The position numbers were made by a program, and so were the translations under genes. Positions 1-64,000 of a stretch of 64,000 bases of DNA are shown here, one piece after another. The notes under the pieces are model-generated. The model saw only the letters and a list, made by a program, of their open reading frames with translations, did not search any database and was not told where the DNA came from. Positions within the stretch are counted from its first letter, which is position 1, and each line of letters starts with the position of its first letter. This DNA is from Nevskia sp. (GTDB taxonomy: Bacteria > Pseudomonadota > Gammaproteobacteria > Nevskiales > Nevskiaceae): the NCBI RefSeq assembly GCF_021732705.1, contig NZ_JAKFUM010000009.1, positions 1 through 64,000 on the forward strand, in the 5' to 3' direction.

Positions 1-99
1 CTCGTCAAGGCGGCGGCCCGACACCTGCGCAGCGTGCAGCGGCAGCCCGACCGCATCAAGCGCTACTTCCAACACGAGCCGGTTCGGTATGCCGCTTGA
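1..99 (+). CDS. C-terminal fragment of an unidentified protein, possibly a transposase
   Basis: The reading frame is open from the left edge and stops at TGA 97-99, leaving 32 residues that end in EPVRYAA. The basic, helical tail with a final aromatic-x-YAA pattern reminds me of C-termini of some insertion-sequence transposases, but I cannot place it in a family. No inverted repeat is obvious just downstream. The less GC-rich, gene-free stretch that follows would fit the edge of a mobile or decayed region. The rest of the gene lies outside the window, so function is undetermined. Confidence 0.3.
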   Translation, partial: LVKAAARHLRSVQRQPDRIKRYFQHEPVRYAA

Positions 100-644
100 G
101 TTCAACATTTGAATGCCGGCTCAATAATGACGCGTTTTTATCAGGACCTGATCGCAATGGCACTGATCTAAAACAAGTCTGCAGCCATCCAGATGGCCGC
201 ATCCCTGCCTGCCCTGACGACGGAAATCCGATTCCGGCTATAGAAGCGGTTTATACACGCGGTTTCGAGGCAATCAAAGTTCGATTGATAATCGTCAAGC
301 AATTGTCATCAGGCCTGTCTTCATCACGTTATTCGTGCGTGCCGCGCACGATTTCATTGTTCATGTCGGCTTTTTTGCACCGTCGTAGTGCGCACCGGAA
401 TGCATCGATATTGAAGCCCTTGATCAGCGGAACTTTCGACCGTTTCGTGCATCCGAACGTAGCGCTCCAATTCAATTACGACGCGGTGCGCGTGTTCAAA
501 CATGAAACTTGTTAACTTGCGACTGTCAGCCGCACCGTTGTTGGGCCGGAACCGATGGTCGCCTTGACATTTAATGCACTTTCAAGCGTTCGTCACCGAA
601 CGACTGTTATCTTTTTTTCGAGCCGATACATGGAGAGCCGGTCG
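100..644. other. Gene-free stretch, less GC-rich than its surroundings
   Basis: About 545 bases between the fragment at the left edge and the YHS gene. The base composition is visibly lower in GC than the rest of the window (runs such as cgtttttatc and ctttttttcg). I find no convincing gene, tRNA, terminator or clear promoter. An open frame at 96-515 has no recognisable domain and no codon bias like the neighbours. The last 100 bases probably hold the promoter of the 645-4937 operon, but I cannot pick a confident -35/-10 pair. Confidence 0.5.
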
Positions 645-1130
645 ATGTCGCCAAAACCTGCAAGCTTGCTTTGCAACCTGCTGCTGGCGATCTGTCTGGC
701 ATCGACGGCAACGCTGCCTTGGCCGGCGGCAGCGGCGACGGTGATCAGCGGTGCCGACAAGGGACCCGCGATCGAAGGCTACGATCCGGTGGCGTACTTC
801 ACGGACGGCAAGCCCGTCCGCGGCTCGGAAGCGTTCTCGACCGAGTGGCAGGGTGCGACCTGGCACTTCGCCAGCGCCGAGCATCGCGATCTTTTCATCG
901 CAATGCCCGAGCGCTACGCACCGCAGTACGGTGGCTATTGCGCCTATGCCACCTCGCTGGACCGGGTGGCTGCCGGTGATGGCCGACACTGGCGAATCGT
1001 CGACGACAAGCTCTATCTCAACAACAACTGGTTCGCCCACAAACTGTGGCAGACCGATGTCAAGGGCAATCTGGTCGACAGCGAGCGGCACTGGCCGGAG
1101 GTCAAGGCCCGCATCGAGACGGCGAACTGA
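645..1130 (+). CDS. YHS domain protein, exported
   Basis: 161 residues with an N-terminal signal peptide (roughly residues 1-31, hydrophobic core then AAAA). The mature part is one YHS domain: the EGYDPVAYFTDGKPVRG segment, a WHFAS block and the YGGYCAYA block near residues 95-102 are typical of periplasmic YHS proteins, which are thought to bind metal. I chose ATG 645 because GGAGAG at 632-637 sits at the right distance and the signal peptide then starts cleanly; in-frame ATGs at 555 and 630 would add unlikely residues. It is the first gene of a tight cluster with a ferritin-like protein, a ketosynthase and an ABC exporter. Family assignment is good; role in the cluster is unknown. Confidence 0.85.
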   Translation: MSPKPASLLCNLLLAICLASTATLPWPAAAATVISGADKGPAIEGYDPVAYFTDGKPVRGSEAFSTEWQGATWHFASAEHRDLFIAMPERYAPQYGGYCAYATSLDRVAAGDGRHWRIVDDKLYLNNNWFAHKLWQTDVKGNLVDSERHWPEVKARIETAN

Positions 1131-1131
1131 C

Positions 1132-1911
1132 ATGCCGCCGGCCGCAGATGGCAACAACCTGGCGATCGCGCCAGCGACCGCGGACACGGACGCGGGCGGC
1201 GGCAAGCTCCGTCGCGCCTGCCGGATCGCGCAGCGCTGGCCGTCATCACCGCGGGCGATGGCCGACGATGCGCTGGCTCAGGCGATCTCGGACCTGCTGC
1301 CGGTGCTGATCTGCGGCGAGGCGTCGGCCGAGCAGGCGTTCGGGCGCGCCGTGCAGTCGCTGTCGGCTCGCCTTCCGGCAGCGATGACGCAGGCCTTGCG
1401 CAGCATCGAGGACGACGAGCGCCGCCACGGTCGCGTGCTGGGACAACTGTGCGAATCGCTGCCGCCACCCCGATCGCAACGTCCGGCCCGCGCCGCAGCG
1501 CGCTTCGTTCGGCAGATTCAGCAGCGCGATCCCGCGCGCCACCTCGCCAACATTGCCGCGCTGGATGCCGCCCTCTGTCGCGTGCTGTCCGGCGTCTGCC
1601 AGCCCGGTCGCCCCCTCGCGCGCAACCCTGCCCTGCTCGCGGTGTTCGATGGCATACGTCGCGACGAAGCCCGCCATGTCCGGATCAGCCGGCGAACCGC
1701 GATGCACCTCGGTCTCGGCGCCGATGTCCTGCGCCATGCCCGGATGACCGTCGGCGAGGCCTTCGCCGCGCTGCTGCTGCCGCAGGCCGCGGCGTTCGCC
1801 GTGCTGGGCATTGACGAATCCGAGTTGCGACAGCGGCTGAAGGCCAGCGCCGGAGTCGCGGGCTCGACCGATGTCGATGACGGGATAGAACCGGAAGCCA
1901 TCGCTTCGTGA
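1132..1911 (+). CDS. Ferritin-like (putative diiron) protein
   Basis: 259 residues, ATG one base after the YHS stop. The first 40 residues look disordered; the rest is helical. Two E-x-x-H motifs are visible, E96-H99 in DDERRH and E179-H182 in RDEARH, with a further acidic residue at E63 in an earlier helix; together these are the expected ligands of a four-helix ferritin-like diiron site. Such proteins range from iron stores to oxygenases. Placement between a YHS protein and a ketosynthase makes a tailoring oxygenase more attractive than storage, but that is inference. Its last four bases (GTGA) contain the start codon of the next gene. Confidence 0.75.
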   Translation: MPPAADGNNLAIAPATADTDAGGGKLRRACRIAQRWPSSPRAMADDALAQAISDLLPVLICGEASAEQAFGRAVQSLSARLPAAMTQALRSIEDDERRHGRVLGQLCESLPPPRSQRPARAAARFVRQIQQRDPARHLANIAALDAALCRVLSGVCQPGRPLARNPALLAVFDGIRRDEARHVRISRRTAMHLGLGADVLRHARMTVGEAFAALLLPQAAAFAVLGIDESELRQRLKASAGVAGSTDVDDGIEPEAIAS

Positions 1912-2984
1912 CGGCAAGGATCGTCCAGGGCCGACTCCGGCTGCTCGGGTCCGGCATCGCGCTGCCCGGCGAGCGGCTGTCCAGCGCCGATCTGCTGGCG
2001 AGAATCGAGCGCAACTTCGACGGCCTGCCGGTTCGCACCGGCCATGCGCTGGCGCGACGGCTGGCGGTCAGCCATCGCCATCACAGCCGGGATTGGCTGC
2101 AACGGCTGGAGTCCCCGCGCGATGGTGATCGCAACCCCGATCTCGCGGCGCTGGCACTGGCGCAGGCGCTGCGGGAAGCCGGCGTCGACGCTGCCGGTCT
2201 GCAATACCTGATCGGTCACACGACGACCCCGGCGAAGCTGCTGCCGCCGAACATCGCGGAAGTGGCGAATCGACTGGGAGTTGCCGCGCCATACGTCGAG
2301 CTGCGACAGGCCTGCACCGGCTTCGCCAATGCGCTGCAGCTGGCGGCGGGTTTGTTGACAGCACCGGGCGCGGCGCCGGTCGGCATCGTCGGCAGCGAGG
2401 TCGGTTCCGTGTTCTTCGATCCCGCCGCACTGGCCAGCGATCCGTCGCAGTGGGTCAATCTGATGCAGATGGGCGATGGCGCCGGCGCTGTCGTCATCGG
2501 CCGCGACGACGGCTCGCCCGGTCCGGCGATCGAGTCGCTGTACTTCGGCCATATCGGCCTGGGCCGCAACCCGGGCTTCCTGCTCGAAGACGGCGGCTCG
2601 GACTATCCGGCGGTGCGTCAGGGCCGAGTGACATCGACCTTCCATCACCCGTTCGAGACGGTGCGCGACGAAGGCGAGGCGCTGTTCCGCGCGGGTTTCG
2701 CCGCCGCTGCCGCAGCCGGCATCGCGATCGATTCCGTGCGTTACATCATTCCGCATCAGGCCAACGGTCAGATCGGCCGCTGGCTGGCGCGTGGCATGGG
2801 CCTGCCGGTGGAGCGATTCCGCGGCAACGGCGCGGTCGTCGGCAACCTCGGCAGCGCCTCGATCTGGGTGGCGCTCGACGACCTGCGCCGCAGCGGCGAA
2901 CTGGCACCCGGCGATCGGGTGCTGATCGTCGGCGCCGAAGCCACGCACTATCTGTACGGCGGCTTCGTCTATGTTCATGGCTGA
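1908..2984 (+). CDS. 3-oxoacyl-ACP synthase III (KAS III)-like ketosynthase
   Basis: 358 residues, GTG start overlapping the previous stop. The thiolase-fold KAS III pattern is intact: nucleophile Cys136 in RQACTGF, His283 in IIPHQANGQ and Asn313 in NLGSASI form the expected Cys-His-Asn triad. These enzymes condense an acyl-CoA or acyl-ACP starter with malonyl-ACP, or act as acyltransferases. The sequence is divergent from housekeeping FabH and lies with no acyl carrier protein or other fatty-acid genes, so a specialised acyl substrate is likely. Coupling to an ABC-2 exporter suggests that the product is exported. The product itself cannot be deduced. Confidence 0.85.
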   Translation: MTARIVQGRLRLLGSGIALPGERLSSADLLARIERNFDGLPVRTGHALARRLAVSHRHHSRDWLQRLESPRDGDRNPDLAALALAQALREAGVDAAGLQYLIGHTTTPAKLLPPNIAEVANRLGVAAPYVELRQACTGFANALQLAAGLLTAPGAAPVGIVGSEVGSVFFDPAALASDPSQWVNLMQMGDGAGAVVIGRDDGSPGPAIESLYFGHIGLGRNPGFLLEDGGSDYPAVRQGRVTSTFHHPFETVRDEGEALFRAGFAAAAAAGIAIDSVRYIIPHQANGQIGRWLARGMGLPVERFRGNGAVVGNLGSASIWVALDDLRRSGELAPGDRVLIVGAEATHYLYGGFVYVHG

Positions 2985-3843
2985 GGCGGCAGCCGGACGC
3001 GCACCGGCGCTGGTGCTGTCCGGCATCCGGCAGTCCTTCGGCACCGTGCAGGCACTGACCGGCCTCGACCTGACGATCGACACCGGCGAGATCTTCGGTC
3101 TGCTTGGCCCGAACGGGGCCGGCAAGACCACGGCGCTGCGGATCATCAGCGGCCTGCTGCGGCCCGGCGCGGGCAGCGGCCGCTGTCTCGACCAGCCGCT
3201 GGGGCGGCCAGTGCGCGGCCTTGGCTACATGCCGCAGCGCGGCGGCTTTTACGACGATCTGAGCATCGCCGAAAACCTCAATTTCCTGGCCCGCGCCCAT
3301 GCGCTGGCCGATCCAGCGGCGCGCGTCGCGCAAGCGCTTGATGCGCACGGCCTGCACGAACGCAAGGCGCAGCGCGTCGGCCATCTGTCCGGCGGCTGGC
3401 GCCAGCGCGTGGCACTGGCGGCGGCACTGCTGCATCGCCCTCGCCTGCTGCTGCTCGACGAGCCGAGCGCCGGGCTCGACCCGCAGGCGCGCGACACGCT
3501 GTGGCAGCGGCTGCGCGCCCTCGCCGACGCCGGCACGACGCTGCTGGTGACGACGCACTACAGCGACGAGGCCGAACGCTGCGACCGGCTGGGCTACCTC
3601 GACGGCGGCCGGATTGTCGCGACCGGGCGCCCGGATCGCATCGCGGCCGATCTGGGGCTGGCGGTGCAGCGATCGGCCGCGACCGCCGCCCCGCCCGTTG
3701 TCGCCGACGGTGCGATGGTGCGAGACGGCAGCGGCTGGCGCGTGATCGCACCGGCTCGATCGCTGCCCGCCGACGCCCGCGAACCTGCGCGCCTCGGCGA
3801 TGCCCTGAGCTGGCTCGCCGCCGGTCGCGGAGCGGGCCGATGA
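2971..3843 (+). CDS. ABC transporter ATP-binding protein
   Basis: 290 residues. Walker A GPNGAGKTT (46-54), Q-loop at MPQ (87-89), signature LSGG (139-142), Walker B LLLLDEPSAGLD (159-170) and switch His196 are all intact, so this is an active ABC ATPase of the drug/antibiotic exporter (ABC-2, CcmA-like) class. The start overlaps the ketosynthase end by 14 bases; ATG 2977 is an alternative. The C-terminal 70 residues extend past the core fold and could contact the permease. It pairs with the permease at 3840-4937, which overlaps it by four bases. Confidence 0.9.
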   Translation: MFMAEAAAGRAPALVLSGIRQSFGTVQALTGLDLTIDTGEIFGLLGPNGAGKTTALRIISGLLRPGAGSGRCLDQPLGRPVRGLGYMPQRGGFYDDLSIAENLNFLARAHALADPAARVAQALDAHGLHERKAQRVGHLSGGWRQRVALAAALLHRPRLLLLDEPSAGLDPQARDTLWQRLRALADAGTTLLVTTHYSDEAERCDRLGYLDGGRIVATGRPDRIAADLGLAVQRSAATAAPPVVADGAMVRDGSGWRVIAPARSLPADAREPARLGDALSWLAAGRGAGR

Positions 3844-4937
3844 AGCATTGGCTGGCCGGCGTCCGGGCGCTGGCCGGCAAGGAGTTGCTGCACATCGTCC
3901 GTGATCGGCTGACCCTGGCCCTGCTGATCAGCGTGCCGCTGGTGCAACTGCTGCTGTTCGGCACTGCGATCGACCTGCATCCGAAAGGCCTGCCGACGGC
4001 GCTGGTCGCACACGAGGACGACAGTTTCACGCAGCGCGCGGTCGCCGAGCTCGAAGCCGTCGGCTATTTCCGGATCGCCGCGCGCACGAACGACGCTGCC
4101 GTCGCCGAACGCTGGCTGGCCACCAGCCGTGTGCAGTTCGTGCTGGAACTGCCGCCGCAGTTCGGGTTCAAGGCCACGGTCGGGCAGAAGCCGGAAGTGC
4201 GGCTGATCGCGGATGCCACGGATCCGGTGGCGTCGATCGTCGCGACACAGGCGGCCGAAGCGCGCTATGCGCAGGCCGCTGCCGGCGACCGTCCGCTGCG
4301 GGTCGATATCGTCATCGACAAGCGCTACAACCCCGGCGGCAACTCGCGGCAATTCATCGTGCCCGGGCTGCTCGGCGTGGTGCTGACCCTGACCCTGGTG
4401 CTGCTCGGCGCATTCGCGCTGGTGCGGGAGCGCGAGTCCGGCAATTTCGAAAGCCTGCTGCTGCTGCCGATCCCGAAATCCGCGGTGCTGGTCGGCAAGG
4501 CAACACCGTACTTCGTGCTCGGCTGCTTGCTGTTCGCCGGCCTGCTGGCGATCTGCACGGTCTGGCTCGATCTGGCGTGGCGGAACCTGTCGTGGGCCTT
4601 GGCTGCCACCGTGATGCTGTTCGTTGCCGCCAACCTTGCGCTTGGGCTGACGCTGTCGCTGCTGGCGCGCAACCAGATGCAGGCGATGCAGCTCGGCGTG
4701 TTCTTCTATCTGCCGTCGATGCTGCTGTCCGGCTTCATGTTTCCGTTCCACGGCATGCCGGCGTGGGCCCGGGCGATCGGCGAACTGCTGCCGCTGACGC
4801 ACTTCCTGCGCGTGGTGCGCGGCACGCTGCTGAAAGGCCTGCCGGCGGAGGCCGTGCCGGCGCTGGCGTGGCCGATTGCGGTGTTCGCGATCATCCTGGG
4901 GCTGGCGGCGGCGGCGCTGTTCCAGCGGGCGCGCTGA
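3840..4937 (+). CDS. ABC-2 type permease
   Basis: 365 residues, ATGA overlap with the ATPase. Architecture is that of ABC-2 exporters such as YbhR/YhhJ: one N-terminal membrane segment (about residues 22-42), a periplasmic domain of about 130 residues, then five or so C-terminal membrane segments with the conserved VPGLLGVVL-type entry and a PFHGMPAWA-like loop. It should form a dimer with the neighbouring ATPase and export a hydrophobic or amphipathic molecule from the inner membrane. The last 47 bases overlap the 3' end of the convergent M28 peptidase gene. Confidence 0.88.
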   Translation: MKHWLAGVRALAGKELLHIVRDRLTLALLISVPLVQLLLFGTAIDLHPKGLPTALVAHEDDSFTQRAVAELEAVGYFRIAARTNDAAVAERWLATSRVQFVLELPPQFGFKATVGQKPEVRLIADATDPVASIVATQAAEARYAQAAAGDRPLRVDIVIDKRYNPGGNSRQFIVPGLLGVVLTLTLVLLGAFALVRERESGNFESLLLLPIPKSAVLVGKATPYFVLGCLLFAGLLAICTVWLDLAWRNLSWALAATVMLFVAANLALGLTLSLLARNQMQAMQLGVFFYLPSMLLSGFMFPFHGMPAWARAIGELLPLTHFLRVVRGTLLKGLPAEAVPALAWPIAVFAIILGLAAAALFQRAR

Positions 4938-7266
4938 CCGCAGCGGGCTGCACCATCATCCGCCGGAACACCCGTGTCACATCACCGTCCTGCGACGGCA
5001 CCGCGTTTGCCGGTCGTATGTCCCGCAAGGCCTTGCCGCTCGCCGGCAGGCCGTAGCTGCGATCACTGACGATCACCTCGAACGGCGCGCTGCTGCCGCG
5101 CTCGAAGGTCACGACCGAGCTGCGGCCGTGGGTCAGCGTGTGATCCGTCACGCAACGCCAACCACCGCGGGCGCTCGGCAAGTCTTGATCGCCGTTCTTG
5201 GCGTCGGCCGCCTGACCGGCGCTGGCGGCGATGACGCGCTTGAGACCCGCTTCCGGAGCGAAGCAGACGCTGGCGGTCGGCGCGCCGCGCACGGAAGACA
5301 AGGTGGCCTGGCCGTGTGTGACGCCGTCCTTCTGGTAGCTCAGGTTGATCGTGAACGTCGGCGCGGGCAGGTTTTCGGCAGGCGCCGGGGCCGAAAGTGG
5401 CTTACCGCGCGATGCCGGCAGCAGCGGCTTTTCGCGTCGAGCGAACGTCGCAACAGTCCCGAACGCCTGCGGCAGCACACCGGAATCCGGCCGGATCAGC
5501 CATTCCGCCTGGCCGCTGTCGGCATCGAGCGCGTATTCGATGTTGACGCGCTGCGGCGCATCGACGCTGTACGCCGGCTGCCGCGCCGCGATCATGGTGC
5601 CGATGACGGCGACGACGGCAAAACCGCCGACAGCGCGACGCTGCGCACCCAACCCGCAGGCCGCGATCACCGGCAGCAGCGGCGCGGCCATCCACGCGAT
5701 CAGCAGCGCGATCGCCGGCAGCAGTGCCAGGCCGAGGCTGGGATACAGGAACCAGACCGTCGGCAGCAGCACGATCAGGCTCACCGCGATCGTCAGCAGG
5801 TCGCGCACGGTGGAAGGGCGATCGTCGGCAAATGGTCGCAGGCCCCAGACCAGCACGGCGGTCGCCGGCAGCAGCAGCGCAAAGCTGGCGCCCGGAAGCA
5901 GGAACGCGGTCAGCAGCGACAACAGCTGCAAGATCAGTCCGAACGCGAGCGCGAGGCCGGCAGCCGAGACCCGCCGGCGAAACACGGCCGTGAGGCCGGC
6001 GAGCACGGTGGCGGTCCACGCCGTCATCGCGATCAGCAGCGGCAGCGGCCGTGCCGTCCATTGATAACCGGCGGCGCCCGGCGGCACGGCACCGACCGCT
6101 CGCAACACCTCCAGCAGGGTGGCCGCGGCAGCGGCGCTGGTGACGAGGCTCAGCACCACGAGGAACAGGCTCCAGCCGATCGGACCGAGCCCCACCGCCG
6201 GCCGCCCGGCAATCGCCAGTGCAAGCCAGAGCACGGCGACGATCCCGGCCAGCACGGGCGCCCATGACGCCGGCCACTGCAGCAGCGTGGCGGCCATCAG
6301 GTCGAGATAGACCGCATCGTGCGCCTGCTGGGTTTCGGGAGCGGCGACATCGGCATTCGCCAGCACCCGCAGCATGGCCAGCGCGTTGTCACCCTGATGC
6401 TGCACGCTGGCCAGCGACAGGTGCGCCAGATCGTCCAGCGGCGTGTGGTAATGCTGCACCGAGCCGGAGAACGCGAAGTTGTAACCCTGCCAGCCGTGGG
6501 CCTTGAATACGGTGAAGTCGGTATCGTTCGGCAGCAACTGGTAGGCGGTGTAGTAGATCGAGTTGGTGATCGGCAGTTGCACCTTCGGCGCGTACGCGCG
6601 CATCGCCCAGCGGTTGGCGCGGCCGGTCTCGAACAGCACGCTCGGCCCGGAACTGCCGCGCGCCTCGATATTGACGGCCGCTTTCACCTCTCTGGCCCAG
6701 CGATGCCCGTCGGCGAACACCCTCGCGCCGAACAGGCCGACTTCCTCGCCATCGCTCAGCAGCAGGATCACGGCGTGCCGCGGCGCCGGCGCGCTGCGCA
6801 GCGCACGGGCGATCTCGAGCACGGTGGCGACTCCGGCACCGTCGTCCGCCGCACCCGGGCCGGCGCCCACCGAGTCGTAGTGCGCCGCCATCAGCACCGC
6901 CGCACCGGGTTCGCGGCCATCGAGCCGGGCGACGAGGTTTTCGATCTGCGCGCAGTTGCCCCATTCGTCGCAGGCGCTGCCGATCTGCACTTCCGGACTG
7001 TAGCCAAGGTCGCGCAGCTGGCTCAGCAGCCGGTCGCGCACGGCCGCATGCGCAGGTGTGCCGATCGGATGCGGTGCACCGTCGCCGAGCATCGTCGCGA
7101 GCGCGGCCTGCGCGCGGGTGGCCGAGAATTCGGTCGCCGGCGCATCGGCGCCGCGCGGCGCGCTGGGCTGGTAGCGAATCGCGACGACGATCGCGAGCAG
7201 CGCAGCCAGCGCCAGAGCGATGACGAAGTTGCGGGCCGCGGCGGCGGCTACGGAGGCGGACGGCAT
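4891..7266 (-). CDS. M28 family zinc peptidase with large membrane domain
   Basis: 791 residues from ATG 7266; an upstream in-frame ATG at 7362 would add residues without a signal. An N-terminal membrane anchor (13-31) precedes a periplasmic aminopeptidase domain with the M28 ligands: H129 in AAHYDS, D141/D142 in AADDGAG, E174-E175 in DGEEVG and a later His in QHYHTPLDD. About ten membrane segments follow (residues ~350-570), then a ~200-residue soluble C-terminal domain. This layout matches the Fxna/ER-metallopeptidase 1-like group, which cleaves N-terminal residues from peptides. It is a single gene, convergent with the ABC permease. Confidence 0.85.
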   Translation of the reverse strand: MPSASVAAAAARNFVIALALAALLAIVVAIRYQPSAPRGADAPATEFSATRAQAALATMLGDGAPHPIGTPAHAAVRDRLLSQLRDLGYSPEVQIGSACDEWGNCAQIENLVARLDGREPGAAVLMAAHYDSVGAGPGAADDGAGVATVLEIARALRSAPAPRHAVILLLSDGEEVGLFGARVFADGHRWAREVKAAVNIEARGSSGPSVLFETGRANRWAMRAYAPKVQLPITNSIYYTAYQLLPNDTDFTVFKAHGWQGYNFAFSGSVQHYHTPLDDLAHLSLASVQHQGDNALAMLRVLANADVAAPETQQAHDAVYLDLMAATLLQWPASWAPVLAGIVAVLWLALAIAGRPAVGLGPIGWSLFLVVLSLVTSAAAAATLLEVLRAVGAVPPGAAGYQWTARPLPLLIAMTAWTATVLAGLTAVFRRRVSAAGLALAFGLILQLLSLLTAFLLPGASFALLLPATAVLVWGLRPFADDRPSTVRDLLTIAVSLIVLLPTVWFLYPSLGLALLPAIALLIAWMAAPLLPVIAACGLGAQRRAVGGFAVVAVIGTMIAARQPAYSVDAPQRVNIEYALDADSGQAEWLIRPDSGVLPQAFGTVATFARREKPLLPASRGKPLSAPAPAENLPAPTFTINLSYQKDGVTHGQATLSSVRGAPTASVCFAPEAGLKRVIAASAGQAADAKNGDQDLPSARGGWRCVTDHTLTHGRSSVVTFERGSSAPFEVIVSDRSYGLPASGKALRDIRPANAVPSQDGDVTRVFRRMMVQPAAVSAPAGTAPPPPAPG

Positions 7267-7360
7267 CGGCGGCAGTATCCGGGAAAGGCGATGGCGTCGA
7301 TTGTCGTCGCTTGCGCGGCGTTCGCGCGCTCGGCCTGCGGGCCGCCGGAACGACGACCAC

Positions 7361-7382
7361 AAAAAAGCCCGCGTTGGCGGGC
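7361..7382 (-). terminator. Rho-independent terminator after the tRNA pair
   Basis: On the minus strand a GCCCGC/GCGGGC stem (7367-7372 with 7377-7382) with a four-base loop is followed by six U (7361-7366). It lies 25 bases beyond the 3' end of tRNA-Lys and ends that transcript. Confidence 0.85.
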
Positions 7383-7406
7383 CGTTTCGATCCAGATTGC
7401 ATGTAG

Positions 7407-7482
7407 TGGTGGGTTGCCCCGGACTCGAACCGGGAACCTACTGATTAAGAGTCAGCTGCTCTACCGATTGAGCTAGCAACCC
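7407..7482 (-). tRNA. tRNA-Lys (anticodon CTT)
   Basis: 76 nt with encoded 3' CCA. The acceptor stem GGGTTGC/GCAACCC, D-arm, anticodon loop CTCTTAA and T-arm GGTTCGAGTCC are all present; anticodon CTT reads AAG. It is the second gene of a two-tRNA transcript, 17 bases after tRNA-His. Confidence 0.97.
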
Positions 7483-7499
7483 GCACGACATACTGAAAA

Positions 7500-7576
7500 T
7501 GGGGTGGACGATGGGACTCGAACCCACGACCTCTGGAATCACAATCCAGAGCTCTAACCAACTGAGCTACGCCCAC
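7500..7576 (-). tRNA. tRNA-His (anticodon GTG)
   Basis: 77 nt with encoded CCA and the histidine-specific C discriminator; a G encoded just 5' (complement of 7577) would give the extra G-1 found in bacterial tRNA-His. The anticodon loop TTGTGAT carries GTG. It is transcribed first, ahead of tRNA-Lys. Confidence 0.97.
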
Positions 7577-7672
7577 CATAAGCGTATTTGCGACTCAGCC
7601 CTTCGCACCCAGAACCGTTTGCAAGCTTGCGATTTGCGAGGTACCGGACCGCTGCACCTCAGTGCGGCGCGC

Positions 7673-7701
7673 AGTATACCCGGACGTGAGCAGAGTGCCA
7701 G
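7673..7701 (-). promoter_or_regulatory. Sigma70-type promoter of the tRNA-His/tRNA-Lys unit
   Basis: On the minus strand CTGGCA (7696-7701) and TATACT (7673-7678) are separated by exactly 17 bases, giving a good -35/-10 pair about 90 bases upstream of tRNA-His. It lies between the end of the 7723-8502 gene and the tRNAs, so the pair has its own promoter. Confidence 0.65.
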
Positions 7702-7722
7702 TCTTTTCTGACGGATTTCGAA

Positions 7723-8502
7723 CTATTTCGCCCGGTAAAACTGCCCCGGGTCGAACAGGGCGGCGGGCAACGCGGTGTCGACCTGCTCGGTGCCGAGGCG
7801 AATCTCGGCCTGATTGCCCTCGCGCAAGTCCTTCAGCAGCAGCCGTCCGGCGCGCCAGCGATTGCCCGATTTCTGCACGCTGGCGGTGTCGACGGTCAAG
7901 GTTTTCCACGGCACGCCGCCGTACAGATCGGCACTCAGCGGCAGGCACCAGACCTCGTCGATCACCAGATCGACCCGGTCGTACAGGATGTTCGGATCGC
8001 TAGGCGGCAGGTAACGCCAGCGTTCGGCACTGCGGTTGCCGACCTTTTCCGGGCCGATCCGCGTCAGCTGCCCGCCGACCAGGCCGCTGAACAGGAATTT
8101 CAGATCGAACGCCGACAGGCCGCTGCCGAACAGCGATTGCGCCATCGTCGCGCCAACGACCTTGCGCACCTTGCGCACGCTCGGCAGATACAGGAAGAAC
8201 GCTTCCTGCCCATCCTTCGTCGTCAGCAGGTAGGCCGCACCGGCCAGATCGGCCGGGGCCGCGAGTTTCAGCATGCCGCGCTGATCGGCGCCGTCGCGCT
8301 GCCAGTACCAGCGGCCCGCCAGACGCCGGATCATGCCGGCGGCGTCCGACTGGGCGATGGTGATGTCCTGCGCCACCGAGCGTTCGAACAGGTTCGCGCG
8401 CAGACAGGCGCGCAGACCCGCCTCGTCCCGGGCCTCGACCGGTGCCGCCGCAAGCAGTGCCGCCGCGATGGCGGCAGCGCCCGCCCACCGCCGTCGCGTC
8501 AT
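7723..8502 (-). CDS. Outer-membrane lipoprotein-sorting (LolA-like fold) protein
   Basis: 259 residues with a signal peptide (residues 1-25, ending PVEA). The mature part matches the periplasmic outer membrane lipoprotein-sorting family (COG2834): an early W-W-x-R segment (RWYWQRDG), the FFLYLPSVRKVRKV block, the FGSGLSAFDL block and a C-terminal GTEQVDTALP...F. Members have a LolA-type half-barrel for a lipid or lipid-modified ligand and usually sit beside RND/MMPL pumps or DUF1302 proteins. Here it is the last gene of the seven-gene minus-strand operon, overlapping the DUF445 stop by ATGA. Family is well supported; ligand is unknown. Confidence 0.82.
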   Translation of the reverse strand: MTRRRWAGAAAIAAALLAAAPVEARDEAGLRACLRANLFERSVAQDITIAQSDAAGMIRRLAGRWYWQRDGADQRGMLKLAAPADLAGAAYLLTTKDGQEAFFLYLPSVRKVRKVVGATMAQSLFGSGLSAFDLKFLFSGLVGGQLTRIGPEKVGNRSAERWRYLPPSDPNILYDRVDLVIDEVWCLPLSADLYGGVPWKTLTVDTASVQKSGNRWRAGRLLLKDLREGNQAEIRLGTEQVDTALPAALFDPGQFYRAK

Positions 8503-9785
8503 TGCAGCAGCGACAGCGCCGCGGTGACGTGATCGGCCTTCTTCGCCAGATGCTCCATGACGAACACCTGCATTTCGCCGACCAGGAAGCCGAGCGAGGC
8601 ACCGACCGCGATCAGGATCCATTCATCCTGCTCGAACGCCGGATGCAGCAGGCCCTCGAACTCCTCGACCGACAGCTCGGTCATTTTCGAGGCCAGCGTG
8701 TTCTCGATCGCCATCGCATCGCCGGCGTAGGCCTCGATGTGCTTCAGCGTTTCCGGCAGCCGCTTCATGATTTCTTCCGCGACCAAACGCTTCATTTCCT
8801 GGTACTTGGTCGAGCCGACGGCGAACACGACGAACGGCTTGGCGATGCCGGACTGCTCGTCGACGACCTTCTGCACCTGCTTCTGCACCATGTTGAACAG
8901 GCGGTCCGACAGCGGGCCCTTCAGCACAGCGTCGATGATGTTGCGCGGCGTGACGATTTCCTTCGCGATCAGGCGTCCGTACTCCGCCGAAACCTCGGCG
9001 CGGCGCTTCAGGAACAGGCCCTGCCACTCGATCAGGCCACCGAGATACTTGGTGGGGTGCTTGGGGTTGAACACCATCTTCAGCGCCAGCCAGTCGGTGA
9101 ACCAGCCGGTGAACAGGCCGAAGATCGGCATCACCAGCGGGTTCTGCGTCACCGCCCAGGTCACCGCCTGCACCACGCCGATCAGGAAGCCGAAGTAGAT
9201 GCCGGAGTTGCGGATGAACTTGAATTCGCCGCTGCCGGCTTCGAGGAAGATGCGGTTCAGCAGCGGCTTGTCGCGCAGCAGGTTCGAAACGACCATGTCC
9301 TTGAGATCAAAGACCGAGTCGATGTTCTGCTTGATGTCGACCATGATCGCGCGAACGATGTTCGGCGCCTCATGCTGGATGCGGCTGATGATCAGCCGCT
9401 TGACCGCTTCCGGCGCCGCTTCCCACAAGCCCGGCGAATAGACCGCCGCCACTTCGCGGGTGATGTCCTCGACTGCCGCCAGCAGCGGCTTCTCGATTTC
9501 GCGCGCAATGCGGTCCGGATCGAGCTTGTTGAAGATGTCTTCCGGCTTGATCAGGCGCGAGGTCATGGTGTCGCAGGCGATCGACGCCATCGTCGCCGCC
9601 TTGCGCGGCACGATGCCCTGCCAGCCGAGAAACGGCTTGATGCCGACGAACTCGATCGGCTGGAACATCATCTTGATCGCGACGATCTTGGTGACGTAGC
9701 CGATCAGCGCCGCAACGAACGGCATCGACAGGTACAGCAGCCAGTTCAGCTGCACGTCCGCGACGATCTGTGCCCAGCTTTGCAT
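8499..9785 (-). CDS. DUF445 family membrane protein
   Basis: 428 residues, with a strong GGGAAGGG ribosome site just upstream of ATG 9785. It has the DUF445 hallmarks: an N-terminal membrane segment followed by GYVTKIVAIKMMFQPIEF, the same element repeated at GWFTDWLALKMVFNPKHP, two long helical domains between and after them, and a C-terminal hydrophobic segment (WILIAVGASLGFLVGE). DUF445 proteins are inner-membrane proteins with long helical extensions and no agreed function. Its place in an envelope operon next to a LolA-like carrier supports a role in transport or tethering, which is inference. Confidence 0.88.
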   Translation of the reverse strand: MQSWAQIVADVQLNWLLYLSMPFVAALIGYVTKIVAIKMMFQPIEFVGIKPFLGWQGIVPRKAATMASIACDTMTSRLIKPEDIFNKLDPDRIAREIEKPLLAAVEDITREVAAVYSPGLWEAAPEAVKRLIISRIQHEAPNIVRAIMVDIKQNIDSVFDLKDMVVSNLLRDKPLLNRIFLEAGSGEFKFIRNSGIYFGFLIGVVQAVTWAVTQNPLVMPIFGLFTGWFTDWLALKMVFNPKHPTKYLGGLIEWQGLFLKRRAEVSAEYGRLIAKEIVTPRNIIDAVLKGPLSDRLFNMVQKQVQKVVDEQSGIAKPFVVFAVGSTKYQEMKRLVAEEIMKRLPETLKHIEAYAGDAMAIENTLASKMTELSVEEFEGLLHPAFEQDEWILIAVGASLGFLVGEMQVFVMEHLAKKADHVTAALSLLQ

Positions 9786-9867
9786 TGCCCTTCCCCTTTC
9801 GCGTGATCCCGCTTTTTCGTGCCGGCGCTTCGATCAGCGCCGCTTCATTGTTCGCTGCCGCGTCGGC

Positions 9868-10629
9868 TCAGTCTTCGGTGACGCGGCAGGCTTCCCAGAG
9901 ATTGCGCCCCAGCTCGGAAATCTTCAGCGTGCGGCGCTTGATCTGGCTGCGCTGGCCGCCGGCCTTCATCTGGTTGATCAGCTTGCGCAGCAAATCGTCG
10001 GTTTCCAGGATTTCGTACTTGGTGGTCATCGTGTAGTCCTCCGGCCCGGTCTCGACCAGCCCCGCCGCCATCAGCCGCTGGATGTAACCGCGCGTCATTT
10101 CAACGAGTTGCACGCCCGCCGCGCGGCCGACGGAGCTGGTGTTCTCGAGCACCGAGTGCGACACCATGCCGAGCTTCGACAGCGCCACCAGATTCACCAG
10201 CGGATAGGCCGAGCCATCCGACAATGCCGACAGGATGCGCGCCTCGTCCGGCAGCAGGTTGCGGATCAGGATGCTGTAGTACGCGAGTTCCGCCTGTTCC
10301 TTGGTCTGTTCGGATGAGGTCTGCAACAGCTGCCGCAGCAGTTCGCCCGGCTCGCGCAGGTCCCGGGTCGGCGCGTGCGTGGCCTCGGTGGTGTCCATCG
10401 AAAACGCCACCACCTGCACCGTCTGCGAGGTTTCGCCCTCGATCCGGTCCAGGCGCTGCTTCAGCTCGCTGAGCAGGCGCTTCTCGACCTTGTCCATCTG
10501 TTCCTGCACCAGCGCGCCACCCGGCATCCGCGCCAGCAGGCGGTTGCCGATCGAGGCCGGCGTGGCGCCGTCTTCGCCGACGGCTTCCATCGCGCGCTGC
10601 CAGATCGACGGGGGTTTCTTCTTGCTCAT
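9868..10629 (-). CDS. Abi-alpha (DUF4393)-like cytosolic protein
   Basis: 253 residues, no signal peptide. An N-terminal helical region with a coiled-coil look (residues 40-70, EQMDKVEKRLLSELKQRLDRIE) is followed by a helical domain in which PDEARILSALSDGSAYPL and a C-terminal winged-helix-like half (ISELGRNLWEAC) resemble the Abi-alpha/DUF4393 family. That family was named from phage abortive-infection proteins, but many chromosomal members have no proven defence role. It is the only apparently cytosolic protein in the envelope operon, 16 bases after the upstream gene, so it may regulate or energise the assembly. The family call is moderate. Confidence 0.6.
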   Translation of the reverse strand: MSKKKPPSIWQRAMEAVGEDGATPASIGNRLLARMPGGALVQEQMDKVEKRLLSELKQRLDRIEGETSQTVQVVAFSMDTTEATHAPTRDLREPGELLRQLLQTSSEQTKEQAELAYYSILIRNLLPDEARILSALSDGSAYPLVNLVALSKLGMVSHSVLENTSSVGRAAGVQLVEMTRGYIQRLMAAGLVETGPEDYTMTTKYEILETDDLLRKLINQMKAGGQRSQIKRRTLKISELGRNLWEACRVTED

Positions 10630-10645
10630 GGGGCTCGATGCAGGC

Positions 10646-11410
10646 TCAGGGCGTGGGGGGCGATGCGGTTGGGCTGGACGTCGGCGACGCGCGCTTCGGC
10701 AGCGCCGGGTCCGGCGCCTGCTCGAGCCGCAGCGTGTCGACCTCCAGCTTCAGATCCGAATGCTGGATGATGACGGGGATCGGGGTCGTCGGTGAAGTCA
10801 CCGCCAGACCGAACTTGGCGAGGATCGGCGTCGTCACCTCGCGCTGCGCCTTGATCCGGGTGGTCAGCACCGTGTCCACCGGCGCGGCGATGGTCTGGTT
10901 CAGCTTCAGGCCGATCGGCCCGTGAAACTTGACCCGCAGCTGGGTGTCGATCGGCACGACGAACTTCACCGGCTGCTCGAACTGCAGCGGAACCCGGCCG
11001 GAAAACGCCACGTTCCGCAGACGCTTGACGTTCTGGTACAGGAAATCGGTGCGGCCCTTGATGTCGGCAAACGTGTCGACGGGAATCAAGCCCTTGTATT
11101 CGATGGTGAATTTCAGCGGAACGACAGTATCCAGATCGATGTCGGCGGTGTAGTCGCCTTCGATCGGCAGGCTCAGCGTCTGCTTGAACGGCACGGTCGC
11201 GTCGATGTAGCCGTCGAGGTTGATCGTGACATCGTTGGTCGCCTGGGCGTTCGCCGTGAACGTCGGCGGTAGCGTGATCAGCGCCGGCTGGTTGCTGACG
11301 GTCAGGCCGACGATCAGATACGAGTACAGCCAGAAGCCGAACAGGCCGCAGGCGACCAGCAGCCCGCCGCCGCCGATCAGTCCCGCCAGCCAGGCCAGTA
11401 GCTTCTTCAC
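10646..11410 (-). CDS. Membrane-anchored beta-repeat protein, paralogue 2
   Basis: 254 residues, GTG start inside the stop of the upstream paralogue (GTGA). Residues 1-32 are one membrane anchor (GGGGLLVACGLFGFWLYSYL). The rest is a chain of short alternating polar/hydrophobic strands broken by VP and IP (TVPFKQTLSLPIEG, VVPLKFTIEY, RVPLQFEQPVKFVVPID), with no catalytic motif. The NQPA-x-I-x-x-P start of the exported part and the run D-x-x-I-x-x-TVP are shared with the 11407-12129 protein, so the two are tandem paralogues. The pattern suits a long beta-taco or beta-jellyroll facing the periplasm. I do not recognise a named family. The C-terminus is Pro/Ser/Thr rich. Confidence 0.75.
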   Translation of the reverse strand: MKKLLAWLAGLIGGGGLLVACGLFGFWLYSYLIVGLTVSNQPALITLPPTFTANAQATNDVTINLDGYIDATVPFKQTLSLPIEGDYTADIDLDTVVPLKFTIEYKGLIPVDTFADIKGRTDFLYQNVKRLRNVAFSGRVPLQFEQPVKFVVPIDTQLRVKFHGPIGLKLNQTIAAPVDTVLTTRIKAQREVTTPILAKFGLAVTSPTTPIPVIIQHSDLKLEVDTLRLEQAPDPALPKRASPTSSPTASPPTP

Positions 11411-12129
11411 GGTGCCGGCGCTGGCGCAGGCGCCGGATTGCCATGCTGGCCAAGGCTCAGCAGCACGGTGCGCAGCGGCAGCAGCAGGTCGGACTCGACG
11501 ATGACGATCTTCGCCGGGTCCGGAATGGTGATGCTCGCTTCGAGCGCCGAGCGCACCGGCACGCTCATCTGGCTCTTGATCGGAATCGTGGTCGAGATGT
11601 CGGCCTTCAACGGCACCCGCAATGCCTGCTTGAGCCGCGCCTGCACTGGGGCCTTGAACTTGAGCCGCACCAGCTGATCGACCGGAATGTTCAGGCTGAC
11701 CGGCACCGTCGCCTTGACCGGAATCTTTCCTCGCAGCGGCAGGTCGTGCTTGTCGCCGAGGATCTCGGCCTTGATCACGGTATCGATGTCGAGAATCTGG
11801 TCGATCTGGATCTTGTCCCGCACCGGCACGTTGATCTTGATCGGCACATCGCCGTCGAAATCGGCCATCACGTTCAGCGTCTCGGCGATCGGGATCGTGA
11901 TCATCTGATCGACCGGCACGGTGGTGGTGATGCTGGTGTCGAGCGAGATCTCGAGATTGTTCAGCACCTGCGCGGAGACCCGCAGCGGCTCCGGAATGAT
12001 CACGGTCGCCGGCTGGTTGGTCAGCAGCAGCCGCGCATCGACATTGCGGAACACCCAGACGCCGACCACCACGCCGGCGGCGACGCCGATGATCGCGATC
12101 AGCCCGATTGCCGCCAGCAGCGTTTTCAT
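11407..12129 (-). CDS. Membrane-anchored beta-repeat protein, paralogue 1
   Basis: 240 residues from ATG 12129. One N-terminal membrane anchor (residues 5-27) is followed by about 195 residues of regularly spaced amphipathic strands, nearly every one containing VPV, IPI or VPL (TTVPVDQMITIPIAETL, KIPVKATVPVSLNIPVDQL, STTIPIKSQMSVPV), and an APAPAPAP tail. The arrangement resembles bridge-like lipid-transport folds in pattern only; no family is recognised. The gene lies 14 bases after the DUF1302 stop and overlaps its paralogue by four bases, so both are made together. Confidence 0.78.
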   Translation of the reverse strand: MKTLLAAIGLIAIIGVAAGVVVGVWVFRNVDARLLLTNQPATVIIPEPLRVSAQVLNNLEISLDTSITTTVPVDQMITIPIAETLNVMADFDGDVPIKINVPVRDKIQIDQILDIDTVIKAEILGDKHDLPLRGKIPVKATVPVSLNIPVDQLVRLKFKAPVQARLKQALRVPLKADISTTIPIKSQMSVPVRSALEASITIPDPAKIVIVESDLLLPLRTVLLSLGQHGNPAPAPAPAP

Positions 12130-12143
12130 CGTCGTGACCTTTC

Positions 12144-14333
12144 CTAGAACTTGTAGGCGATGCTGGCGGAGACGAAATCGCGATCGCCCAGCGTGTTGCG
12201 CTTGCCGCCGCCGAAGAAGAAGGCGCCGACCAGATTGACGTCGAAGTCGCCGTAGTTGAAGCGGAAATCGGCAACGCCGAGCTTGCGGCCTTCGATGAAG
12301 TTTTCGGCCAGACCCGGCGAGACGCCGGTGACGTCGTGGGTGAAGACCAGGAATGGCGTGACATCCAGCCCCGGAATGCCGACATCGGCGTAGTGCAGCA
12401 GCGCGCCGAGCCGGTAGCCGAGCGAGAACGGCGTGACATAGCCGCCGACATTGCGGATCGGATTGATCCGCAGCGCGTTGTTGGTATCGAACGCACCCGG
12501 CCCGCCGTGGGTATCGGTGCCCGGCCCTTCGAACTGCAGGCGCGACTTCGACGGCAGGTCGATCACCCAGATGTTGGTCGCCTCGAACAGCAGTGCTGCG
12601 TCCTTGGTGCCCAGGAAATGCGTGTTGCCGAACACCTTGGTCAGGCCGAGCGACGCCTGCTGCACGGCGAGCCGTTCGTAGCCGCGGATGTACGAACCGG
12701 GCACGACCTCGCCCGGCGTGCCGCCGCGGTAGGCAGTGATGAAGTCAGGAATCGCCGTGCGCGAGCCGGGCACGGTCGTGCCGAGCACGTTGTTGGCGCC
12801 GAGCAGCGCCTGCAGGGTGCCGATCGCACCCTGCAGGTTGCCGCTGGAAGCCCCGATGATCGCCAGCGCGTTGGTCGGGTCCTGCAGCGCGGCGATCAGA
12901 TCCGGCAGCGAGTTGCCGGCCGTGAACAGCGGGATGTCCTGCCGCGGCAGCGCCGGCTGCAGCGCGGCGAACAGCACGTCCTCGATGTCGACCTGTACCG
13001 GCTGGTTCGGCCGAAACGCGAACTCGCCGCGCACGGCGATGCCGGACAGCAGGGTCGAGAAGCTGGCGCCGAACAGATGGATGTTCTCGGGATAGTCGAG
13101 AAAATAACGCGCGGTATCGAGCGGCACCGCCTCGCGCTGATGCGTGCCCGGCACGCCGCAGGCGCTGATGAACGACACCAGCGAGGTGGCATCGATGCCG
13201 GACGGATTGCCCTCGCGCCGCGCGCAGCTGGCATCGGACGCATAGGCGCTCGCGCTCGGAATGCGCGAGTGGTAGTTCGAGTAGTAGAAACCGAGCTCGG
13301 AGCCGCCGAGCAGTTCCGGATGCCAGTAGAACGCCGCTCCGTACTGGCCCTGATTGCTCGGCGTCTGGTTCGGCGCGCGGCGCAGGGTGAAGCTGGTTTC
13401 ACTGACCAGCGCCAGGATGTCGTTCGCCGGCGTGCCGATCTGCAGCGGGTCGTACGGCGCCTTCGCGAACGGCGCGATGATGCCTTCATTGCCGGTGACA
13501 TGATTGCTGGCGTTGAAGAACGACAGATACGAGCCGCGTGCCGGAATGCCGACCGGCCGCCATTCGAACTGGTAGAACGCCTCGAAGCTCAGGCTGTCGT
13601 TGATCGGCCCCTTGGCGATCGCGAGTCCCACCGGGCGGTAGACCTCTTCCAGCGTGCCGCCCGGCCGCGCCAGGTTGTTCACGTCTGGCGGGTTCAGGAA
13701 GTTCAGGCTGCCTTGCGTGGCGAATGTCGCTTCACCCCAAACCAACCGCTGCCGGCCGATGCTGACATCGATCGGCTGGCCTTCGACGTCGAACGTGTCC
13801 TGCACGAAAGCGTCGAGCAGCTGCACGTCGTAGCCGATCTGCTGGATCGTCTTGATGTCGCGCTTGCTGCGCACCGGCACGCCCGGTCCACCCGGCGTCA
13901 CGATCTGGTTCGGATGGTTCTCCTTCAGCGTGGCGTTGATGTAGTCGTAGAACGCCAGCGTGCCGACTTCGAACTTGAAGTTGTTGCGGTGCAGCTGGAA
14001 GCGCGAGTTCCACTTGACCGGCGAGGCGATGAAATCGCCCTTGTCGTAGTTCAGGTTGCCGTCGTCGTAGACCGAATTGCGCGCACCCGGCGCGGCCAGA
14101 TAGCGATCGTTCGGCTCGCGGTTGTCCGGGCTGACCGACAGGCACTCGTCCTGCGCGCACAGGCTCGGATCGAGATTCGACTTGCCGACGAGAAACGGAT
14201 CGCGATTCTCGATGCGCACCGCGGTGCCGATCGAAACCCGGTTGTTCCACTCGTGTTCCCACTCCGCAGCCGATGCCAGCAGCGGCAGCGCGGCGAGCAA
14301 TGGCAGACCTCGCAGCATCCGTTCAATTCGCAT
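12144..14333 (-). CDS. DUF1302 outer-membrane beta-barrel protein
   Basis: 729 residues. Signal peptide MRIERMLRGLPLLAALPLLASA, then a long barrel with many amphipathic strands and a terminal Phe (ASIAYKF), the usual signal for the outer-membrane insertion machinery. The GRQRLVWGEATF block, the EAFYQFEW strand and the NPPDVNNL segment are characteristic of DUF1302. The start at 14333 has GGAG eight bases upstream and overlaps the upstream gene by 11 bases. DUF1302 proteins are common beside DUF1329/LolA-like and RND genes in steroid, lipid and hydrocarbon-degrading bacteria and are thought to be outer-membrane channels. The usual DUF1329 and RND partners are absent; a LolA-like protein ends this operon instead. 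Confidence 0.88.
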   Translation of the reverse strand: MRIERMLRGLPLLAALPLLASAAEWEHEWNNRVSIGTAVRIENRDPFLVGKSNLDPSLCAQDECLSVSPDNREPNDRYLAAPGARNSVYDDGNLNYDKGDFIASPVKWNSRFQLHRNNFKFEVGTLAFYDYINATLKENHPNQIVTPGGPGVPVRSKRDIKTIQQIGYDVQLLDAFVQDTFDVEGQPIDVSIGRQRLVWGEATFATQGSLNFLNPPDVNNLARPGGTLEEVYRPVGLAIAKGPINDSLSFEAFYQFEWRPVGIPARGSYLSFFNASNHVTGNEGIIAPFAKAPYDPLQIGTPANDILALVSETSFTLRRAPNQTPSNQGQYGAAFYWHPELLGGSELGFYYSNYHSRIPSASAYASDASCARREGNPSGIDATSLVSFISACGVPGTHQREAVPLDTARYFLDYPENIHLFGASFSTLLSGIAVRGEFAFRPNQPVQVDIEDVLFAALQPALPRQDIPLFTAGNSLPDLIAALQDPTNALAIIGASSGNLQGAIGTLQALLGANNVLGTTVPGSRTAIPDFITAYRGGTPGEVVPGSYIRGYERLAVQQASLGLTKVFGNTHFLGTKDAALLFEATNIWVIDLPSKSRLQFEGPGTDTHGGPGAFDTNNALRINPIRNVGGYVTPFSLGYRLGALLHYADVGIPGLDVTPFLVFTHDVTGVSPGLAENFIEGRKLGVADFRFNYGDFDVNLVGAFFFGGGKRNTLGDRDFVSASIAYKF

Positions 14334-14808
14334 GGCGAGCTCCGTCTCGGGCGGTATCGGCATCGCCGCGCCTGCGCCGCGGCTTCCAGAACTGGATGCG
14401 CGGCAGTTCGATGATTTCCGTGCGATCGACGATGGTCTCGGTCTGTCCTTTCAAGGTGCTGACGTGGTCCATCAGCGTCTCCATGTGCACGACGATCCGG
14501 AAGATCGACAGGATCACTTCCAGCGCCACCCGCACCACGACGACGCCCGACACGAACAGCACCGGCATGATCAACAGCGTCCAGACGAGCCCCAGCGCCA
14601 GCGAGTACCCGAACACCAGCGCGGCCAGATAGAGATTGATCGCCGCCACGCCGGCAACGCACAGCACGTAGATGGCCGGTGCCATGCGGGTGGTGACGAT
14701 GGTGCGCAGTTGCACGTCGGTGAGGCCGACGAGGACATCGACCAACTCGGCCCGCACCGCCTGCCAGCTGGACACGGCTTCGTTCGAGCCCTGCGCTTCC
14801 ACCTTCAT
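14323..14808 (-). CDS. DUF4282-like inner-membrane protein
   Basis: 161 residues from ATG 14808; longer upstream frames have no signal or homology-like content. Two membrane segments (about residues 48-70 and 73-95), flanked by an acidic N-terminal region and a basic cytoplasmic tail (FWKPRRRRGD), match small DUF4282-type proteins. It opens the seven-gene minus-strand operon and overlaps the DUF1302 gene by 11 bases. Function is unknown; as the inner-membrane start of an envelope operon it could anchor the complex. Confidence 0.7.
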   Translation of the reverse strand: MKVEAQGSNEAVSSWQAVRAELVDVLVGLTDVQLRTIVTTRMAPAIYVLCVAGVAAINLYLAALVFGYSLALGLVWTLLIMPVLFVSGVVVVRVALEVILSIFRIVVHMETLMDHVSTLKGQTETIVDRTEIIELPRIQFWKPRRRRGDADTARDGARHAN

Positions 14809-15354
14809 GACGAGTCCCCCGCTCGTGTCCTGTCTCGACGGCTGCTGCCGCTTCTGTTGTTGTGCGGCCGGTCGCCATGCGCGCCCGCCGTCTGCTTGGA
14901 TGCTCCCGCGCTCCCGCGCGGGCCGCTGCCGATGATGACGGCAATACCGATCGCCACGCGACATCGCCATGAAGCCGCTGATCCGATCGTCATCGAAGCC
15001 TACACACGACTGTTACATTCGGCAATGACAGTGTCCTGATGTGCAATCGCTCGGAAAGTCGTTCGTCGCGACCGGACCGCATGCCGTGCCGCCCGCCTCG
15101 ACGGTGTTGAGGAAAAAACCACAACATCCTGTTTGGATTGTATTTTTAGCGCGGACCACGATCACGAGGCGCTGCGCCGTCCGCCTCGCCGTGCGTCCGA
15201 CGCCACTAGCCGACATCCGCTTGCAACCGATTGCTGCGACCCTTGCCAGCCGATTCGTCGGGCTGTTACTCTGCACTTACCGTCCGGTCAGTCAGCAATT
15301 GTTGACCAAACCGATCCCGTGCTTTCCGCTGCACATCCGACCGCGTCCGTCTCG
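14809..15354. other. Divergent intergenic region with regulatory sites
   Basis: About 545 bases between the outward-reading envelope operon and the TetR-RND operon. No gene is supported. It includes an A/T-rich patch near 15110-15152 (ggaaaaaaccacaac, tgtatttttagcg) that is the likely promoter core, a small inverted repeat GACA-G-TGTC around 15028, and the TetR-type palindrome at 15276-15291. Both operons may be controlled from here. Confidence 0.55.
15276..15291. promoter_or_regulatory. Probable TetR operator
   Basis: CTTACCGTCCGGTCAG is an imperfect palindrome (CT-x-ACCG-TC-CGGT-x-AG), 64 bases upstream of the TetR start. ACCG/CGGT arms of this kind are usual for AcrR/NalC-like repressors of RND pumps, so it is likely the autoregulatory site. 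No footprint is implied. Confidence 0.5.
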
Positions 15355-16014
15355 ATGACCCTTCCCGCCGGCGCGCGCTCGATTCTCGACGCTGCCACGA
15401 CCCTGTTTTCCCGTACCGGCTTCGATTCCGTGTCGCTGGCGGAAATCGCGTCGATGGCGGGTGTCTGCAAGGCCAACATCTTCCATCACTTCGAATCGAA
15501 GGAAGCGCTGTATCTCGACGTGATGCGCGAAGCCTGCAAGGGCCACGCGGAATTCGCCGAGAGCCTGCTGCAGCTGCCGTTGACCAGCACCGAAAAGCTG
15601 CGCCGCCTCGTCGCGTTCGAGTTCGCCGACATGTTCGAGCACGAATCGCGCACGCAGCTCGTGTTCCGCGAAGTGCTGAACGCCGGCAGCGGCAAGGGTC
15701 GGCAGCTGGCCGAACAGGTCTTCCAGCGCAATTGTTTCGCGGTGATCGCGCTGTTTCAGGAAGGAATCGACCGGGGCGAGTTCCGCGCCGATCTCGATTC
15801 CGGCATCACCGCCTGGATGCTCGGCGCCAGCACCATGATGTTCTTCCAGAACCGCAACATCCTGCCGCACATGCCGGGCATGGGCGGCTGCAACAGTCCG
15901 GCCGATTTCGCCGAAAAGATCGTCAACACGATGCTCCAGGGCCTGCTGGCGGCGCCAGACGCCTCCGGAACCGCCGAGGCAGCATCGCCATCGTCATCAA
16001 GGAAGCCGACGTGA
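15355..16014 (+). CDS. TetR/AcrR family repressor of the RND pump
   Basis: 219 residues from ATG 15355. The N-terminal helix-turn-helix is canonical: AATTLFSRTGFDSVSLAEIA, MAGVCKANIFHHFESKEALY. The C-terminal ligand-binding domain is helical with a TetR_C-like pattern. It is the first gene of a four-gene unit, and its TGA shares one base with the ATG of the outer-membrane factor (TGATG), so repressor and pump are translated together. A palindrome upstream is the likely operator. The inducer is unknown. Confidence 0.88.
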   Translation: MTLPAGARSILDAATTLFSRTGFDSVSLAEIASMAGVCKANIFHHFESKEALYLDVMREACKGHAEFAESLLQLPLTSTEKLRRLVAFEFADMFEHESRTQLVFREVLNAGSGKGRQLAEQVFQRNCFAVIALFQEGIDRGEFRADLDSGITAWMLGASTMMFFQNRNILPHMPGMGGCNSPADFAEKIVNTMLQGLLAAPDASGTAEAASPSSSRKPT

Positions 16015-17543
16015 TGAGTTCCCGTTTTCAATCGCTGCGCCGTCGCAGCCTGCAGGCAACCGGTGTCGCGCTGGCCGTGCTGACCGCCGGTTGCGCGCTC
16101 GGTCCGGATTTCGCGCCGCCCGCCGCACCCGACGATGCGCGCTTCACGGCCCTGCCGCTGCCCGAGCGGACCGCGAGCAGTGCCGCGCCGAATGGCGAGG
16201 CGCAGGCGTTTCTCGCCGGCCGACCGTTGCCGGATCGCTGGTGGACGCTGTTCGGGTCGCCGAAGCTCGATGCGCTGGTCGAGCAGGCCTTGGCGGCCAG
16301 CCCGACCGTCACGTCGGCGCAGGCCGCGCTGCGCGTGGCGCAGGAAACCTTCCGCGTGCAGCGCGCCACGCTGTTTCCGTCGTTCGATGCGACGTTCGAT
16401 GCGTCGCGCCAGAAGATCGATACCGGCAGCTTCGGCAATCCGGGTGGCGGCGCGGCGATCTACAACCTCTACAACGCCTCGGTCCGGGTCAATTACGGTC
16501 TCGACATCTGGGGCGGTACCCGGCGCGGCATCGAAGCCCAGCGCGCCGCGACCGAATACCAGCGCTACCAGCTCGAAGCGACCTACCAGACGCTGATCGC
16601 CAACGTCATCACGACGGCGGTGCGGGCGGCGGAGCAGCGCCTGCTGCTGCTCGGCCAGGAACAGGTGATCGCAACGCAGGAGTCGCTGCTCAAGGTCACC
16701 CGCGCCCGCTTCGAAAGCGGCGCCATCGCCCGCAGCGAATTGCTGGCGCTGGAATCGGCGCTGGCCACCGAGCGCAGCAAGCTGCCGGGCTACAAGCTGG
16801 GCCTGACCCAAGCCCAGAACCAGCTCGCGGTCTACCTCGGCAAGCTGCCGAGCGAACAGCCGCCGATCGAGGTCGACCTGTACGAGCTGAAGCTGCCGCA
16901 GACGCTGCCGCTGTCGCTGCCGTCCGAGCTGGTGCGCCAGCGGCCGGACATCCGCGCCGCCGAAGCGACGATGCATCAGGCGTCCGCGAACATCGGCGTG
17001 GCCACCGCCAACCTGCTGCCGCAGATCGTGCTGACCGGCAGCATCGGCACGCAGTCGTCGGTGCTGGATGACCTGTTCAAGGGCAACATCTTCTCGATCG
17101 CCAGCTCGGTGACCCAGCCGCTGCTGCATGCGGGCGAGCTCACCGCCAAGCGCCGCGCCGCGATCGCCACCTACGACCAGACCGCCGCCGACTATCGCGA
17201 CACGGTGCTGAACGCGTTCCGCAACGTCGCCGATTCGCTGCGCGCACTGGAAACCGATGCCGAGTACCAGCAGGCGCAGTTCGCGGCGATGTCGACGTCC
17301 GAGCAAAGCCTGCGGCTGATCGAAAGCCAGTACCGGCTCGGTGCCGGCAGCTATCTCGACGTGCTGACCGCCCAGAACCAGTACACGATCGCGCGCGCCG
17401 GCTACATCGTCGCGATCAGCAGCCGGCTGACCGATACCGCCGCGCTGTTTCAGGCTCTGGGCGGAGGCTGGACCACGCGTGATCCGGCGGCCGATTCGCC
17501 GCTCGATCCGTCGAATCCCGTCAGCGCCGCCGCCGCGCCGTAA
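16014..17543 (+). CDS. NodT-type RND outer-membrane factor, lipoprotein
   Basis: 509 residues. A lipoprotein signal with the lipobox LTAGC puts the acylated Cys at residue 27. Two OEP repeats follow, with WWTLFGSPKLDALVEQAL near residue 78, the NYGLDIWGG strand and the ELVRQRPDIRAAEATMHQASANIGVA block typical of NodT/OprM channels. As a trimer it would form the outer-membrane duct for the adaptor and permease that follow. The start is set by the overlap with the TetR stop. Confidence 0.93.
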   Translation: MSSRFQSLRRRSLQATGVALAVLTAGCALGPDFAPPAAPDDARFTALPLPERTASSAAPNGEAQAFLAGRPLPDRWWTLFGSPKLDALVEQALAASPTVTSAQAALRVAQETFRVQRATLFPSFDATFDASRQKIDTGSFGNPGGGAAIYNLYNASVRVNYGLDIWGGTRRGIEAQRAATEYQRYQLEATYQTLIANVITTAVRAAEQRLLLLGQEQVIATQESLLKVTRARFESGAIARSELLALESALATERSKLPGYKLGLTQAQNQLAVYLGKLPSEQPPIEVDLYELKLPQTLPLSLPSELVRQRPDIRAAEATMHQASANIGVATANLLPQIVLTGSIGTQSSVLDDLFKGNIFSIASSVTQPLLHAGELTAKRRAAIATYDQTAADYRDTVLNAFRNVADSLRALETDAEYQQAQFAAMSTSEQSLRLIESQYRLGAGSYLDVLTAQNQYTIARAGYIVAISSRLTDTAALFQALGGGWTTRDPAADSPLDPSNPVSAAAAP

Positions 17544-17607
17544 TCCTCATCTCACGAATCGTTTCGCAGCGCACCGCCGCACGGATCGCGCACTTTTGGA
17601 GAATCAC

Positions 17608-18888
17608 ATGCGCTGGCTCAAGCTCTTCGGCATCGTCATCGTCATCCTGCTGATCATCGGGGGCGTCAAGGCGTGGCAGATCCAAAAGGTCATCGCCGGC
17701 TTCGCCTCGGCACCGGAACCGCAGGTCGCGGTGTCGACGCTGACCGCGTCGTACGCGGACTGGCAGCCGGAACTGACCGCCGCCGGCTCGCTACGCGCGA
17801 TCCGCGGCGTCAACCTGACGACGGAAGTCGCCGGCCTGGTGCAGACCGTCGCCTTCGACTCGGGTCGCGAGGTCAAGGCCGGCGAGCGCCTTGTGCAGCT
17901 CAATGCCGATACCGACATCGCCAAGCTCGACGCGCTGAAGGTCGCGCTGAATCTGGCCGAGATCAATCTCAAGCGCGACCGGAACCAGCGCGAGGCGGAT
18001 GCGATCAGCCAGGCGCAGCTCGACAGCACCGAATCGGCCCTCGCCAGCGCCAAGGCCGCCTATGCCGAGCAGGCCGCACTGGTCGCCAAGAAGTCGATCC
18101 GCGCGCCGTTCGATGGCCGCCTCGGCATCACCACCGTCAATCGCGGCCAGTACCTGAATCCGGGCGATCCGATCGTGACCTTGCAGCAGCTCGACCCGAT
18201 CCACGTCGACTTCACGTTGCCGCAGCAGGCGCTGACCCAGCTCAAGGTCGGCCAGAAGGTGCGCGCGAAGAGCGACAGCTTTCCGGATGCCGAATTCACC
18301 GGCGAAATCGCCGCGATCAACCCGCTGGTGGATACCGACACCCGCAACATCCAGGTGCTGGCCACCCTGCGCAACCCGCAGAAGCGGCTGCTGCCCGGCA
18401 TGTTCGCGACCGTCAACGTCATCGCCGGCGCCCCGGCCCGGTATCTGACGCTGCCGCAGACCGCCGTCACCTTCAATCCGTATGGCGAGACGGTGTTCGT
18501 CGTGGTGCCGCGCGGCAGCGAGAAGGCGCCGGACCCGAACACGCCGCCCGATGTGCAGCGCACGCAGGCGCTGGCCGCGATCGACGAAAAGATCAAGGCC
18601 AAGCAAGCGGCCGAGGGCAAGCCGGAACCTGAAGCGAAGGCCGCCGCAGCGTCGTCAGCCGAAATCGCCACCGGCAAGCCGGCCGAGCCACCGCCGCTGG
18701 TCGCGCGGCAGGTGTTCGTCAAGGTCGGGCCGACCCGCGGCGATCAGGTCGCGATCCTGTCGGGCCTGAAGGAAGGCGATGTCGTGGTCACCAGCGGCCA
18801 GCTGAAGCTCAAGACCGGCGCCCGGGTCGAAATCCACAACGAGGTGGTGCCGGCCAACGCGCCGGATCCGAAGCTGGTCGACGAATGA
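17608..18888 (+). CDS. RND periplasmic adaptor (HlyD/MexA family) with an inserted charged segment
   Basis: 426 residues, GGAG just upstream of ATG 17608. N-terminal anchor (residues 5-22), lipoyl halves around LTTEVAGLV and SIRAPFDGRLGI, helical hairpin between them, and beta-barrel block LDPIHVDFTLPQQAL are standard for the adaptor that joins the inner-membrane pump to the outer-membrane factor. Unusual is an Ala/Glu/Pro/Lys-rich stretch of about 60 residues (about 303-364) inserted in the membrane-proximal domain between the FVVVPRG strand and VFVKVGPTRGD; family members are normally short there. The insert looks helical or disordered. Confidence 0.92.
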   Translation: MRWLKLFGIVIVILLIIGGVKAWQIQKVIAGFASAPEPQVAVSTLTASYADWQPELTAAGSLRAIRGVNLTTEVAGLVQTVAFDSGREVKAGERLVQLNADTDIAKLDALKVALNLAEINLKRDRNQREADAISQAQLDSTESALASAKAAYAEQAALVAKKSIRAPFDGRLGITTVNRGQYLNPGDPIVTLQQLDPIHVDFTLPQQALTQLKVGQKVRAKSDSFPDAEFTGEIAAINPLVDTDTRNIQVLATLRNPQKRLLPGMFATVNVIAGAPARYLTLPQTAVTFNPYGETVFVVVPRGSEKAPDPNTPPDVQRTQALAAIDEKIKAKQAAEGKPEPEAKAAAASSAEIATGKPAEPPPLVARQVFVKVGPTRGDQVAILSGLKEGDVVVTSGQLKLKTGARVEIHNEVVPANAPDPKLVDE

Positions 18889-18928
18889 GCCGCGCCGACG
18901 CCGTTGATCCAGGGACGATGACCTCCTC

Positions 18929-21900
18929 ATGAAATTCACCGATCTGTTCATCAAGAAGCCGGTGCTGGCGACCGTCGTCAGCCTGATGATCCTGGTGCTC
19001 GGCCTGCGCTCGATGTTCGGGCTGCCGGTGCGCCAGTATCCGAAGACCGAGAACGCGACCGTCACCGTGACCACGGTCTACTACGGCGCAAATCCGGACG
19101 TGATCGCCGGCTTCATCACCACGCCGATCGAGGCCGCCGTGGCGCAGGCGCAGGGCATCGACTATCTGACCTCGTCCAGTTCCTCGGGCGTGTCGACGGT
19201 CACCGCGACGCTGCAGCTGAACTACGACTCGAACCGCGCCCTCAGCGAAATCAACACCAAGGTGCAGTCGGTGCTGAACCAGCTGCCGGCGGAAGCGCAA
19301 CAGCCGACGCTGACCGTGCAGATCGGCGAAGCGATCGCGGCGATGTACATGGGCTTCAATTCGACGACGATTCCGTCGAACAAGGTCACCGACTACATGG
19401 TGCGCGTGGTGCAGCCGAAGCTGCAGACCATCGCCGGCGTCAAGCAGGCGGAACTGATCGGCGGCCGTCAGTTCGCGCTGCGCGCGTGGCTGGACCCGCA
19501 GAAGCTCGCCGCCGTCGATCTGACCGCGACCGATGTCTACACCGCGCTCGCCAACAACAACTACCTGTCGGCGCTCGGCACGACCAAGGGCCAGATGGTC
19601 AGCGTCGATCTGACCGCCGGCACCGATCTGCACTCGGTCGAAGAGTTCAAGGAACTCGTGATCAAGCAGAAGGGCACGTCGCTGGTGCGGCTGAAGGATG
19701 TCGCCAACGTCACGCTCGGTGCCGAAAGCTACGACTCCGGCACCCGCTTCGACGGCAAGCAGTCGGTCTTCATCGGCATCCAGGTGGCGCCGGACGCCAA
19801 CGTGCTGACCGTGGTCAAGAACGTGCGCGCCGCGTTCCCGGAACTGGTGTCGCAGCTGCCGGAAGGCCTGCACGGCGAGATCGTCTACGACTCCACCGAG
19901 TACATCAATTCCTCGATCAGCGAAGTGGAAAAGACGCTGGTCGAGGCGCTGCTGATCGTCACGGTCGTGATCTTCCTGTTCCTCGGCAGCTTCCGCTCGG
20001 TGATCATCCCGATCATCGCGATGCCGCTGAGCCTGATCGGCGCGTTCTTCGTGATGCTGCTGCTCGGCTACTCGATCAACCTGCTGACCCTGCTGGCGCT
20101 GGTGCTGGCGATCGGTCTGGTGGTCGATGACGCGATCATCGTGGTCGAGAATGTCGATCGCCACATGAAGATGGGCAAGAAGCCGCTCGAAGCGGCACTG
20201 GTCGGTGCCCGCGAACTGGCCGGACCGATCATCGCGATCTCCGTGGTGCTGATCGCGGTCTATGTGCCGATCGGCTTCCAGGGCGGCCTGACTGGCGTGC
20301 TGTTCTCGGAATTCGCATTCACGCTGGCCGGTGCCGTCGCCGTGTCGGCCGTGGTCGCGCTTACCTTGTCACCGATGATGTGCGCGGTGTTCCTGCGCGA
20401 CGACCACGGCTCGAACAAGTTCGTGGCGATGATCGACCACAACTTCGAGCGCTTCTCGGCCGCCTACCGTCGTCTGCTCGGCAGCCTGCTGAATGGCTGG
20501 TCCGCCGTGGTCGTGTTCGGCTTCGTGATCATGGCGCTGATCGCCGTGATGATGATGATGCCGCAGGCGGGCGTAATCGCGAAAAGCGAACTGGCACCCG
20601 CCGAAGATCAGGGCTTCCTGATCCACATCGTCAGCGGTCCGCCGAATGCCACGTACCAGCAGATGGCCACGTACACCGACCAGATCTACGGTGTGATGAA
20701 GGAATTCCCGGAGTACGACAGCTCGTTCCAGATCGAAGGCGCCGGCACGATCAACTCCGGCATCGGCGGCTTCGTCGCCAAGCCGTACGAGGAACGCACG
20801 CGCACCACCGGCGTGCTGTCGGTGGAACTTCAGAACAAGAGCAACAGCATCGCCGGCGCCAGCGTCTACTGGGTCAACCCGCCGCCGCTGCCCGGCGGCG
20901 GCAACGGGCTCCCGATCCAATTCGTGATCGGAACAACCGAATCGTTCGACAAGCTTTACGAAGTCGCGACCGCCGTGATTGCCAAGGCGCAGGCCACCGG
21001 CAAGTTCTACGTGCTCGACAATGGGCTCAAGATCGACAAGCCGCAGACCACGGTCAAGGTCGATCGCGACAAGGTCGCCAGCCTCGGGCTGACCATGCGC
21101 GATGTCGGTTCGTCGCTCGGCTCGCTGCTCGGTGGCGGCTATGTCAACTACTTCTCGATCGAGGGGCGCTCGTACAAGGTCATTCCGCAGATCCAGACCA
21201 ACGACCGTCTGAACGCCTCGCAGCTGGACAACTACTACATCCGGGCCGCGAACGGCACGGTGGTGCCCGCCTCGACCGTGATCAGCCTGAAGTCGGAAAC
21301 CGTGCCGCAGTCGATTCCGCACTTCCAGCAGTTGAATTCGGCCACGATCGGCGCCGTGTTCGGCGGCACCCAGGGCGAGGCGCTGCAGATCCTCCGCGAC
21401 ATCGCGAAGACTACGCTGCCGCAGGGTTACACGATCGACTACGGCGGCGTCTCGCGTCAGTTCGTGCGCGAGTCCGGCGGCTTCCTGACCACGATGGTGT
21501 TCGCGCTGATCATCATCTTTCTCACCCTGGCAGCGCAGTTCGAGAGTTTCCGCGACCCGCTTGTCGTGATGATGTCGGTGCCGATGGCGATCTTCGGGGC
21601 GATGGTCTTCCTGTTCCTCGACTTCGCCACCCTGAACGTCTACACGCAGGTCGGGCTCGTGACCCTGGTCGGGCTGATCGCCAAGCACGGCATCCTGATC
21701 GTGCAGTTCGCGAACGAGCAGTTGGCGCTCGGCAAGTCGAAGCGCGAAGCGATCGAGATCGCCGCCGAGACCCGCCTGCGTCCGATCCTGATGACCACCG
21801 CCGCGATGGTGCTCGGCGTCATGCCGCTGGTGATCGCCAGCGGTGCCGGGGCCGTCGGCCGCAATCACATGGGTCTGGTGATCGCGACCGGCATCACCAT

Positions 21901-22021
21901 CGGCACGATCTTCACGCTGTTCGTGGTGCCGGCGATGTATCTGTGGCTGGCCAGCGCGCACAAGCAGAAGGATGCTGCGGTGGGAAGCGAGGCTGCGCCG
22001 ATGAAGCCGCAGCAGGCCTGA
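18929..22021 (+). CDS. RND efflux permease, HAE1 family
   Basis: 1030 residues, the usual size for hydrophobe/amphiphile efflux pumps. Twelve membrane segments in two halves with two large periplasmic loops. The proton-relay Asp pair D400-D401 in GLVVDDAIIVVENV, the FxGSFRSVIIPIIA-like segment and the C-terminal GLVTLVGLIAKHGILIVQFANE block are intact, so the pump should be active. It completes a tetR-OMF-adaptor-permease operon, closed by the terminator at 22060. The substrate cannot be read from sequence; the MdtB/MexK-like short form suggests solvents, dyes or antibiotics. Confidence 0.94.
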   Translation: MKFTDLFIKKPVLATVVSLMILVLGLRSMFGLPVRQYPKTENATVTVTTVYYGANPDVIAGFITTPIEAAVAQAQGIDYLTSSSSSGVSTVTATLQLNYDSNRALSEINTKVQSVLNQLPAEAQQPTLTVQIGEAIAAMYMGFNSTTIPSNKVTDYMVRVVQPKLQTIAGVKQAELIGGRQFALRAWLDPQKLAAVDLTATDVYTALANNNYLSALGTTKGQMVSVDLTAGTDLHSVEEFKELVIKQKGTSLVRLKDVANVTLGAESYDSGTRFDGKQSVFIGIQVAPDANVLTVVKNVRAAFPELVSQLPEGLHGEIVYDSTEYINSSISEVEKTLVEALLIVTVVIFLFLGSFRSVIIPIIAMPLSLIGAFFVMLLLGYSINLLTLLALVLAIGLVVDDAIIVVENVDRHMKMGKKPLEAALVGARELAGPIIAISVVLIAVYVPIGFQGGLTGVLFSEFAFTLAGAVAVSAVVALTLSPMMCAVFLRDDHGSNKFVAMIDHNFERFSAAYRRLLGSLLNGWSAVVVFGFVIMALIAVMMMMPQAGVIAKSELAPAEDQGFLIHIVSGPPNATYQQMATYTDQIYGVMKEFPEYDSSFQIEGAGTINSGIGGFVAKPYEERTRTTGVLSVELQNKSNSIAGASVYWVNPPPLPGGGNGLPIQFVIGTTESFDKLYEVATAVIAKAQATGKFYVLDNGLKIDKPQTTVKVDRDKVASLGLTMRDVGSSLGSLLGGGYVNYFSIEGRSYKVIPQIQTNDRLNASQLDNYYIRAANGTVVPASTVISLKSETVPQSIPHFQQLNSATIGAVFGGTQGEALQILRDIAKTTLPQGYTIDYGGVSRQFVRESGGFLTTMVFALIIIFLTLAAQFESFRDPLVVMMSVPMAIFGAMVFLFLDFATLNVYTQVGLVTLVGLIAKHGILIVQFANEQLALGKSKREAIEIAAETRLRPILMTTAAMVLGVMPLVIASGAGAVGRNHMGLVIATGITIGTIFTLFVVPAMYLWLASAHKQKDAAVGSEAAPMKPQQA

Positions 22022-22059
22022 TTCCGGCCTTCCGATCGGCGAATCCCGCGTGACAGCGA

Positions 22060-22093
22060 GCCCCCGTCATCCGCGCGATGACGGGGGCTTTTT
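22060..22093 (+). terminator. Rho-independent terminator of the RND operon
   Basis: GCCCCCGTCAT (22060-22070) pairs perfectly with ATGACGGGGGC (22078-22088) across a seven-base loop and is followed by five T. It lies 38 bases after the permease stop. Confidence 0.92.
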
Positions 22094-22132
22094 CGTGGCT
22101 TTGTCGACGCGTGCGCTCGCGTACGATGCGCC

Positions 22133-22897
22133 GTGACCTGCGAAATCGTCAGCGCCGAACCTGTCTCCGCCGCCTCCGTTGCGGCCTCGATCGGCCTCGC
22201 GCACCTGAAACGGCTGCGCGGCTACTACCGCTCGGCCGGCTGGCCGATGCGGGACAACCTGGAGCTCGATCTGCTGGTCGCCGGCCTTGCTGAACTGAGA
22301 ACCGGACCCGGTGGCCACGAGACCGTGCACGTCACGACCGCCGGCCTGCACGCGCTCGCCGGGCTGCTGGCGCGCAACCGGGCGTCGCTGGCGCGGCATG
22401 AAGCGCTCGTCGCCCGTGTCGTCGATCATCTGCAGGCGCAGGGCTGGCTGACGTTCACCGGCCGCAGTTTCAAGGTCAAGCCGCAGGACAAGTGGATCAG
22501 CGTGCGGCCGGATGTCTTCGCGCTGCCGCAGACGCTCGACGAGCGCCGCATCGTGCCCTGCGTCTACGAGATCAAGGTCTCGCGCGCCGATCTGAAATCC
22601 GACCTGCGCAACGATGCCAAGCGCCTCGGCTACGAATTCCTGTCGAAGCGGCTGTACTACGTGCTGCCGGAAGGGCTGGCGACGGACGCCGATCTGTCGG
22701 CGATTCCGGACAGCTGCGGCGTGCTGCTGGCGGCCAGCGGCCGGCTGATCGAGCAGCGGCCAGCCCCGATGCGCGACGTCGATCTGCGGCCGATCCACTG
22801 GCTGCAGCTGTTGGCCAGCTGCAGCGACGCGAAGATCGGCGAACCGCTGCAGTTGCCGCTGCAGAACGCCTGTGCCGACCGCGATACCCATGGCTGA
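22133..22897 (+). CDS. MmcB-like PD-(D/E)XK nuclease with N-terminal helical domain
   Basis: 254 residues, GTG start. The C-terminal half carries a restriction-endonuclease-like core: D in SVRPDVFALP and E146-x-K148 in YEIKVSRADLKSDLRND, then YEFLSKRLYYVLPEGL, closely like the DNA-repair endonuclease MmcB. The first 110 residues are helical with a winged-helix look (HVTTAGLHALAGLLARN) and are not part of small MmcB proteins. It overlaps the following helicase gene by eight bases, so the two probably act together on DNA. In other gammaproteobacteria a VRR-NUC nuclease gene often occupies the place beside this helicase. The family is inferred from motifs; specificity is unknown. Confidence 0.7.
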   Translation: MTCEIVSAEPVSAASVAASIGLAHLKRLRGYYRSAGWPMRDNLELDLLVAGLAELRTGPGGHETVHVTTAGLHALAGLLARNRASLARHEALVARVVDHLQAQGWLTFTGRSFKVKPQDKWISVRPDVFALPQTLDERRIVPCVYEIKVSRADLKSDLRNDAKRLGYEFLSKRLYYVLPEGLATDADLSAIPDSCGVLLAASGRLIEQRPAPMRDVDLRPIHWLQLLASCSDAKIGEPLQLPLQNACADRDTHG

Positions 22898-25181
22898 CGG
22901 CGAGCTGCCGGCCCCGACCCTGCGCGAGATCACCGTCTCGGTCCGTGCCCTGTGCGAGTTCGGCGCCAAGCGCGGCGATCTCGATCGGCGCTTCACGCCG
23001 GCACCGACGGCGCAGCAGGGCATGGTCGGCCACAGCGTGGTGCAGGGTCGCCGGTCCGGGCATTACCTGCGCGAAGTACCGCTCAGCGGCATCGCGCAGG
23101 GCCTGACCATCCGCGGCCGCGCCGATGGCTTCGATCCCGAGCTGCGGCGGCTGGAGGAGATCAAGACCCATCGCGGCAATGTCGCGCGGATTCCGGACAA
23201 TCACCGGCAGCTGCACTGGGCGCAGGCCCGGGTCTACGGCGCGCTGCTGTGCCGCAGCCGCAGTCTGGAGTCGCTCGAGCTGGCGCTGATCTACTTCAAC
23301 GTCGACGACGAAACCGAGACGGTACTGACCGAGACCGCGACGGCCGACGCGCTGGAGCAGTTTCTCGACGCCCTCGCCGTCACCTATCGAGTGTGGGCGG
23401 AGCGCGAAGCCGTGCATCGCGAGGCCCGCAACGCGGCGCTGGCGCAGATCCGCTTCCCGCATGCCGATTTCAATGCTGGCCAGCGGCTGCTGGCGGAGTC
23501 CGTGTTCCGCGCGGTCAGTCAGAAGTCCGCGCTGCTGGTGCAGGCGCCGACCGGCATCGGCAAGACCGTGGGCACGCTGTTTCCGGCGCTGAAGGCCTGC
23601 CTGCGCCAGCCGATCGACAAGCTGTTCTACCTGACCGCGAAAACCCCCGGCCGGCAGGTCGCGCTCGAAGCACTCGCCCGCATTCAGGGCGTCGCACCCG
23701 AACGCCCGCTGCGCGTGCTGGAAATGGCCTCGCGCGACAAGAGCTGCGTGCATCCGGACAAGCGCTGCAACGGCGAATCCTGCCCGCTGGCACGTGGTTT
23801 CTACGACCGGCTGCCGGCGGCGCGGGCCGCGGCGGTCGACACCGCCCAACTCGATCAGCCCGGCCTTCGTGCGGTCGCCGCGCAACACGAGATCTGTCCG
23901 TATTACCTGAGCCAGGAAATGGCGCGCTGGGCCGATGTCGTCGTCGGCGACTACAACTACTACTTCGATGGCCAGGCGCTGCTGTACGCGCTCGCCGCGC
24001 AGCACGAGTGGCAGGTGGCGGTGCTCGTCGACGAAGCCCACAACCTGGTCGACCGGGCGCGTGACATGTATTCGGCCACGCTCGATCCGGAAGCGATTGC
24101 CCGCGCGCGCCGGCAGGCGCCGCCATCGCTCCGGCGCGGGCTTGCGCGCATCCAGCACGCGGTCAGCGACATCGCCAATGTCCAGACCGAGGACTACGAC
24201 GTGCTCGATGCCGTGCCGGACTCGCTGCAGCACGCGCTGCAGGATTTCATCGGCGACGCGAGCCGCCTGCTGGCCGAGCAGGGCGACGATTTCCCGGCCG
24301 ATCTGCAGCAGTTCTTCTTCGACGCACTCGGCTTCATCCGCGCCTGCGAAACCTTCGGCCGGCATTCGATGCTCGACTCGCAGATGGATCCGTCGACCGG
24401 CAGCGAACGCCCCGGCAGCACCACGCTTACCATCCGCAACATCGTGCCGGCGCCGTTTCTGGCGCCACGCTTCGCCGCTGCGCACGGCGCGGCGATTTTC
24501 TCGGCCACGCTGAATCCGCCCGAGTTCTACCGCGACCTGCTCGGCCTGCCGGAAGCCACACCGTGGCTCGACGTGCCATCGCCGTTCAAGGCCGAGCAGC
24601 TCGATGTCCGCATCGCCCGCCACGTCACGACCCGGTTTCGCGAGCGCGAGGATTCGATCGAGCCGATCGTCGACCTGATCGCCGAACAGTTCCAGCGCCA
24701 GCCGGGCAACTACCTCGCGTTCTTCAGCAGCTTCGACTACCTCGAACGCACGCTCGACCGGCTGCGACAGCGCGCCGCACCGCTGCCGGTCTGGGCACAG
24801 GAGCGGCGCATGGACGAACGCGCCCGCAGCGAGTTCCTCGATCGCTTCACCGCATCCGGCCAGGGCATCGGCTTCGCGGTGCTGGGCGGCGTCTTTTCCG
24901 AAGGCATCGACCTGCCCGGCTCGCGCCTGATCGGCGCCTTCGTCGTCACGCTCGGGCTGCCGCAGGTCAATCCGGTCAATGAGGAAATGGCACGCCGCAT
25001 GGACGAGCTGTTCGGCGCCGGCTACGCGTACACCTATCTGTATCCGGGCCTGCGCAAGGTCGTGCAGGCGGCGGGCCGGGTGATTCGCAGCACCGAGGAT
25101 CGCGGCGTGGTCGTGCTGGTCGATCGTCGGTACCTCCAGCCACAGATTCGCAGCCTGCTGCCGGCGTGGTGGCGCCTCTGA
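22890..25181 (+). CDS. Rad3/DinG-type iron-sulfur helicase with N-terminal PD-(D/E)XK domain
   Basis: 763 residues from ATG 22890. Domain order: N-terminal nuclease-like module with the D-x(n)-E-x-K signature in GRADGFDP...LEEIKT (about 77-95); helicase motif I QAPTGIGKT near 218; iron-sulfur cysteines about residues 286, 293, 298 and 336 (SCVHPDKRC, SCPLARG, EICPYY); DEAH box near 380; motifs III-VI ending in QAAGRVIRS. This is an XPD-family 5'-3' helicase fused to a nuclease-fold domain. It is known as a broad family but poorly characterised; repair of damaged or branched DNA is likely. Confidence 0.88.
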   Translation: MADGELPAPTLREITVSVRALCEFGAKRGDLDRRFTPAPTAQQGMVGHSVVQGRRSGHYLREVPLSGIAQGLTIRGRADGFDPELRRLEEIKTHRGNVARIPDNHRQLHWAQARVYGALLCRSRSLESLELALIYFNVDDETETVLTETATADALEQFLDALAVTYRVWAEREAVHREARNAALAQIRFPHADFNAGQRLLAESVFRAVSQKSALLVQAPTGIGKTVGTLFPALKACLRQPIDKLFYLTAKTPGRQVALEALARIQGVAPERPLRVLEMASRDKSCVHPDKRCNGESCPLARGFYDRLPAARAAAVDTAQLDQPGLRAVAAQHEICPYYLSQEMARWADVVVGDYNYYFDGQALLYALAAQHEWQVAVLVDEAHNLVDRARDMYSATLDPEAIARARRQAPPSLRRGLARIQHAVSDIANVQTEDYDVLDAVPDSLQHALQDFIGDASRLLAEQGDDFPADLQQFFFDALGFIRACETFGRHSMLDSQMDPSTGSERPGSTTLTIRNIVPAPFLAPRFAAAHGAAIFSATLNPPEFYRDLLGLPEATPWLDVPSPFKAEQLDVRIARHVTTRFREREDSIEPIVDLIAEQFQRQPGNYLAFFSSFDYLERTLDRLRQRAAPLPVWAQERRMDERARSEFLDRFTASGQGIGFAVLGGVFSEGIDLPGSRLIGAFVVTLGLPQVNPVNEEMARRMDELFGAGYAYTYLYPGLRKVVQAAGRVIRSTEDRGVVVLVDRRYLQPQIRSLLPAWWRL

Positions 25182-25260
25182 GCCGGCGCCATCGGCGCGC
25201 TCGGTGCGCGAAGCCGGTGCTACCGTAAGCGCCTTTCCGCCATCTCCGACGAGTACCGCG

Positions 25261-26187
25261 ATGACTGCAACCGACTTCTATCCGATCGGCACCCCGGGCA
25301 CACCGTGGGGCGATGCTGAACGCGCAGCCTGGCTCGCCAGCCAGATCCGCCACCGCCGTTATGACGTCGATGTGCTGCCGGTGATCGAGCGCCTGCGCGG
25401 CACCTTCGAAGTCATCGAATACGGTCGGCTCGACTACGAACCGGATGCCTTCCCGCTGTTCGCGATCAAGAGTCACGACTGGCAGGACAGCCTGCCGACG
25501 GTGCTGGTCACTGGCGGCGTCCATGGCTACGAAACGAGCGGCGTGCACGGCGCGCTGCGCTTTGTCGAAGGCCATGCAGCGCGCTACACCGGGCGGATCA
25601 ACTGGCTGGTCGCCCCGTGCGTCAGCCCCTGGGCTTACGAGCGCATCCAGCGCTGGAATCCGCTGGCCTTGGACCCGAATCGCTCGTTCTCCGGCGACGG
25701 CAAGACGCTGGAAGCCGCAGCGCTGCTACGGCTGGTCGCCCCGTTCCGCACGCGTGTGGCGCTGCATGTCGATCTGCACGAAACCACCGACACCGACGAA
25801 TCCGAGTTCCGACTGGCACTCGCCGCCCGCGACGGCAAGCTCTCCAAGCCCGGCGAGATTCCGGACGGCTTCTATCTGGTCGACGACAGCGAGCATCCGA
25901 ATACCGCGTTCCAGCAAGCGGTGATCACGGCGGTGGCGGCCGTCACCCACATCGCACCGGCCGACGCCAAAGGCGAGATCATCGGCTCGCCCGTCGTCTC
26001 ACCCGGCGTCATCCATTACCCATTGAGCCAGCTCGGCCTGTGCGCCGGCATCACCGACGCCCCGTACAAGACCACGACCGAGGTCTACCCGGACAGCCCG
26101 CGCGCGAACCCGGAACAGTGCATCGCCGCGCAGGTGGCCGCGGTGGTCGCGGCAATCGACTACGTGCTGGCGAATCCGACGACATGA
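25261..26187 (+). CDS. M14-family metallocarboxypeptidase-like protein
   Basis: 308 residues, start ATG 25261. The zinc site is visible: H88-x-x-E91 in GGVHGYETSG and a His of ALHVDLHETTD (about 169-173); N140-R141 in DPNRSF correspond to the substrate carboxylate-binding Asn-Arg. No signal peptide, so it is cytosolic, like the AstE/M14 D subgroup. These enzymes hydrolyse a C-terminal residue or an N-acyl amino acid. It stands alone between the helicase gene and a hypothetical gene, and the exact substrate is open. Confidence 0.82.
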   Translation: MTATDFYPIGTPGTPWGDAERAAWLASQIRHRRYDVDVLPVIERLRGTFEVIEYGRLDYEPDAFPLFAIKSHDWQDSLPTVLVTGGVHGYETSGVHGALRFVEGHAARYTGRINWLVAPCVSPWAYERIQRWNPLALDPNRSFSGDGKTLEAAALLRLVAPFRTRVALHVDLHETTDTDESEFRLALAARDGKLSKPGEIPDGFYLVDDSEHPNTAFQQAVITAVAAVTHIAPADAKGEIIGSPVVSPGVIHYPLSQLGLCAGITDAPYKTTTEVYPDSPRANPEQCIAAQVAAVVAAIDYVLANPTT

Positions 26188-26238
26188 GTGCTGTCGACAT
26201 GCATCACAGGATTGGCGGTGCATTGCACCTGCTGTCGA

Positions 26239-26784
26239 TCATCCCGAATCGCTCTTGAACGTGATCAGGCTCAGGCGGCGATCTCTGGGTGCGCTCCAGC
26301 CACCAGCGGTCTCGGTGGAATCGTTGCCGCGTTTCGCGGGCATGGACGTCATGCTTGCCTCACGCCACTGCAGGCGAGCCGGCCACAATGATGTATGCCG
26401 GGCGTAGCCGCCGCCACACCACAGGTCGTACTGAAAAACACCGGGGTTTTCAACGAGCGCATGGGCGCGCTCCGCCCAGCGCTTGACCGCAAGATGGGAT
26501 GACGTCGCCCCCAAACCGATCAGCGACAGCATGCTGTCCTTGGAGCGGGTCTTCCACTGCGTGCGAACCGCGTCCCCAACAATCAGATACAGCATACCGA
26601 GGAAGAATCGGGCTTTCGGCCCAACAGCGGTCGTAGACAACTCGATCAACAGCAGGTCGTGGGCGTCTGAGATGCTGATGATCAGGCCCCAGTCCTGCAT
26701 CGGCTGAGGCGACCTCGAACGCGCCCACCGCCGGATTTCGTCTGCCGTGGGGTTCGCAACGTCGGCAAAGTCCGCTGCGGTCAT
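26239..26784 (-). CDS. Conserved hypothetical protein with an atypical C-terminal tail
   Basis: 181 residues from ATG 26784. The N-terminal ~130 residues (DEIRRWA, QDWGLIIS, FFLGMLYLIVGDAVR, AERAHALVENPG, WCGGGYAR) look like a small protein family I have seen in Xanthomonadales-type genomes, with no known function. Those proteins, as I recall, end just after the WCGGG motif. The 50 residues that follow here are irregular, Ser/Arg/Trp rich and unlike the family, and the local base composition is also less GC biased, which suggests a lost stop or frameshift near 26390. It may be partly degenerate. Lies ten bases beyond the degV stop. Confidence 0.5.
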   Translation of the reverse strand: MTAADFADVANPTADEIRRWARSRSPQPMQDWGLIISISDAHDLLLIELSTTAVGPKARFFLGMLYLIVGDAVRTQWKTRSKDSMLSLIGLGATSSHLAVKRWAERAHALVENPGVFQYDLWCGGGYARHTSLWPARLQWREASMTSMPAKRGNDSTETAGGWSAPRDRRLSLITFKSDSG

Positions 26785-26794
26785 GCGGCCGGCC

Positions 26795-27733
26795 TCAGCC
26801 AAACTCGTGCGGCGCCGCACAGTAGCCGAACGCTAGCGCGCCCTCGCCGACGTTGATGGCGCCGGTGATGCTCATGACGCTGGTCAGCAGTTCGATGCCC
26901 GAGCGGGTCGCGACGTTCTGCAGTTCGACATAGCCGGGCATCTTGTACAGCTGGGTCAGGTCGCCGGCGTAGCTGACGCACAGCGTTCTGGTCATCAGGC
27001 CGAACTTGATCCGGCGGATCAGGAAGTCGAAGCAGGTGGCGGCGGCGTCTTCATAGTGACGCAGCTTGGCGACGGGTCCGGTCTCGTTGCGGAACCCGCG
27101 GATCAGCGGCTTGATGTCGAGCGCGCTGCCCAGCGCGTATTGCAGCCAGCCCACGCTCTTGTCGCCCTTCTTCGCCGCACGCGCCCTGAGGTGATAGAGA
27201 TTGCTCGGCAACATGTAGCCGTACAGATTCGGCACCAGCGATTCCACCCGCTCGCGAATCCGGTTCGGGCTCGCCCCCTCGCGCGTCATCCGCACGACTT
27301 CCGCCGCCAGCACGCCCTGCGCGGCGAACAGGTTCTGGGTATCGACCACGCGCAGCGCGAACGGGCCGGTGTGGCCGGCGGCCTGCCGGATCGGCTTGTA
27401 TTCGGAAAGGATCGAGAACGACGCTCGCGTGGCGTGATCGAAAATCGGGCTGCGCGAGCTGGCCAGGGTCAGGCAGAACACGAAGTCGTAGTCGATCACC
27501 AGGCGATCGAGAAACAGCCGCTTGATCTGCTCGATCGAGTACGGCGCGGTTTCGCCCTCGGCCGTGTTCGCGAGGTGCTTGCGGTAGAAGCGCTGCGTTT
27601 CATCCGGATCGCGCGCGTCGACGAACTCCTGATTGCCGAGCCGGATCGTGATCGGCAGCACGACGATGCCGTTGTCGCGGACGTACTCGGTCGGCAGATC
27701 GCATGCCGAGTCCACGACCAGACCGATCCTCAT
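26795..27733 (-). CDS. DegV family fatty-acid binding protein
   Basis: 312 residues with a strong GGGAG ribosome site. The DegV signature is clear: VVDSACDLPTEYVRDNGIVVLPI at the N-terminus, FCLTLASSRSPIFDHA in the middle and the C-terminal ITGAINVGEGALAFGY. DegV/FakB proteins bind a fatty acid in a cavity between two domains and, where a FakA kinase exists, present it for phosphorylation. No fakA is nearby. It could be a lipid carrier in uptake or turnover of fatty acids. The gene is monocistronic or starts the transcript that runs into 26239-26784. Confidence 0.88.
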   Translation of the reverse strand: MRIGLVVDSACDLPTEYVRDNGIVVLPITIRLGNQEFVDARDPDETQRFYRKHLANTAEGETAPYSIEQIKRLFLDRLVIDYDFVFCLTLASSRSPIFDHATRASFSILSEYKPIRQAAGHTGPFALRVVDTQNLFAAQGVLAAEVVRMTREGASPNRIRERVESLVPNLYGYMLPSNLYHLRARAAKKGDKSVGWLQYALGSALDIKPLIRGFRNETGPVAKLRHYEDAAATCFDFLIRRIKFGLMTRTLCVSYAGDLTQLYKMPGYVELQNVATRSGIELLTSVMSITGAINVGEGALAFGYCAAPHEFG

Positions 27734-27845
27734 GATTCAACTCCCTTGATTGACGAGGCCACCGGAGGCGCCGCGAGGCGGGCGGCAGACCCCTCCGCTT
27801 GATTCGGGGAAACCGGATCGGCAAAACCGACGCGGAACCCGCAAT

Positions 27846-28226
27846 TCAGCAAGTTTTCTTCTCGATTGCCTTCGCAGCCTGCCACAGCGCTTCCATCTGC
27901 ACCAGACGCTCCGGATCACCGATCGGCGGCAGCGCATCGAGTGCCGCCTCGACATGGCGATAACGTCGCTGGAACTTGGCGTTGGTGGCCGCCAGCGCGG
28001 TCATCGGATCCAGCTTCAGATGGCGCGCGATGTTGACCACCATGAACAGCACATCGCCCAGTTCCTCATGCCGATGTTCGGGCGTGGCGGCCTCGCGCAA
28101 TTCGGCAATCTCCTCGTCCAGCTTGGCCCACAATTCGTCGGGATCGCTCCAGTCGAAGCCCTGTTCGCGGCATTTCCGCTGAATCTGCAGGGCAACGGCA
28201 AAAGGATCGTCGGCAGCGTCGCTCAT
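27846..28226 (-). CDS. MazG-type nucleotide pyrophosphohydrolase
   Basis: 126 residues, single MazG fold. The metal-binding pattern E-E-x-x-E (LDEEIAELREA, about 36-46) and E-L-G-D (HEELGDVLFMVVN, about 53-65) is intact. Such enzymes hydrolyse (d)NTPs to monophosphates and clean up aberrant nucleotides. Only one domain is present, unlike the double-domain E. coli MazG. It overlaps the Nudix gene by ATGA, so two nucleotide-sanitising enzymes are co-translated, downstream of metZ. Confidence 0.88.
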   Translation of the reverse strand: MSDAADDPFAVALQIQRKCREQGFDWSDPDELWAKLDEEIAELREAATPEHRHEELGDVLFMVVNIARHLKLDPMTALAATNAKFQRRYRHVEAALDALPPIGDPERLVQMEALWQAAKAIEKKTC

Positions 28227-28846
28227 GGGCCCACCAGTTGCCGGCGCAAGTCCCATAGGATCGCGGCGGTCGCGCCCCAGATCGTGTGGCCGCCGTATTC
28301 GAGTTGCAGGAACGGCAGGCTCAGGCCGCCGCGCTCCATCGCCTTGCGCTCGAACCGGTTGTCGCCGGTCAGATGGCTGAGCGGCAGTTCGAACGCTTCG
28401 GCCACTTCGCCGGGATCGGTCGATGGCTCGAACGCGGTCTCGACATACCCGACGACCGGCGTGATCCGGTAGCCGGTGAAGGTCGGATAGTCGTCGAGGT
28501 AGCCGAGCACCTGCACCGCGGCGGGCGGCAGGCCGACTTCCTCGTGCGCCTCGCGCAGCGCGGCATGGGCGTAGGTCGGGTCGCCGTCGTCGCGGCGGCC
28601 GCCGGGAAAGCTGATTTGGCCCTTGTGCTGGCGCAGATGCTCGGCGCGCTTGGTCAGCAGCACGGTGTGACCGTGGTCGCGGCGGATGATCGGCACCAGC
28701 ACCGCGGCGGGCTTCAGCAGGGCGACCGCCGCGGCGCTGACCAGATGGTCGAGCTTCATCGGCAGATCCATCCGCGCCACCGGCCGGTGCGCTTCGCTGC
28801 TGGCCGCCAGCAGCGCCCGCAGGCGTTCGAGCGCCGTGGCCTCCAC
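28223..28846 (-). CDS. Nudix hydrolase, CoA pyrophosphatase (NudL-like)
   Basis: 207 residues with a GTG start four bases after metZ; ATG for MDLPMKLDH is an alternative. The Nudix box G-x5-E-x7-RE-x2-EE-x-G-x is seen in GRRDDGDPTYAHAALREAHEEVGL-type sequence around residues 83-106 (first 20 residues shown by pattern only), preceded by the UPF0035 motif LLTKRAEHLRQHKGQISFPGG-like block that marks CoA diphosphohydrolases. It cleaves CoA or oxidised CoA to phosphopantetheine and 3',5'-ADP. It lies in a metZ-nudix-mazG operon. Confidence 0.88.
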   Translation of the reverse strand: MEATALERLRALLAASSEAHRPVARMDLPMKLDHLVSAAAVALLKPAAVLVPIIRRDHGHTVLLTKRAEHLRQHKGQISFPGGRRDDGDPTYAHAALREAHEEVGLPPAAVQVLGYLDDYPTFTGYRITPVVGYVETAFEPSTDPGEVAEAFELPLSHLTGDNRFERKAMERGGLSLPFLQLEYGGHTIWGATAAILWDLRRQLVGP

Positions 28847-28849
28847 CGC

Positions 28850-30049
28850 TTACAGGCCGTTCGACAGGTCGGCGATGATGTCTTCGACGTTCTCGAGACC
28901 GACCGCGATGCGGATCAGGCCCTCGGTGATGCCGGCCAGACGCCGCGCTTCGGCCGAGATGCGGCCGTGCGTCGTCGTCGCCGGATGCGTGATCGTGGTT
29001 CGGGTATCGCCGAGGTTCGCGGTGATCGACAGCATCCGCACCGAGTCGATGACCTTCCATGCCGCTTCGCGCCCGCCTTCGACCTCGAACGAGACGATGC
29101 CGCCGAAGCCGGTGTCGCCGCCCGGCCCGACGGCCAGATGCTGGCGCTTGGCCAGTTCGTGCTGCGGATGGCTCGGCAGCCCCGGATGGAACACGCGCTT
29201 GACACCCGGCTGCCCATCGAGCCACTGCGCCAGCGCCAGCGCCGATTCACAGTGCGCGCGCATCCGCAGCGGCAGCGTCTCGAGACCTTTCAGGAACACC
29301 CAGGCATTGAACGGACTCATGCTCGGGCCGGCCGTGCGCATGAAGCCGAACACGTCCTTGCCGACGCGCTGGGCATCCCCGACGACCGCACCGCCGACGC
29401 AGCGACCCTGCCCGTCGAGATACTTCGTGGCCGAATGAACGACGAGGTCCGCGCCGAGCTTCAGCGGCTGCTGCAGCACCGGCGTCAGGAAGCAGTTGTC
29501 GACGCACAGCAGCGCGCCGGCACCGTGGGCGATGTCGGCCAGCGCCCGGATGTCGGCGATCTCGGTCAGCGGGTTGTTCGGTGTCTCGACGAAGAACAGC
29601 CGCGTGTTCGGTCGCAGACCGGCGCCCCAGGCGTTCAGATCGCTCGGATCGACGAACGTGGTGTCGACGCCGAACTTGCCGAGGACATTGTTGAACAGGT
29701 TGATCGTGGCGCCGAACAGCGTGCGCGAGGCGATGATGTGGTCACCGGCCTTCAGCAGCGCCATGCACATCGCGAGGATCGCCGACATGCCGCTGGCCGT
29801 GGCCACGCAGGCATCGGCCCCTTCCATCGCCGCCAGCCGCTGCTCGAAGGCGTGGACGGTCGGGTTGGTGAAGCGGGAGTAGACGTTGCCCGGTTTCTCG
29901 CCGGCGAACACCGCAGCAGCTTCGGCCGCGCTGGTGTACACGAACGACGACGTCAGATGCATCGCCGCCGAGTGCTCCATCTCCCCGGTCCGCGGCTCCG
30001 CAGCGCGGACGCCAAGGGTCGAAAAGCCCCACTTCTTGAAATCGTTCAT
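28850..30049 (-). CDS. metZ: O-succinylhomoserine sulfhydrylase (MetZ)
   Basis: 399 residues, full length for the family. Fold-type I PLP enzyme of the Cys/Met metabolism group: the Schiff-base lysine is in HSATKYLDGQGR (near residue 210), with SGMSAI and YSRFTNPT around the cofactor and the C-terminal TTHGRI-type loop. MetZ makes homocysteine directly from O-succinylhomoserine and sulfide, a one-step route to methionine common in Pseudomonas-like bacteria. The TTTHGR and VFHPGL segments favour MetZ over MetB or MetC. First gene of the metZ-nudix-mazG operon, divergent from a TetR gene. Confidence 0.92.
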   Translation of the reverse strand: MNDFKKWGFSTLGVRAAEPRTGEMEHSAAMHLTSSFVYTSAAEAAAVFAGEKPGNVYSRFTNPTVHAFEQRLAAMEGADACVATASGMSAILAMCMALLKAGDHIIASRTLFGATINLFNNVLGKFGVDTTFVDPSDLNAWGAGLRPNTRLFFVETPNNPLTEIADIRALADIAHGAGALLCVDNCFLTPVLQQPLKLGADLVVHSATKYLDGQGRCVGGAVVGDAQRVGKDVFGFMRTAGPSMSPFNAWVFLKGLETLPLRMRAHCESALALAQWLDGQPGVKRVFHPGLPSHPQHELAKRQHLAVGPGGDTGFGGIVSFEVEGGREAAWKVIDSVRMLSITANLGDTRTTITHPATTTHGRISAEARRLAGITEGLIRIAVGLENVEDIIADLSNGL

Positions 30050-30203
30050 GCCGGTCTGTGTGCGTCTGGGCGCTGGCGGTCTGGCCAGAGCGCAAGTTTA
30101 ACGCCGATCAAGCCCCGTTCTCAGAAAGATTGGCGCAGGTGCGGCGGATTCCCGCTTTCGGGATAATCGTTTTTTCCACCAGATCGCCTGATCGCCCCAC
30201 CGA

Positions 30204-30830
30204 ATGGCTCGCAAACCCGCCCACGAACAGTTCGACACGCTGAAAGCGATTCAGGATCGAGCATTCGACCTGTTCGGGCGCTATGGCTACGACGGTGTCT
30301 CGATCGGCGATATCTCGACCGCCGCGAAGCTGTCGAAAGGCGCGCTGTACTGGCACTACCCGAGCAAGGAAGCGCTGTTTCTGGCCTGCCTGAAGCGCCT
30401 GCATGCGTTGTTCGACGCCTACATCTTCGACCCGATGCGCGACCCGGGCATCGACCCGGTGGCCGGCGTGCTGACGCTGTTCAAGGGCATTTCCCGGCTC
30501 TTGCAGGACCCGCTGGTGCGCAACGGCGTGGCCGGCTACTGGCTGGTGCCGGACAGCCCGGAAACCGCCGAACTGGCCGCCGAACAGCGTGCCTTCGAGG
30601 CGCGCTCGATCGTCGCCATCCGCAGCGTGCTGGCACGCGGCATCGAGATGGGCCGTTTCGACCTCGGCGGCGATCTTGAAGACATGTCGCGCGCCATCAT
30701 CTCCATCGTCGAAGCCGTGATCCTGCCACTGCGCTACCAGTCGCCCGAGGAAGTGCGCGGCACGCTCGGCGTGCTGGCCCGCACGCTGTTCCGCGCCTAC
30801 GACAAGGGTGGACTGCTGCCGCAGCTGTGA
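30204..30830 (+). CDS. TetR family transcriptional regulator
   Basis: 208 residues. Helix-turn-helix in AFDLFGRYGYDGVSIGDIS, AKLSKGALYWHYPSKEALF; the C-terminal domain is a divergent helical ligand-binding domain. It is transcribed away from metZ. A short inverted repeat TCCCG-CTTT-CGGGA at 30150-30163, right at a TATAAT-like GGATAAT, could be its operator. Target genes may be itself, metZ or the AIM24-like gene downstream; none can be chosen from sequence. Confidence 0.85.
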   Translation: MARKPAHEQFDTLKAIQDRAFDLFGRYGYDGVSIGDISTAAKLSKGALYWHYPSKEALFLACLKRLHALFDAYIFDPMRDPGIDPVAGVLTLFKGISRLLQDPLVRNGVAGYWLVPDSPETAELAAEQRAFEARSIVAIRSVLARGIEMGRFDLGGDLEDMSRAIISIVEAVILPLRYQSPEEVRGTLGVLARTLFRAYDKGGLLPQL

Positions 30831-30924
30831 GGGGATCGTCGGCTTGAACAACACGCCGCATTGACGTGATATTCCGGCAGCATTCGCCGCCTCAACCCGT
30901 ATTTCCAACCGAGGAACACCCCCG

Positions 30925-31737
30925 ATGGCCATGGACGTGATCGACTACAAGCTGTACGGCGAGGACATGCAGTTCGTCGAGATCGAGCTGGACCCGAACG
31001 AAGCGGCAATCGGTGAAGCCGGCGCCATGATGTTCATGGAAGACGGCATCGTCATGGACACGATCTTCGGCGACGGCTCGCAGCAGAAATCGGGCTTCTG
31101 GGGTGCCTTGGCCGGTGCCGGCAAGCGTCTGGTGACCGGTGAAAGCCTGTTCACCACCGTGTTTTCGAACCAGGGTCAAGGCAAGAAGAAGGTCGCCTTC
31201 GCCGCGCCGTACCCGGGCACGATCCTGCCGGTGCACCTGCCGGATGTCGGCGGCACGCTGATCTGCCAGAAGGATTCGTTCCTGTGCGCGGCCAAGGGCG
31301 TGGCCATCGGCATCGCCTTCCAGAAGCGGCTCGGCGTCGGCCTGTTCGGCGGCGAGGGCTTCATCATGCAGAAGCTCGATGGCGACGGTCTGGCCTTCGT
31401 GCATGCCGGCGGCACGATGCACGAACGCACACTGGCGCCGGGCGAGATCCTGCGCGTGGATACCGGCTGCATCGTGGCCTTGCAGCCGAGCGTGGATTTC
31501 GACATCCAGTACGTCGGCAAGCTGAAGTCGGCGCTGTTCTCCGGCGAAGGTCTGTTCTATGCCGTGCTCCGCGGCCCGGGCAAGGTCTGGCTGCAGTCGC
31601 TGCCGCTGTCGCGCATGGCCAACCGCATCGTCATGGCGGCACCGGCGATGGGTGGCCGTTCGCGCGATGAAGGCTCGTTGCTCGGCGGTGTCGCCGGCGG
31701 CGGCATCCTCGGCGGCCTGCTCGGCAGCGACGAGTAG
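30925..31737 (+). CDS. AIM24/TIGR00266 family protein
   Basis: 270 residues, GAGGAA seven bases ahead of ATG 30925. The tandem beta-helix AIM24 fold is recognised from [19 protein letters not shown], the GESLFTTVF turn, the [22 protein letters not shown] block and [16 protein letters not shown]. The C-terminus is a Gly-rich tail ([19 protein letters not shown]). Function in bacteria is unknown; members are often near TetR, membrane-stress or secretion genes, and eukaryotic AIM24 is mitochondrial. Ends at a hairpin shared with the convergent DUF427 gene. Confidence 0.9.
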
Positions 31738-31756
31738 ATCGCCACCCGCTCACCGC

Positions 31757-31792
31757 GGCACGGAACGGCTGGCGCTACCAGCCTTCCGTGCC
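31757..31792. terminator. Bidirectional hairpin between convergent genes
   Basis: GGCACGGAA-C-GGCTGG and CCAGCC-TTCCGTGCC form a nearly perfect 15-bp stem around CGCTA. It spans the stop codon and last residues of DUF427 (stop at 31775) and follows the AIM24 gene by 19 bases. No T-run is present on either side, so it may be a transcript stabiliser or weak two-way terminator. Confidence 0.5.
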
Positions 31793-32329
31793 CGGTTCGC
31801 CCTTGAACGGGCCGGTCAGTTCCTTCGTGATCCAGCCGCCGTAGAAACGGCCTGGCTGCGGCGTCACCCGCTCGCCGTCGACCCAGCACTCGACCCGATT
31901 CGGGTAGAACGCGAGATGGCCCTTGATCTCGCTGGCATCGTCCAGCGGCCGCTCGTAGGACCACGCGGCCATCTCGTGGCGACCGGCGTCGGTGACGATG
32001 GTCCAGTAGCTCGCCAGTCCCTTCCATTCGCAGCGCGAGGTGCCGCGCGCCGGCACCAGCCGCGTGCGATCGACATCGTCCGGCGGCAGGTAGAACGTCG
32101 GTGGGCTCGCGGTTTCGCAGATGCGCAAGGCGCGGCGCGTCCGGGCGATCTCGACCCCGTCGACCGTGACCACGACTTCGCGTCCGTCCGTGACGATCTT
32201 CGGCGGCCGCGGGTAATCCCAGACCGATTCCTGACCGGGGCCGGTCGGCTCCGCGAATGGCGGGCGCTCGCGCCCATTCCAGCGCCACATCAGGCTCGGG
32301 TCGTTGCGGGGGTCGGGACGGTCGATCAT
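31775..32329 (-). CDS. DUF427 family protein
   Basis: 184 residues. A C-terminal DUF427 domain is clear: GVEIARTRRALRICET, PTFYLPPDDVDRTRLVP and CEWKGLASYWTI are family blocks (two beta-tent folds). N-terminal SVWDYPRPP is also common to it. Function is unknown; small-molecule binding has been suggested for the fold. It stands alone, convergent with the AIM24-like gene. Confidence 0.9.
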   Translation of the reverse strand: MIDRPDPRNDPSLMWRWNGRERPPFAEPTGPGQESVWDYPRPPKIVTDGREVVVTVDGVEIARTRRALRICETASPPTFYLPPDDVDRTRLVPARGTSRCEWKGLASYWTIVTDAGRHEMAAWSYERPLDDASEIKGHLAFYPNRVECWVDGERVTPQPGRFYGGWITKELTGPFKGEPGTEGW

Positions 32330-32588
32330 CGGGCGGCTCCGGGTTTCAAGGATGTGACGACAGCTTAGCGAGCCGGAGCGGCCGCAGCCGGACGCCGGGG
32401 CGCGGACGCTGCGGCACTGTTCAGCATCGGTACGGTCTCAGAACGAGATGATCAAGTTGCCGGCGCGTTGGCTATATCGCGCGTCGGACCGGCACAATCG
32501 GCGCGCGGCTTGCGTTGCCCGACGCAGCCCCGACCGCCCCCGCGGCCGGCATGCGACCCTCCACCCACACCCCGCCCCCGGAGTTCCC

Positions 32589-33587
32589 GTGAATCCTCGT
32601 ACCAGAATCCCCTTGAGCCGGTCGCTGATGGTCATCGGCCTCGGCCTGACCGGCCTGTTCGGCTGTTCCGCACCTCAGGTGCAGGCGGAAGCCCCGGCCG
32701 GCGGTGGTGCCAGCGGCCCGGTCGCAGCCGCGAAGGCCACGGCCACCGGCAGCCAGTCCTGCCAGGCGATCGGCGACTTCTACTGGGAAGTCGGCGACGG
32801 CCGCGGTGCCATCGTCAGCGGCAGCGTCGGCGACTCCTACTCCGCCAACAAGTCGATCAAGATCGCGTCCGCGTCGAAGTTCGTCTGGGGCGCCTACGTC
32901 GTCGAAAAGCTCGGCAAGAGTGGCCGGCTCGACAGCGGCGTTGTCGAAGCCCTGACGATGCGCTCCGGCGCCACGGCGTTCAACCCGATCGCCTGCCTGC
33001 TGACGCGTTCGGTCGAAGCCTGCCTGCGCGTGCGATCGAACTCCGAAACCACCCCGGGCGATGTCGGCCGCTTCTCGTACGGCGGCGGGCATGATCAGCG
33101 TCTGGCGGTGGAACTCGGGCTCGGTCGCTTCAACGGTCAGGAACTGACGCGCGAAGTGCGCACCTACATCGGCAACGACGTCGATCTGTCGTACGCCCGT
33201 CCGCAGCCTGCCGGCGGCATGGAAGGCACGCCGGCCGGCTACGCCACGTTCCTGCGCAAGATCATCAATGGTGATCTGAAGATGCGCGATTACCTCGGCA
33301 GCAATGCCGTCTGCACCCTGCCCGGCCGCTGCCCGACGGCGCTGAAGAGCCCGGTCAAGGAAGCCTGGCATTACAGCCTCAACCACTGGGTCGAGGATGA
33401 CCCGCAGACCGGCGACGGCAGCTTCTCCAGCCCGGGCCTCGAAGGCTTCTATCCGTGGATTTCCGCGGACAAGAAGACCTACGGCATCGTCGCGCGCGAA
33501 ACCCTGCGCGGCAACGCCTACTGGGCCTCGGTGCTGTGCGGCCGCGACATCCGCCGCGCCTACATGACCGGCAACCCGGTGCGCTGA
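32589..33587 (+). CDS. SxxK serine hydrolase-like lipoprotein
   Basis: 332 residues from GTG 32589, with GGAG five bases upstream; the frame upstream of it (from 32448) does not look coding. Lipobox-like LFGC near residue 26 suggests a lipoprotein. SASK (about residue 97-100, in KIASASKFVWGAYVVEKL) has the S-x-x-K pattern of penicillin-binding proteins and beta-lactamases; SYGGG may stand for the second motif, but a clear KTG is not seen. Without that box the class is uncertain. It could be an esterase or a non-catalytic relative. A strong terminator follows at 33611. Confidence 0.6.
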   Translation: MNPRTRIPLSRSLMVIGLGLTGLFGCSAPQVQAEAPAGGGASGPVAAAKATATGSQSCQAIGDFYWEVGDGRGAIVSGSVGDSYSANKSIKIASASKFVWGAYVVEKLGKSGRLDSGVVEALTMRSGATAFNPIACLLTRSVEACLRVRSNSETTPGDVGRFSYGGGHDQRLAVELGLGRFNGQELTREVRTYIGNDVDLSYARPQPAGGMEGTPAGYATFLRKIINGDLKMRDYLGSNAVCTLPGRCPTALKSPVKEAWHYSLNHWVEDDPQTGDGSFSSPGLEGFYPWISADKKTYGIVARETLRGNAYWASVLCGRDIRRAYMTGNPVR

Positions 33588-33610
33588 GCCCGGCCCTTCG
33601 CAGCACCTGA

Positions 33611-33647
33611 ACGCGCGGGTCGGAGCCAGTTCCGGCCCGCGCGTTTT
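33611..33647 (+). terminator. Rho-independent terminator
   Basis: A 14-bp stem (ACGCGCGGGTCGGA with TCCGGCCCGCGCGT, one G-T pair) with a six-base loop and five T closes the 32589-33587 gene. Confidence 0.9.
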
Positions 33648-33741
33648 TCGTTGTGGCCATGCGCCCCGCTATCATTCGGCGGATGACAGCGCCTCGCTCG
33701 AAGGCGCGCATGGCGAGGGGCATGTGAACGAAGGCAATGCG

Positions 33742-35136
33742 ATGTCGCGACTGGCGCTGCGTTTCTGCGCGTGGTCCGAACACTGGTTCCCGGACGCCTG
33801 GGTGTTTTCGGTGACCGCCGTGCTGGTGGTCGCCGCCGCCGCCGCGCTCAATGGCGCTGCGCCGACCGCCGTGGCCAAGGCCTTTGGCGATGGCTACTGG
33901 ACGCTGATCCCGTTCACCCTGCAGATGTGCTACGTGCTGGTCGGCGGTCACGTCGTGGCCTCGTCACCACCGGCACGCAGGCTGATCGAGGCACTCGCCC
34001 GCCGTCCGACGACGGGCCCCGGTGCCATCGGCATGGTGGCGATCGTGACGATGCTGCTGTCGCTGATCCACTGGGCGCTGGGGCTCGTGCTGGGCGGGCT
34101 GCTGGTCAAGGCGCTGGGCCGGCGACGCGATCTGCCGATGGACTACCGCGCAGCGTCGGCCGCGGCCTATCTCGGCCTCGGTGCGGTCTGGGCGCTGGGG
34201 CTGTCGTCGTCAGCCGCGCAGCTTCAGGCCAACCCGGCCAGCATGAGCCGGGAACTGCTCGCGATCACCGGCGTGATCCCGTTCACCCAGACCATCTTCC
34301 TGTGGCAATCGCTGCTGATGACGGCGATTCTGGTCGTGCTGTCGACGCTGATCGCGGTGAAGTCCGCGCCGGCGCCGGCGCAGGCCCGAACCGCGACGAT
34401 GCTCGGCGTGGATTGCGCGCTGGCCGCGGAAGATCGCGCGCCGGCCAGCCGACCGGGCGAGCGTCCGGAACGCAGCCCGGTGCTGAATCTGGCGCTGTTC
34501 GCGCTCGGTGCGCTGTGGTTGTACGGCGAATTCGCCGGCAAGGGCGCGATCGGCGCGATCACCTCGCTGAACACCTACAACTTCCTGTTCATCATGCTCG
34601 GGCTGCTGCTGCAATGGAGCCCGCGACGCTTTCTGGATTCGGTCTACGAAGCGGTGCCGTCGACCGCCGGCATCATGATCCAGTTTCCGCTGTACGCCGG
34701 CATCGCGATGATGCTGACGGCGGCGAAGGCGCCGGACGGCTCGACCATCGCCAGCCATCTGTCGACGTTCTTCGCCAGCATCGCCACCCGCGACAGCTTC
34801 CCGGTGGTGATCGGCGCGTACTCGGCGGTGCTCGGCTTCTTCGTGCCGTCCGGTGGCGGCAAGTGGCTGATCGAAGCGCCCTACGTGATGCAGGCCGCGA
34901 ACGACCTGCAGGCGCACCTCGGCTGGGCGGTGCAGATCTACAACGCGGCGGAAGCGCTGCCGAACCTGATCAATCCGCTGTTCATGCTGCCGCTGCTCGG
35001 CATCGTGGGACTCAGGACGCGGGACATCGTCGGCTACACGTTCCTGCAGTTCCTGTTTCACACGCCGGTGGTGCTGTTCCTGCTGTGGATCCTCGGGCTG
35101 ACGCTGACTTACGTGCCGCCGCAGATTCCGCAGTAG
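33742..35136 (+). CDS. Short-chain fatty acid transporter (AtoE family)
   Basis: 464 residues from ATG 33742; GTG 33724 would add six residues and has AGGGG upstream, so either start is possible. About a dozen membrane segments with AtoE/SCFA transporter blocks: WTLIPFTLQMCYVLVGGHVVA, LIHWALGLVLGGLLVKAL, and near the C-terminus FFVPSGGGKWLIEAPYVMQAA. These carry short-chain fatty acids such as butyrate or acetoacetate across the inner membrane. Followed at 32 bases by an MFS carboxylate carrier, so the pair may serve uptake of small organic acids. Confidence 0.9.
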   Translation: MSRLALRFCAWSEHWFPDAWVFSVTAVLVVAAAAALNGAAPTAVAKAFGDGYWTLIPFTLQMCYVLVGGHVVASSPPARRLIEALARRPTTGPGAIGMVAIVTMLLSLIHWALGLVLGGLLVKALGRRRDLPMDYRAASAAAYLGLGAVWALGLSSSAAQLQANPASMSRELLAITGVIPFTQTIFLWQSLLMTAILVVLSTLIAVKSAPAPAQARTATMLGVDCALAAEDRAPASRPGERPERSPVLNLALFALGALWLYGEFAGKGAIGAITSLNTYNFLFIMLGLLLQWSPRRFLDSVYEAVPSTAGIMIQFPLYAGIAMMLTAAKAPDGSTIASHLSTFFASIATRDSFPVVIGAYSAVLGFFVPSGGGKWLIEAPYVMQAANDLQAHLGWAVQIYNAAEALPNLINPLFMLPLLGIVGLRTRDIVGYTFLQFLFHTPVVLFLLWILGLTLTYVPPQIPQ

Positions 35137-35168
35137 CGTCTGCTCGACAACGACCCGGAAACGCCGCC

Positions 35169-36491
35169 ATGCATGAACCGTCATCGAGCGTGAACCCGGG
35201 GCCGGAGATGACGCCGGGCGCACGGCTGAAGGCGATCTTCAGCGGCTCGATCGGCAACCTCGTCGAGTATTTCGACTGGTACGCGTACTCGGCCTTTGCG
35301 CTGTACTTCTCGAAGGCGTTCTTTCCCGGCAGCGACGAAACCGCGCAACTGCTGAACACGGCCGCAATCTTCGCCGTGGGCTTCTTCATGCGGCCGATCG
35401 GCGGCTGGCTGATGGGCAGCTATGCCGACCGCCGTGGCCGACGCGCGGCGATGATGCTGTCGGTGCTGATGATGTGCGCCGGCTCGCTGGCGATCGCCCT
35501 GACACCCGGCTACGCGCAGATCGGCGTTGCGGCGCCGATCATTCTGGTTGCCGCCCGTCTCGTGCAGGGTCTGAGTCTCGGCGGCGAGTACGGCATCTCG
35601 GCGACGTACCTGAGCGAAGTGGCCTCGCCGGCGCATCGCGGCTTCTGGTCCAGCTTCCAGTACGTCACCCTGATCCTCGGCCAGCTGTCGGCACTCGCCG
35701 TGCTGATCGTGCTGCAGCAACTGCTGCTGACGCCGCAGCAGCTCGATGACTGGGGCTGGCGCATTCCGTTCGTCATCGGCGGCGGGCTGTCGCTGGTCGC
35801 GCTGTTCCTGCGGCGCGGTCTGCACGAAACCGAGGTGTTCTCGCGGCAGACGGCGCGCGTCGAAAGCCCGCTGCGCGAGCTGCTGCGCGCCCATCCGCGC
35901 GAAGCGCTGACTGTGGTCGGCCTGACGCTCGGCGGGACGCTGGCCTTCTACACGTTCACCACCTACATGCAGAAGTTTCTGGTGACGACCAGCGGCTTCT
36001 CGAAGAACGACGCGACCCTGATTTCGGCCGCCGCCCTGTTCGTCTACATGCTGCTGCAGCCGGTGGCCGGCGCGCTGTCGGATCGCATCGGCCGCAAGCC
36101 GCTGCTGATCGCGTTCGGCATCGGCGGGCTGTTCGGCACGGTGCCGCTGCTGACCGCCATCGGCCGGGCCGGCAGTCCGGTCGAAGCCTTCTGGCTGATG
36201 CTGCTCGGGCTGACCGTGATCAGCGGCTACACCGCGGTCAATGCCATCGTGAAGGCGGAGCTGTTCCCGGTCGGCGTGCGGGCGCTCGGTGTCGGCCTGC
36301 CGTACGCGCTGTCGGTGTCGCTGTTCGGCGGCACGGCGGAATACGTGGCGCTGTGGTTCAAGCAGCAACAGTTCGCGACCGGCTTCTACTTCTACGTCAG
36401 CGCGATGATCGGCCTGTCGCTGCTGGTATACCTGCGGCTTCCGGAAACCCGATCGACCTCCCGAATCGATCGGGACGGCGATCGGGATTGA
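35169..36491 (+). CDS. MFS transporter, metabolite:proton symporter (KgtP/ProP-like)
   Basis: 440 residues, twelve membrane segments. Family motifs: GNLVEYFDWYAYS at segment 1, FAVGFFMRPIGGWLMGSYADRRGRR (loop 2-3) and GLSLGGEYGISATYLSEVA; the second half has the DRIGRKP loop. These are marks of the metabolite:H+ symporter group that includes KgtP, ProP and ShiA. A dicarboxylate or similar acid is the likely cargo, in keeping with AtoE just upstream. Stops 13 bases from the convergent ppnP. Confidence 0.88.
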   Translation: MHEPSSSVNPGPEMTPGARLKAIFSGSIGNLVEYFDWYAYSAFALYFSKAFFPGSDETAQLLNTAAIFAVGFFMRPIGGWLMGSYADRRGRRAAMMLSVLMMCAGSLAIALTPGYAQIGVAAPIILVAARLVQGLSLGGEYGISATYLSEVASPAHRGFWSSFQYVTLILGQLSALAVLIVLQQLLLTPQQLDDWGWRIPFVIGGGLSLVALFLRRGLHETEVFSRQTARVESPLRELLRAHPREALTVVGLTLGGTLAFYTFTTYMQKFLVTTSGFSKNDATLISAAALFVYMLLQPVAGALSDRIGRKPLLIAFGIGGLFGTVPLLTAIGRAGSPVEAFWLMLLGLTVISGYTAVNAIVKAELFPVGVRALGVGLPYALSVSLFGGTAEYVALWFKQQQFATGFYFYVSAMIGLSLLVYLRLPETRSTSRIDRDGDRD

Positions 36492-36504
36492 GACCATCCG
36501 CGGC

Positions 36505-36792
36505 TCAGGCGCCGAGGAACTCGCACAGATAGGCCGCCGGGCCGCCAACCGCGCGAACATCGAAGCCGCTGTTGGCGCCGATCTCGAACGAAGTGCCGGC
36601 CGGATAGTTCAGCCAGCCCAGTTCGCCGACCTTGGCCTGCAGCAGGCCGCTGACCACGGTCATGCGCTCGGCCGCGGCGGTGCCGAAGTGATATTCGCCC
36701 GGCGCGATCACGCCGACCGACGCGCGCAGGCTGTTGCGCTCGAAGCCGATGCTCTGGACGCCGCCTTCGAAATACGTGTTGTGCTTCAGCAT
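36505..36792 (-). CDS. ppnP: Pyrimidine/purine nucleoside phosphorylase PpnP
   Basis: 95 residues, strong AAGGAG site before ATG 36792. Single cupin of the PpnP (YaiE, DUF1255) family: NTYFEGGVQSIGFE, APGEYHFGTAAAERMTVVSG and YPAGTSFEIGANSGFDVRA match over the full length. PpnP splits many nucleosides to base and ribose-1-phosphate. Monocistronic; divergent from parA. Confidence 0.93.
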   Translation of the reverse strand: MLKHNTYFEGGVQSIGFERNSLRASVGVIAPGEYHFGTAAAERMTVVSGLLQAKVGELGWLNYPAGTSFEIGANSGFDVRAVGGPAAYLCEFLGA

Positions 36793-36935
36793 GACCACTC
36801 CTTCTGGTGAGAATTCGGGGGCGCATGCTAACCGGGTTCGCGGCCTGTTCGCCGTGCGCATCAGATTGCTGCACTGCGGCAGGAATCTGGCGATAATCGC
36901 CCGACGGCGCTGTTGCCGCCCACTACGAGCCTTCC

Positions 36936-37703
36936 ATGATCCGCAGAGTCGTGTTCAACCAGAAAGGCGGCGTCGGCAAGACGACCATCGTCTGCAACCT
37001 CGCTGCGATCGCCGCGTCGCGCGGGCTGCGCACCCTGGTGATCGATCTCGACACGCAGGGCAATTCGACGCAGTACCTGCTCGGCCCGCTGGCCGCCCAG
37101 GCCGACCGCTCGATCGCCGATTTCTTCGAATCGACGCTGAGCTTCTCGATCCAGTCGCCGCCGTTCATGACCTACGCGACGAACTCGCCGTACGAGAATC
37201 TCGACGTGGTCGCCGCCAGCCCGAAGCTCGACGATCTGCAGGTCAAGCTCGAAGCCAAGCAGAAGGTCCAGAAGCTGAACCAGGCGCTCGACAAGCTGAA
37301 AGGCTACGACGCGGTGTTCATCGACACGCCGCCGGCGCTGAATTTCTACAGCCGTTCGGCGCTGATCGCCGCCGATCGCGTGCTGATCCCGTTCGATTGC
37401 GACGAGTTCTCGCGGCAGGCGCTGTACACGCTGATCGACAACATCCACGAGCTGCGGGCCGACCACAACGAGGACCTGACGATCGAAGGGATCATCGTCA
37501 ACCAGTTCCAGTCCCGCGCGAAGATGCCGCAGCGCGTGGTCGCCGAACTGAAGGCGGAAGGCCAGCCGCTGCTCGATGCCTCGCTGTCGTCATCAGTTCG
37601 GGTCAAGGAATCGCACGAACTGCACCGGCCGATGATCTACCTCGACCCGACGCACCGGGTGACGCAGGAGTACATCGCGCTGTTCGATTCGCTGGGGCAC
37701 TGA
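36936..37703 (+). CDS. Solitary ParA-like ATPase
   Basis: 255 residues. Deviant Walker A KGGVGKTT (about residues 11-18), the IDLDTQGNSTQYLLG switch and VFIDTPPALNFYSRSAL show a ParA/MinD-type ATPase. There is no parB or centromere-like repeat next to it, so it is an orphan ParA, which in other bacteria places cellular cargo such as chemoreceptor clusters, pili or carboxysome-like bodies. A GATAAT box at 36892-36897 could be its -10. The cargo is not indicated by neighbours. Confidence 0.85.
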   Translation: MIRRVVFNQKGGVGKTTIVCNLAAIAASRGLRTLVIDLDTQGNSTQYLLGPLAAQADRSIADFFESTLSFSIQSPPFMTYATNSPYENLDVVAASPKLDDLQVKLEAKQKVQKLNQALDKLKGYDAVFIDTPPALNFYSRSALIAADRVLIPFDCDEFSRQALYTLIDNIHELRADHNEDLTIEGIIVNQFQSRAKMPQRVVAELKAEGQPLLDASLSSSVRVKESHELHRPMIYLDPTHRVTQEYIALFDSLGH

Positions 37704-37741
37704 AGCTTCACAGCGGCGCGTGACGCGGTGCTGGCGGTCGG

Positions 37742-37898
37742 AAGACCGCGCTCACCAACGGTGTGATTCCGGCGAAAGCCGAAATCCAGTCCGCGATCGC
37801 CGCCCGGTCACGGACCGGGCGCGCCGGCTTCCCGCCTTCGCGGGAATGACGGAGATTTAATGTGTATCTGACCCCAATTTTCGGGCCCCAATTTTCGA
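37742..37898. repeat. REP-like cluster of three hairpins plus a 12-base direct repeat
   Basis: Between parA and rluB lie three successive stem-loops: CGGC-GAAA-GCCG (around 37767-37783), the perfect GCCCGGTC-ACG-GACCGGGC (37802-37820) and TTCCCGC-CTTC-GCGGGAA (37829-37846). Then the CCCCAATTTTCG unit occurs twice (37872-37883 and 37886-37897), the second copy touching the rluB stop. Such sequences usually occur many times per genome as intergenic REP/BIME elements; copy number cannot be judged here. They may also end both convergent transcripts. Confidence 0.65.
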
Positions 37899-38837
37899 TT
37901 ACTCCGGCTTGCGCGGCCGGTAGCCGGTCCAGCCGGCGGGCTTCGCCGTCCGGTCGACCTTCTTGATCGCGTCACGGCGCGGCACGTCGCCGGCCTTGCG
38001 CTCCGCGCCGCCCGGACGCGAGCGGCGCTCGCGCGGTGGCTTCGGGGCCTTCGGCGCCGTGAACTTCACCGCAGCGCGCAGTGCGTTCAGCTCGTCCTTG
38101 TCGAGTTCCCGATAGCCGCCGGACTTCACGCCGCGACCGAGCACGATGGGGCCATAGCGAACGCGGATCAGGCGGCTGACCTTCAGGTCCTGCGATTCGA
38201 ACAGGCGACGAACCTCGCGGTTGCGGCCTTCCTTCAGCGTGACCTTCCACCAGCTGTTCGCGGCGACGCGGGGGCCGCCGTCCTCGTCTTCGTCGTCGAT
38301 CGGGATGTCGGCCTTCTCGCCGGCTTCGATCTTGTCGAAGTGCGCCGGGCCGTCTTCCAGTTCGACGCCCTTGCGCAGCTTGTCGAGTGTTTCCTTGGTG
38401 ATCGTGCCGAGCACGCGCACGGCGTACTCGCGCTCCAGCTCGAAGCTCGGATGGGTCAGGCGCCGCGCCAGTTCGCCGTCATTGGTCAGCAGCAGCAGGC
38501 CGGAGGTGTTGAGATCGAGTCGGCCGACCGCGATCCAGCGCCCGGTTTCGAGATCCGGCAGCTTGCGGAAGACGGTCTTGCGGCCTTCCGGATCGTCCCG
38601 CGTCACCAGCTCGCCGGTGCGCTTCTTGTACAGCAGCACGCGCGTGGCCTGCTGCGCGTAGCTGTGACGCACGCTGCGGCCATCGACCATCACCCGATCG
38701 CCCGGGACGATCTTCTGGCCCGGCGTGGCCGGTTCGCCGTTCACCTTGATCCGGCCTTCGGCGACCATCGTTTCGACCGCGCGACGCGACGCGATGCCGG
38801 CATCGGCCAGCACCTTCTGAATCCGTTCGCCGCTCAA
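37899..38837 (-). CDS. rluB: 23S rRNA pseudouridine synthase, RluB-type
   Basis: 312 residues, TTG start overlapping the scpB stop (TTGA). N-terminal S4 domain (GERIQKVLADAGIASRRAVETM), then the RsuA/RluB catalytic core with the active-site Asp in VGRLDLNTSGLLLLTNDGE, and the KEGRNREVRRLFE block. It should isomerise U2605 of 23S rRNA. A basic C-terminal tail of about 60 residues (PPRERRSRPGG) is usual for RluB. The position after scpB is the conserved one in gammaproteobacteria. Confidence 0.92.
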   Translation of the reverse strand: MSGERIQKVLADAGIASRRAVETMVAEGRIKVNGEPATPGQKIVPGDRVMVDGRSVRHSYAQQATRVLLYKKRTGELVTRDDPEGRKTVFRKLPDLETGRWIAVGRLDLNTSGLLLLTNDGELARRLTHPSFELEREYAVRVLGTITKETLDKLRKGVELEDGPAHFDKIEAGEKADIPIDDEDEDGGPRVAANSWWKVTLKEGRNREVRRLFESQDLKVSRLIRVRYGPIVLGRGVKSGGYRELDKDELNALRAAVKFTAPKAPKPPRERRSRPGGAERKAGDVPRRDAIKKVDRTAKPAGWTGYRPRKPE

Positions 38838-39712
38838 TGGACCACCACGCCGCTCGGCGGCTCGGCCGACGGCGGGGCCGGCTGTTCGTCTTCGTTCACG
38901 TCGCTTTCCTCGGGCGGCACGTCCACAACGGCACCCGCTCCGAGCTTGGCCAGCGCGGCTTCGAGTTGTTCCAGGTCCTTCACGTCCGGCAGCGGCGGCA
39001 GCTGGTCGAGCGTCTTCAGGTTGAAGTCGTCGAGAAACTGGCCGGTGGTGCCGAACAGCGCCGGGCGACCCGGCACGTCCTTGTGGCCCAGCTCGCGAAT
39101 CCAGCCGCGCTCCTGCAGGGTCCGCAGGATGTTCGACGACACGGCGACACCGCGCACTTCCTCGATCTCGCCGCGCGTGATCGGCTGGCGGTAGACGATC
39201 AGCGCCAGCGTTTCGAGCAGCGCGCGGGAATACTTCGGCGGCTTTTCCTGCCACAGCCGCGAAATCCACTCGGCGTACTCCGGGCGCACCTGCACGCGCC
39301 AGCCGCTGCCGACCTCGCGCAGCTCGCTCGCCGTGCCGGAGAACCGGGCATCGACCCGCGCCAGCGCCTCGCGCAGTTCACGCTTGCCCAGATTGAATTC
39401 GGAGCCGACCAGCCGCACGAGCTGATCCATCGACAGCGGGCCGTCGGATGCCAGCAGCAGCGCTTCGAGAATCAGCGACACGGCCGACAGATCGACGACC
39501 GGCGCCGATTCCCCTTCGGTCGCGGCAGCCGGCAGATCGTCCGCGTCCGCGGCCGGCTCGACCGCGGCATCGGCCGCCGGTTCGGCTGCGGATTCGACGA
39601 CCGGGCCCGCCGCGAGCGCGGTCACCGGCTCCGCAGCGGCCGGTGCCGCCGCATCGGCAGCGCCTGGCGTCTCGGTGGGGTCGTTCGCGTTGTCCTGCAC
39701 ATCATGCTCCAC
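38834..39712 (-). CDS. scpB: Condensin-like subunit ScpB
   Basis: 292 residues from GTG 39712, with GAAGGAAG upstream. An Ala/Glu-rich linker of about 70 residues is followed by the two winged-helix domains of ScpB (LEALLLASDGPLSMDQLVRL, ETLALIVYRQPITRGEIEEVRG, GHKDVPGRPALFGTTGQFLDDF). ScpB dimerises and clamps the SMC-ScpA ring for chromosome segregation. Its partner scpA is two genes upstream, separated by an ABC transporter pair. Confidence 0.93.
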   Translation of the reverse strand: MEHDVQDNANDPTETPGAADAAAPAAAEPVTALAAGPVVESAAEPAADAAVEPAADADDLPAAATEGESAPVVDLSAVSLILEALLLASDGPLSMDQLVRLVGSEFNLGKRELREALARVDARFSGTASELREVGSGWRVQVRPEYAEWISRLWQEKPPKYSRALLETLALIVYRQPITRGEIEEVRGVAVSSNILRTLQERGWIRELGHKDVPGRPALFGTTGQFLDDFNLKTLDQLPPLPDVKDLEQLEAALAKLGAGAVVDVPPEESDVNEDEQPAPPSAEPPSGVVVH

Positions 39713-39750
39713 GGGTCTTGCTTCCTTCGTTCGCAGCCATTGTTCGGCCG

Positions 39751-41262
39751 TCAGTATCCCAGCAATGCCTGCCGGTTGGCGTCGCGCCACCATTCGAAGA
39801 ACGGCACGAGCATCACCAGCAGCACGATGGCGGCGCCCCAGTGACTGCCGGTGGCCAGAAACCACGCGGCGGCGGTCCAGCCCAACTGCATCGCGATGAC
39901 GCTGACGATGTCGAGCGGATCGCGCTTGGTCCGGCCGCTGCCGACCTTGACGAACGAGCGTCGCGGCGCCGGATACGGTCGCGCCACCTCGACCGCGCAC
40001 GCGCAAAAACCCGCGCCGAAGCTGCAGACGAGACAGACGAAGCCGATCCATGGATCATCCAGCGCCACCGACACCGAGGCCAGCAGCATCACCACCAGCA
40101 CCGGCAGCAATGCGGCGATGCACTTGAACGCGATAACCCGGCCGCGCGGCTGCGGCGCGGCGCCGAGCAGGCTGGGCGCTTCCTCGGCACTGATCATCAG
40201 GTTGGCGATGTACTGGCAGATCTGCGCGGCGCAGAAGGTCGTCGCCGCAACCGACGCGGCCAGCTTGTGCTCGCCGCGGAACAGGTTCGAGTAGAAGAAC
40301 ATGATGATCAGCACCGGCTGCGCCAGCAGCGCGATCGACAGCCGCGCATCGCGCAGGATCGTCCGCCATTCCTTCAGCAGCATCACCCGGAACAGGCCGG
40401 TGCTGAAACGCAGGTCGCCCGCGCGAGCCTTCTGCTGCGTCGGGACGGCATCCGGCGACTGCACGGCCAGCAGCACGGCCGGCGCTGCGAAGCGCGCGGC
40501 CAGGATCAGCGCCAGCACGGCACCGAGCGCCAGGGTTGCCATCGCCGCCAGATCGCCGCCGACCGCCAGCGCCGGCACCCGCAGCAGCCAGGCGTGATCC
40601 TCGAGCCCGCCGCCGTTGACGCCGACCGGACGCCCGGCACCGTCATCGCGCCCGATCAGGCTCGACAGCACGAAGATCAGCGGCACGCCGGCCTGCACCA
40701 CCTGCAGCACGCGCCGCGCGCGAACGATGCCGAAGCTACGCACGGCAAGCCCCATCGCGGTCAGCGCGAAGGCCACCGTCGCCACCGCCATCATCACCGT
40801 CACCGGATAGGCCAGCAGGAACGCCGGCTTGCCCAGGATCGCGCCCATGTTCGCGACCGGCGTCACCAGCAGGATCGACACCGCCCAGGTGCCGGCGACC
40901 AGCGCCAGCACCCGCATCCACAGCACGCGCGCGAACGGCAGCGGGCTGCTCAGGTGAAGGGTCAGTTCGCGGCCGGCGAGGATCAGGCGGAAGGTGCCGA
41001 GCATCGCTGCCATCAGCACGAAGAATTCGAGCGACAGCAGCAGCACGCCGGTCAGCTGCACCACCTTGTCCGGCGGAATCAGCTTCGGCTGTCGGAAGAT
41101 GCCCCACAGCAGAATTCCGGCCCCGGCGTGCATCAGCGCGATGAAGCCGATGTAGATCAGCAGCGGCCAGCGCTTGCCGGTGCCGAAGCTCATGCTGCGC
41201 ACGTTCAGCCGGAGGTCCTGCCAGACCAGCCACGGCAGTCCGCCGGCCCGCAGGCCGATCAC
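39751..41262 (-). CDS. ABC transporter permease, large ABC-2-like
   Basis: 503 residues, GTG start in a GTGA overlap with the ATPase. About ten membrane segments in two halves; no periplasmic substrate domain. The VLWMRVLALVAGTWAVSILLV and LLKEWRTILRDARLSIALLAQPVLI segments are like those of the putative lipid/drug exporters fused with ABC-2 folds. I cannot assign a substrate. The gene and its ATPase sit between scpA and scpB, an unusual place. Confidence 0.82.
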   Translation of the reverse strand: MIGLRAGGLPWLVWQDLRLNVRSMSFGTGKRWPLLIYIGFIALMHAGAGILLWGIFRQPKLIPPDKVVQLTGVLLLSLEFFVLMAAMLGTFRLILAGRELTLHLSSPLPFARVLWMRVLALVAGTWAVSILLVTPVANMGAILGKPAFLLAYPVTVMMAVATVAFALTAMGLAVRSFGIVRARRVLQVVQAGVPLIFVLSSLIGRDDGAGRPVGVNGGGLEDHAWLLRVPALAVGGDLAAMATLALGAVLALILAARFAAPAVLLAVQSPDAVPTQQKARAGDLRFSTGLFRVMLLKEWRTILRDARLSIALLAQPVLIIMFFYSNLFRGEHKLAASVAATTFCAAQICQYIANLMISAEEAPSLLGAAPQPRGRVIAFKCIAALLPVLVVMLLASVSVALDDPWIGFVCLVCSFGAGFCACAVEVARPYPAPRRSFVKVGSGRTKRDPLDIVSVIAMQLGWTAAAWFLATGSHWGAAIVLLVMLVPFFEWWRDANRQALLGY

Positions 41263-42020
41263 GACGCGCTTCCGGCCGCGGGTGCCGGCCCCGCCTCGGT
41301 GGCCGACAGGAACAGGTCTTCGAGCGATGTGTGCTCGCTGCCGTAGACCGCCCGCAGTTCGTCGAGCGTGCCCTCGGCGATCAACTGCCCGGCGCGGATC
41401 AGGCCGATGCGCGTGGCCATGCGCTCCGCCACTTCGAGAATGTGCGTGGTGAACAGCACCGTCAGGCCGTCGCGGACCAGGCCGGCCAGGAAATCCTTGA
41501 CCTTGCGGGCCGCCGCGGCATCGAGACCGGTCAGCGGCTCGTCGAGGATCAGCAGCTTCGGGTTGTGGATCAGCGCGCCGGCCAGGGTCAGCTTCTGCTG
41601 CATGCCGCGCGACAGGTTCTCGCAGTAGTTGGCGCGGGCGTCCCACAGGTCCAGCCACTGCAGCAGGTCCTGACCGCGGGCGGCCGCCGTGCGGCCATCG
41701 ACGCCCCACAGACCGGCGACGAATTCGAGGTATTCGGTGCAGCGCAGCTTGCCGTACAGCATCGGCTCGTCCGGCAGGAACGCCATCTGCTGCTTGGCGC
41801 CGGTCGGGTTGCCGGCGAGCGACTCGCCGAACACGCGGATGCTGCCGCCGTCGGGCTGCAGCAGTCCGGCGATCATCCGCAGGGTCGTGGTCTTGCCGGC
41901 GCCGTTCGCCCCGAGCAGTGCGTAGAACGCGCCGGCCGGAATCCGCAGGTTCAGGCCATCGACGGCGCGCTTGCCGCCGTAGTCCTTGACGACCCCGATC
42001 AGTTCAAGCGCGGGTGTCAC
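41259..42020 (-). CDS. ABC transporter ATP-binding protein
   Basis: 253 residues, GTG start overlapping the scpA stop. Walker A GANGAGKTT (38-46), signature variant LSRGMQQK (near 140), Walker B LLILDEPLTGLD and switch His in TTHILEVAE are present. The signature LSRGMQ, in place of LSGGQ, is found in CcmA-like exporters. Works with the permease just downstream. Confidence 0.9.
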   Translation of the reverse strand: MTPALELIGVVKDYGGKRAVDGLNLRIPAGAFYALLGANGAGKTTTLRMIAGLLQPDGGSIRVFGESLAGNPTGAKQQMAFLPDEPMLYGKLRCTEYLEFVAGLWGVDGRTAAARGQDLLQWLDLWDARANYCENLSRGMQQKLTLAGALIHNPKLLILDEPLTGLDAAAARKVKDFLAGLVRDGLTVLFTTHILEVAERMATRIGLIRAGQLIAEGTLDELRAVYGSEHTSLEDLFLSATEAGPAPAAGSAS

Positions 42021-42877
42021 GCGTCGTCCGCGAGCGCGCGTTCGGCCGAGCCGGCCGCGGCGATCGTCACCGGCAGGAACGGGCCAGCCTGCGTGATTTC
42101 CAGCATCGACGACTTCGCCAGTTCGAGGATCGCCAGCAGGCAGACGACGACACCGGCGCGGCCTTCCTCGAGATCGATCAGATCCTCGAAGCGGACAGGT
42201 CCCGTGCGCACGCGATCGAGGACCGAGCTCATGCGTTCGCGCACGGACAGCGGCTCGCGGGCAATCGTGTGGCGGGTGAACAGTTCGGCACGCAGCAGCA
42301 CGTCGCGCAGCGCCAGCATCAGTTCGCGCAGCCCCGGTGCCGGTTGCGGCCGGGCGACCTCGATCTTGTCCGGACGCGCCTGCACCACGGCAATCTCGCG
42401 CCCGACTCGCGGCATCGCATCGAGGTTCTCGGCCGCGGTCTTGAAGCGCTCGTACTCCTGCAGCCGGCGCACCAGTTCCATGCGCGGGTCGCCGCCAGTC
42501 TCGTCGTCGTGCGTCGGCGGCTTCGGCAGCAGGATGCGCGACTTGATCTCGGCCAGCCACGCCGCCATCACGAGGTATTCGGCCGCCAGTTCGAGGCGCA
42601 GCTCGCGCATCAGGCGGATGTATTCCATGTACTGCTGCGTGATCTTCAGCACCGGGATATCGAGGATGTCCAGGTTCTGCTTGCGGATCAGGTACAGCAG
42701 CAGGTCGAGCGGGCCTTCGAAGGTTTCGAGGAAGACCTCCAGCGCATCCGGCGGGATGTACAGATCGCTCGGCAGTTGCGACAGCCGCTCGCCATTGACT
42801 CGCGGCGTGCGCGGCTCGGCCGCGACCGCGGGCGGCGCGGCGACATCGCCGGCGTCGAGCGTCTCGGGCTCGTTCAC
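42017..42877 (-). CDS. scpA: Condensin-like kleisin ScpA
   Basis: 286 residues, GTG start overlapping the trpS stop by four bases. ScpA hallmarks: [34 protein letters not shown] near residue 48, [21 protein letters not shown], and a winged C-terminus ([21 protein letters not shown]). It bridges the SMC heads and binds ScpB. The distance to scpB is about 2.3 kb because of the inserted ABC genes. Confidence 0.93.
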
Positions 42878-43878
42878 GCGGGAATCAGGCCCAGCACGTC
42901 GTGCACGCGCTTGAGCGTGGCGTTGGCACGCACGCTGGCGCGCTCGGCGCCATCCTTCAGCACTGCCTGGAGGCCGGCGCGGTCTTCGCGCAGTTCGGCG
43001 TACTTCGCCTGAACCGGCTTCAGACATTCGACCACGGCATCGGCGACCGCGCCCTTGAACGTGCCGTACTGCTTGCCTTCGAACTCGACTTCGAGCGCAG
43101 CGACGGTCTTGCCGGTGGTTGCGGCGAGGATAGCCAGCAGATTCGACACCCCCGGCTTGGCGGCGATGTCGAAACGCACCACGCCGTCCATGTCGGTGAC
43201 CGCGCGCTTGATCTTGCGGACGATCACGTCCGGCGTATCGAGCAGATACAGCGCATTGGTTTCGGCGTCGTCGGACTTCGACATTTTCCCGGTCGGGTCC
43301 TGCAAGCCCATGATCCGGGCGCCGACCGGCGGGATCATCGGCTCCGGCACGGTAAAGACATCGCCATACAAGTTGTTGAATCGATTGGCGATATCGCGCG
43401 TCAGCTCCAGATGCTGCTTCTGGTCGTCGCCGACCGGGACCTGCGCTGCGTCATACAGCAGGATGTCCGCCGCCATCAGCACCGGGTAGCCGAACAGGCC
43501 GGCGTTGATGTTGTCGGCATGCTTCGCACTCTTGTCCTTGAACTGCGTCATCCGGCCCAGTTCGCCGAACTGCGTGTAGCAGTTCAGGATCCAGCCGAGC
43601 TGCGAGTGCGCCGGCACATGGCTCTGCACGAACAGCACGTTGTCCTTCGGATCGAGCCCGCAGGCGATGTACAGCGCCAGAAACTCGTAGCAGCGCTCGC
43701 GCAGGATCGCCGGGTCCTGGCGCACGGTGATCGCGTGCAGGTCGACCAGCATGTAGTGGCAATCGTAGGTCGCCGACAGCGGCAGCCAGTTCTTGATCGC
43801 GCCAAGGTAGTTGCCGAGCGTGAGACGGCCGGACGGCTGGATGCCGGACAGGACGGTGGGACGGGAATTCGAGGTCAT
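42874..43878 (-). CDS. trpS: Tryptophanyl-tRNA synthetase
   Basis: 334 residues, full length. Class I synthetase: the HIGH-equivalent [12 protein letters not shown] (residues 16-27) and KMSKS in GKMSKSDD (near 198) are present, with the DLHAITV and QFKDKSAK segments of bacterial TrpRS. Start at ATG 43878. It leads the scpA-ABC-scpB-rluB transcript, overlapping scpA by four bases. Confidence 0.96.
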
Positions 43879-43912
43879 CGGGACGCGAAAAGTGGAATGC
43901 GGCGGAGCGCGA

Positions 43913-44575
43913 TCAGACGATCAGCTGGATCAGGCCGAGCGTCAGCTTGTAGATCGGCGCAGTGATCGCGCCGAGCACGCCGATGAAGGCGAGCACCAGG
44001 ATGATCGGAAACGTGTACGGCTGTATCTGCTCCAGCTTCATCGCCTGCCGCGGCGGCAGCGTGACCAGCAGCATCCGGCCGACGTCGAACGGCGGCAGCG
44101 GCAGCAGGTTCAGCACGAAAAAGTTGACGTTGAAGGCAATACCGACGTTCGCCATGTAGCGCACGCCCAACCACACGCCCTCGCTGGAGCCCGGCATGCC
44201 GTTGGCAATCTTCAGCAGGACGGCAAACGCGATCGCCATCGCGAGGTTGGCCAGCAGGCCGGCGGCGGCCACCTTGATCGCCCCGCTGCGCGGATCGCGG
44301 AAGCGACCCTCGGAAATCGGGATGAACTTGGGCCAGCCGATCAGAAAGCTGCTGATGCCGGCGCTGCTCAGGGCAATGAACACGCCCGGCAGCAGCAGCG
44401 TGCCGATCGGGTCGACATGCGCCAGCGGGTTGAGGCTCAGCCGGCCCTCGGCACGAGCGGTGTTGTCGCCAAGCGAATGGGCCATGTAGCCGCGCGCGAT
44501 CTCGCGAACGGTGAGCGCCAGCACCAGCGGCAGCAGGGAGACAGCCAGCCGCTGAAAAAGGTCGAGGGATTTCAT
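43913..44575 (-). CDS. Site-2 protease (M50) family membrane protein lacking the zinc histidines
   Basis: 220 residues, five to six membrane segments. The overall pattern is that of the M50B group usually located beside trp[28 protein letters not shown]-like loop and [14 protein letters not shown] (N156 to D164), where the Asp is kept. The catalytic HExxH is replaced by R24-E25-I-A-R28 (codons CGC at both ends), so both zinc-binding histidines are Arg and a protease is not expected. A TATAAT on the minus strand (44582-44587) lies only six bases before the ATG, hinting at a leaderless message, although no -35 is clear. Confidence 0.85.
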
Positions 44576-44611
44576 AGACCGATTATACCGGCGCGTGCCG
44601 CCCCGGCCGCG

Positions 44612-45238
44612 TCACAGCCCGAGCATCGAGACGTCGCCCAAGCCCTGGCGCAGCAGCGCCGGCGCATCGCCCGTGAGGTCCAGCACCGTCGTCGGGTCAA
44701 CGCCGCAGCTCCCGGCGTCCAGCACCAGATCGACCGAGCGCTCCAGCCGCGCACGCTCGTCATCCAGATCGGCCAGCGGCTGGTCCTCATCCGGCCACTG
44801 CAGGGTGCAGCTGAGCATCGGCTCGCCGAGCAATTCCAGCAGCGCGTGCGCGACCCGGTGTTCCGGCACGCGGATGCCGATGGTCTTGCGCTTCTCGTGC
44901 GCGATGCGGCGCGGCAGTTCCTTGGTCGCTTCGAGCACAAAGGTGTACGGACCCGGCGTCAGCTGCTTCAAAAGCCGGAACTGCCAGTTGTCGACCCGCG
45001 CGTAGGTCGCGATTTCGGAGAGATCCCGGCAGACCAGCGTGAACTGGTGGTGGCGATCGAACTCGCGCAGGCCGCGAATGCGCTCGGCGGCGTCCTTGTC
45101 GCCCAGCCGGCAACCGAAGGCGTAGCAGGAATCGGTCGGATACGCGATCACCGCACCGGCGCGCACGCGGTCGGCCGCGCGCTGCAGCCAGCGCTTCTGG
45201 GGATCGATCGGGTGCAGTTCCAGCCATTCGCATGCCAT
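44612..45238 (-). CDS. YciO-type Sua5/YciO/YrdC family protein
   Basis: 208 residues from ATG 45238. The KTIGIRVPEH, YPTDSCYAFGCRLGDKDAAERI and LTPGPYTFVLEA blocks are typical of the threonylcarbamoyl-AMP synthase fold; the match is to the YciO branch, which lacks proven t6A activity. In gammaproteobacteria yciO normally precedes the M50 gene and trpS, as here. Confidence 0.88.
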   Translation of the reverse strand: MACEWLELHPIDPQKRWLQRAADRVRAGAVIAYPTDSCYAFGCRLGDKDAAERIRGLREFDRHHQFTLVCRDLSEIATYARVDNWQFRLLKQLTPGPYTFVLEATKELPRRIAHEKRKTIGIRVPEHRVAHALLELLGEPMLSCTLQWPDEDQPLADLDDERARLERSVDLVLDAGSCGVDPTTVLDLTGDAPALLRQGLGDVSMLGL

Positions 45239-45307
45239 GCCGGCATTGTCCCACGGCCAGGGCTGCAGCCGTGCGACAGCCCCTGACGCGACGGAAAATG
45301 CCGTCGC

Positions 45308-45313
45308 TATAAT
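45308..45313 (+). promoter_or_regulatory. Candidate -10 box (TATAAT) of yciB-bolA
   Basis: A perfect TATAAT lies 44 bases before the yciB ATG, in the divergent gap with yciO. A weak -35 (CTGACG, 45283-45288) is 19 bases upstream. A start of transcription here would serve yciB, bolA and probably bioA. Confidence 0.5.
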
Positions 45314-45356
45314 CCGGCTCGCGGCCTGCGCCGCCCCCGGAGCGACACCCGATTCC

Positions 45357-45902
45357 ATGAATGCCGTTCTCGACCTGATCCCGGCGATCCTGTTCTTCGC
45401 CGCCTACAAGTTCTACGACCTGTTCGTGGCGACGGCGGTGCTGGTCGTGGCGCTGCTGGTCATGGTCGGGTTCACCTACTTCAGGACCGGGAAGGTGCCG
45501 AAACTGCAGCTGGCGGTCGCCGGTGTCGCCGTGGTCATGGGCGGCCTGACGCTGTACTTCCACAACGCCACCTTCATCCTGTACAAGCCGACCGTGCTGT
45601 ACGGCGCGTTTTCGCTGGCGCTGCTGGCCAGTCACGTGATCGGCGACCGGGTGATCCTGCAGCGGCTGCCGCAGAAGGCGCTGGTGATGCCGGATCGCCT
45701 GTGGCGGCGGGTCAATTTCGCATGGGCGCTGTTCTTCGCGTTCTGTGCCGTGCTGAACATCTATGTGGCGCTGAACTACAGCGAAGACGTCTGGGTGAAG
45801 GTCAAGGCCTTCGGCTTCACCGCGCTGATGTTCGTGTTCATGCTCGCCCACATCCCGTTCCTGTCCCGCCACTTCGTCGATCCCGATGCCGCTCCGCGTT
45901 GA
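45357..45902 (+). CDS. yciB: Septation protein A / intracellular septation protein YciB
   Basis: 181 residues, start ATG 45357. Five to six membrane segments and the family blocks DLIPAILFFAAYKFYDLF, PTVLYGAFSLALLASH and the RVNFAWALFFAFCAVLNIYVA signature. YciB affects cell division and envelope integrity in the inner membrane. The following bolA gene starts 17 bases inside its end, as in many gammaproteobacteria. Confidence 0.94.
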   Translation: MNAVLDLIPAILFFAAYKFYDLFVATAVLVVALLVMVGFTYFRTGKVPKLQLAVAGVAVVMGGLTLYFHNATFILYKPTVLYGAFSLALLASHVIGDRVILQRLPQKALVMPDRLWRRVNFAWALFFAFCAVLNIYVALNYSEDVWVKVKAFGFTALMFVFMLAHIPFLSRHFVDPDAAPR

Positions 45903-46161
45903 CAACATCCGGACCACGCTGCAAACGGTCCTGAACCCGATCCGCCTCGACATCGAGGACGACAGCCATCGCCACGCCGGCCACGCCGGGGCCAAGGGTG
46001 GCGGCCATTACCGCGTGTTCGTCGTGTCGGAAAAGTTTTCCGGCCGCACGCTGATCGCGCGGCACCGCATGGTTTACGAAGCCCTCGCCGACCAGATGAA
46101 GGACGACATCCATGCGCTGTCGATCGTCGCCAAGGCACCCGAGGAAGTGACGGACGCGTAA
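45886..46161 (+). CDS. BolA family protein
   Basis: 91 residues. BolA/YrbA fold with DDSHRHAGHAGAKGGGHYRVFVVSEKFSGRTLIARHRMVY, containing the conserved HRHAGH-like histidines and the RHRMVY helix. BolA proteins work with monothiol glutaredoxins in iron-sulfur handling and in stress regulation. The overlap with yciB implies translational coupling. Confidence 0.93.
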   Translation: MPLRVDNIRTTLQTVLNPIRLDIEDDSHRHAGHAGAKGGGHYRVFVVSEKFSGRTLIARHRMVYEALADQMKDDIHALSIVAKAPEEVTDA

Positions 46162-46238
46162 GGTCGGATTGTCGGATGCGCCGTCGTGCGCACCTACCCG
46201 TCCCGATTCGCAGTGCCGCCCCCTCAACCGCCGCCCCC

Positions 46239-47615
46239 ATGACCACCAACGCCGACTGGATTTCGCGCTCGCTCGCCCACGTCTGGCATCCGTGCACGCA
46301 GATGCGCGACCACGAGGCTGGTGGCGCGCTGCCGCTGGTGCCGATCGCCTCGGCCGAAGGCGTCTGGCTGACCGATTTCGACGGCAAGCGTTACATCGAC
46401 GCCGTCAGCTCGTGGTGGACCAACATCTTCGGCCACCGCAACCCGCGAATCGTCGAGCGGGTCAAGGCGCAGCTGGACCGGCTCGACCACGTGCTGCTGG
46501 GCGGTTTCAGCCATCAGCCGGTGGTGGAATTGAGCGAGCGGCTGGTCAGGATCGCCCCGAAAAGCGCCGGCAGCGAAGCGCTGACCCGCTGCTTCTACGC
46601 GGACAACGGCAGCAGCGCGATCGAGGTGGCGCTGAAGATGAGCGCGCATTACTGGCGCAATGTCGGGCAGCCCGGCAAGACCCGCTTCATCGCGCTGGAC
46701 AACGCCTATCACGGTGAAACGCTGGGCGCGCTCGGCGTTTCCGGGGAAGGCATGTATCGCGATGCCTACTCGCCGCTGATGCAGCCGCCAATCGTCGTGC
46801 CGTCACCGGACTGCTTCGACCGCACGCCGGGCGAATCCTGGGAGGACTACACGCGTCGCCGCTTCCGGCTGATGGAGGAAACGCTGGCGAAGCACGCGCA
46901 CGAAGTCGCCGCGGTGATCGTCGAGCCGCTGGTGCAGTGCGCCGGCGGCATGCGCATGTACCACCCGATCTATCTCAAGCTGCTGCGCGACGCCTGCACG
47001 CGCCATGGCGTGCACTACATCGCCGACGAGATCGCGGTCGGCTTCGGCCGCACCGGGCGGATGTTCGCCAACGAGTGGAGCCAGACCACGCCGGATTTCC
47101 TGTGCCTGTCCAAAGGTCTGACCGGAGGCACGCTGCCGCTGGCCGTGACCATGACCACGAACACGGTCTACGAAGCGTTCTACGCCGACTACGCCGCACA
47201 GCGCGCCTTCCTGCATTCGCACAGCTACACCGGCAACCCACTGGCCTGCGCAGCGGCTCTCGGCGCGCTCGACCTGTTCGAGCAGGAAGACTGGACGGCC
47301 CGCAACCGCATCACCTCGGCCGGCATCTGGGGACTGATGGGAGAACTGGCGACGCATCGCAACGTCATCGACCTGCGCCAGCAGGGCATGATCCTCGCCG
47401 TCGAGATCGCGCGGAATCCGCGCAAGCGCGAAGCCTATCCGGCGTCCGAACGGCGCGGGCTGCGGGTCTATCGTCACGGGCTCGAGCATGGCGTGCTGCT
47501 GCGGCCGCTCGGCAACGTGATCTACCTGATGCCGCCGTACGTCATCGACGATGACGCACTGGTGCAGATGTGCCGGGTCGCGATCGACGGCATCCACGCC
47601 GCCACCCGCGACTGA
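46239..47615 (+). CDS. bioA: Adenosylmethionine-8-amino-7-oxononanoate aminotransferase BioA
   Basis: 458 residues from ATG 46239, full length. Class III aminotransferase: WHPCTQM at the N-terminus is the S-adenosylmethionine-binding BioA mark, WWTNIFGH and ADNGSSAIEVALK bind the cofactor, and K292 in SKGLTGGT forms the Schiff base. It makes diaminopelargonic acid in biotin synthesis. No other bio genes are nearby. A perfect hairpin follows the stop. Confidence 0.94.
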   Translation: MTTNADWISRSLAHVWHPCTQMRDHEAGGALPLVPIASAEGVWLTDFDGKRYIDAVSSWWTNIFGHRNPRIVERVKAQLDRLDHVLLGGFSHQPVVELSERLVRIAPKSAGSEALTRCFYADNGSSAIEVALKMSAHYWRNVGQPGKTRFIALDNAYHGETLGALGVSGEGMYRDAYSPLMQPPIVVPSPDCFDRTPGESWEDYTRRRFRLMEETLAKHAHEVAAVIVEPLVQCAGGMRMYHPIYLKLLRDACTRHGVHYIADEIAVGFGRTGRMFANEWSQTTPDFLCLSKGLTGGTLPLAVTMTTNTVYEAFYADYAAQRAFLHSHSYTGNPLACAAALGALDLFEQEDWTARNRITSAGIWGLMGELATHRNVIDLRQQGMILAVEIARNPRKREAYPASERRGLRVYRHGLEHGVLLRPLGNVIYLMPPYVIDDDALVQMCRVAIDGIHAATRD

Positions 47616-47631
47616 CGCCCGCAGGCGTCAG
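47612..47631. terminator. Bidirectional hairpin at the bioA/VOC convergent junction
   Basis: CTGACGCC-CGCA-GGCGTCAG is a perfect 8-bp stem that includes the stop codons of both convergent genes (bioA stop 47613-47615, VOC gene end 47628). It has no T-run, so termination is a guess. Confidence 0.45.
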
Positions 47632-48050
47632 TGCGTGCCGGATGGCGGGCGGCGCTCTTCCATCAGCGCCATCGGGTTGCCTTCGCTGTCCTCGAAGAAC
47701 GCCATCCACAGGTCGTGATCGCCCATCGCGGCCACCTTTTCCGGCATCTGCAGGGTGGTCGCGCCATGGGTCTCGATCAGCGCGAATGACGCGGCGATGT
47801 CGTCGACCTTGAAGTAGACGATCGACGTGCCCGGGTCATCCTCGCCGGGCGGCATCAGATCCAGCACCAGCCGCAGGCCGTCGCAGTCGAAGAACGCCAT
47901 GCGCTCGGCGACGGTGAACAGATGCTTCAGGCCGAGCACGTCGCGATAGAACGCTTCGGCGCGCGGCAGGTCCTCGACCGCGATCGAGACCTGCCCGATC
48001 CGGCTGATCGACAGCGGTGGCGCGACACGGCGGGATGCGGCTTTCGTCAT
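47628..48050 (-). CDS. VOC (glyoxalase-fold) family protein
   Basis: 140 residues. Single glyoxalase/bleomycin-resistance fold: ISRIGQVSIAVEDLPRAEAFYRDVLGL, FFDCDGLRLVL, and a C-terminal ALMEER. The metal-ligand pattern (His absent in the first strand, E at the end) does not fix a reaction, so the type of small-molecule chemistry is open. Monocistronic. Confidence 0.85.
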   Translation of the reverse strand: MTKAASRRVAPPLSISRIGQVSIAVEDLPRAEAFYRDVLGLKHLFTVAERMAFFDCDGLRLVLDLMPPGEDDPGTSIVYFKVDDIAASFALIETHGATTLQMPEKVAAMGDHDLWMAFFEDSEGNPMALMEERRPPSGTH

Positions 48051-48448
48051 CGATTCAGGTCTCGGCAGGCGTTACCTGCGGCAGCCGCAGGCGAATGATC
48101 CGGTTCACCGCATCATCGCCCGGTTGGGCGTTCGTTGTCCCGCCACGTCATCCGCCGACGTCGCGGACGCGCGACCGTATTGACGCGCGACCGAGCCGCT
48201 TCGATCCGGGTCGCGCCAGTCCCCGGGCTGGTGGAACATTTTGAGCGGGCTGGCCCGCTCCGCGAATGGCGGGGCCTCGCCGGCACCGGTGGCGCCGAAG
48301 CAACTGCCCTGCGCCATCGCGATCGCGGGCTGAACGACGCGCGCTGCGGCGAATGGTGCGCGGCGTCGCCTGATCGATGCCGCGGATCGTCAAAGGCGGG
48401 CCGGCTTTCTGTAAAATCCGCCGACCGATCATTCAGAACCGAATTGCC
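48051..48448. other. Intergenic stretch with an internal hairpin and fdxA promoter
   Basis: About 400 bases without a supported gene. It holds a perfect 8-bp hairpin GAGCGGGC-TG-GCCCGCTC at 48243-48260 and, near its end, a TAAAAT box (48412-48417) suited to fdxA. A short minus-strand frame at 48105-48317 is not convincing as a gene. The rest appears featureless. Confidence 0.5.
48412..48417 (+). promoter_or_regulatory. Candidate -10 box of fdxA
   Basis: TAAAAT, 32 bases upstream of the fdxA ATG; a TG precedes it. No convincing -35 is present, so this is a tentative extended -10 promoter. Confidence 0.4.
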
Positions 48449-48772
48449 ATGACCTTCGTCGTCGTCGAAAACTGCATCAAGTGCAAGTACACGGACTGTG
48501 TGGAAGTCTGCCCGGTCGATTGCTTCCACGAAGGCCCGAATTTCCTCGTGATCGACCCGGAAGAGTGCATCGACTGCACGCTGTGCGAACCGGAGTGCCC
48601 GGCCAACGCGATCCTCGCCGAGGATGACGTGCCCGAAGATCAGAAGCACTTCATCGCGTTGAACAAGGAACTGTCGGCCGAATGGCCGGTGCTGACCGAA
48701 AAGAAGGACGGGCTTCCGGGCGCCAAGGAGTGGGACGGCAAGCCTGGCAAGTTCAAGCTGCTGGAACGCTGA
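48449..48772 (+). CDS. fdxA: 7Fe ferredoxin FdxA
   Basis: 107 residues from ATG 48449. N-terminal cluster motif C-x6-C-x3-CP ([20 protein letters not shown]) and second [12 protein letters not shown] make the 3Fe-4S plus 4Fe-4S sites of the Azotobacter FdI/FdxA type. The long C-terminal tail ([15 protein letters not shown]) is family-typical. It is a small electron carrier; its promoter region is unusually separate from neighbours. Confidence 0.96.
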
Positions 48773-48820
48773 TCCCGGCGCCTTCGCGCCACCGACCGTT
48801 CCGACCATCACGCCGCGCGC

Positions 48821-51631
48821 ATGAACGATCCGCGCGCGGCGTGGTGCCTGTTTCCGACCGGCGCCGCGTTCGTCGATCAGGTCGCCATCCGTCTGGTGGC
48901 GCTGCATCGCGAGCGACTCCCCGATCTTTCGCACCTGACCCTGGTCGTCGCGTCGCCGCTGCTGCTGCGGCCGCTGCGCGAAGCCCTGGCCCGCGCCGCC
49001 GGCGGGGCCCTGCTGATGCCGCGGTTGCTGAGCCTGGCCCAGCTTGCCGCGTCGGAACGCGACCCTGAAGCCCCCGCCCCGCTGACGCCGCTTGCCTGCC
49101 GCCTGCAATTGGCGGCGTGGCTCGCACGCCTGAGCAGCGTCTTCCCGGGCCGTGACCCGGTGCGCGTGGCCGATGCCCTGTTCAACCTGTTCGAGGAACT
49201 GAGCTTGAACGCGGTGCGGCTGCCGACCGAGGCCGACGCCTTCGCCGAGCAGCTGCGCGCCGCGTACGCAGCCCCGGAACTCGACGCGCTGTCGCGCGAA
49301 GCGCAGCTCGTGCATCAGCTCTGGCGCGCCTACACCGACGAGATCGGCGACCGTGCGCCGGCCGTTGCCCACCTGCGGGCACTGCGTCTGGCCTGCGCGG
49401 CGATGCACGACACGGTGCTGATCGGCCATGACCAGCTCGGCCGCGCCGAAGCCACGCTGCTGGCGCCGGCCCTGCTCGAAGGCCGCGCGATGCTGTGGAC
49501 CCGGGGCCGGCGCGAGGGTCACGACGGCGACAGCCTGCGCCCGTTGGCACAGCGACTCGGCATCGAGCCGGTTGCACTCCCACCGATCGGCAGCGTGCGC
49601 GGCGCGCTGCTCGACAGCCTGTTCGATGCCGACGACACCCCGCTGCTGCGCCGCGCAGCGCGTTTGTCGGGACGAGGCCCAACCGGCGTCCGGCTCGTCG
49701 CCGCCCGCTCGCCCGAGCACGAGGCACGGATCGTCGAACTGGCCGTGCGCGAAGCGCTGCTCGCCGGCCACCGCGACGTCGTCGTGGTCAGCGGCGATCG
49801 CCGGCTGGCGCGCCGCGTGCGCGCACTGCTCGAACGTGCCGGCATCGCGCTGGACGACCGCATCGGCTGGACCCTGTCGACCAGCCGCGCCGCCGCCACC
49901 GTCGCCGCCTGGCTCGAATGCCTCGAAACCGGCTTCCACTACCGGCCGCTGCTCGACCTGCTGAAGTCCGGTTTCTTCGTCGGCGAGCCGGTCGAGCGGC
50001 CCGAGCCGCCGCTGGCCGCGCTGCTCGATCGCCTGCTGCATTTCCCGCCGCGCGATCAGGCCGACGTGCCGCGCAGCGGGCTGCCGGCCCTGCAAGGCCT
50101 CGCCGAGAACCGCTGGCCGGCGCTGTTCGAACGCCTGCAGCGCGCCGCCCACGAGCTGCCGGTGACCGGTGCGCCCCGTCCGGCGGTCGACTGGGCACGT
50201 GCGACCTTGGCCAGCCTCGTCACGGTCGGCCTCGCGGCCGGTCTGGCCGAGGATGCGGCCGGTTCCCAGGTCGTCGCCGCGCTGCGGCAGCTCGAACAGG
50301 CGCTCGACGGCGTGCCGCTGCGCCAGTCGTGGCGCGAGTTCCGCGCGCTGCTGGACCAGCATCTGGAAACCTCGACGTTTCGCCCGGACGTCGACCCGGC
50401 ACTGCCGCGCGTGCCGCTGGTGACGCTGGACCAGACGGCCGGCCTGTCGGCCGACGTCATCGTGCTGGCCTCGGCCACCCGCGCTGCGCTGCCGGGTGCG
50501 GCGCCGGGTGAAGTGCTGTTCAACCATGCCGTGCGCGGCGAGCTGGGACTCGACGGCTGGCCGATGCGGCAGGCCCTGACCCTGAGCCGGCTGCGGGCGC
50601 TGCTCGAAGCTGCACCATCAGTCGTCGCCAGCTTCGCGGCCGACGAGGACGGCGATGCACCGCAGCCCTCGCCATGGCTCGAAGCGTTCGCCGCGCAGGC
50701 GGTCGCCGCCGGTCACGACACGCCACTCGATGAACGACTCGCCGCGCGAGCCGGCACGGCCGCCACCCAAGTCGCACCGCAGCGTCCGATCGACGTGCAG
50801 CCGATGGCGATGCCGGCGCCGCCGGCCGACGCCGCGCTGCTGCCGGTCAGCCTCAGCGCCGGTGGCCATCAGCAACTGATCGACTGTCCGTACCGCTGGT
50901 ATGCCAACCGCCAGTTGCGCCTCGACGCCGGGCAGGATCCGGATGCCGACCCGAACCGCAGCGACTATGGCGACCGCGTGCATCGCATCCTGTGCGCGTT
51001 CCATGCGCAGCACGAGGACGCGCTTCCGCCGCCGTACGCGGGCGCGGCCGATGCGACCGCGATCGCCGCCCACCTCGCACGGCTGGCCGATGCGGTCTTC
51101 GCGCCGGATCTGGCTGCACGCCCGCTGGCGGCGGTCTGGCGCCGCGAGTTCGCCGCCGTCACGCCCTGGCTGGCCGAGCAGCTTGCCGAGCGGCTCGATG
51201 CCCGGATCGAGGTCGAGGTCGACCTGCCGCGCGAGCGCGCCGGCTGGCAGATCGGCGGCCGGGTCGATCGCGTCGAACACCGCGACGCCGGCGCCACCAT
51301 CGTCGACTACAAGACCGGCCGCGCCGCGGAGCCCGCCGACATCGTCGCGGGCGAAGCGGTGCAGCTACCGCACTACGCGCTGGCGATCCACGATCCGGCG
51401 GCGATCGAGTACTGGCGGCTCGGCGGCGACCTGGCCCCGCACAAGCGCGTGGTGACGGTGCCGGACGAGACCTTGACGCCGCTGCTGGCCGCGATCGAAA
51501 CCCGCCTGCAATCGCTGCGCACGCGGCTGGCGGCCGGCCATGCGATGCCGGCCAACGGCACGGCGGCAATCTGCGAGCATTGCGATCACAGCGGCCTGTG
51601 CCGGCGCGGCACGTGGATCGCCCCGCCATGA
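48821..51631 (+). CDS. AddB-like PD-(D/E)XK nuclease subunit with iron-sulfur cysteines
   Basis: 936 residues. The N-terminal part resembles a degenerate helicase (no Walker A), the C-terminal quarter is a nuclease: DCPYRWYANRQL (Cys near 687), GRVDRVEHRD, catalytic VDYKTG near 827 and the cluster CEHCDHSGLC near 918-927. One upstream Cys plus three at the end give the AddB-type 4Fe-4S staple. It overlaps the AddA-like helicase gene by ATGA. This is the layout of the probable DNA repair protein group found in place of RecBCD. Start has little ribosome-site support. Confidence 0.85.
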   Translation: MNDPRAAWCLFPTGAAFVDQVAIRLVALHRERLPDLSHLTLVVASPLLLRPLREALARAAGGALLMPRLLSLAQLAASERDPEAPAPLTPLACRLQLAAWLARLSSVFPGRDPVRVADALFNLFEELSLNAVRLPTEADAFAEQLRAAYAAPELDALSREAQLVHQLWRAYTDEIGDRAPAVAHLRALRLACAAMHDTVLIGHDQLGRAEATLLAPALLEGRAMLWTRGRREGHDGDSLRPLAQRLGIEPVALPPIGSVRGALLDSLFDADDTPLLRRAARLSGRGPTGVRLVAARSPEHEARIVELAVREALLAGHRDVVVVSGDRRLARRVRALLERAGIALDDRIGWTLSTSRAAATVAAWLECLETGFHYRPLLDLLKSGFFVGEPVERPEPPLAALLDRLLHFPPRDQADVPRSGLPALQGLAENRWPALFERLQRAAHELPVTGAPRPAVDWARATLASLVTVGLAAGLAEDAAGSQVVAALRQLEQALDGVPLRQSWREFRALLDQHLETSTFRPDVDPALPRVPLVTLDQTAGLSADVIVLASATRAALPGAAPGEVLFNHAVRGELGLDGWPMRQALTLSRLRALLEAAPSVVASFAADEDGDAPQPSPWLEAFAAQAVAAGHDTPLDERLAARAGTAATQVAPQRPIDVQPMAMPAPPADAALLPVSLSAGGHQQLIDCPYRWYANRQLRLDAGQDPDADPNRSDYGDRVHRILCAFHAQHEDALPPPYAGAADATAIAAHLARLADAVFAPDLAARPLAAVWRREFAAVTPWLAEQLAERLDARIEVEVDLPRERAGWQIGGRVDRVEHRDAGATIVDYKTGRAAEPADIVAGEAVQLPHYALAIHDPAAIEYWRLGGDLAPHKRVVTVPDETLTPLLAAIETRLQSLRTRLAAGHAMPANGTAAICEHCDHSGLCRRGTWIAPP

Positions 51632-54600
51632 ACGTCGCGCTCGATCCCGCCCGTTCGGTCAGCGTCGTCGCGTCCGCCGGCAGCGGCAAGACCTGGCAGC
51701 TGGTGTCTCGCATCGTGCGCCTGCTGCTCGACGGTGCCGACCCCGGCGGCATCCTCGCGCTGACCTTCACCCGCAAGGCCGCGTCCGAGATGCGCGAGCG
51801 GGTCGAGGCGCGGCTGCGCAGTCTGGCTTACGCCGAAGATGCGGCACTGGATCGCGAGCTGCGCACGCTCGATCTGGAACCCTCCCCGGCTCTCCGGGCG
51901 CTGGCCCGCAGCCAGTATCCGCGCCTGCTGCAGGCGCCGTTCGGCCTGCGCGCGCTGACCCTGCATTCGTTCTGTCAGGACCTGCTGACCCGATTCGCGA
52001 TCGAGGCCGGCATTCCGCCGGGCTACACCTTGCTCGAGGACGAGCGCGACGTGCTGGCCGAGGCCTGGGCCACGCTGCTGGAATCGCTGCGCCGCCAGCC
52101 CGGCAGCGCCGAAGCTGCGGCCTTCCGGCAACTGATCGACGACGGCGCCAGCGAGCACGCGCTGCGCGGCTGGCTCGAAGGCTTCGTGGCCCAGCGCAGC
52201 GACTGGCGCGCCCTCGTGCAGGACTGGCCGGCGGACGAGCAGGTCGAGCATTACCGCGCGCTGCTGGCCGATGAACTCGGCGTCGATCCGGATGACCCCG
52301 CGCCGCCGGAGTCCGCGCTGATGACGGCGGCCGTCGAGACCGAGCTGATGGCGCTGCACGACCTGCTGGTCGAGTGCAAGGGCCTCGGCACCCTGAAGCC
52401 CGAGATGGCGGGTACCGCGCTGGCTGCGCGCGACCCGGAAAGTCGTTTCCTCGCCGCGTGCAAGCTGCTGACCGGCGACGGCGAGCGACGGTCACTCCGG
52501 CAGAAGAAGGACGTCGGCGACGCGGCGTTCGCCCGCATCGTCGCCGCCTACAACGCGGTCTGCGCGGTGCTGGATGCCATCGCCTCGGCTCGCCTCGCCC
52601 GCCGCAACTGGCAGCGCGGCGTGGCCGCCGCCACGCTCGGCATCCGGCTGCTGGCCGCGCGCGACGAGGCGCTGCGCGCCCGCAACGCGCTCGGTTTCGA
52701 TGATCTCGAATGGCATGCCTGGAAGCTGCTGCGCGGCCCGGATCGCGACTGGGTGCAGTACAAGCTCGACCGTCGCATCGAACATCTGCTGCTCGACGAA
52801 TTCCAGGACACCAGCCCGACGCAATGGGCGCTGCTGCTGCCGATCCTCGACAACATGGCCGATGACGGCGAACGCCGCCGCAGCGCGTTCGTCGTCGGCG
52901 ATCCGAAGCAGAGCATCTACGGCTTCCGGCGCGCGAATCCCGAACTGCTGCTGCGCGCCGGCGAGCACCTGCGAGACCGGCTCGGCGGGGTCTCGATGCC
53001 GCTGAACAAGTCGCGCCGCAGCGCCCCGGCGGTCATCGCCTTCGTCAATGCGCTGTTCACCGGTGATGACGCCACCGCGATCGGCTTCGCGCCGCACGAC
53101 ACCTGGCGCCGCGACGACTGGGGTGCGGTCGAAGTGCTGCCGCGGGTCGTGCCGGATGCCGAAACCCTCGCCGCCGCCGTCGCCGAGAAGGCCGCGCGCA
53201 AGCAACTGGTCGTTGGCACGCTGCGGGATCCGCTGACCGAGGCGCGCGAGGATGAAGAAGCCAGCCTCGCCGCGCGCGAGGGCGCGCAGGTCGCGGCCCG
53301 CATCCGCGCGCTGGTCGAGGCACGGCTGCCAGTCGCCGTCGATGGCCAACCACCGCGCCCGCTGGCGTGGGATGACGTGATGATCCTCGCGCGCGAGCGC
53401 ACGCACCTGCGCGCAATCGAGGCCGCGCTGGCGGCGGCGCGCATTCCGTTCGTCGGGTCGGCACGCGGTGGTCTGCTCGATACCGTGCTCGGCCGCGATG
53501 TCATGGCACTGCTGCGTCTGCTCGACAGTCCTCAGCGCGATCTCGATCTGGCCCATGTGCTGCGCTCGCCGATGTTCGGCGCCAGCGATGCCGATCTGAT
53601 GCAACTGGCGCTGGCGCGCGACGACGGCCGCGACTGGTACAGCCGCCTGCTGGCGCTGGCGGCGCGACGCGAACCGCGCCCGCCGCTGGCGCGCGCGGCG
53701 GATGCGATCGCATCGTGGCTGCAGGCCGCCAGCCGCCTGCCGGCGCACGACCTGCTGGATCGCATCGACGGCGAACTCGATCTGGCGTCGCGCTACGAAA
53801 CGGTGATGCCGGCGGACCGCCGCATCCGCGCCAATCTCGGCGCGCTGCTGCAGCAGGTGCTGAACAGCGATCAGGGCCGCTACCCGACCCTGGGCCGGCT
53901 GAACCGCGAACTCGCGACGCTGGCGGCCGCCGGCAAGCACGCGCCGGACGAGGCACCGCCGGCAACGGCCGACGCCGTCCGCGTGATGACGGTGCATGCC
54001 TCGAAGGGCCTGGAGGCGCCCGTCGTGTTCGTCGTCAACACGGCACCGAAGCCGAACAGCCGCGATGCCGGCTGGCTGGTCGACTGGCCGTCCGATGCGG
54101 ACCGTCCGCGCGCCATCGTGCTGGTCGGCAACAAGGCCGAGCGCGATGCCCGCAGCGCGGCACTGGTCGAAGCCCGGCGTCAGCGGCAGGACCGCGAAGC
54201 GCTGAACCTGCTGTACGTCGCGACCACGCGGGCCCGGCAATACCTGTTCGTGTCGGCGTTCTCGCAGAAACAGGAAGACGCGACGCGGCGCTGGCATCAG
54301 CACGCGGTCGATGCGATGACGGCCCTGGTGGCCGCGCACGGGGCGAATCCGTTGCCAGCGGCGCCCGCCGGAACGCTGGGCATCCAGCTCGGCGACTTTC
54401 CGGTGCTGCCGGCAGACGCGGCGATCGAGCCGGCGATCATTGACGCCGCCACCGAATCGCCACGCCTTCGCGAGCGCCTGCCGCCGCTGCCACGCGCTCG
54501 CGCCACGCCATCGGACGGCAGCCGCAGCGCCCGCGATCCGGACGCCGTGCTGCGCGGTCGCGCGATTCACTGGCTGATCGAGCAACTCGCCCGCGGCCGC

Positions 54601-55026
54601 CCGGTGCAGGACGACGCTGTCGCCAGCCAGTTGCAGGCGCAGTTCGGCGAGCCGGTCGATCCGACCCTGGTCGCCGGCTGGCTGGCCGAAGCCCGGCGCG
54701 TGCTCGCCGCGCCGGCACTGGCGATGCTGTTCTCGTCGCCGAACATCCTTCGCGCGTGGAACGAGGTGCCGGTGCAGTGGCAGGAGGACGACGGCCGCGC
54801 CGCGTCCGGCGTCATCGATCGGCTGATCGACGACGGCGCGCGGCTGTGGATCGTCGACTACAAGACGGCACCGCGCCCGGATGCCGCCGCGCTGGACGCA
54901 GCCCATCGGCCGCAGCTCGCGCTGTATGCCGACGCGATTGCCCGCGTCTTTCCCGGCCGCGCGATCCGCGCCGGGCTCGTCACCACGGTCAACGCGCAGT
55001 GGCTGCCGCTGATCGAACGCGCGTGA
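51628..55026 (+). CDS. AddA/RecB-like UvrD-type helicase-nuclease
   Basis: 1132 residues, ATG inside the AddB stop. SF1 helicase motifs: I ASAGSGKT (15-22), TFTRKAASEM, II DEFQDTSP (near 389), QSIYGFRRA, V-VI VMTVHASKGLEAPVVF and NLLYVATTRARQYLF. C-terminal nuclease with VDYKTAP near 1075. With the AddB-like subunit it should resect double-strand breaks for RecA loading. No Chi sequence can be inferred. Confidence 0.93.
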   Translation: MNVALDPARSVSVVASAGSGKTWQLVSRIVRLLLDGADPGGILALTFTRKAASEMRERVEARLRSLAYAEDAALDRELRTLDLEPSPALRALARSQYPRLLQAPFGLRALTLHSFCQDLLTRFAIEAGIPPGYTLLEDERDVLAEAWATLLESLRRQPGSAEAAAFRQLIDDGASEHALRGWLEGFVAQRSDWRALVQDWPADEQVEHYRALLADELGVDPDDPAPPESALMTAAVETELMALHDLLVECKGLGTLKPEMAGTALAARDPESRFLAACKLLTGDGERRSLRQKKDVGDAAFARIVAAYNAVCAVLDAIASARLARRNWQRGVAAATLGIRLLAARDEALRARNALGFDDLEWHAWKLLRGPDRDWVQYKLDRRIEHLLLDEFQDTSPTQWALLLPILDNMADDGERRRSAFVVGDPKQSIYGFRRANPELLLRAGEHLRDRLGGVSMPLNKSRRSAPAVIAFVNALFTGDDATAIGFAPHDTWRRDDWGAVEVLPRVVPDAETLAAAVAEKAARKQLVVGTLRDPLTEAREDEEASLAAREGAQVAARIRALVEARLPVAVDGQPPRPLAWDDVMILARERTHLRAIEAALAAARIPFVGSARGGLLDTVLGRDVMALLRLLDSPQRDLDLAHVLRSPMFGASDADLMQLALARDDGRDWYSRLLALAARREPRPPLARAADAIASWLQAASRLPAHDLLDRIDGELDLASRYETVMPADRRIRANLGALLQQVLNSDQGRYPTLGRLNRELATLAAAGKHAPDEAPPATADAVRVMTVHASKGLEAPVVFVVNTAPKPNSRDAGWLVDWPSDADRPRAIVLVGNKAERDARSAALVEARRQRQDREALNLLYVATTRARQYLFVSAFSQKQEDATRRWHQHAVDAMTALVAAHGANPLPAAPAGTLGIQLGDFPVLPADAAIEPAIIDAATESPRLRERLPPLPRARATPSDGSRSARDPDAVLRGRAIHWLIEQLARGRPVQDDAVASQLQAQFGEPVDPTLVAGWLAEARRVLAAPALAMLFSSPNILRAWNEVPVQWQEDDGRAASGVIDRLIDDGARLWIVDYKTAPRPDAAALDAAHRPQLALYADAIARVFPGRAIRAGLVTTVNAQWLPLIERA

Positions 55027-55154
55027 TCGAGCCGCGCGAGACGGTAAGCCCGAACCGCACGCTGAACCGGCATCGTCACCGCACTGTCTGAACCTTGCAT
55101 CAAACTGTGGTCGACGCGGCACCTTGCCGCGCCAGGTATCCGGAGAAACCCGTT

Positions 55155-56963
55155 GTGCGTGTGCTGACTGCTGTCGTTGCCGTTGCCGCCGCCCTGCTGT
55201 CCGGCTGCGCCACCACCCGCTTCATCGAGCCGACCGAGCTCGAACTCGGCCACGCGCCCGGCCCGCACGCGTCGGACATCGGCGAGGACGGCTATCTGCA
55301 GGTGCAGGTGTCAAGCAATCTCGGCGGCAATGCCGAGCGGATCAAGTTCTACGGCAGCGATGCACCGAAGCTGATCGTGGTCACCGCCAAGCTGCAGCCG
55401 AATGCCGGGCCCCAGCGCGACCAGCCGGCGCCGGAAGTGCCGATCCTGAGCTACGACGTCGGCAAGGCCACCAGCGAAGACCTGACCGCCCGGACCCTGG
55501 CCGGCGGCATCGTGGTGAAGGCCGGCTCGCTGTCCGGCGCGGCGACCTTGACCCTGATCGTCCGCGGCATCACCGAGAGCGGTGCTGCGACCCTGGGGCC
55601 GCTGATGGAAACGATCAAGAAGACGCCGGCCGCGATCAGCGGCGCCGCGACCATCCTCGGCGGCGTGCCGATCACCGCGTTCCAGACCCTGGTGGTGCCG
55701 CTGCTCGAGAAATCGGCCGGCAATGCCAACCAGAAGTGGGAGAAGAAGAAGGAATACACGTTCCAGATTGAGGACGGGCTCGATTCCCTCGATGGCCGCG
55801 TCGTGGCCTTCCTGCTGCTGACCGAGGACAAGCGCGAGCCGCTGAAAGCGGAACTGTGCACGATCGACTACGAGCGCCCGAAGCTGTGCCTGACCCGCGA
55901 CAACGTCACCACACCGCTGACCACGCCGTACCTGCTGTTCGATCTGCGGGTCAGCGACTATCGGCCGATCGACGATCTGGTGCCGCAGGGTGGCCCGTGC
56001 AGCACCGACCGCACCGTGCTGGCGAAGACTGCCGACGCCATCGCCGCCGGCGCGCTGACTGCCCGTCAGGCGTTTCTCGAAGACCTGATCGTCAAGCGTC
56101 GCCTGGTACTGGCCGATATCCGCGACTCCGGTGGCTCGATCGATCGGTTGTCGCGCGCGGCGTGGCGCTACGAGCGCCTGCCGGAACCGGCGCCCGACAG
56201 CCCGCGCCATGCCTACTGGAAGAAGCATCTCGCCGCGCGCAGCCAGCGGGTCGATGAATGCATTACCGAAACCCTGGCCGCCACCGCGCTCAGCACCCGC
56301 CGCGCGTGGAACACGCTGATCGACGGCTACCGCGCCATCGATGACGTCGAGGACGCGCTCCATCGCAATGCCGACAACCCGGTGCCGGACGCGGCAGACG
56401 CGGCCAAGGTCGAGATCGCGTTGCGCAAGCTCAACACCGCCGAGGCGATTCCGGCGATCGACGCGGAATCGCGCGCCTATCTGGTCGCCGGCATCAGCAA
56501 TGGATCGAGCCTGCTCGAACGCTGGTATCGCGCCGAAGTGCTGCGGATCACCGGCACCACCAGCAGCCCGGATACGGCGGCGGCGGAACTGAAGCGCATG
56601 CTCGCGCGTACGCGCTGCACCGCCTGCGTCAGCGTCATCAATGGCGCGCTGACCTCGCTGCAATCCGGCGCCAGCACCCGCAGCACCGAAGCCGCCGTGC
56701 GCCGGGACGGCCTGGTCGTCGATGCCGTGCGCACCGGTGCGCGTGTCGATGCCGCACGCTCGGTCAGCGACGCCCGCGCCGGCGGCACGGAGGCGCTGCG
56801 CGATGCGGTGGACCGCAGCCTGGAGGTCAAGCCGTCGGAAGCGAGTGCGGCACCGACGCTCGACGCGCTGCACGACCGCGTCGATATCCAGCGTGACCGC
56901 GCCGATGCTTCGCTGGACCGTGCGTCGCCGCCGGCTTCGCCTCCGGTCGAAGCCAGCCCGTAG
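55155..56963 (+). CDS. Uncharacterised lipoprotein, 602 residues
   Basis: GTG start with GGAGAAA eight bases upstream. Signal with lipobox LLSGC, acylated Cys at residue 18. No known domain is recognised. The first half is beta-rich with a hydrophobic central segment (GAATLTLIVRGITESGAATLG), the second half helical and acidic-basic; the end is repetitive (DRADASLDRASPPASPP). Several cysteines (LCTIDYERPKLCL, RCTACV) could form disulfides. It is followed by a small exported protein and may act with it at the cell surface; function unknown. Confidence 0.8.
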   Translation: MRVLTAVVAVAAALLSGCATTRFIEPTELELGHAPGPHASDIGEDGYLQVQVSSNLGGNAERIKFYGSDAPKLIVVTAKLQPNAGPQRDQPAPEVPILSYDVGKATSEDLTARTLAGGIVVKAGSLSGAATLTLIVRGITESGAATLGPLMETIKKTPAAISGAATILGGVPITAFQTLVVPLLEKSAGNANQKWEKKKEYTFQIEDGLDSLDGRVVAFLLLTEDKREPLKAELCTIDYERPKLCLTRDNVTTPLTTPYLLFDLRVSDYRPIDDLVPQGGPCSTDRTVLAKTADAIAAGALTARQAFLEDLIVKRRLVLADIRDSGGSIDRLSRAAWRYERLPEPAPDSPRHAYWKKHLAARSQRVDECITETLAATALSTRRAWNTLIDGYRAIDDVEDALHRNADNPVPDAADAAKVEIALRKLNTAEAIPAIDAESRAYLVAGISNGSSLLERWYRAEVLRITGTTSSPDTAAAELKRMLARTRCTACVSVINGALTSLQSGASTRSTEAAVRRDGLVVDAVRTGARVDAARSVSDARAGGTEALRDAVDRSLEVKPSEASAAPTLDALHDRVDIQRDRADASLDRASPPASPPVEASP

Positions 56964-57238
56964 CACCCGTACGGACCCGGACTTCGGGACTGCATTCACA
57001 TCCACCCGAGCCTTCTGCCCACCTGTTGAAGGCCGGCTCTGGGCGGCCGGGGAGCATCCGCACGGCGCTTCCATGGCACGAACGGCGATCCGTCCGCCTC
57101 GCGGGACGACGGTTTCCGAGGCGACCACGGAATCCGCCGAAACGGCGTGCGCAGCATGAATTCGGGACGCTCGGGGCTGTCCCGTCATCGACGTTTCATT
57201 GACGATGAGCGCTGATCCCGCTGCATGGAGTGCGCGAC

Positions 57239-57805
57239 ATGTCCTCGACCCTTTCCCGCCGGAATGCTCTGGCCATCACGCTGATCACGACTGCGTTCGC
57301 TGCCCCCGCCATGGCGGACCGCGGGCCTGACGCCGCCACCGACCGTGTGGCGACAGCGGACGCCAACTCGCGTATCGGCGTTGCCCTGCCGCTGGTCGCC
57401 GTGCGCTCGGCCACCACGGATGTTGCGCTGGTCGAGGCCGATCGCCAGCGCGTCGCCGCGAAGATCGCGGCCTGTCTCGCGAACGCGGCGACGTCGGGCG
57501 GCGATGCCAGCCGGGCGTTCCGCGTCGAAGTCGCGATCACCAGCTATGACAAGGGCAACACCTACGTTCGCTCGATGGTCAGCGGCGTCGCGGCCGTCCA
57601 CGCCGATCTCGCGGTGAACCTCGTGTCCCGCATCGACGGCCGCGTTGCGCGGCAGATCAAGCTGTCGCAGGAATTCGAGCCCACCGTGGTCAGCAGCTCG
57701 AACAGCCGGATCGAAGACATCGAGGACGCGCTGGCTGTCGCCGTGGCCGAGGCTGTGCGCGGCGCGGAAATGGCGATTCGTCCGGCTGATCGCGGCCCGG
57801 GCTGA
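57239..57805 (+). CDS. Exported DUF4410-like protein
   Basis: 188 residues from ATG 57239 (GGAG eight bases upstream). Signal peptide with a cleavage near PAMA-DRG. Mature part is alternating beta/alpha, with VRSMVSGVAAVHADLAVNLVSRIDGRVARQIK resembling DUF4410 proteins, which are thought to be envelope-associated. The match is weak. It is about 275 bases after the 602-residue lipoprotein, possibly part of the same transcript. Confidence 0.6.
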   Translation: MSSTLSRRNALAITLITTAFAAPAMADRGPDAATDRVATADANSRIGVALPLVAVRSATTDVALVEADRQRVAAKIAACLANAATSGGDASRAFRVEVAITSYDKGNTYVRSMVSGVAAVHADLAVNLVSRIDGRVARQIKLSQEFEPTVVSSSNSRIEDIEDALAVAVAEAVRGAEMAIRPADRGPG

Positions 57806-57809
57806 TCGC

Positions 57810-58349
57810 TCAGACGGTTGCGCGGCGGCGGAAGAAAATCAGGCTCCATAACGGGCCGAACACGAACCAGAAGAAGACCGCACCCAGCGCGTGCTGGTGC
57901 CAGATGCGCAAAGGCGCCTTGACGGCCTCATCGGCCAGCACGGCGATCATCAGCTCCAGCAGGCTCAGCGCGATGATCCACGCGACGATCGAGCGCAGCC
58001 ACAGTGCCAGCTCGTGGCGCACGGCAGCCCATCCGGTGGGCGCTGGCGGCGGAATGGCGCCGCCCGCGAAGCGATGGGCGAAGTTCACGTCAGCCCATCG
58101 GATGGCGATGGCGCCGAAAGCGACCGTGAATCCGACATACACCGCCGCGAACCCGTGGGCGAAGGTCGCGGCAGTGCCGGAATGCAGGTCCAGCGCCGTG
58201 AACGCGAGCAGCAGCAGATCGATCGCCGGCAGGCTCCGCAGCAGCCAGCGGCTCGCGCCTTCCCGACGCAGCCGGTAGCGGACGACGAGGCTCAGCAGCA
58301 GCACCAGCCAGAACCCGATCTCGCAGCCGACGATCAGCAGGTAAAGCAT
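57810..58349 (-). CDS. Small integral membrane protein, unknown
   Basis: 179 residues, four to five membrane segments (WLVLLLSLVVRYRLR, LPAIDLLLLAFTALDL, AVYVGFTVAFGAIAI, IVAWIIALSLLELMIAVL, FFWFVFGPLWSLIFF) and short basic loops. I do not recognise a family. Starts at ATG 58349; convergent with the DUF4410-like gene (5 bases apart). Confidence 0.75.
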   Translation of the reverse strand: MLYLLIVGCEIGFWLVLLLSLVVRYRLRREGASRWLLRSLPAIDLLLLAFTALDLHSGTAATFAHGFAAVYVGFTVAFGAIAIRWADVNFAHRFAGGAIPPPAPTGWAAVRHELALWLRSIVAWIIALSLLELMIAVLADEAVKAPLRIWHQHALGAVFFWFVFGPLWSLIFFRRRATV

Positions 58350-58478
58350 GAATGGCCTCGCAGCGGGTGGCGCGTCGCCCCCGTTGATCCTGACGCCGAT
58401 GGCGTCGATGCGAATTCGCGCGGCGACTTCAGCAATGAGCGCGGCTTGCTCGCCGTCGCGGAGCCGTCGACGCGGATA

Positions 58479-58910
58479 TCAGGCGCTGGCCGGCCCGGGA
58501 TGGCGACGCTGGATCTCCGCCACCGACTCGGCAACCAGTTGCGCAAGCACCTGGGCATCGAGATCGGCCAGCCGCCGGAAATAGAGGCAGGCCTTGCCCA
58601 TCCTGTGCTTGCCGAGCCTTGCCAGCAGCGCCTGCTGTTCGGGGCTTTCGGCCACCAGATAAACGACCAGGTCCTTGCCGCGGACGGCGAAGCCCGTCAG
58701 GCACGACTCGCCGGTACGGCCGCTTTCATAGGTGTACCGATAGCTGCCGTAGCCGACGATGCTGGGCCCCCACATCCGGGGCGACTGCCGGGTGACCGTC
58801 TTCAGCAGGGTCATCAGCTTCGTGCAGTCGTCCCGCTGTTCGCCGCTGGCCTTCGACGACAAATACTCGTCGACATCGACCGCTGTGGGCTTCGTCTTGG
58901 CTTCGGACAT
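58479..58910 (-). CDS. DUF1801 family protein
   Basis: 143 residues. The DUF1801 (YdhG/YjbR-like) pattern is clear in SPRMWGPSIVGYGSYRY, CLTGFAVRGKDLVVYL and GKACLYFRRLADLD. Small cytosolic protein with no assigned activity; related folds bind iron or DNA. Monocistronic. Confidence 0.88.
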   Translation of the reverse strand: MSEAKTKPTAVDVDEYLSSKASGEQRDDCTKLMTLLKTVTRQSPRMWGPSIVGYGSYRYTYESGRTGESCLTGFAVRGKDLVVYLVAESPEQQALLARLGKHRMGKACLYFRRLADLDAQVLAQLVAESVAEIQRRHPGPASA

Positions 58911-59245
58911 CGACTGGGACTCCGTACCGGGTGGATATCGGCGATGACGACGGCTTCGCGCCGCGTCTGACCACGATCAACTTGCCAGAGACACTCGCCA
59001 CTCGGCAATGACGCGCCTCGCCATCGGCCATCAAAGCCGTTGCTGAATGGTTCTCGCAATGCCTCATCCCGCGTCGGCAACGCGGTCAACCGCTGGACGC
59101 TTCTCCGGACACCGCCGTTGGCAAAGCGTTGGATCCCGATGGGTATTCCGTGGGGACCTCGGCGAGCCATCCGGACAAGGCTCGCTTGCCGGTGACGGAT
59201 CGACCGTCGCCTGCCGCAAGCCGCCCATTCCACGAGGAACTCCCG
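58911..59245. other. Gene-poor stretch upstream of 59246
   Basis: 335 bases with no convincing gene, RNA or terminator. A possible longer N-terminal extension of the next gene from GTG 59129 is unlikely, since GAGGAA precedes ATG 59246 and the extension is low-complexity. Confidence 0.5.
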
Positions 59246-59767
59246 ATGTCCGACAACAACCCGCCGCGCCACCCCATCGTGTTTGGAGAAACGGTGATCG
59301 TGGGCGCCAAGCAAACGAGCAGCGTCACCCGCGTCGCTGGCCAGATCTCCGTGCTGTTCGACCGACTGGGAGCCGCGGCCTGGCGCGATCAGCCGTCCGC
59401 CAGCCACGCGGTCGAGATCGTGATCCCGATCATCGAGGCTGCGGGGAACGCAGCGGTGATCATCGACATGCGCGGCCAAGGTGGCACCTACAGTGACGGT
59501 ACCGCCCTGGTGGTGGCCCACGACGGCAATCTCGATCAGACCGCTCGCTTCGACGAACCGCGCGATTTCCATACGGGCTGGGCGTGCCCGGTGTTCGCCG
59601 GCCAGCGCCTGCGGCTCAGCCTGCTGGTGACGGCACGGCAGGGCGATCAGGCGAACAGCGATGCGCTGGTGCAGGTCGATTCAATCGACATCACGGCGGC
59701 CCAGGCGCCGAGTGGGACGATGTCGAAGCCGCTGCCGACAGCGGAGCGCATGAAAAAGCTGCGTTGA
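59246..59767 (+). CDS. Hypothetical cytosolic protein, beta-rich
   Basis: 173 residues, GAGGAA seven bases ahead of the ATG. No signal peptide or membrane segment. Alternating strands (VEIVIPIIEAAGNAAVIIDMRG, RLRLSLLVTARQGD) suggest a beta-sandwich or jellyroll. No family recognised and no obvious partner gene; may be a soluble surface- or stress-related protein. Confidence 0.6.
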   Translation: MSDNNPPRHPIVFGETVIVGAKQTSSVTRVAGQISVLFDRLGAAAWRDQPSASHAVEIVIPIIEAAGNAAVIIDMRGQGGTYSDGTALVVAHDGNLDQTARFDEPRDFHTGWACPVFAGQRLRLSLLVTARQGDQANSDALVQVDSIDITAAQAPSGTMSKPLPTAERMKKLR

Positions 59768-59875
59768 AGGCGTCTGCACGTCGTATGACCGCTCGCGGGT
59801 CGCGCTTCGGCGCAACGAGGCCACGGTCGAGGTCGTCGCGCCGTCCGGATGAAACGGACGTTGCCCGGTTTCGAT

Positions 59876-60688
59876 TCAGCTTGAACGGAGGCTGGCGTCC
59901 TGTGCCAGCAACCGTTCGACCAGTTCGTGGTCGGCAGGCTTGTCGACGTCCACCGCGGCGCGGCCGAACGGCATGTCGACGACGGCCGGAACCGCCCCGC
60001 CGGCCAGCACGCCGAGACGCTGCATCGCACTGGCGAGGCTCAGCCAGCCCACGGCGTAGCGCAGCGCGTAGCTCGGACCGAGCAAGCGCAGCATGCGGAT
60101 CGGCTGCTTGCGCAGCGCTTCGACATGCTTCCACAGCTCGGCGAGGCCGTTGGCCTTCGGTGTGGCGAAATAGAACAGGTTGCAGCCGCTGTAGTGCGCC
60201 TCGCGGAAGCGCAGCCAGGTGCGCTGCGTCCCGGGCGTGGCGGCCAGCACGACGTCCGAACGCGCGAGCCCCAGCGCGGCATCGGCACCGGCCGGCACAT
60301 GGCCGAGGAAATGGCTGACCCAGGCCGGCTGCAGCAGCGCGTGGTCGGCGGTGGTGATCAGGATCGGGGCCGGATGCTGCGCAAGCGCGGCCACGACACT
60401 GCGGCTCGGGCTGCCGGCGGCAGGAAAGGTCTCGACCGGCTTGCCGTTGGCGGCAGCCGCCAGCCCGGGCAGCACGCGAACCAGTTCCGGCGCTTCGATG
60501 ATGACGACGATCCGGGCGATTTCCGGTGTCTGACCGAGCGCAGCGATCACGCGCAGCAGCATCGGCACGCCGCCCACCGGGATCAGCGCCTTGTGCGGCA
60601 CGCTGAACGCCTGCGCCATCGGATCATCCGGCCCGCGCGATCCGGCCAGCACGAGCGCGGTCAGGCCGGTCTTGATCGATGCCGCCAT
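59876..60688 (-). CDS. NTP transferase (MobA-like) domain protein
   Basis: 270 residues from ATG 60688. Nucleotidyltransferase fold: TALVLAGSRGPDDPMAQAFSVPHKALIPVGG at the start (divergent from the LAGG-x-S-x-RMG motif), ILITTADHALLQP as the metal-binding Asp motif and DVDKPADHELV at the end. It probably makes an NDP-activated head group or sugar. It starts one base from the end of the acyltransferase gene, so both are made together. Confidence 0.82.
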   Translation of the reverse strand: MAASIKTGLTALVLAGSRGPDDPMAQAFSVPHKALIPVGGVPMLLRVIAALGQTPEIARIVVIIEAPELVRVLPGLAAAANGKPVETFPAAGSPSRSVVAALAQHPAPILITTADHALLQPAWVSHFLGHVPAGADAALGLARSDVVLAATPGTQRTWLRFREAHYSGCNLFYFATPKANGLAELWKHVEALRKQPIRMLRLLGPSYALRYAVGWLSLASAMQRLGVLAGGAVPAVVDMPFGRAAVDVDKPADHELVERLLAQDASLRSS

Positions 60689-60689
60689 G

Positions 60690-61847
60690 TCAGGCGAGCG
60701 TCTTGCCGTAGACCCGATAGGTCTTGTACGCGACACCGCCCAGCGCTTCGTTCAGATGCCGCATCGGCAGGTTGTCTTCCAGAATCCACGACAGCTCGGC
60801 ACTTTCGTAGCCGAGCTTGCGGGCCTCGGTACGCATCGCGTCGATGATCATCACCGGAATCACGGCCCGGGCCAGACCCGCGCAATGCTTGCTCTTGCGC
60901 ACGCCCATCAGCGGCACGCGCACGGTCTTGACCTTCTTCACCTTCAGGCGCCACAGCAGCTTGGCCCAGCCGAACGGCAGCAGCTTGCCATCGAGACCTT
61001 GCAGCGCCTCGTTGATGTTCGGCAGCGACACGCCGAAGGCGATCGGAATGTCGTCGACGTCGACGAACCAGACCATGCGCTCGCTCAGGATCGGTCGCAT
61101 GGCCTTGGCCAGATGGTCGGTATCGGCCGCGGTCAGCGGCTCGAACCGCCAGTTTTCGGACCAGGCGTCGTTGAAGATCGCCGTGATCGATTCGATGTCC
61201 TTCTCGTACTGCTTGAAGCTCAGGTGGCGCAACTTGAAGTTCGGCGGCAGCGGGCGGCGAATCAGCGCTTCGATGTTGCGCGGCAGCGGCTGGGTGATGT
61301 CGGCCAGATACGCGTACATGTCCTTGGCCTTGGCATAGCCCAGCGCTTCGATCTGCGTGGCGACGTACGGCAGGTCGTGCCCCATCATCAGCATCGGCGG
61401 CGTGTCGTAGCCCTTGACCAGCACGCCGGTTTCTTCGTTGATCGACAGGTTGAAAGGCCCCAGCACGTCGCGCATGCCCTTGGCCTTGAGCCAGCCTTCG
61501 GCGGTGGCGAACAGGGCCTGAAAGATCGCCGGATCGTTGTCCGCCGCGATCATGCCGAAGTGACCGGTGCCGCCCGGTCCCGAAGCCTTGCTGACCTGCG
61601 CCGAGATCCGGCCGACATCGCGACCGCCTTGCACCGCAAGCCAGAACTTCACCTCGGTATGCGCGAACAGAGGGTTCTTCTTCGGCGACAGCGCTTCCTC
61701 GCGCTCCATGTCCAGCGGCGTGATCCAGTTCGGATCGTGGGCAGAGATCCGCGATGGCAGTCGAATGAAGCGCTTCATCTCCGCCCGCGACTCGACGGGA
61801 ATGATGCGGATCGGGCCTTCGGCGGCGGCAGCGGTCATCGGGTGCAT
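60690..61847 (-). CDS. GNAT-like N-acyltransferase
   Basis: 385 residues, start ATG 61847. Internal GNAT-like fold: FGMIAADNDPAIFQALFATAEGWL, GPFNLSINEETGVLV, and the C-terminal AVIPVMIIDAMRTEARKLGYESAELSWILEDNLPMRHL with the long-range acetyl-CoA P-loop weakened. The family is widespread, especially in alphaproteobacteria, and to my memory includes the bacterial ceramide synthase. Together with the nucleotidyltransferase it may build a lipid head group or sphingolipid. The assignment is to a family, not a reaction. Confidence 0.7.
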   Translation of the reverse strand: MHPMTAAAAEGPIRIIPVESRAEMKRFIRLPSRISAHDPNWITPLDMEREEALSPKKNPLFAHTEVKFWLAVQGGRDVGRISAQVSKASGPGGTGHFGMIAADNDPAIFQALFATAEGWLKAKGMRDVLGPFNLSINEETGVLVKGYDTPPMLMMGHDLPYVATQIEALGYAKAKDMYAYLADITQPLPRNIEALIRRPLPPNFKLRHLSFKQYEKDIESITAIFNDAWSENWRFEPLTAADTDHLAKAMRPILSERMVWFVDVDDIPIAFGVSLPNINEALQGLDGKLLPFGWAKLLWRLKVKKVKTVRVPLMGVRKSKHCAGLARAVIPVMIIDAMRTEARKLGYESAELSWILEDNLPMRHLNEALGGVAYKTYRVYGKTLA

Positions 61848-61943
61848 CTCCAGTTGCAGCGGGCGCGGCCTGCCGTGGTCGGCAGGCCTCTGTGCAGGAT
61901 AAGGGTCAATGCGATTGGCGGCAGGGTGCCGCCCGTGGCGCGC

Positions 61944-63032
61944 TCAATGGCGATCCAGCCGCTGGACGAAGAACAGACCCAGCAGCGAGAACGCCAGCGG
62001 CGTGCTCCATGCGGCCAGGCGCGGGCTGATCGTCCCGGCTTCGCCGAGTGCCGCCATCATGCCGTTCAGCAGCAGGAACAGCAGGCCGCAGACCAGCGCA
62101 CCGAGCACCTGCACGCCGCCGGCACCGCCGCGGGTCAGCGCGATGGCGACCGGTGTCGCGATCAGCAGCATGATCAGCGCCGCCAGTGGATCGGTCAGCG
62201 CCCGCGCGATGCGCGTGCGGTAGAACGATTCGGTCTTGATGCCGGACTGGTTGCCGGCCAGCACGGCCGCGGCGAGGCCGCTCGACACATAAGGCTCCGA
62301 CGCCGACAGCCGCATCAGATCGGCCGGCTTCAGGCGCGTGTCCCATGGCATCGCAGCGGCCACCGCGGCGGTACTGCCGGCGCGAAGATCGGTGCTGACC
62401 GCGTCAACCAGCGTCCAGGCGCCATTCGCGTATTCCGCTCGGGCGGCGACCACGCGGCTGGTCAGCAAGCCGTCGTCGTCACGGCGATAGATGCGGACAT
62501 CGTCGAGGCGATGGCCATCCGGCAGCACCTGCGCCACGCCGACCACGGCACCAGCGGTGCGGAACCACAGCAGTTCGGTGTCGACGTCCTTGTCCGGCGA
62601 CGGCGGCAGGCTGGCCCACCATGCGGTCAGCGCCTTCTGCGATTTCGGCACGATCACTTCGGCCAGCAGCCAGTGCAGCCCGCCGATGACGATGACCGTC
62701 GGCAGCAGCGCCAGCAGCACGCGGCGGAACGGCAGGCCGGCGGCGCGCATCGCGCAGATCTCGTTCTGGCGCGACAGGGTCGAGAACGCGAAGATCGCGC
62801 CGAGCAGCGCCGCCAGCGGCAACGCCTGCAGCAGCACGCTCGGCGAGCGCAGCGCGGCGTAGTGGCCGATGCCGAGCAAGCCCTGACCGCGGCTCAGGAT
62901 ATCGGTGGAGATTTCAAGCAGATCGAGCACCTGAAACAGCCCGCCGAGCGCGCACAGCACGGCGAACGTGCGCATCGCGAGCAGACCCCGCAGGTAGCCG
63001 CCGAGCGATCCCGGCAGGAAGAGCTTGGTCAT
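61944..63032 (-). CDS. lptG: LPS export permease LptG
   Basis: 362 residues, start ATG 63032 overlapping lptF by four bases. YjgP/YjgQ fold: three N-terminal membrane segments, a periplasmic beta-jellyroll of about 190 residues, three C-terminal segments (ARALTDPLAALIMLLIATPVAIAL and so on). With LptF and LptB2 it extracts LPS from the inner membrane. The LLALPVTV-type lateral gate segment is present. Confidence 0.93.
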   Translation of the reverse strand: MTKLFLPGSLGGYLRGLLAMRTFAVLCALGGLFQVLDLLEISTDILSRGQGLLGIGHYAALRSPSVLLQALPLAALLGAIFAFSTLSRQNEICAMRAAGLPFRRVLLALLPTVIVIGGLHWLLAEVIVPKSQKALTAWWASLPPSPDKDVDTELLWFRTAGAVVGVAQVLPDGHRLDDVRIYRRDDDGLLTSRVVAARAEYANGAWTLVDAVSTDLRAGSTAAVAAAMPWDTRLKPADLMRLSASEPYVSSGLAAAVLAGNQSGIKTESFYRTRIARALTDPLAALIMLLIATPVAIALTRGGAGGVQVLGALVCGLLFLLLNGMMAALGEAGTISPRLAAWSTPLAFSLLGLFFVQRLDRH

Positions 63033-64000
63033 GCCGCAGCCTTCCTGGCCGGCCGCAGCCGACGCGCGATGGCGCTGGTCACGTCCTCGACGCGGGCCAC
63101 CGCGCGGGTCACCGGGTTGTCGCCCGGGCGCGCCAGGCTCTGGCTGTAGATCCAGATGCAGATTGCGGCGAACAGCAGCCACGGCCCCCAGACACCGAGC
63201 ATCGCCGGCACCTTGCCCGATTCGGTCAGGCTTTCGCCGAGCTGCAGGCTGTGATGGAACAGCAGCATCATCACCGCCGCGACGATCAGGCTGGCGGTGC
63301 GCTTGCCGCGCTTGGCCGACATGCCGAGCGGAATCGCCAGCAGCGGCAGCAGCGGCAGCGACAAGGTGCGCGCGATGCGGCCGTTCACTTCGCCGCTGAT
63401 CTTGGCCGGCGTCAGCGGCTCCGCCGGTGCCGGCAGGCCGCCGCGCCACAGTTCGAGGAAGGTCTGTTCGCGCTCGCTGCCACCGCGGGCGCGGAACGGC
63501 GGCGCGTCGGGCGTGAACGCGGTGTTGCTGTCCATTTTCTGGAAGCGCACCGCCAGCAGGTCCTGCCCGGGCTTGTCGCGGAAATGCTCGCCGTGATCGA
63601 GCGACAGCAGCAGCCAGCGACCATCGCCGGACGGCGTCAGCGTGCCGGTTTCGCCGGTGGTCAGCTCCTCGCGGCCCTCGACGGTGCGGCGGATGAAGAC
63701 ATGCCGCAGGTTGCGGCCGGTGGCGTCGACCTGATCGGCCGTCAGCGTGTAGCCGTTGCCGGCACTGGCGAACGTGCCCGGCTGCAGGCGCGCATCCCAA
63801 CCCGCGTTCAGTGCCGAATACATGGTGGCGCGATAGGCGTAGCGGGCATACGGCTGCAGTGCGCCGAAGACCCAGGCGGTGAGCAGCATCAGCACGATCG
63901 ATACCGCGAGGAACGGCCGCGTCAGCCGGGCAATCGACTGGCCGCCGGCCAGGTAGGCATCGAGCTCGTTCTCGTCGCCGAGCTTCGACACGACCACGAA
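63029..64000 (-). CDS. lptF: LPS export permease LptF, 5' end outside the window
   Basis: 323 residues visible, open to the right edge (the first residues F-V-V-V are internal). Periplasmic jellyroll and three C-terminal segments fit LptF; GSEREQTFLELWRGG and RTLSLPLLPLLAIPLGMSAKRG are typical. N-terminal membrane segments are only partly visible. Upstream of lptG by ATGA overlap, so LptF and LptG are co-translated as usual. Confidence 0.92.
   Translation of the reverse strand, partial: FVVVSKLGDENELDAYLAGGQSIARLTRPFLAVSIVLMLLTAWVFGALQPYARYAYRATMYSALNAGWDARLQPGTFASAGNGYTLTADQVDATGRNLRHVFIRRTVEGREELTTGETGTLTPSGDGRWLLLSLDHGEHFRDKPGQDLLAVRFQKMDSNTAFTPDAPPFRARGGSEREQTFLELWRGGLPAPAEPLTPAKISGEVNGRIARTLSLPLLPLLAIPLGMSAKRGKRTASLIVAAVMMLLFHHSLQLGESLTESGKVPAMLGVWGPWLLFAAICIWIYSQSLARPGDNPVTRAVARVEDVTSAIARRLRPARKAAA

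Follow-up and report, generated by a model that had tools for sequence, protein, structure and literature searches.

Introduction

The way in which hydrophobes get through the aqueous periplasm is an active research question, and the described systems closest to the locus analysed here are the transporters that combine DUF1302, DUF1329, YCF48 and RND proteins. AmeABCD acts on monoterpenes and is a proposed exporter (PMC6394551), and PP_0765/0766 act on Tween 20 (PMC10866462). BstABC, a sterol system (PMC10942540), was also considered. Another comparison is offered by the trans-envelope bridges (Lpt, the AsmA-like TamB/YhdP, and the long MlaD of Veillonella), whose shared idea is a beta or tube element anchored in the inner membrane that shields the lipid on its way through the periplasm (PMC10665443), and a third by the pairs of LolA_like (PF17131) proteins with MMPL-type RND pumps. 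In the part of the literature surveyed, no assigned function was found for DUF445 or DUF4282, and few proposals for DUF1302.

Gene Organization and Conservation

The window, meaning the whole analysed stretch of 64,000 nt of Nevskia sp. DNA, contains seven consecutive open reading frames, A to G, running from 14808 to 7723 on the minus strand; ORF calling thus bears out the seven-gene run reported by a first-pass annotation, and five of the genes have a Pfam family:

A: 14323..14808, minus strand, DUF4282 protein, 161 aa (PF14110, E=4e-8, over the Pfam cut-off)
B: 12144..14333, minus strand, DUF1302 outer-membrane barrel, 729 aa (PF06980, E=1e-136)
C: 11407..12129, minus strand, predicted giant amphipathic beta-hairpin protein with a TM anchor, 240 aa (no Pfam match)
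D: 10646..11410, minus strand, paralogue of C that shares its hairpin signature, 254 aa from a GTG start (no Pfam match)
E: 9868..10629, minus strand, Abi_alpha protein, 253 aa (PF14337, E=1e-31)
F: 8499..9785, minus strand, DUF445 membrane protein, 428 aa (PF04286, E=5e-15)
G: 7723..8502, minus strand, LolA_like periplasmic carrier, 259 aa (PF17131, E=3e-20, 73 bits against a cut-off of 30)

Judged by eye from the sequences, A is taken as an inner-membrane protein, G appears to have a signal peptide, and E seems to be free of any obvious membrane segment. Three of the six junctions overlap, rather than the four first annotated: A/B by 11 bases (with the DUF1302 start taken as the ATG at 14333), C/D by 4 bases (with the start of D taken as the GTG at 11410) and F/G by 4 bases, the remaining gaps being 14 bp (B/C), 16 bp (D/E) and 82 bp (E/F). 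Neither sigma-70-like promoters (1 against 1.1 in shuffles) nor terminators (5 against 4.8) rose above the shuffled sequences.

The first-pass annotation had also described DUF1329 and an RND pump as missing, and this stands in so far as probes for DUF1329 (two of them), YCF48 and MMPL-type RND proteins gave 0 matches at E 1e-3 among the 372 ORFs of at least 80 residues in the window; it does not stand for RND pumps in general, since a divergent TetR-OEP-HlyD-AcrB set, with an AcrB-type pump at 18929 and an OEP of its own, adjoins the cassette at 15133-22021. Among the 19 cassette loci mapped, several of them cut by contig ends, that set lies beside the cassette in L032 only, and a coupling of the cassette to the neighbouring pump was rejected because the adjacency is not conserved.

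The search across genomes returned strong conservation of the gene set. C is present in 26 of the 85 genomes of the order; all seven genes lie in one locus in 13 of these 26, and at least six in 19. The order A to G is collinear in 9 C-bearing genomes and several other gene orders occur elsewhere, with A adjoining B in most cassette loci and C and D side by side in the uncut loci among those mapped. The seven genes are, then, a true unit, conserved and rearranged as a set. In the genus itself C was found in 8/18 genomes, some of these genomes being incomplete, and in the class in 3/369; a restriction of C to the order, which the latter figure could suggest, is ruled out by C hits in Acinetobacter. 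There the genes flanking a C-D pair are gapA and obgE, the 20 kb examined around the pair carries no annotated DUF1302, and DUF445 lies elsewhere; tblastn of the Acinetobacter records with E or G returned nothing at E 1e-3. A weak C-like match (28%) was also obtained in a contig of Anaerolineae, bacteria usually thought to be devoid of an outer membrane. Because C-D pairs and DUF445 occur apart in Acinetobacter, and because DUF445-Abi_alpha pairs occur elsewhere without a barrel, gene content indicates that the cassette is a modular assembly and not an indivisible machine.

Proteins C and D

A query with C matches D at 30% identity, so that the two are paralogues, and a Pfam search with E values as high as 10 returned no family for either; hence no AsmA/TamB, MCE or Lpt domain was detected in them. 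What characterizes both is an alternation of polar and apolar residues that runs unbroken over approximately residues 41-123 and 127-207, that is, two arms of ~80 residues, with one phase flip at the tip. The hairpin score is 357 for C against a shuffle maximum of 163, and 302 for D against 165 (0/2000 shuffles in each case), and when 238 called ORFs were ranked by alternation, the top 31 were all relatives of C or D. The tip-finder failed in 1/13 C rows (L041) and 1/15 D rows (L045), each of which has a one-residue change near the tip in the alignments; the Acinetobacter relative of C keeps the phase flip and that of D is without it. By sequence, therefore, C and D look like very long amphipathic hairpins with a single apolar face, and form a predicted family of two-gene giant-hairpin proteins without Pfam match.

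Structure prediction covered C, the hairpin of D resting on the signature. The AlphaFold (AF2) model consists of a transmembrane helix at 2-29 and of strands at 65-123 and 126-184 in one very long hairpin, whose strands pair symmetrically about a single tip, weak outer strands included. Its confidence is low (pTM 0.22), with ~43 residues per arm at a pLDDT above 70, and with a block-mean pLDDT above 70 only at 81-170 of the hairpin and under 60 in the rest of it. Depending on what is counted, the C arm would be ~43 residues long (the part with pLDDT above 70), 59 (the strands drawn in the model), 80 (the stretch of alternating residues) or 93 (once the weak outer strands that pair symmetrically are added). 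As the rise of a flat beta-strand is 3.3 angstrom per residue, arms of this kind in C and D would measure ~140, 195, 265 or 305 angstrom respectively, and the longer of these values, for flat strands, would cross the periplasm.

Several possible kinships of C were considered. There is no PDB sequence relative at E up to 10, and no AsmA, MCE or Lpt chain is among the rows shown in the fold search with this low-confidence model. A relationship with the hairpins of pore-forming toxins was set aside as a likeness of shape, the model being of low confidence and the fold matches weak (Z up to 3.0), and a weak PADLOC match that paired 70 residues of C with a type II nicking endonuclease (18.8 bits, 1.3e-4) was taken as chance. 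One homologue of C (L045) gave a sub-threshold match to LEA_2 (1.5e-3), whereas the two proteins of the window gave none.

The Barrel, the Carrier and the DUF445-Abi_alpha Pair

In the tree of B, from which rows of < 430 aligned residues were dropped (for example the cut B of L034), the cassette barrels form one clade of 21 rows with support 100/99, and the eight further DUF1302s in the comparison fall outside it; B has no PDB sequence relative at E up to 10. With AmeABCD-type systems the cassette has in common a DUF1302 barrel and a periplasmic carrier of LolA fold, and it differs from them in its separate barrel clade, in the addition of C, D, E, F and A, and in a window without match to the MMPL pump, YCF48 or DUF1329. 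The same genome contains three DUF1302/DUF1329/YCF48/RND operons (L162, L165, L166), and a protein X, found near the cassette in five genomes, follows one of them. In L175, a locus of a relative, a single run reads DUF1302-DUF1329-YCF48-MMPL-X-DUF445. Three relatives (L039, L040, L104) have DUF1329 itself in the neighbourhood of the cassette, and in Panacagrimonas it adjoins the cassettes; among the 24 other cassette loci, YCF48 gave no match and MMPL a sole one (L102, 117 residues, 40 bits).

G matches the solved LolA-like chain 3bk5 at 1.4e-5 and DUF1329 (PF07044) at 1e-3, with 18.9 bits, below the cut-off of 23.1, which places it near the DUF1329/LolA group. It belongs to PF17131, as do the LolA_like members of the MMPL pairs, one of which (L168) is in the same genome; unlike these, G is encoded with DUF445 and no RND pump, and it is 31% identical to the L168 protein. 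In rearranged loci the identity of G falls to 24-33%, and the gene there may be a different LolA_like recruit; it is encoded on the opposite strand in L039 and L040, and the LolA_like relative of L168 is 35% identical to the L039 copy.

DUF445 is found in 78/85 genomes of the order, and in the tree of F (rows of < 330 aligned residues dropped) the cassette copies are not one clade, with at least 6 label changes. With its cassette copies scattered in this way, F may be a partner of wider use and not a component specific to the cassette. Among 36 non-cassette F loci (one set of 16 and another 20 picked by eye from the order-wide DUF445 list), E adjoins DUF445 in 16, one pair being on opposite strands, and Abi_alpha-DUF445 adjacency also occurs in Tsukamurella and Marinobacter without the cassette; what is particular here is the joining of such a pair with barrel, carrier and hairpins. 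In five of the 36, DUF445, with or without Abi_alpha, is near acyl-CoA synthetase/FadE, enoyl-CoA hydratase or WS/DGAT genes, a descriptive count, since these neighbours were spotted after the fact and the probes were picked from the same loci. A resemblance of DUF445 to TTYH-like lipid-transfer membrane proteins is a lead only: Foldseek paired F with TTYH3 at prob 0.97 and E 1.9e-3 but with a TM of 0.2, the VIA fold comparison reached no more than Z 4.2 while unrelated rows went up to 5.2, and F had no TTYH match by sequence.

Discussion

The reading that we favor, at a probability of roughly 0.6, is that the operon would be a pump-less trans-envelope conduit for hydrophobic molecules, a variant of the DUF1302/DUF1329/YCF48/RND systems. 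It is favored because the gene set is conserved, the barrels form a single clade, the hairpin signature is present, and X, DUF445 and DUF1329 tie the cassette to RND-type operons, whose relatives act on hydrophobes, while some DUF445 loci lie near lipid genes. It is weakened by the low confidence of the C model, the lack of monophyly of F, the separation of C-D and F in Acinetobacter and the D relative without flip there, the C-like hit in Anaerolineae, and the matches of E to a defence model and of C, weakly, to a restriction enzyme. The conduit proposed in the first-pass annotation thus retains its foundation in the conserved set, the hairpins and the parts common with RND-type operons, and loses some of it in that C/D, DUF445 and E-F pairs also occur apart.

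What we infer as to location, oligomerization, transport, direction and substrate can be put as follows. The cargo would be a lipid, fatty acid, hydrocarbon, wax ester or sterol-like molecule; B would be the outer-membrane barrel, and G would take over the role of DUF1329 as periplasmic carrier. Each of C and D would be anchored by an inner-membrane helix and extend as a single very long amphipathic beta-hairpin; paired or oligomerized, with the continuous apolar faces turned inward, they would stand in for the YCF48/RND parts and offer a sheltered route or scaffold in the direction of B. At the inner membrane, F would receive or deliver the molecule together with A, and E would dock on F in the cytosol and link it to metabolism. 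As no pump or ATPase is recognised among the seven, the flow would be downhill, and its direction might be inward, pulled by activation in the cytosol, for instance by acyl-CoA synthesis. A stricter version, in which C/D are a periplasm-spanning tube or groove that replaces RND/YCF48 and, without any pump, delivers to or from a DUF445 lipid-handling module, would be a new architecture; this version we hold only tentatively. In contrast to the Lpt, TamB/YhdP and MlaD bridges, C/D are predicted as one giant hairpin each, and Pfam finds no AsmA, MCE or Lpt domain in them.

The hairpins could instead be a structural tether, their apolar faces zipped into a solid rod by which B, G and F are held in register, with G alone shuttling the hydrophobe and no continuous conduit. 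Simple pairing of C with its adjacent partner D could bury the apolar face, G has the fold of a soluble carrier, and the C model is silent on any lumen; a rod, however, would seem not to call for an apolar face kept in register without a break over ~40 positions in each arm, and there are a single C-like gene near a FadL-type barrel (L048) and another, cut by the contig end, that adjoins MMPL-like and LolA-like genes (L047), all of which makes the tether unlikely. A little less doubtful is that the cassette would serve envelope maintenance, moving phospholipids or outer-membrane lipids as TamB/YhdP or Mla do, rather than nutrients or xenobiotics: the near universality of DUF445 in the order and the position of the Acinetobacter C-D pair, which has gapA and obgE as neighbours, no DUF1302 annotated in the 20 kb around it and DUF445 elsewhere, speak for it. 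The patchiness of the cassette even within the genus is nevertheless unlike a housekeeping route, and those DUF1302 relatives for which there are data act on exogenous hydrophobes.

An exporter of toxic hydrophobes coupled to the divergent pump set would agree with the proposal made for AmeABCD and with the presence of an AcrB-type pump next door, and is improbable given that the neighbourhood recurs in a single mapped locus and that the pump set brings its own outer-membrane channel. Very improbable indeed is a role in phage defence or abortive infection, with Abi_alpha at the core of the unit and the envelope genes serving as its targets or sensors. E does match, besides PF14337, the candidate defence model PDC-S47 (PADLOC, 49 bits) and phrog_2232, abortive infection in Enterococcus is the reported effect of the founding Abi-alpha protein (PMC6356687), and C has its weak PADLOC match; the other cassette proteins, however, have no PHROG match at E 0.01, no phage gene is annotated in the E-F stretches read in Tsukamurella and Marinobacter, and the repeated pairing of E with DUF445 leads us to give the defence reading of E less weight.

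Whichever of these functions is the true one, the cassette ties DUF445, DUF4282 and DUF1302 to each other and to known transporters of hydrophobes. As C-D and DUF445 are also found in Acinetobacter, the idea of a pump-less conduit may lend itself to tests in a laboratory species that is easy to handle.

Organization of the operon and its flanks

The seven genes of the cassette run on the minus strand from 14808 to 7723, in the order A to G (ORF calling and Pfam).

Genes and flanks of the operon (coordinates in the window)
A: minus, DUF4282 (Pfam); overlaps B by 11 bases
B: minus, DUF1302 barrel (Pfam); gap of 14 to C
C: minus, no Pfam family; overlaps D by 4
D: minus, no Pfam family; gap of 16 to E
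E: minus, Abi_alpha (Pfam); gap of 82 to F
F: 8499-9785, minus, DUF445 (Pfam); overlaps G by 4
G: minus, LolA_like (Pfam)
7407-7576, minus: tRNA-His and tRNA-Lys, directly behind G
15133-22021, plus: TetR, outer-membrane efflux protein (OEP), HlyD-type fusion protein and AcrB-type RND pump, divergent, on the A side

The first-pass annotation had described overlaps of 4 or 11 bases at four junctions; the sizes stand, but the overlaps number three of the six junctions, and the start codon of D is a GTG within the 3′ end of C. Among 19 mapped loci, the TetR-OEP-HlyD-AcrB set is shared beside the cassette with locus L032 only. In a scan of 12 loci, tRNA-Lys also lies behind the cassette in L032, L033, L035 and L036, and tRNA-His in L032 and L035; a fixed site adjoining a tRNA could be a hot spot of gain and loss.

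Conservation of the set

A profile search found C in 26 of the 85 genomes of the order Nevskiales (8/18 within the genus), and in 3 of 369 sampled genomes of the class at large, the own genome being one of the three. Among the named matches (15 loci) are Nevskia, Solimonas, Panacagrimonas, Polycyclovorans and a Salinisphaeraceae bacterium, along with one weak match in Anaerolineae. A search for the set in other genomes, as had been proposed, finds it conserved: a single locus holds all seven genes in 13 of the 26 C-bearing genomes, and 19 of the 26 have six or more of them together, the window included in both counts. Of the seven smaller loci, four (G009, G015, G040, G063) are contigs cut at an edge, and the others keep C-D-E-F (G026), B-C-D (G070) or a lone C (G037). 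The order itself is retained less strictly, being exactly A-G in 9/26 genomes and rearranged elsewhere: A-E-F-B-C-D-X in Panacagrimonas, with G on the other strand and X a protein of about 440 residues; D-C-B-A against E-F-G in L042 and L104; and B-C-C-D-E-F-G in L044 and L103. In several rearranged loci G is distant (24–33% identity). It is chiefly this co-location, outlasting rearrangement, that speaks for a joint function of the genes. No published work on this gene set was found by title or abstract opening among open-licence PubMed Central papers.

The hairpin proteins C and D

Both proteins begin with one N-terminal helix, followed by an unbroken alternation of apolar and polar residues (family means, about residues 41–123 in C and 43–127 in D), a single phase flip, and a second arm that extends to about residue 207. 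Mean hydropathy is +2.0 to +2.6 on the apolar face and −1.8 to −2.3 on the polar face, which on average is net acidic in arm 1 and net basic in arm 2, with exceptions. C has a two-arm score of 357 against a shuffle maximum of 163, and D one of 302 against 165 (0/2000 shuffles as high in each case); and among 238 called ORFs of at least 120 aa (window 1-24000 and L032-L050) the top 31 by alternation are all C or D relatives, the next ORF scoring 1.59. A lone C-like hairpin gene (L106, 7621-8592; alternation 2.14) adjoins two genes that by eye resemble LptF/LptG.

An AlphaFold model of C, built with 29 aligned C and D rows, has main strands at 65–123 and 126–184 and weak ones at 49–52/197–200, 39–43/206–210 and 31–36/213–218, all pairs summing to 249, as expected for one continuous hairpin. 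Since block-mean pLDDT is 71–82 at residues 81–170 and below 60 elsewhere in the hairpin, and pTM is 0.22, trust is limited to the inner hairpin and does not extend to the overall shape or an oligomer. Fold searches with this model gave only a weak likeness to long-hairpin pores.

Relation to RND-type hydrophobe transporters

The DUF1302 barrel is shared with AmeABCD-type systems, whose other components, DUF1329, YCF48 and an MMPL-type RND, have no match to our probes anywhere in the window, in agreement with the earlier observation that DUF1329 and an RND pump are missing from the operon. Members of this type described in the literature handle hydrophobes: AmeABCD acts with monoterpenes (PMC6394551), and PP_0765/PP_0766 are needed for the use of Tween 20 (PMC10866462). 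Of the seven DUF1302 genes in the own genome, three are grouped with DUF1329, YCF48-like and MMPL genes (L162, L165, L166) and a fourth, more divergent, has an MMPL gene nearby (L167); another (L164, 1495-10853) is divergent from a set identified by eye as TetR/efflux/RND, resembling the arrangement in the window.

The L166 operon is followed by X, 43–44% identical to the protein beside the Panacagrimonas cassettes; Pfam gave nothing above cut-off for X, which by eye would be a solenoid. In G022 (L175) one minus-strand run comprises DUF1302, DUF1329, YCF48, MMPL, X and DUF445, and its gaps, where they can be measured, do not exceed about 60 bp; a stretch of about 8 kb in G025 (L183) contains DUF1302, DUF1329 and DUF445; in G004 (L179) F and an adjoining MMPL gene are convergent; and in Panacagrimonas a DUF1329 gene adjoins the cassette, an AraC-like gene intervening in L039. 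Through these intermediate loci, F and X are tied to the RND-type systems. Beside the cassette of L104 (D-C-C-B-A / E-F-G) lie, on the minus strand at 349-6384, a DUF1329 fused to TPR repeats and MotA/ExbB and ExbD genes, which might hint at proton-driven energization in that lineage.

The barrel and DUF445 differ in history. The cassette DUF1302s form one clade (21 rows, support 100/99), outside which fall the eight others in the tree, including the barrels of the own genome's three RND-type operons; the cassette DUF445s are dispersed among other copies, with at least six label changes. B is thus the stable core of the cassette, and F, together with E, resembles a module that was acquired or swapped on several occasions. 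Of the 36 F loci outside the cassette, 16 have E next to F; the two are also adjacent in Tsukamurella and Marinobacter. One cluster (L184, 5835-10569) joins two DUF4282 genes, X, Abi_alpha and DUF445 without barrel or hairpins.

A putative conduit without a pump

Several observations stand against reading the seven genes as a conduit. In Acinetobacter baumannii a C-D pair lies between gapA and obgE (L191, 9923-11343; L198, 6783-8203), apart from DUF445, and no E or G matches were found in the Acinetobacter records; these are filed as plasmid or phage, yet look chromosomal, and one labels C 'MFS transporter'. The weak Anaerolineae match (L065, 9887-10525) is a C-like amphipathic protein, 28% identical over part, with an alternation over 80 residues of 1.59. 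Moreover, E matches a candidate defence model, and F is not specific to the cassette, DUF445 occurring in 78/85 genomes of the order. A lone C-like hairpin gene (L106, 7621-8592; alternation 2.14) adjoins two genes that by eye resemble LptF/LptG.

In the non-cassette loci, DUF445, with or without Abi_alpha, lies near acyl-CoA synthetase and FadE (L133, L139), enoyl-CoA hydratase (L131) or WS/DGAT (L140, L143), in total 5 of the 36 fetched, and L138 and L170-L173 have PF10118 hydrolase genes close to F; as the probes were drawn from the same loci, this is an after-the-fact pattern rather than a test. The F model matched human TTYH3 with a Foldseek probability of 0.97 but a TM of 0.2; the TTYH family is implicated in lipid transfer (PMC12328215).

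We read the operon as a probable hydrophobe conduit without a pump, in which B would be placed in the outer membrane, G would be the carrier, C and D would shield the path or serve as a scaffold, A and F would sit in the inner membrane, and E would be located in the cytosol. Flow would be inward, a guess prompted by the acyl-activation gene neighbors and by the fact that no energy source was recognized among the seven genes.
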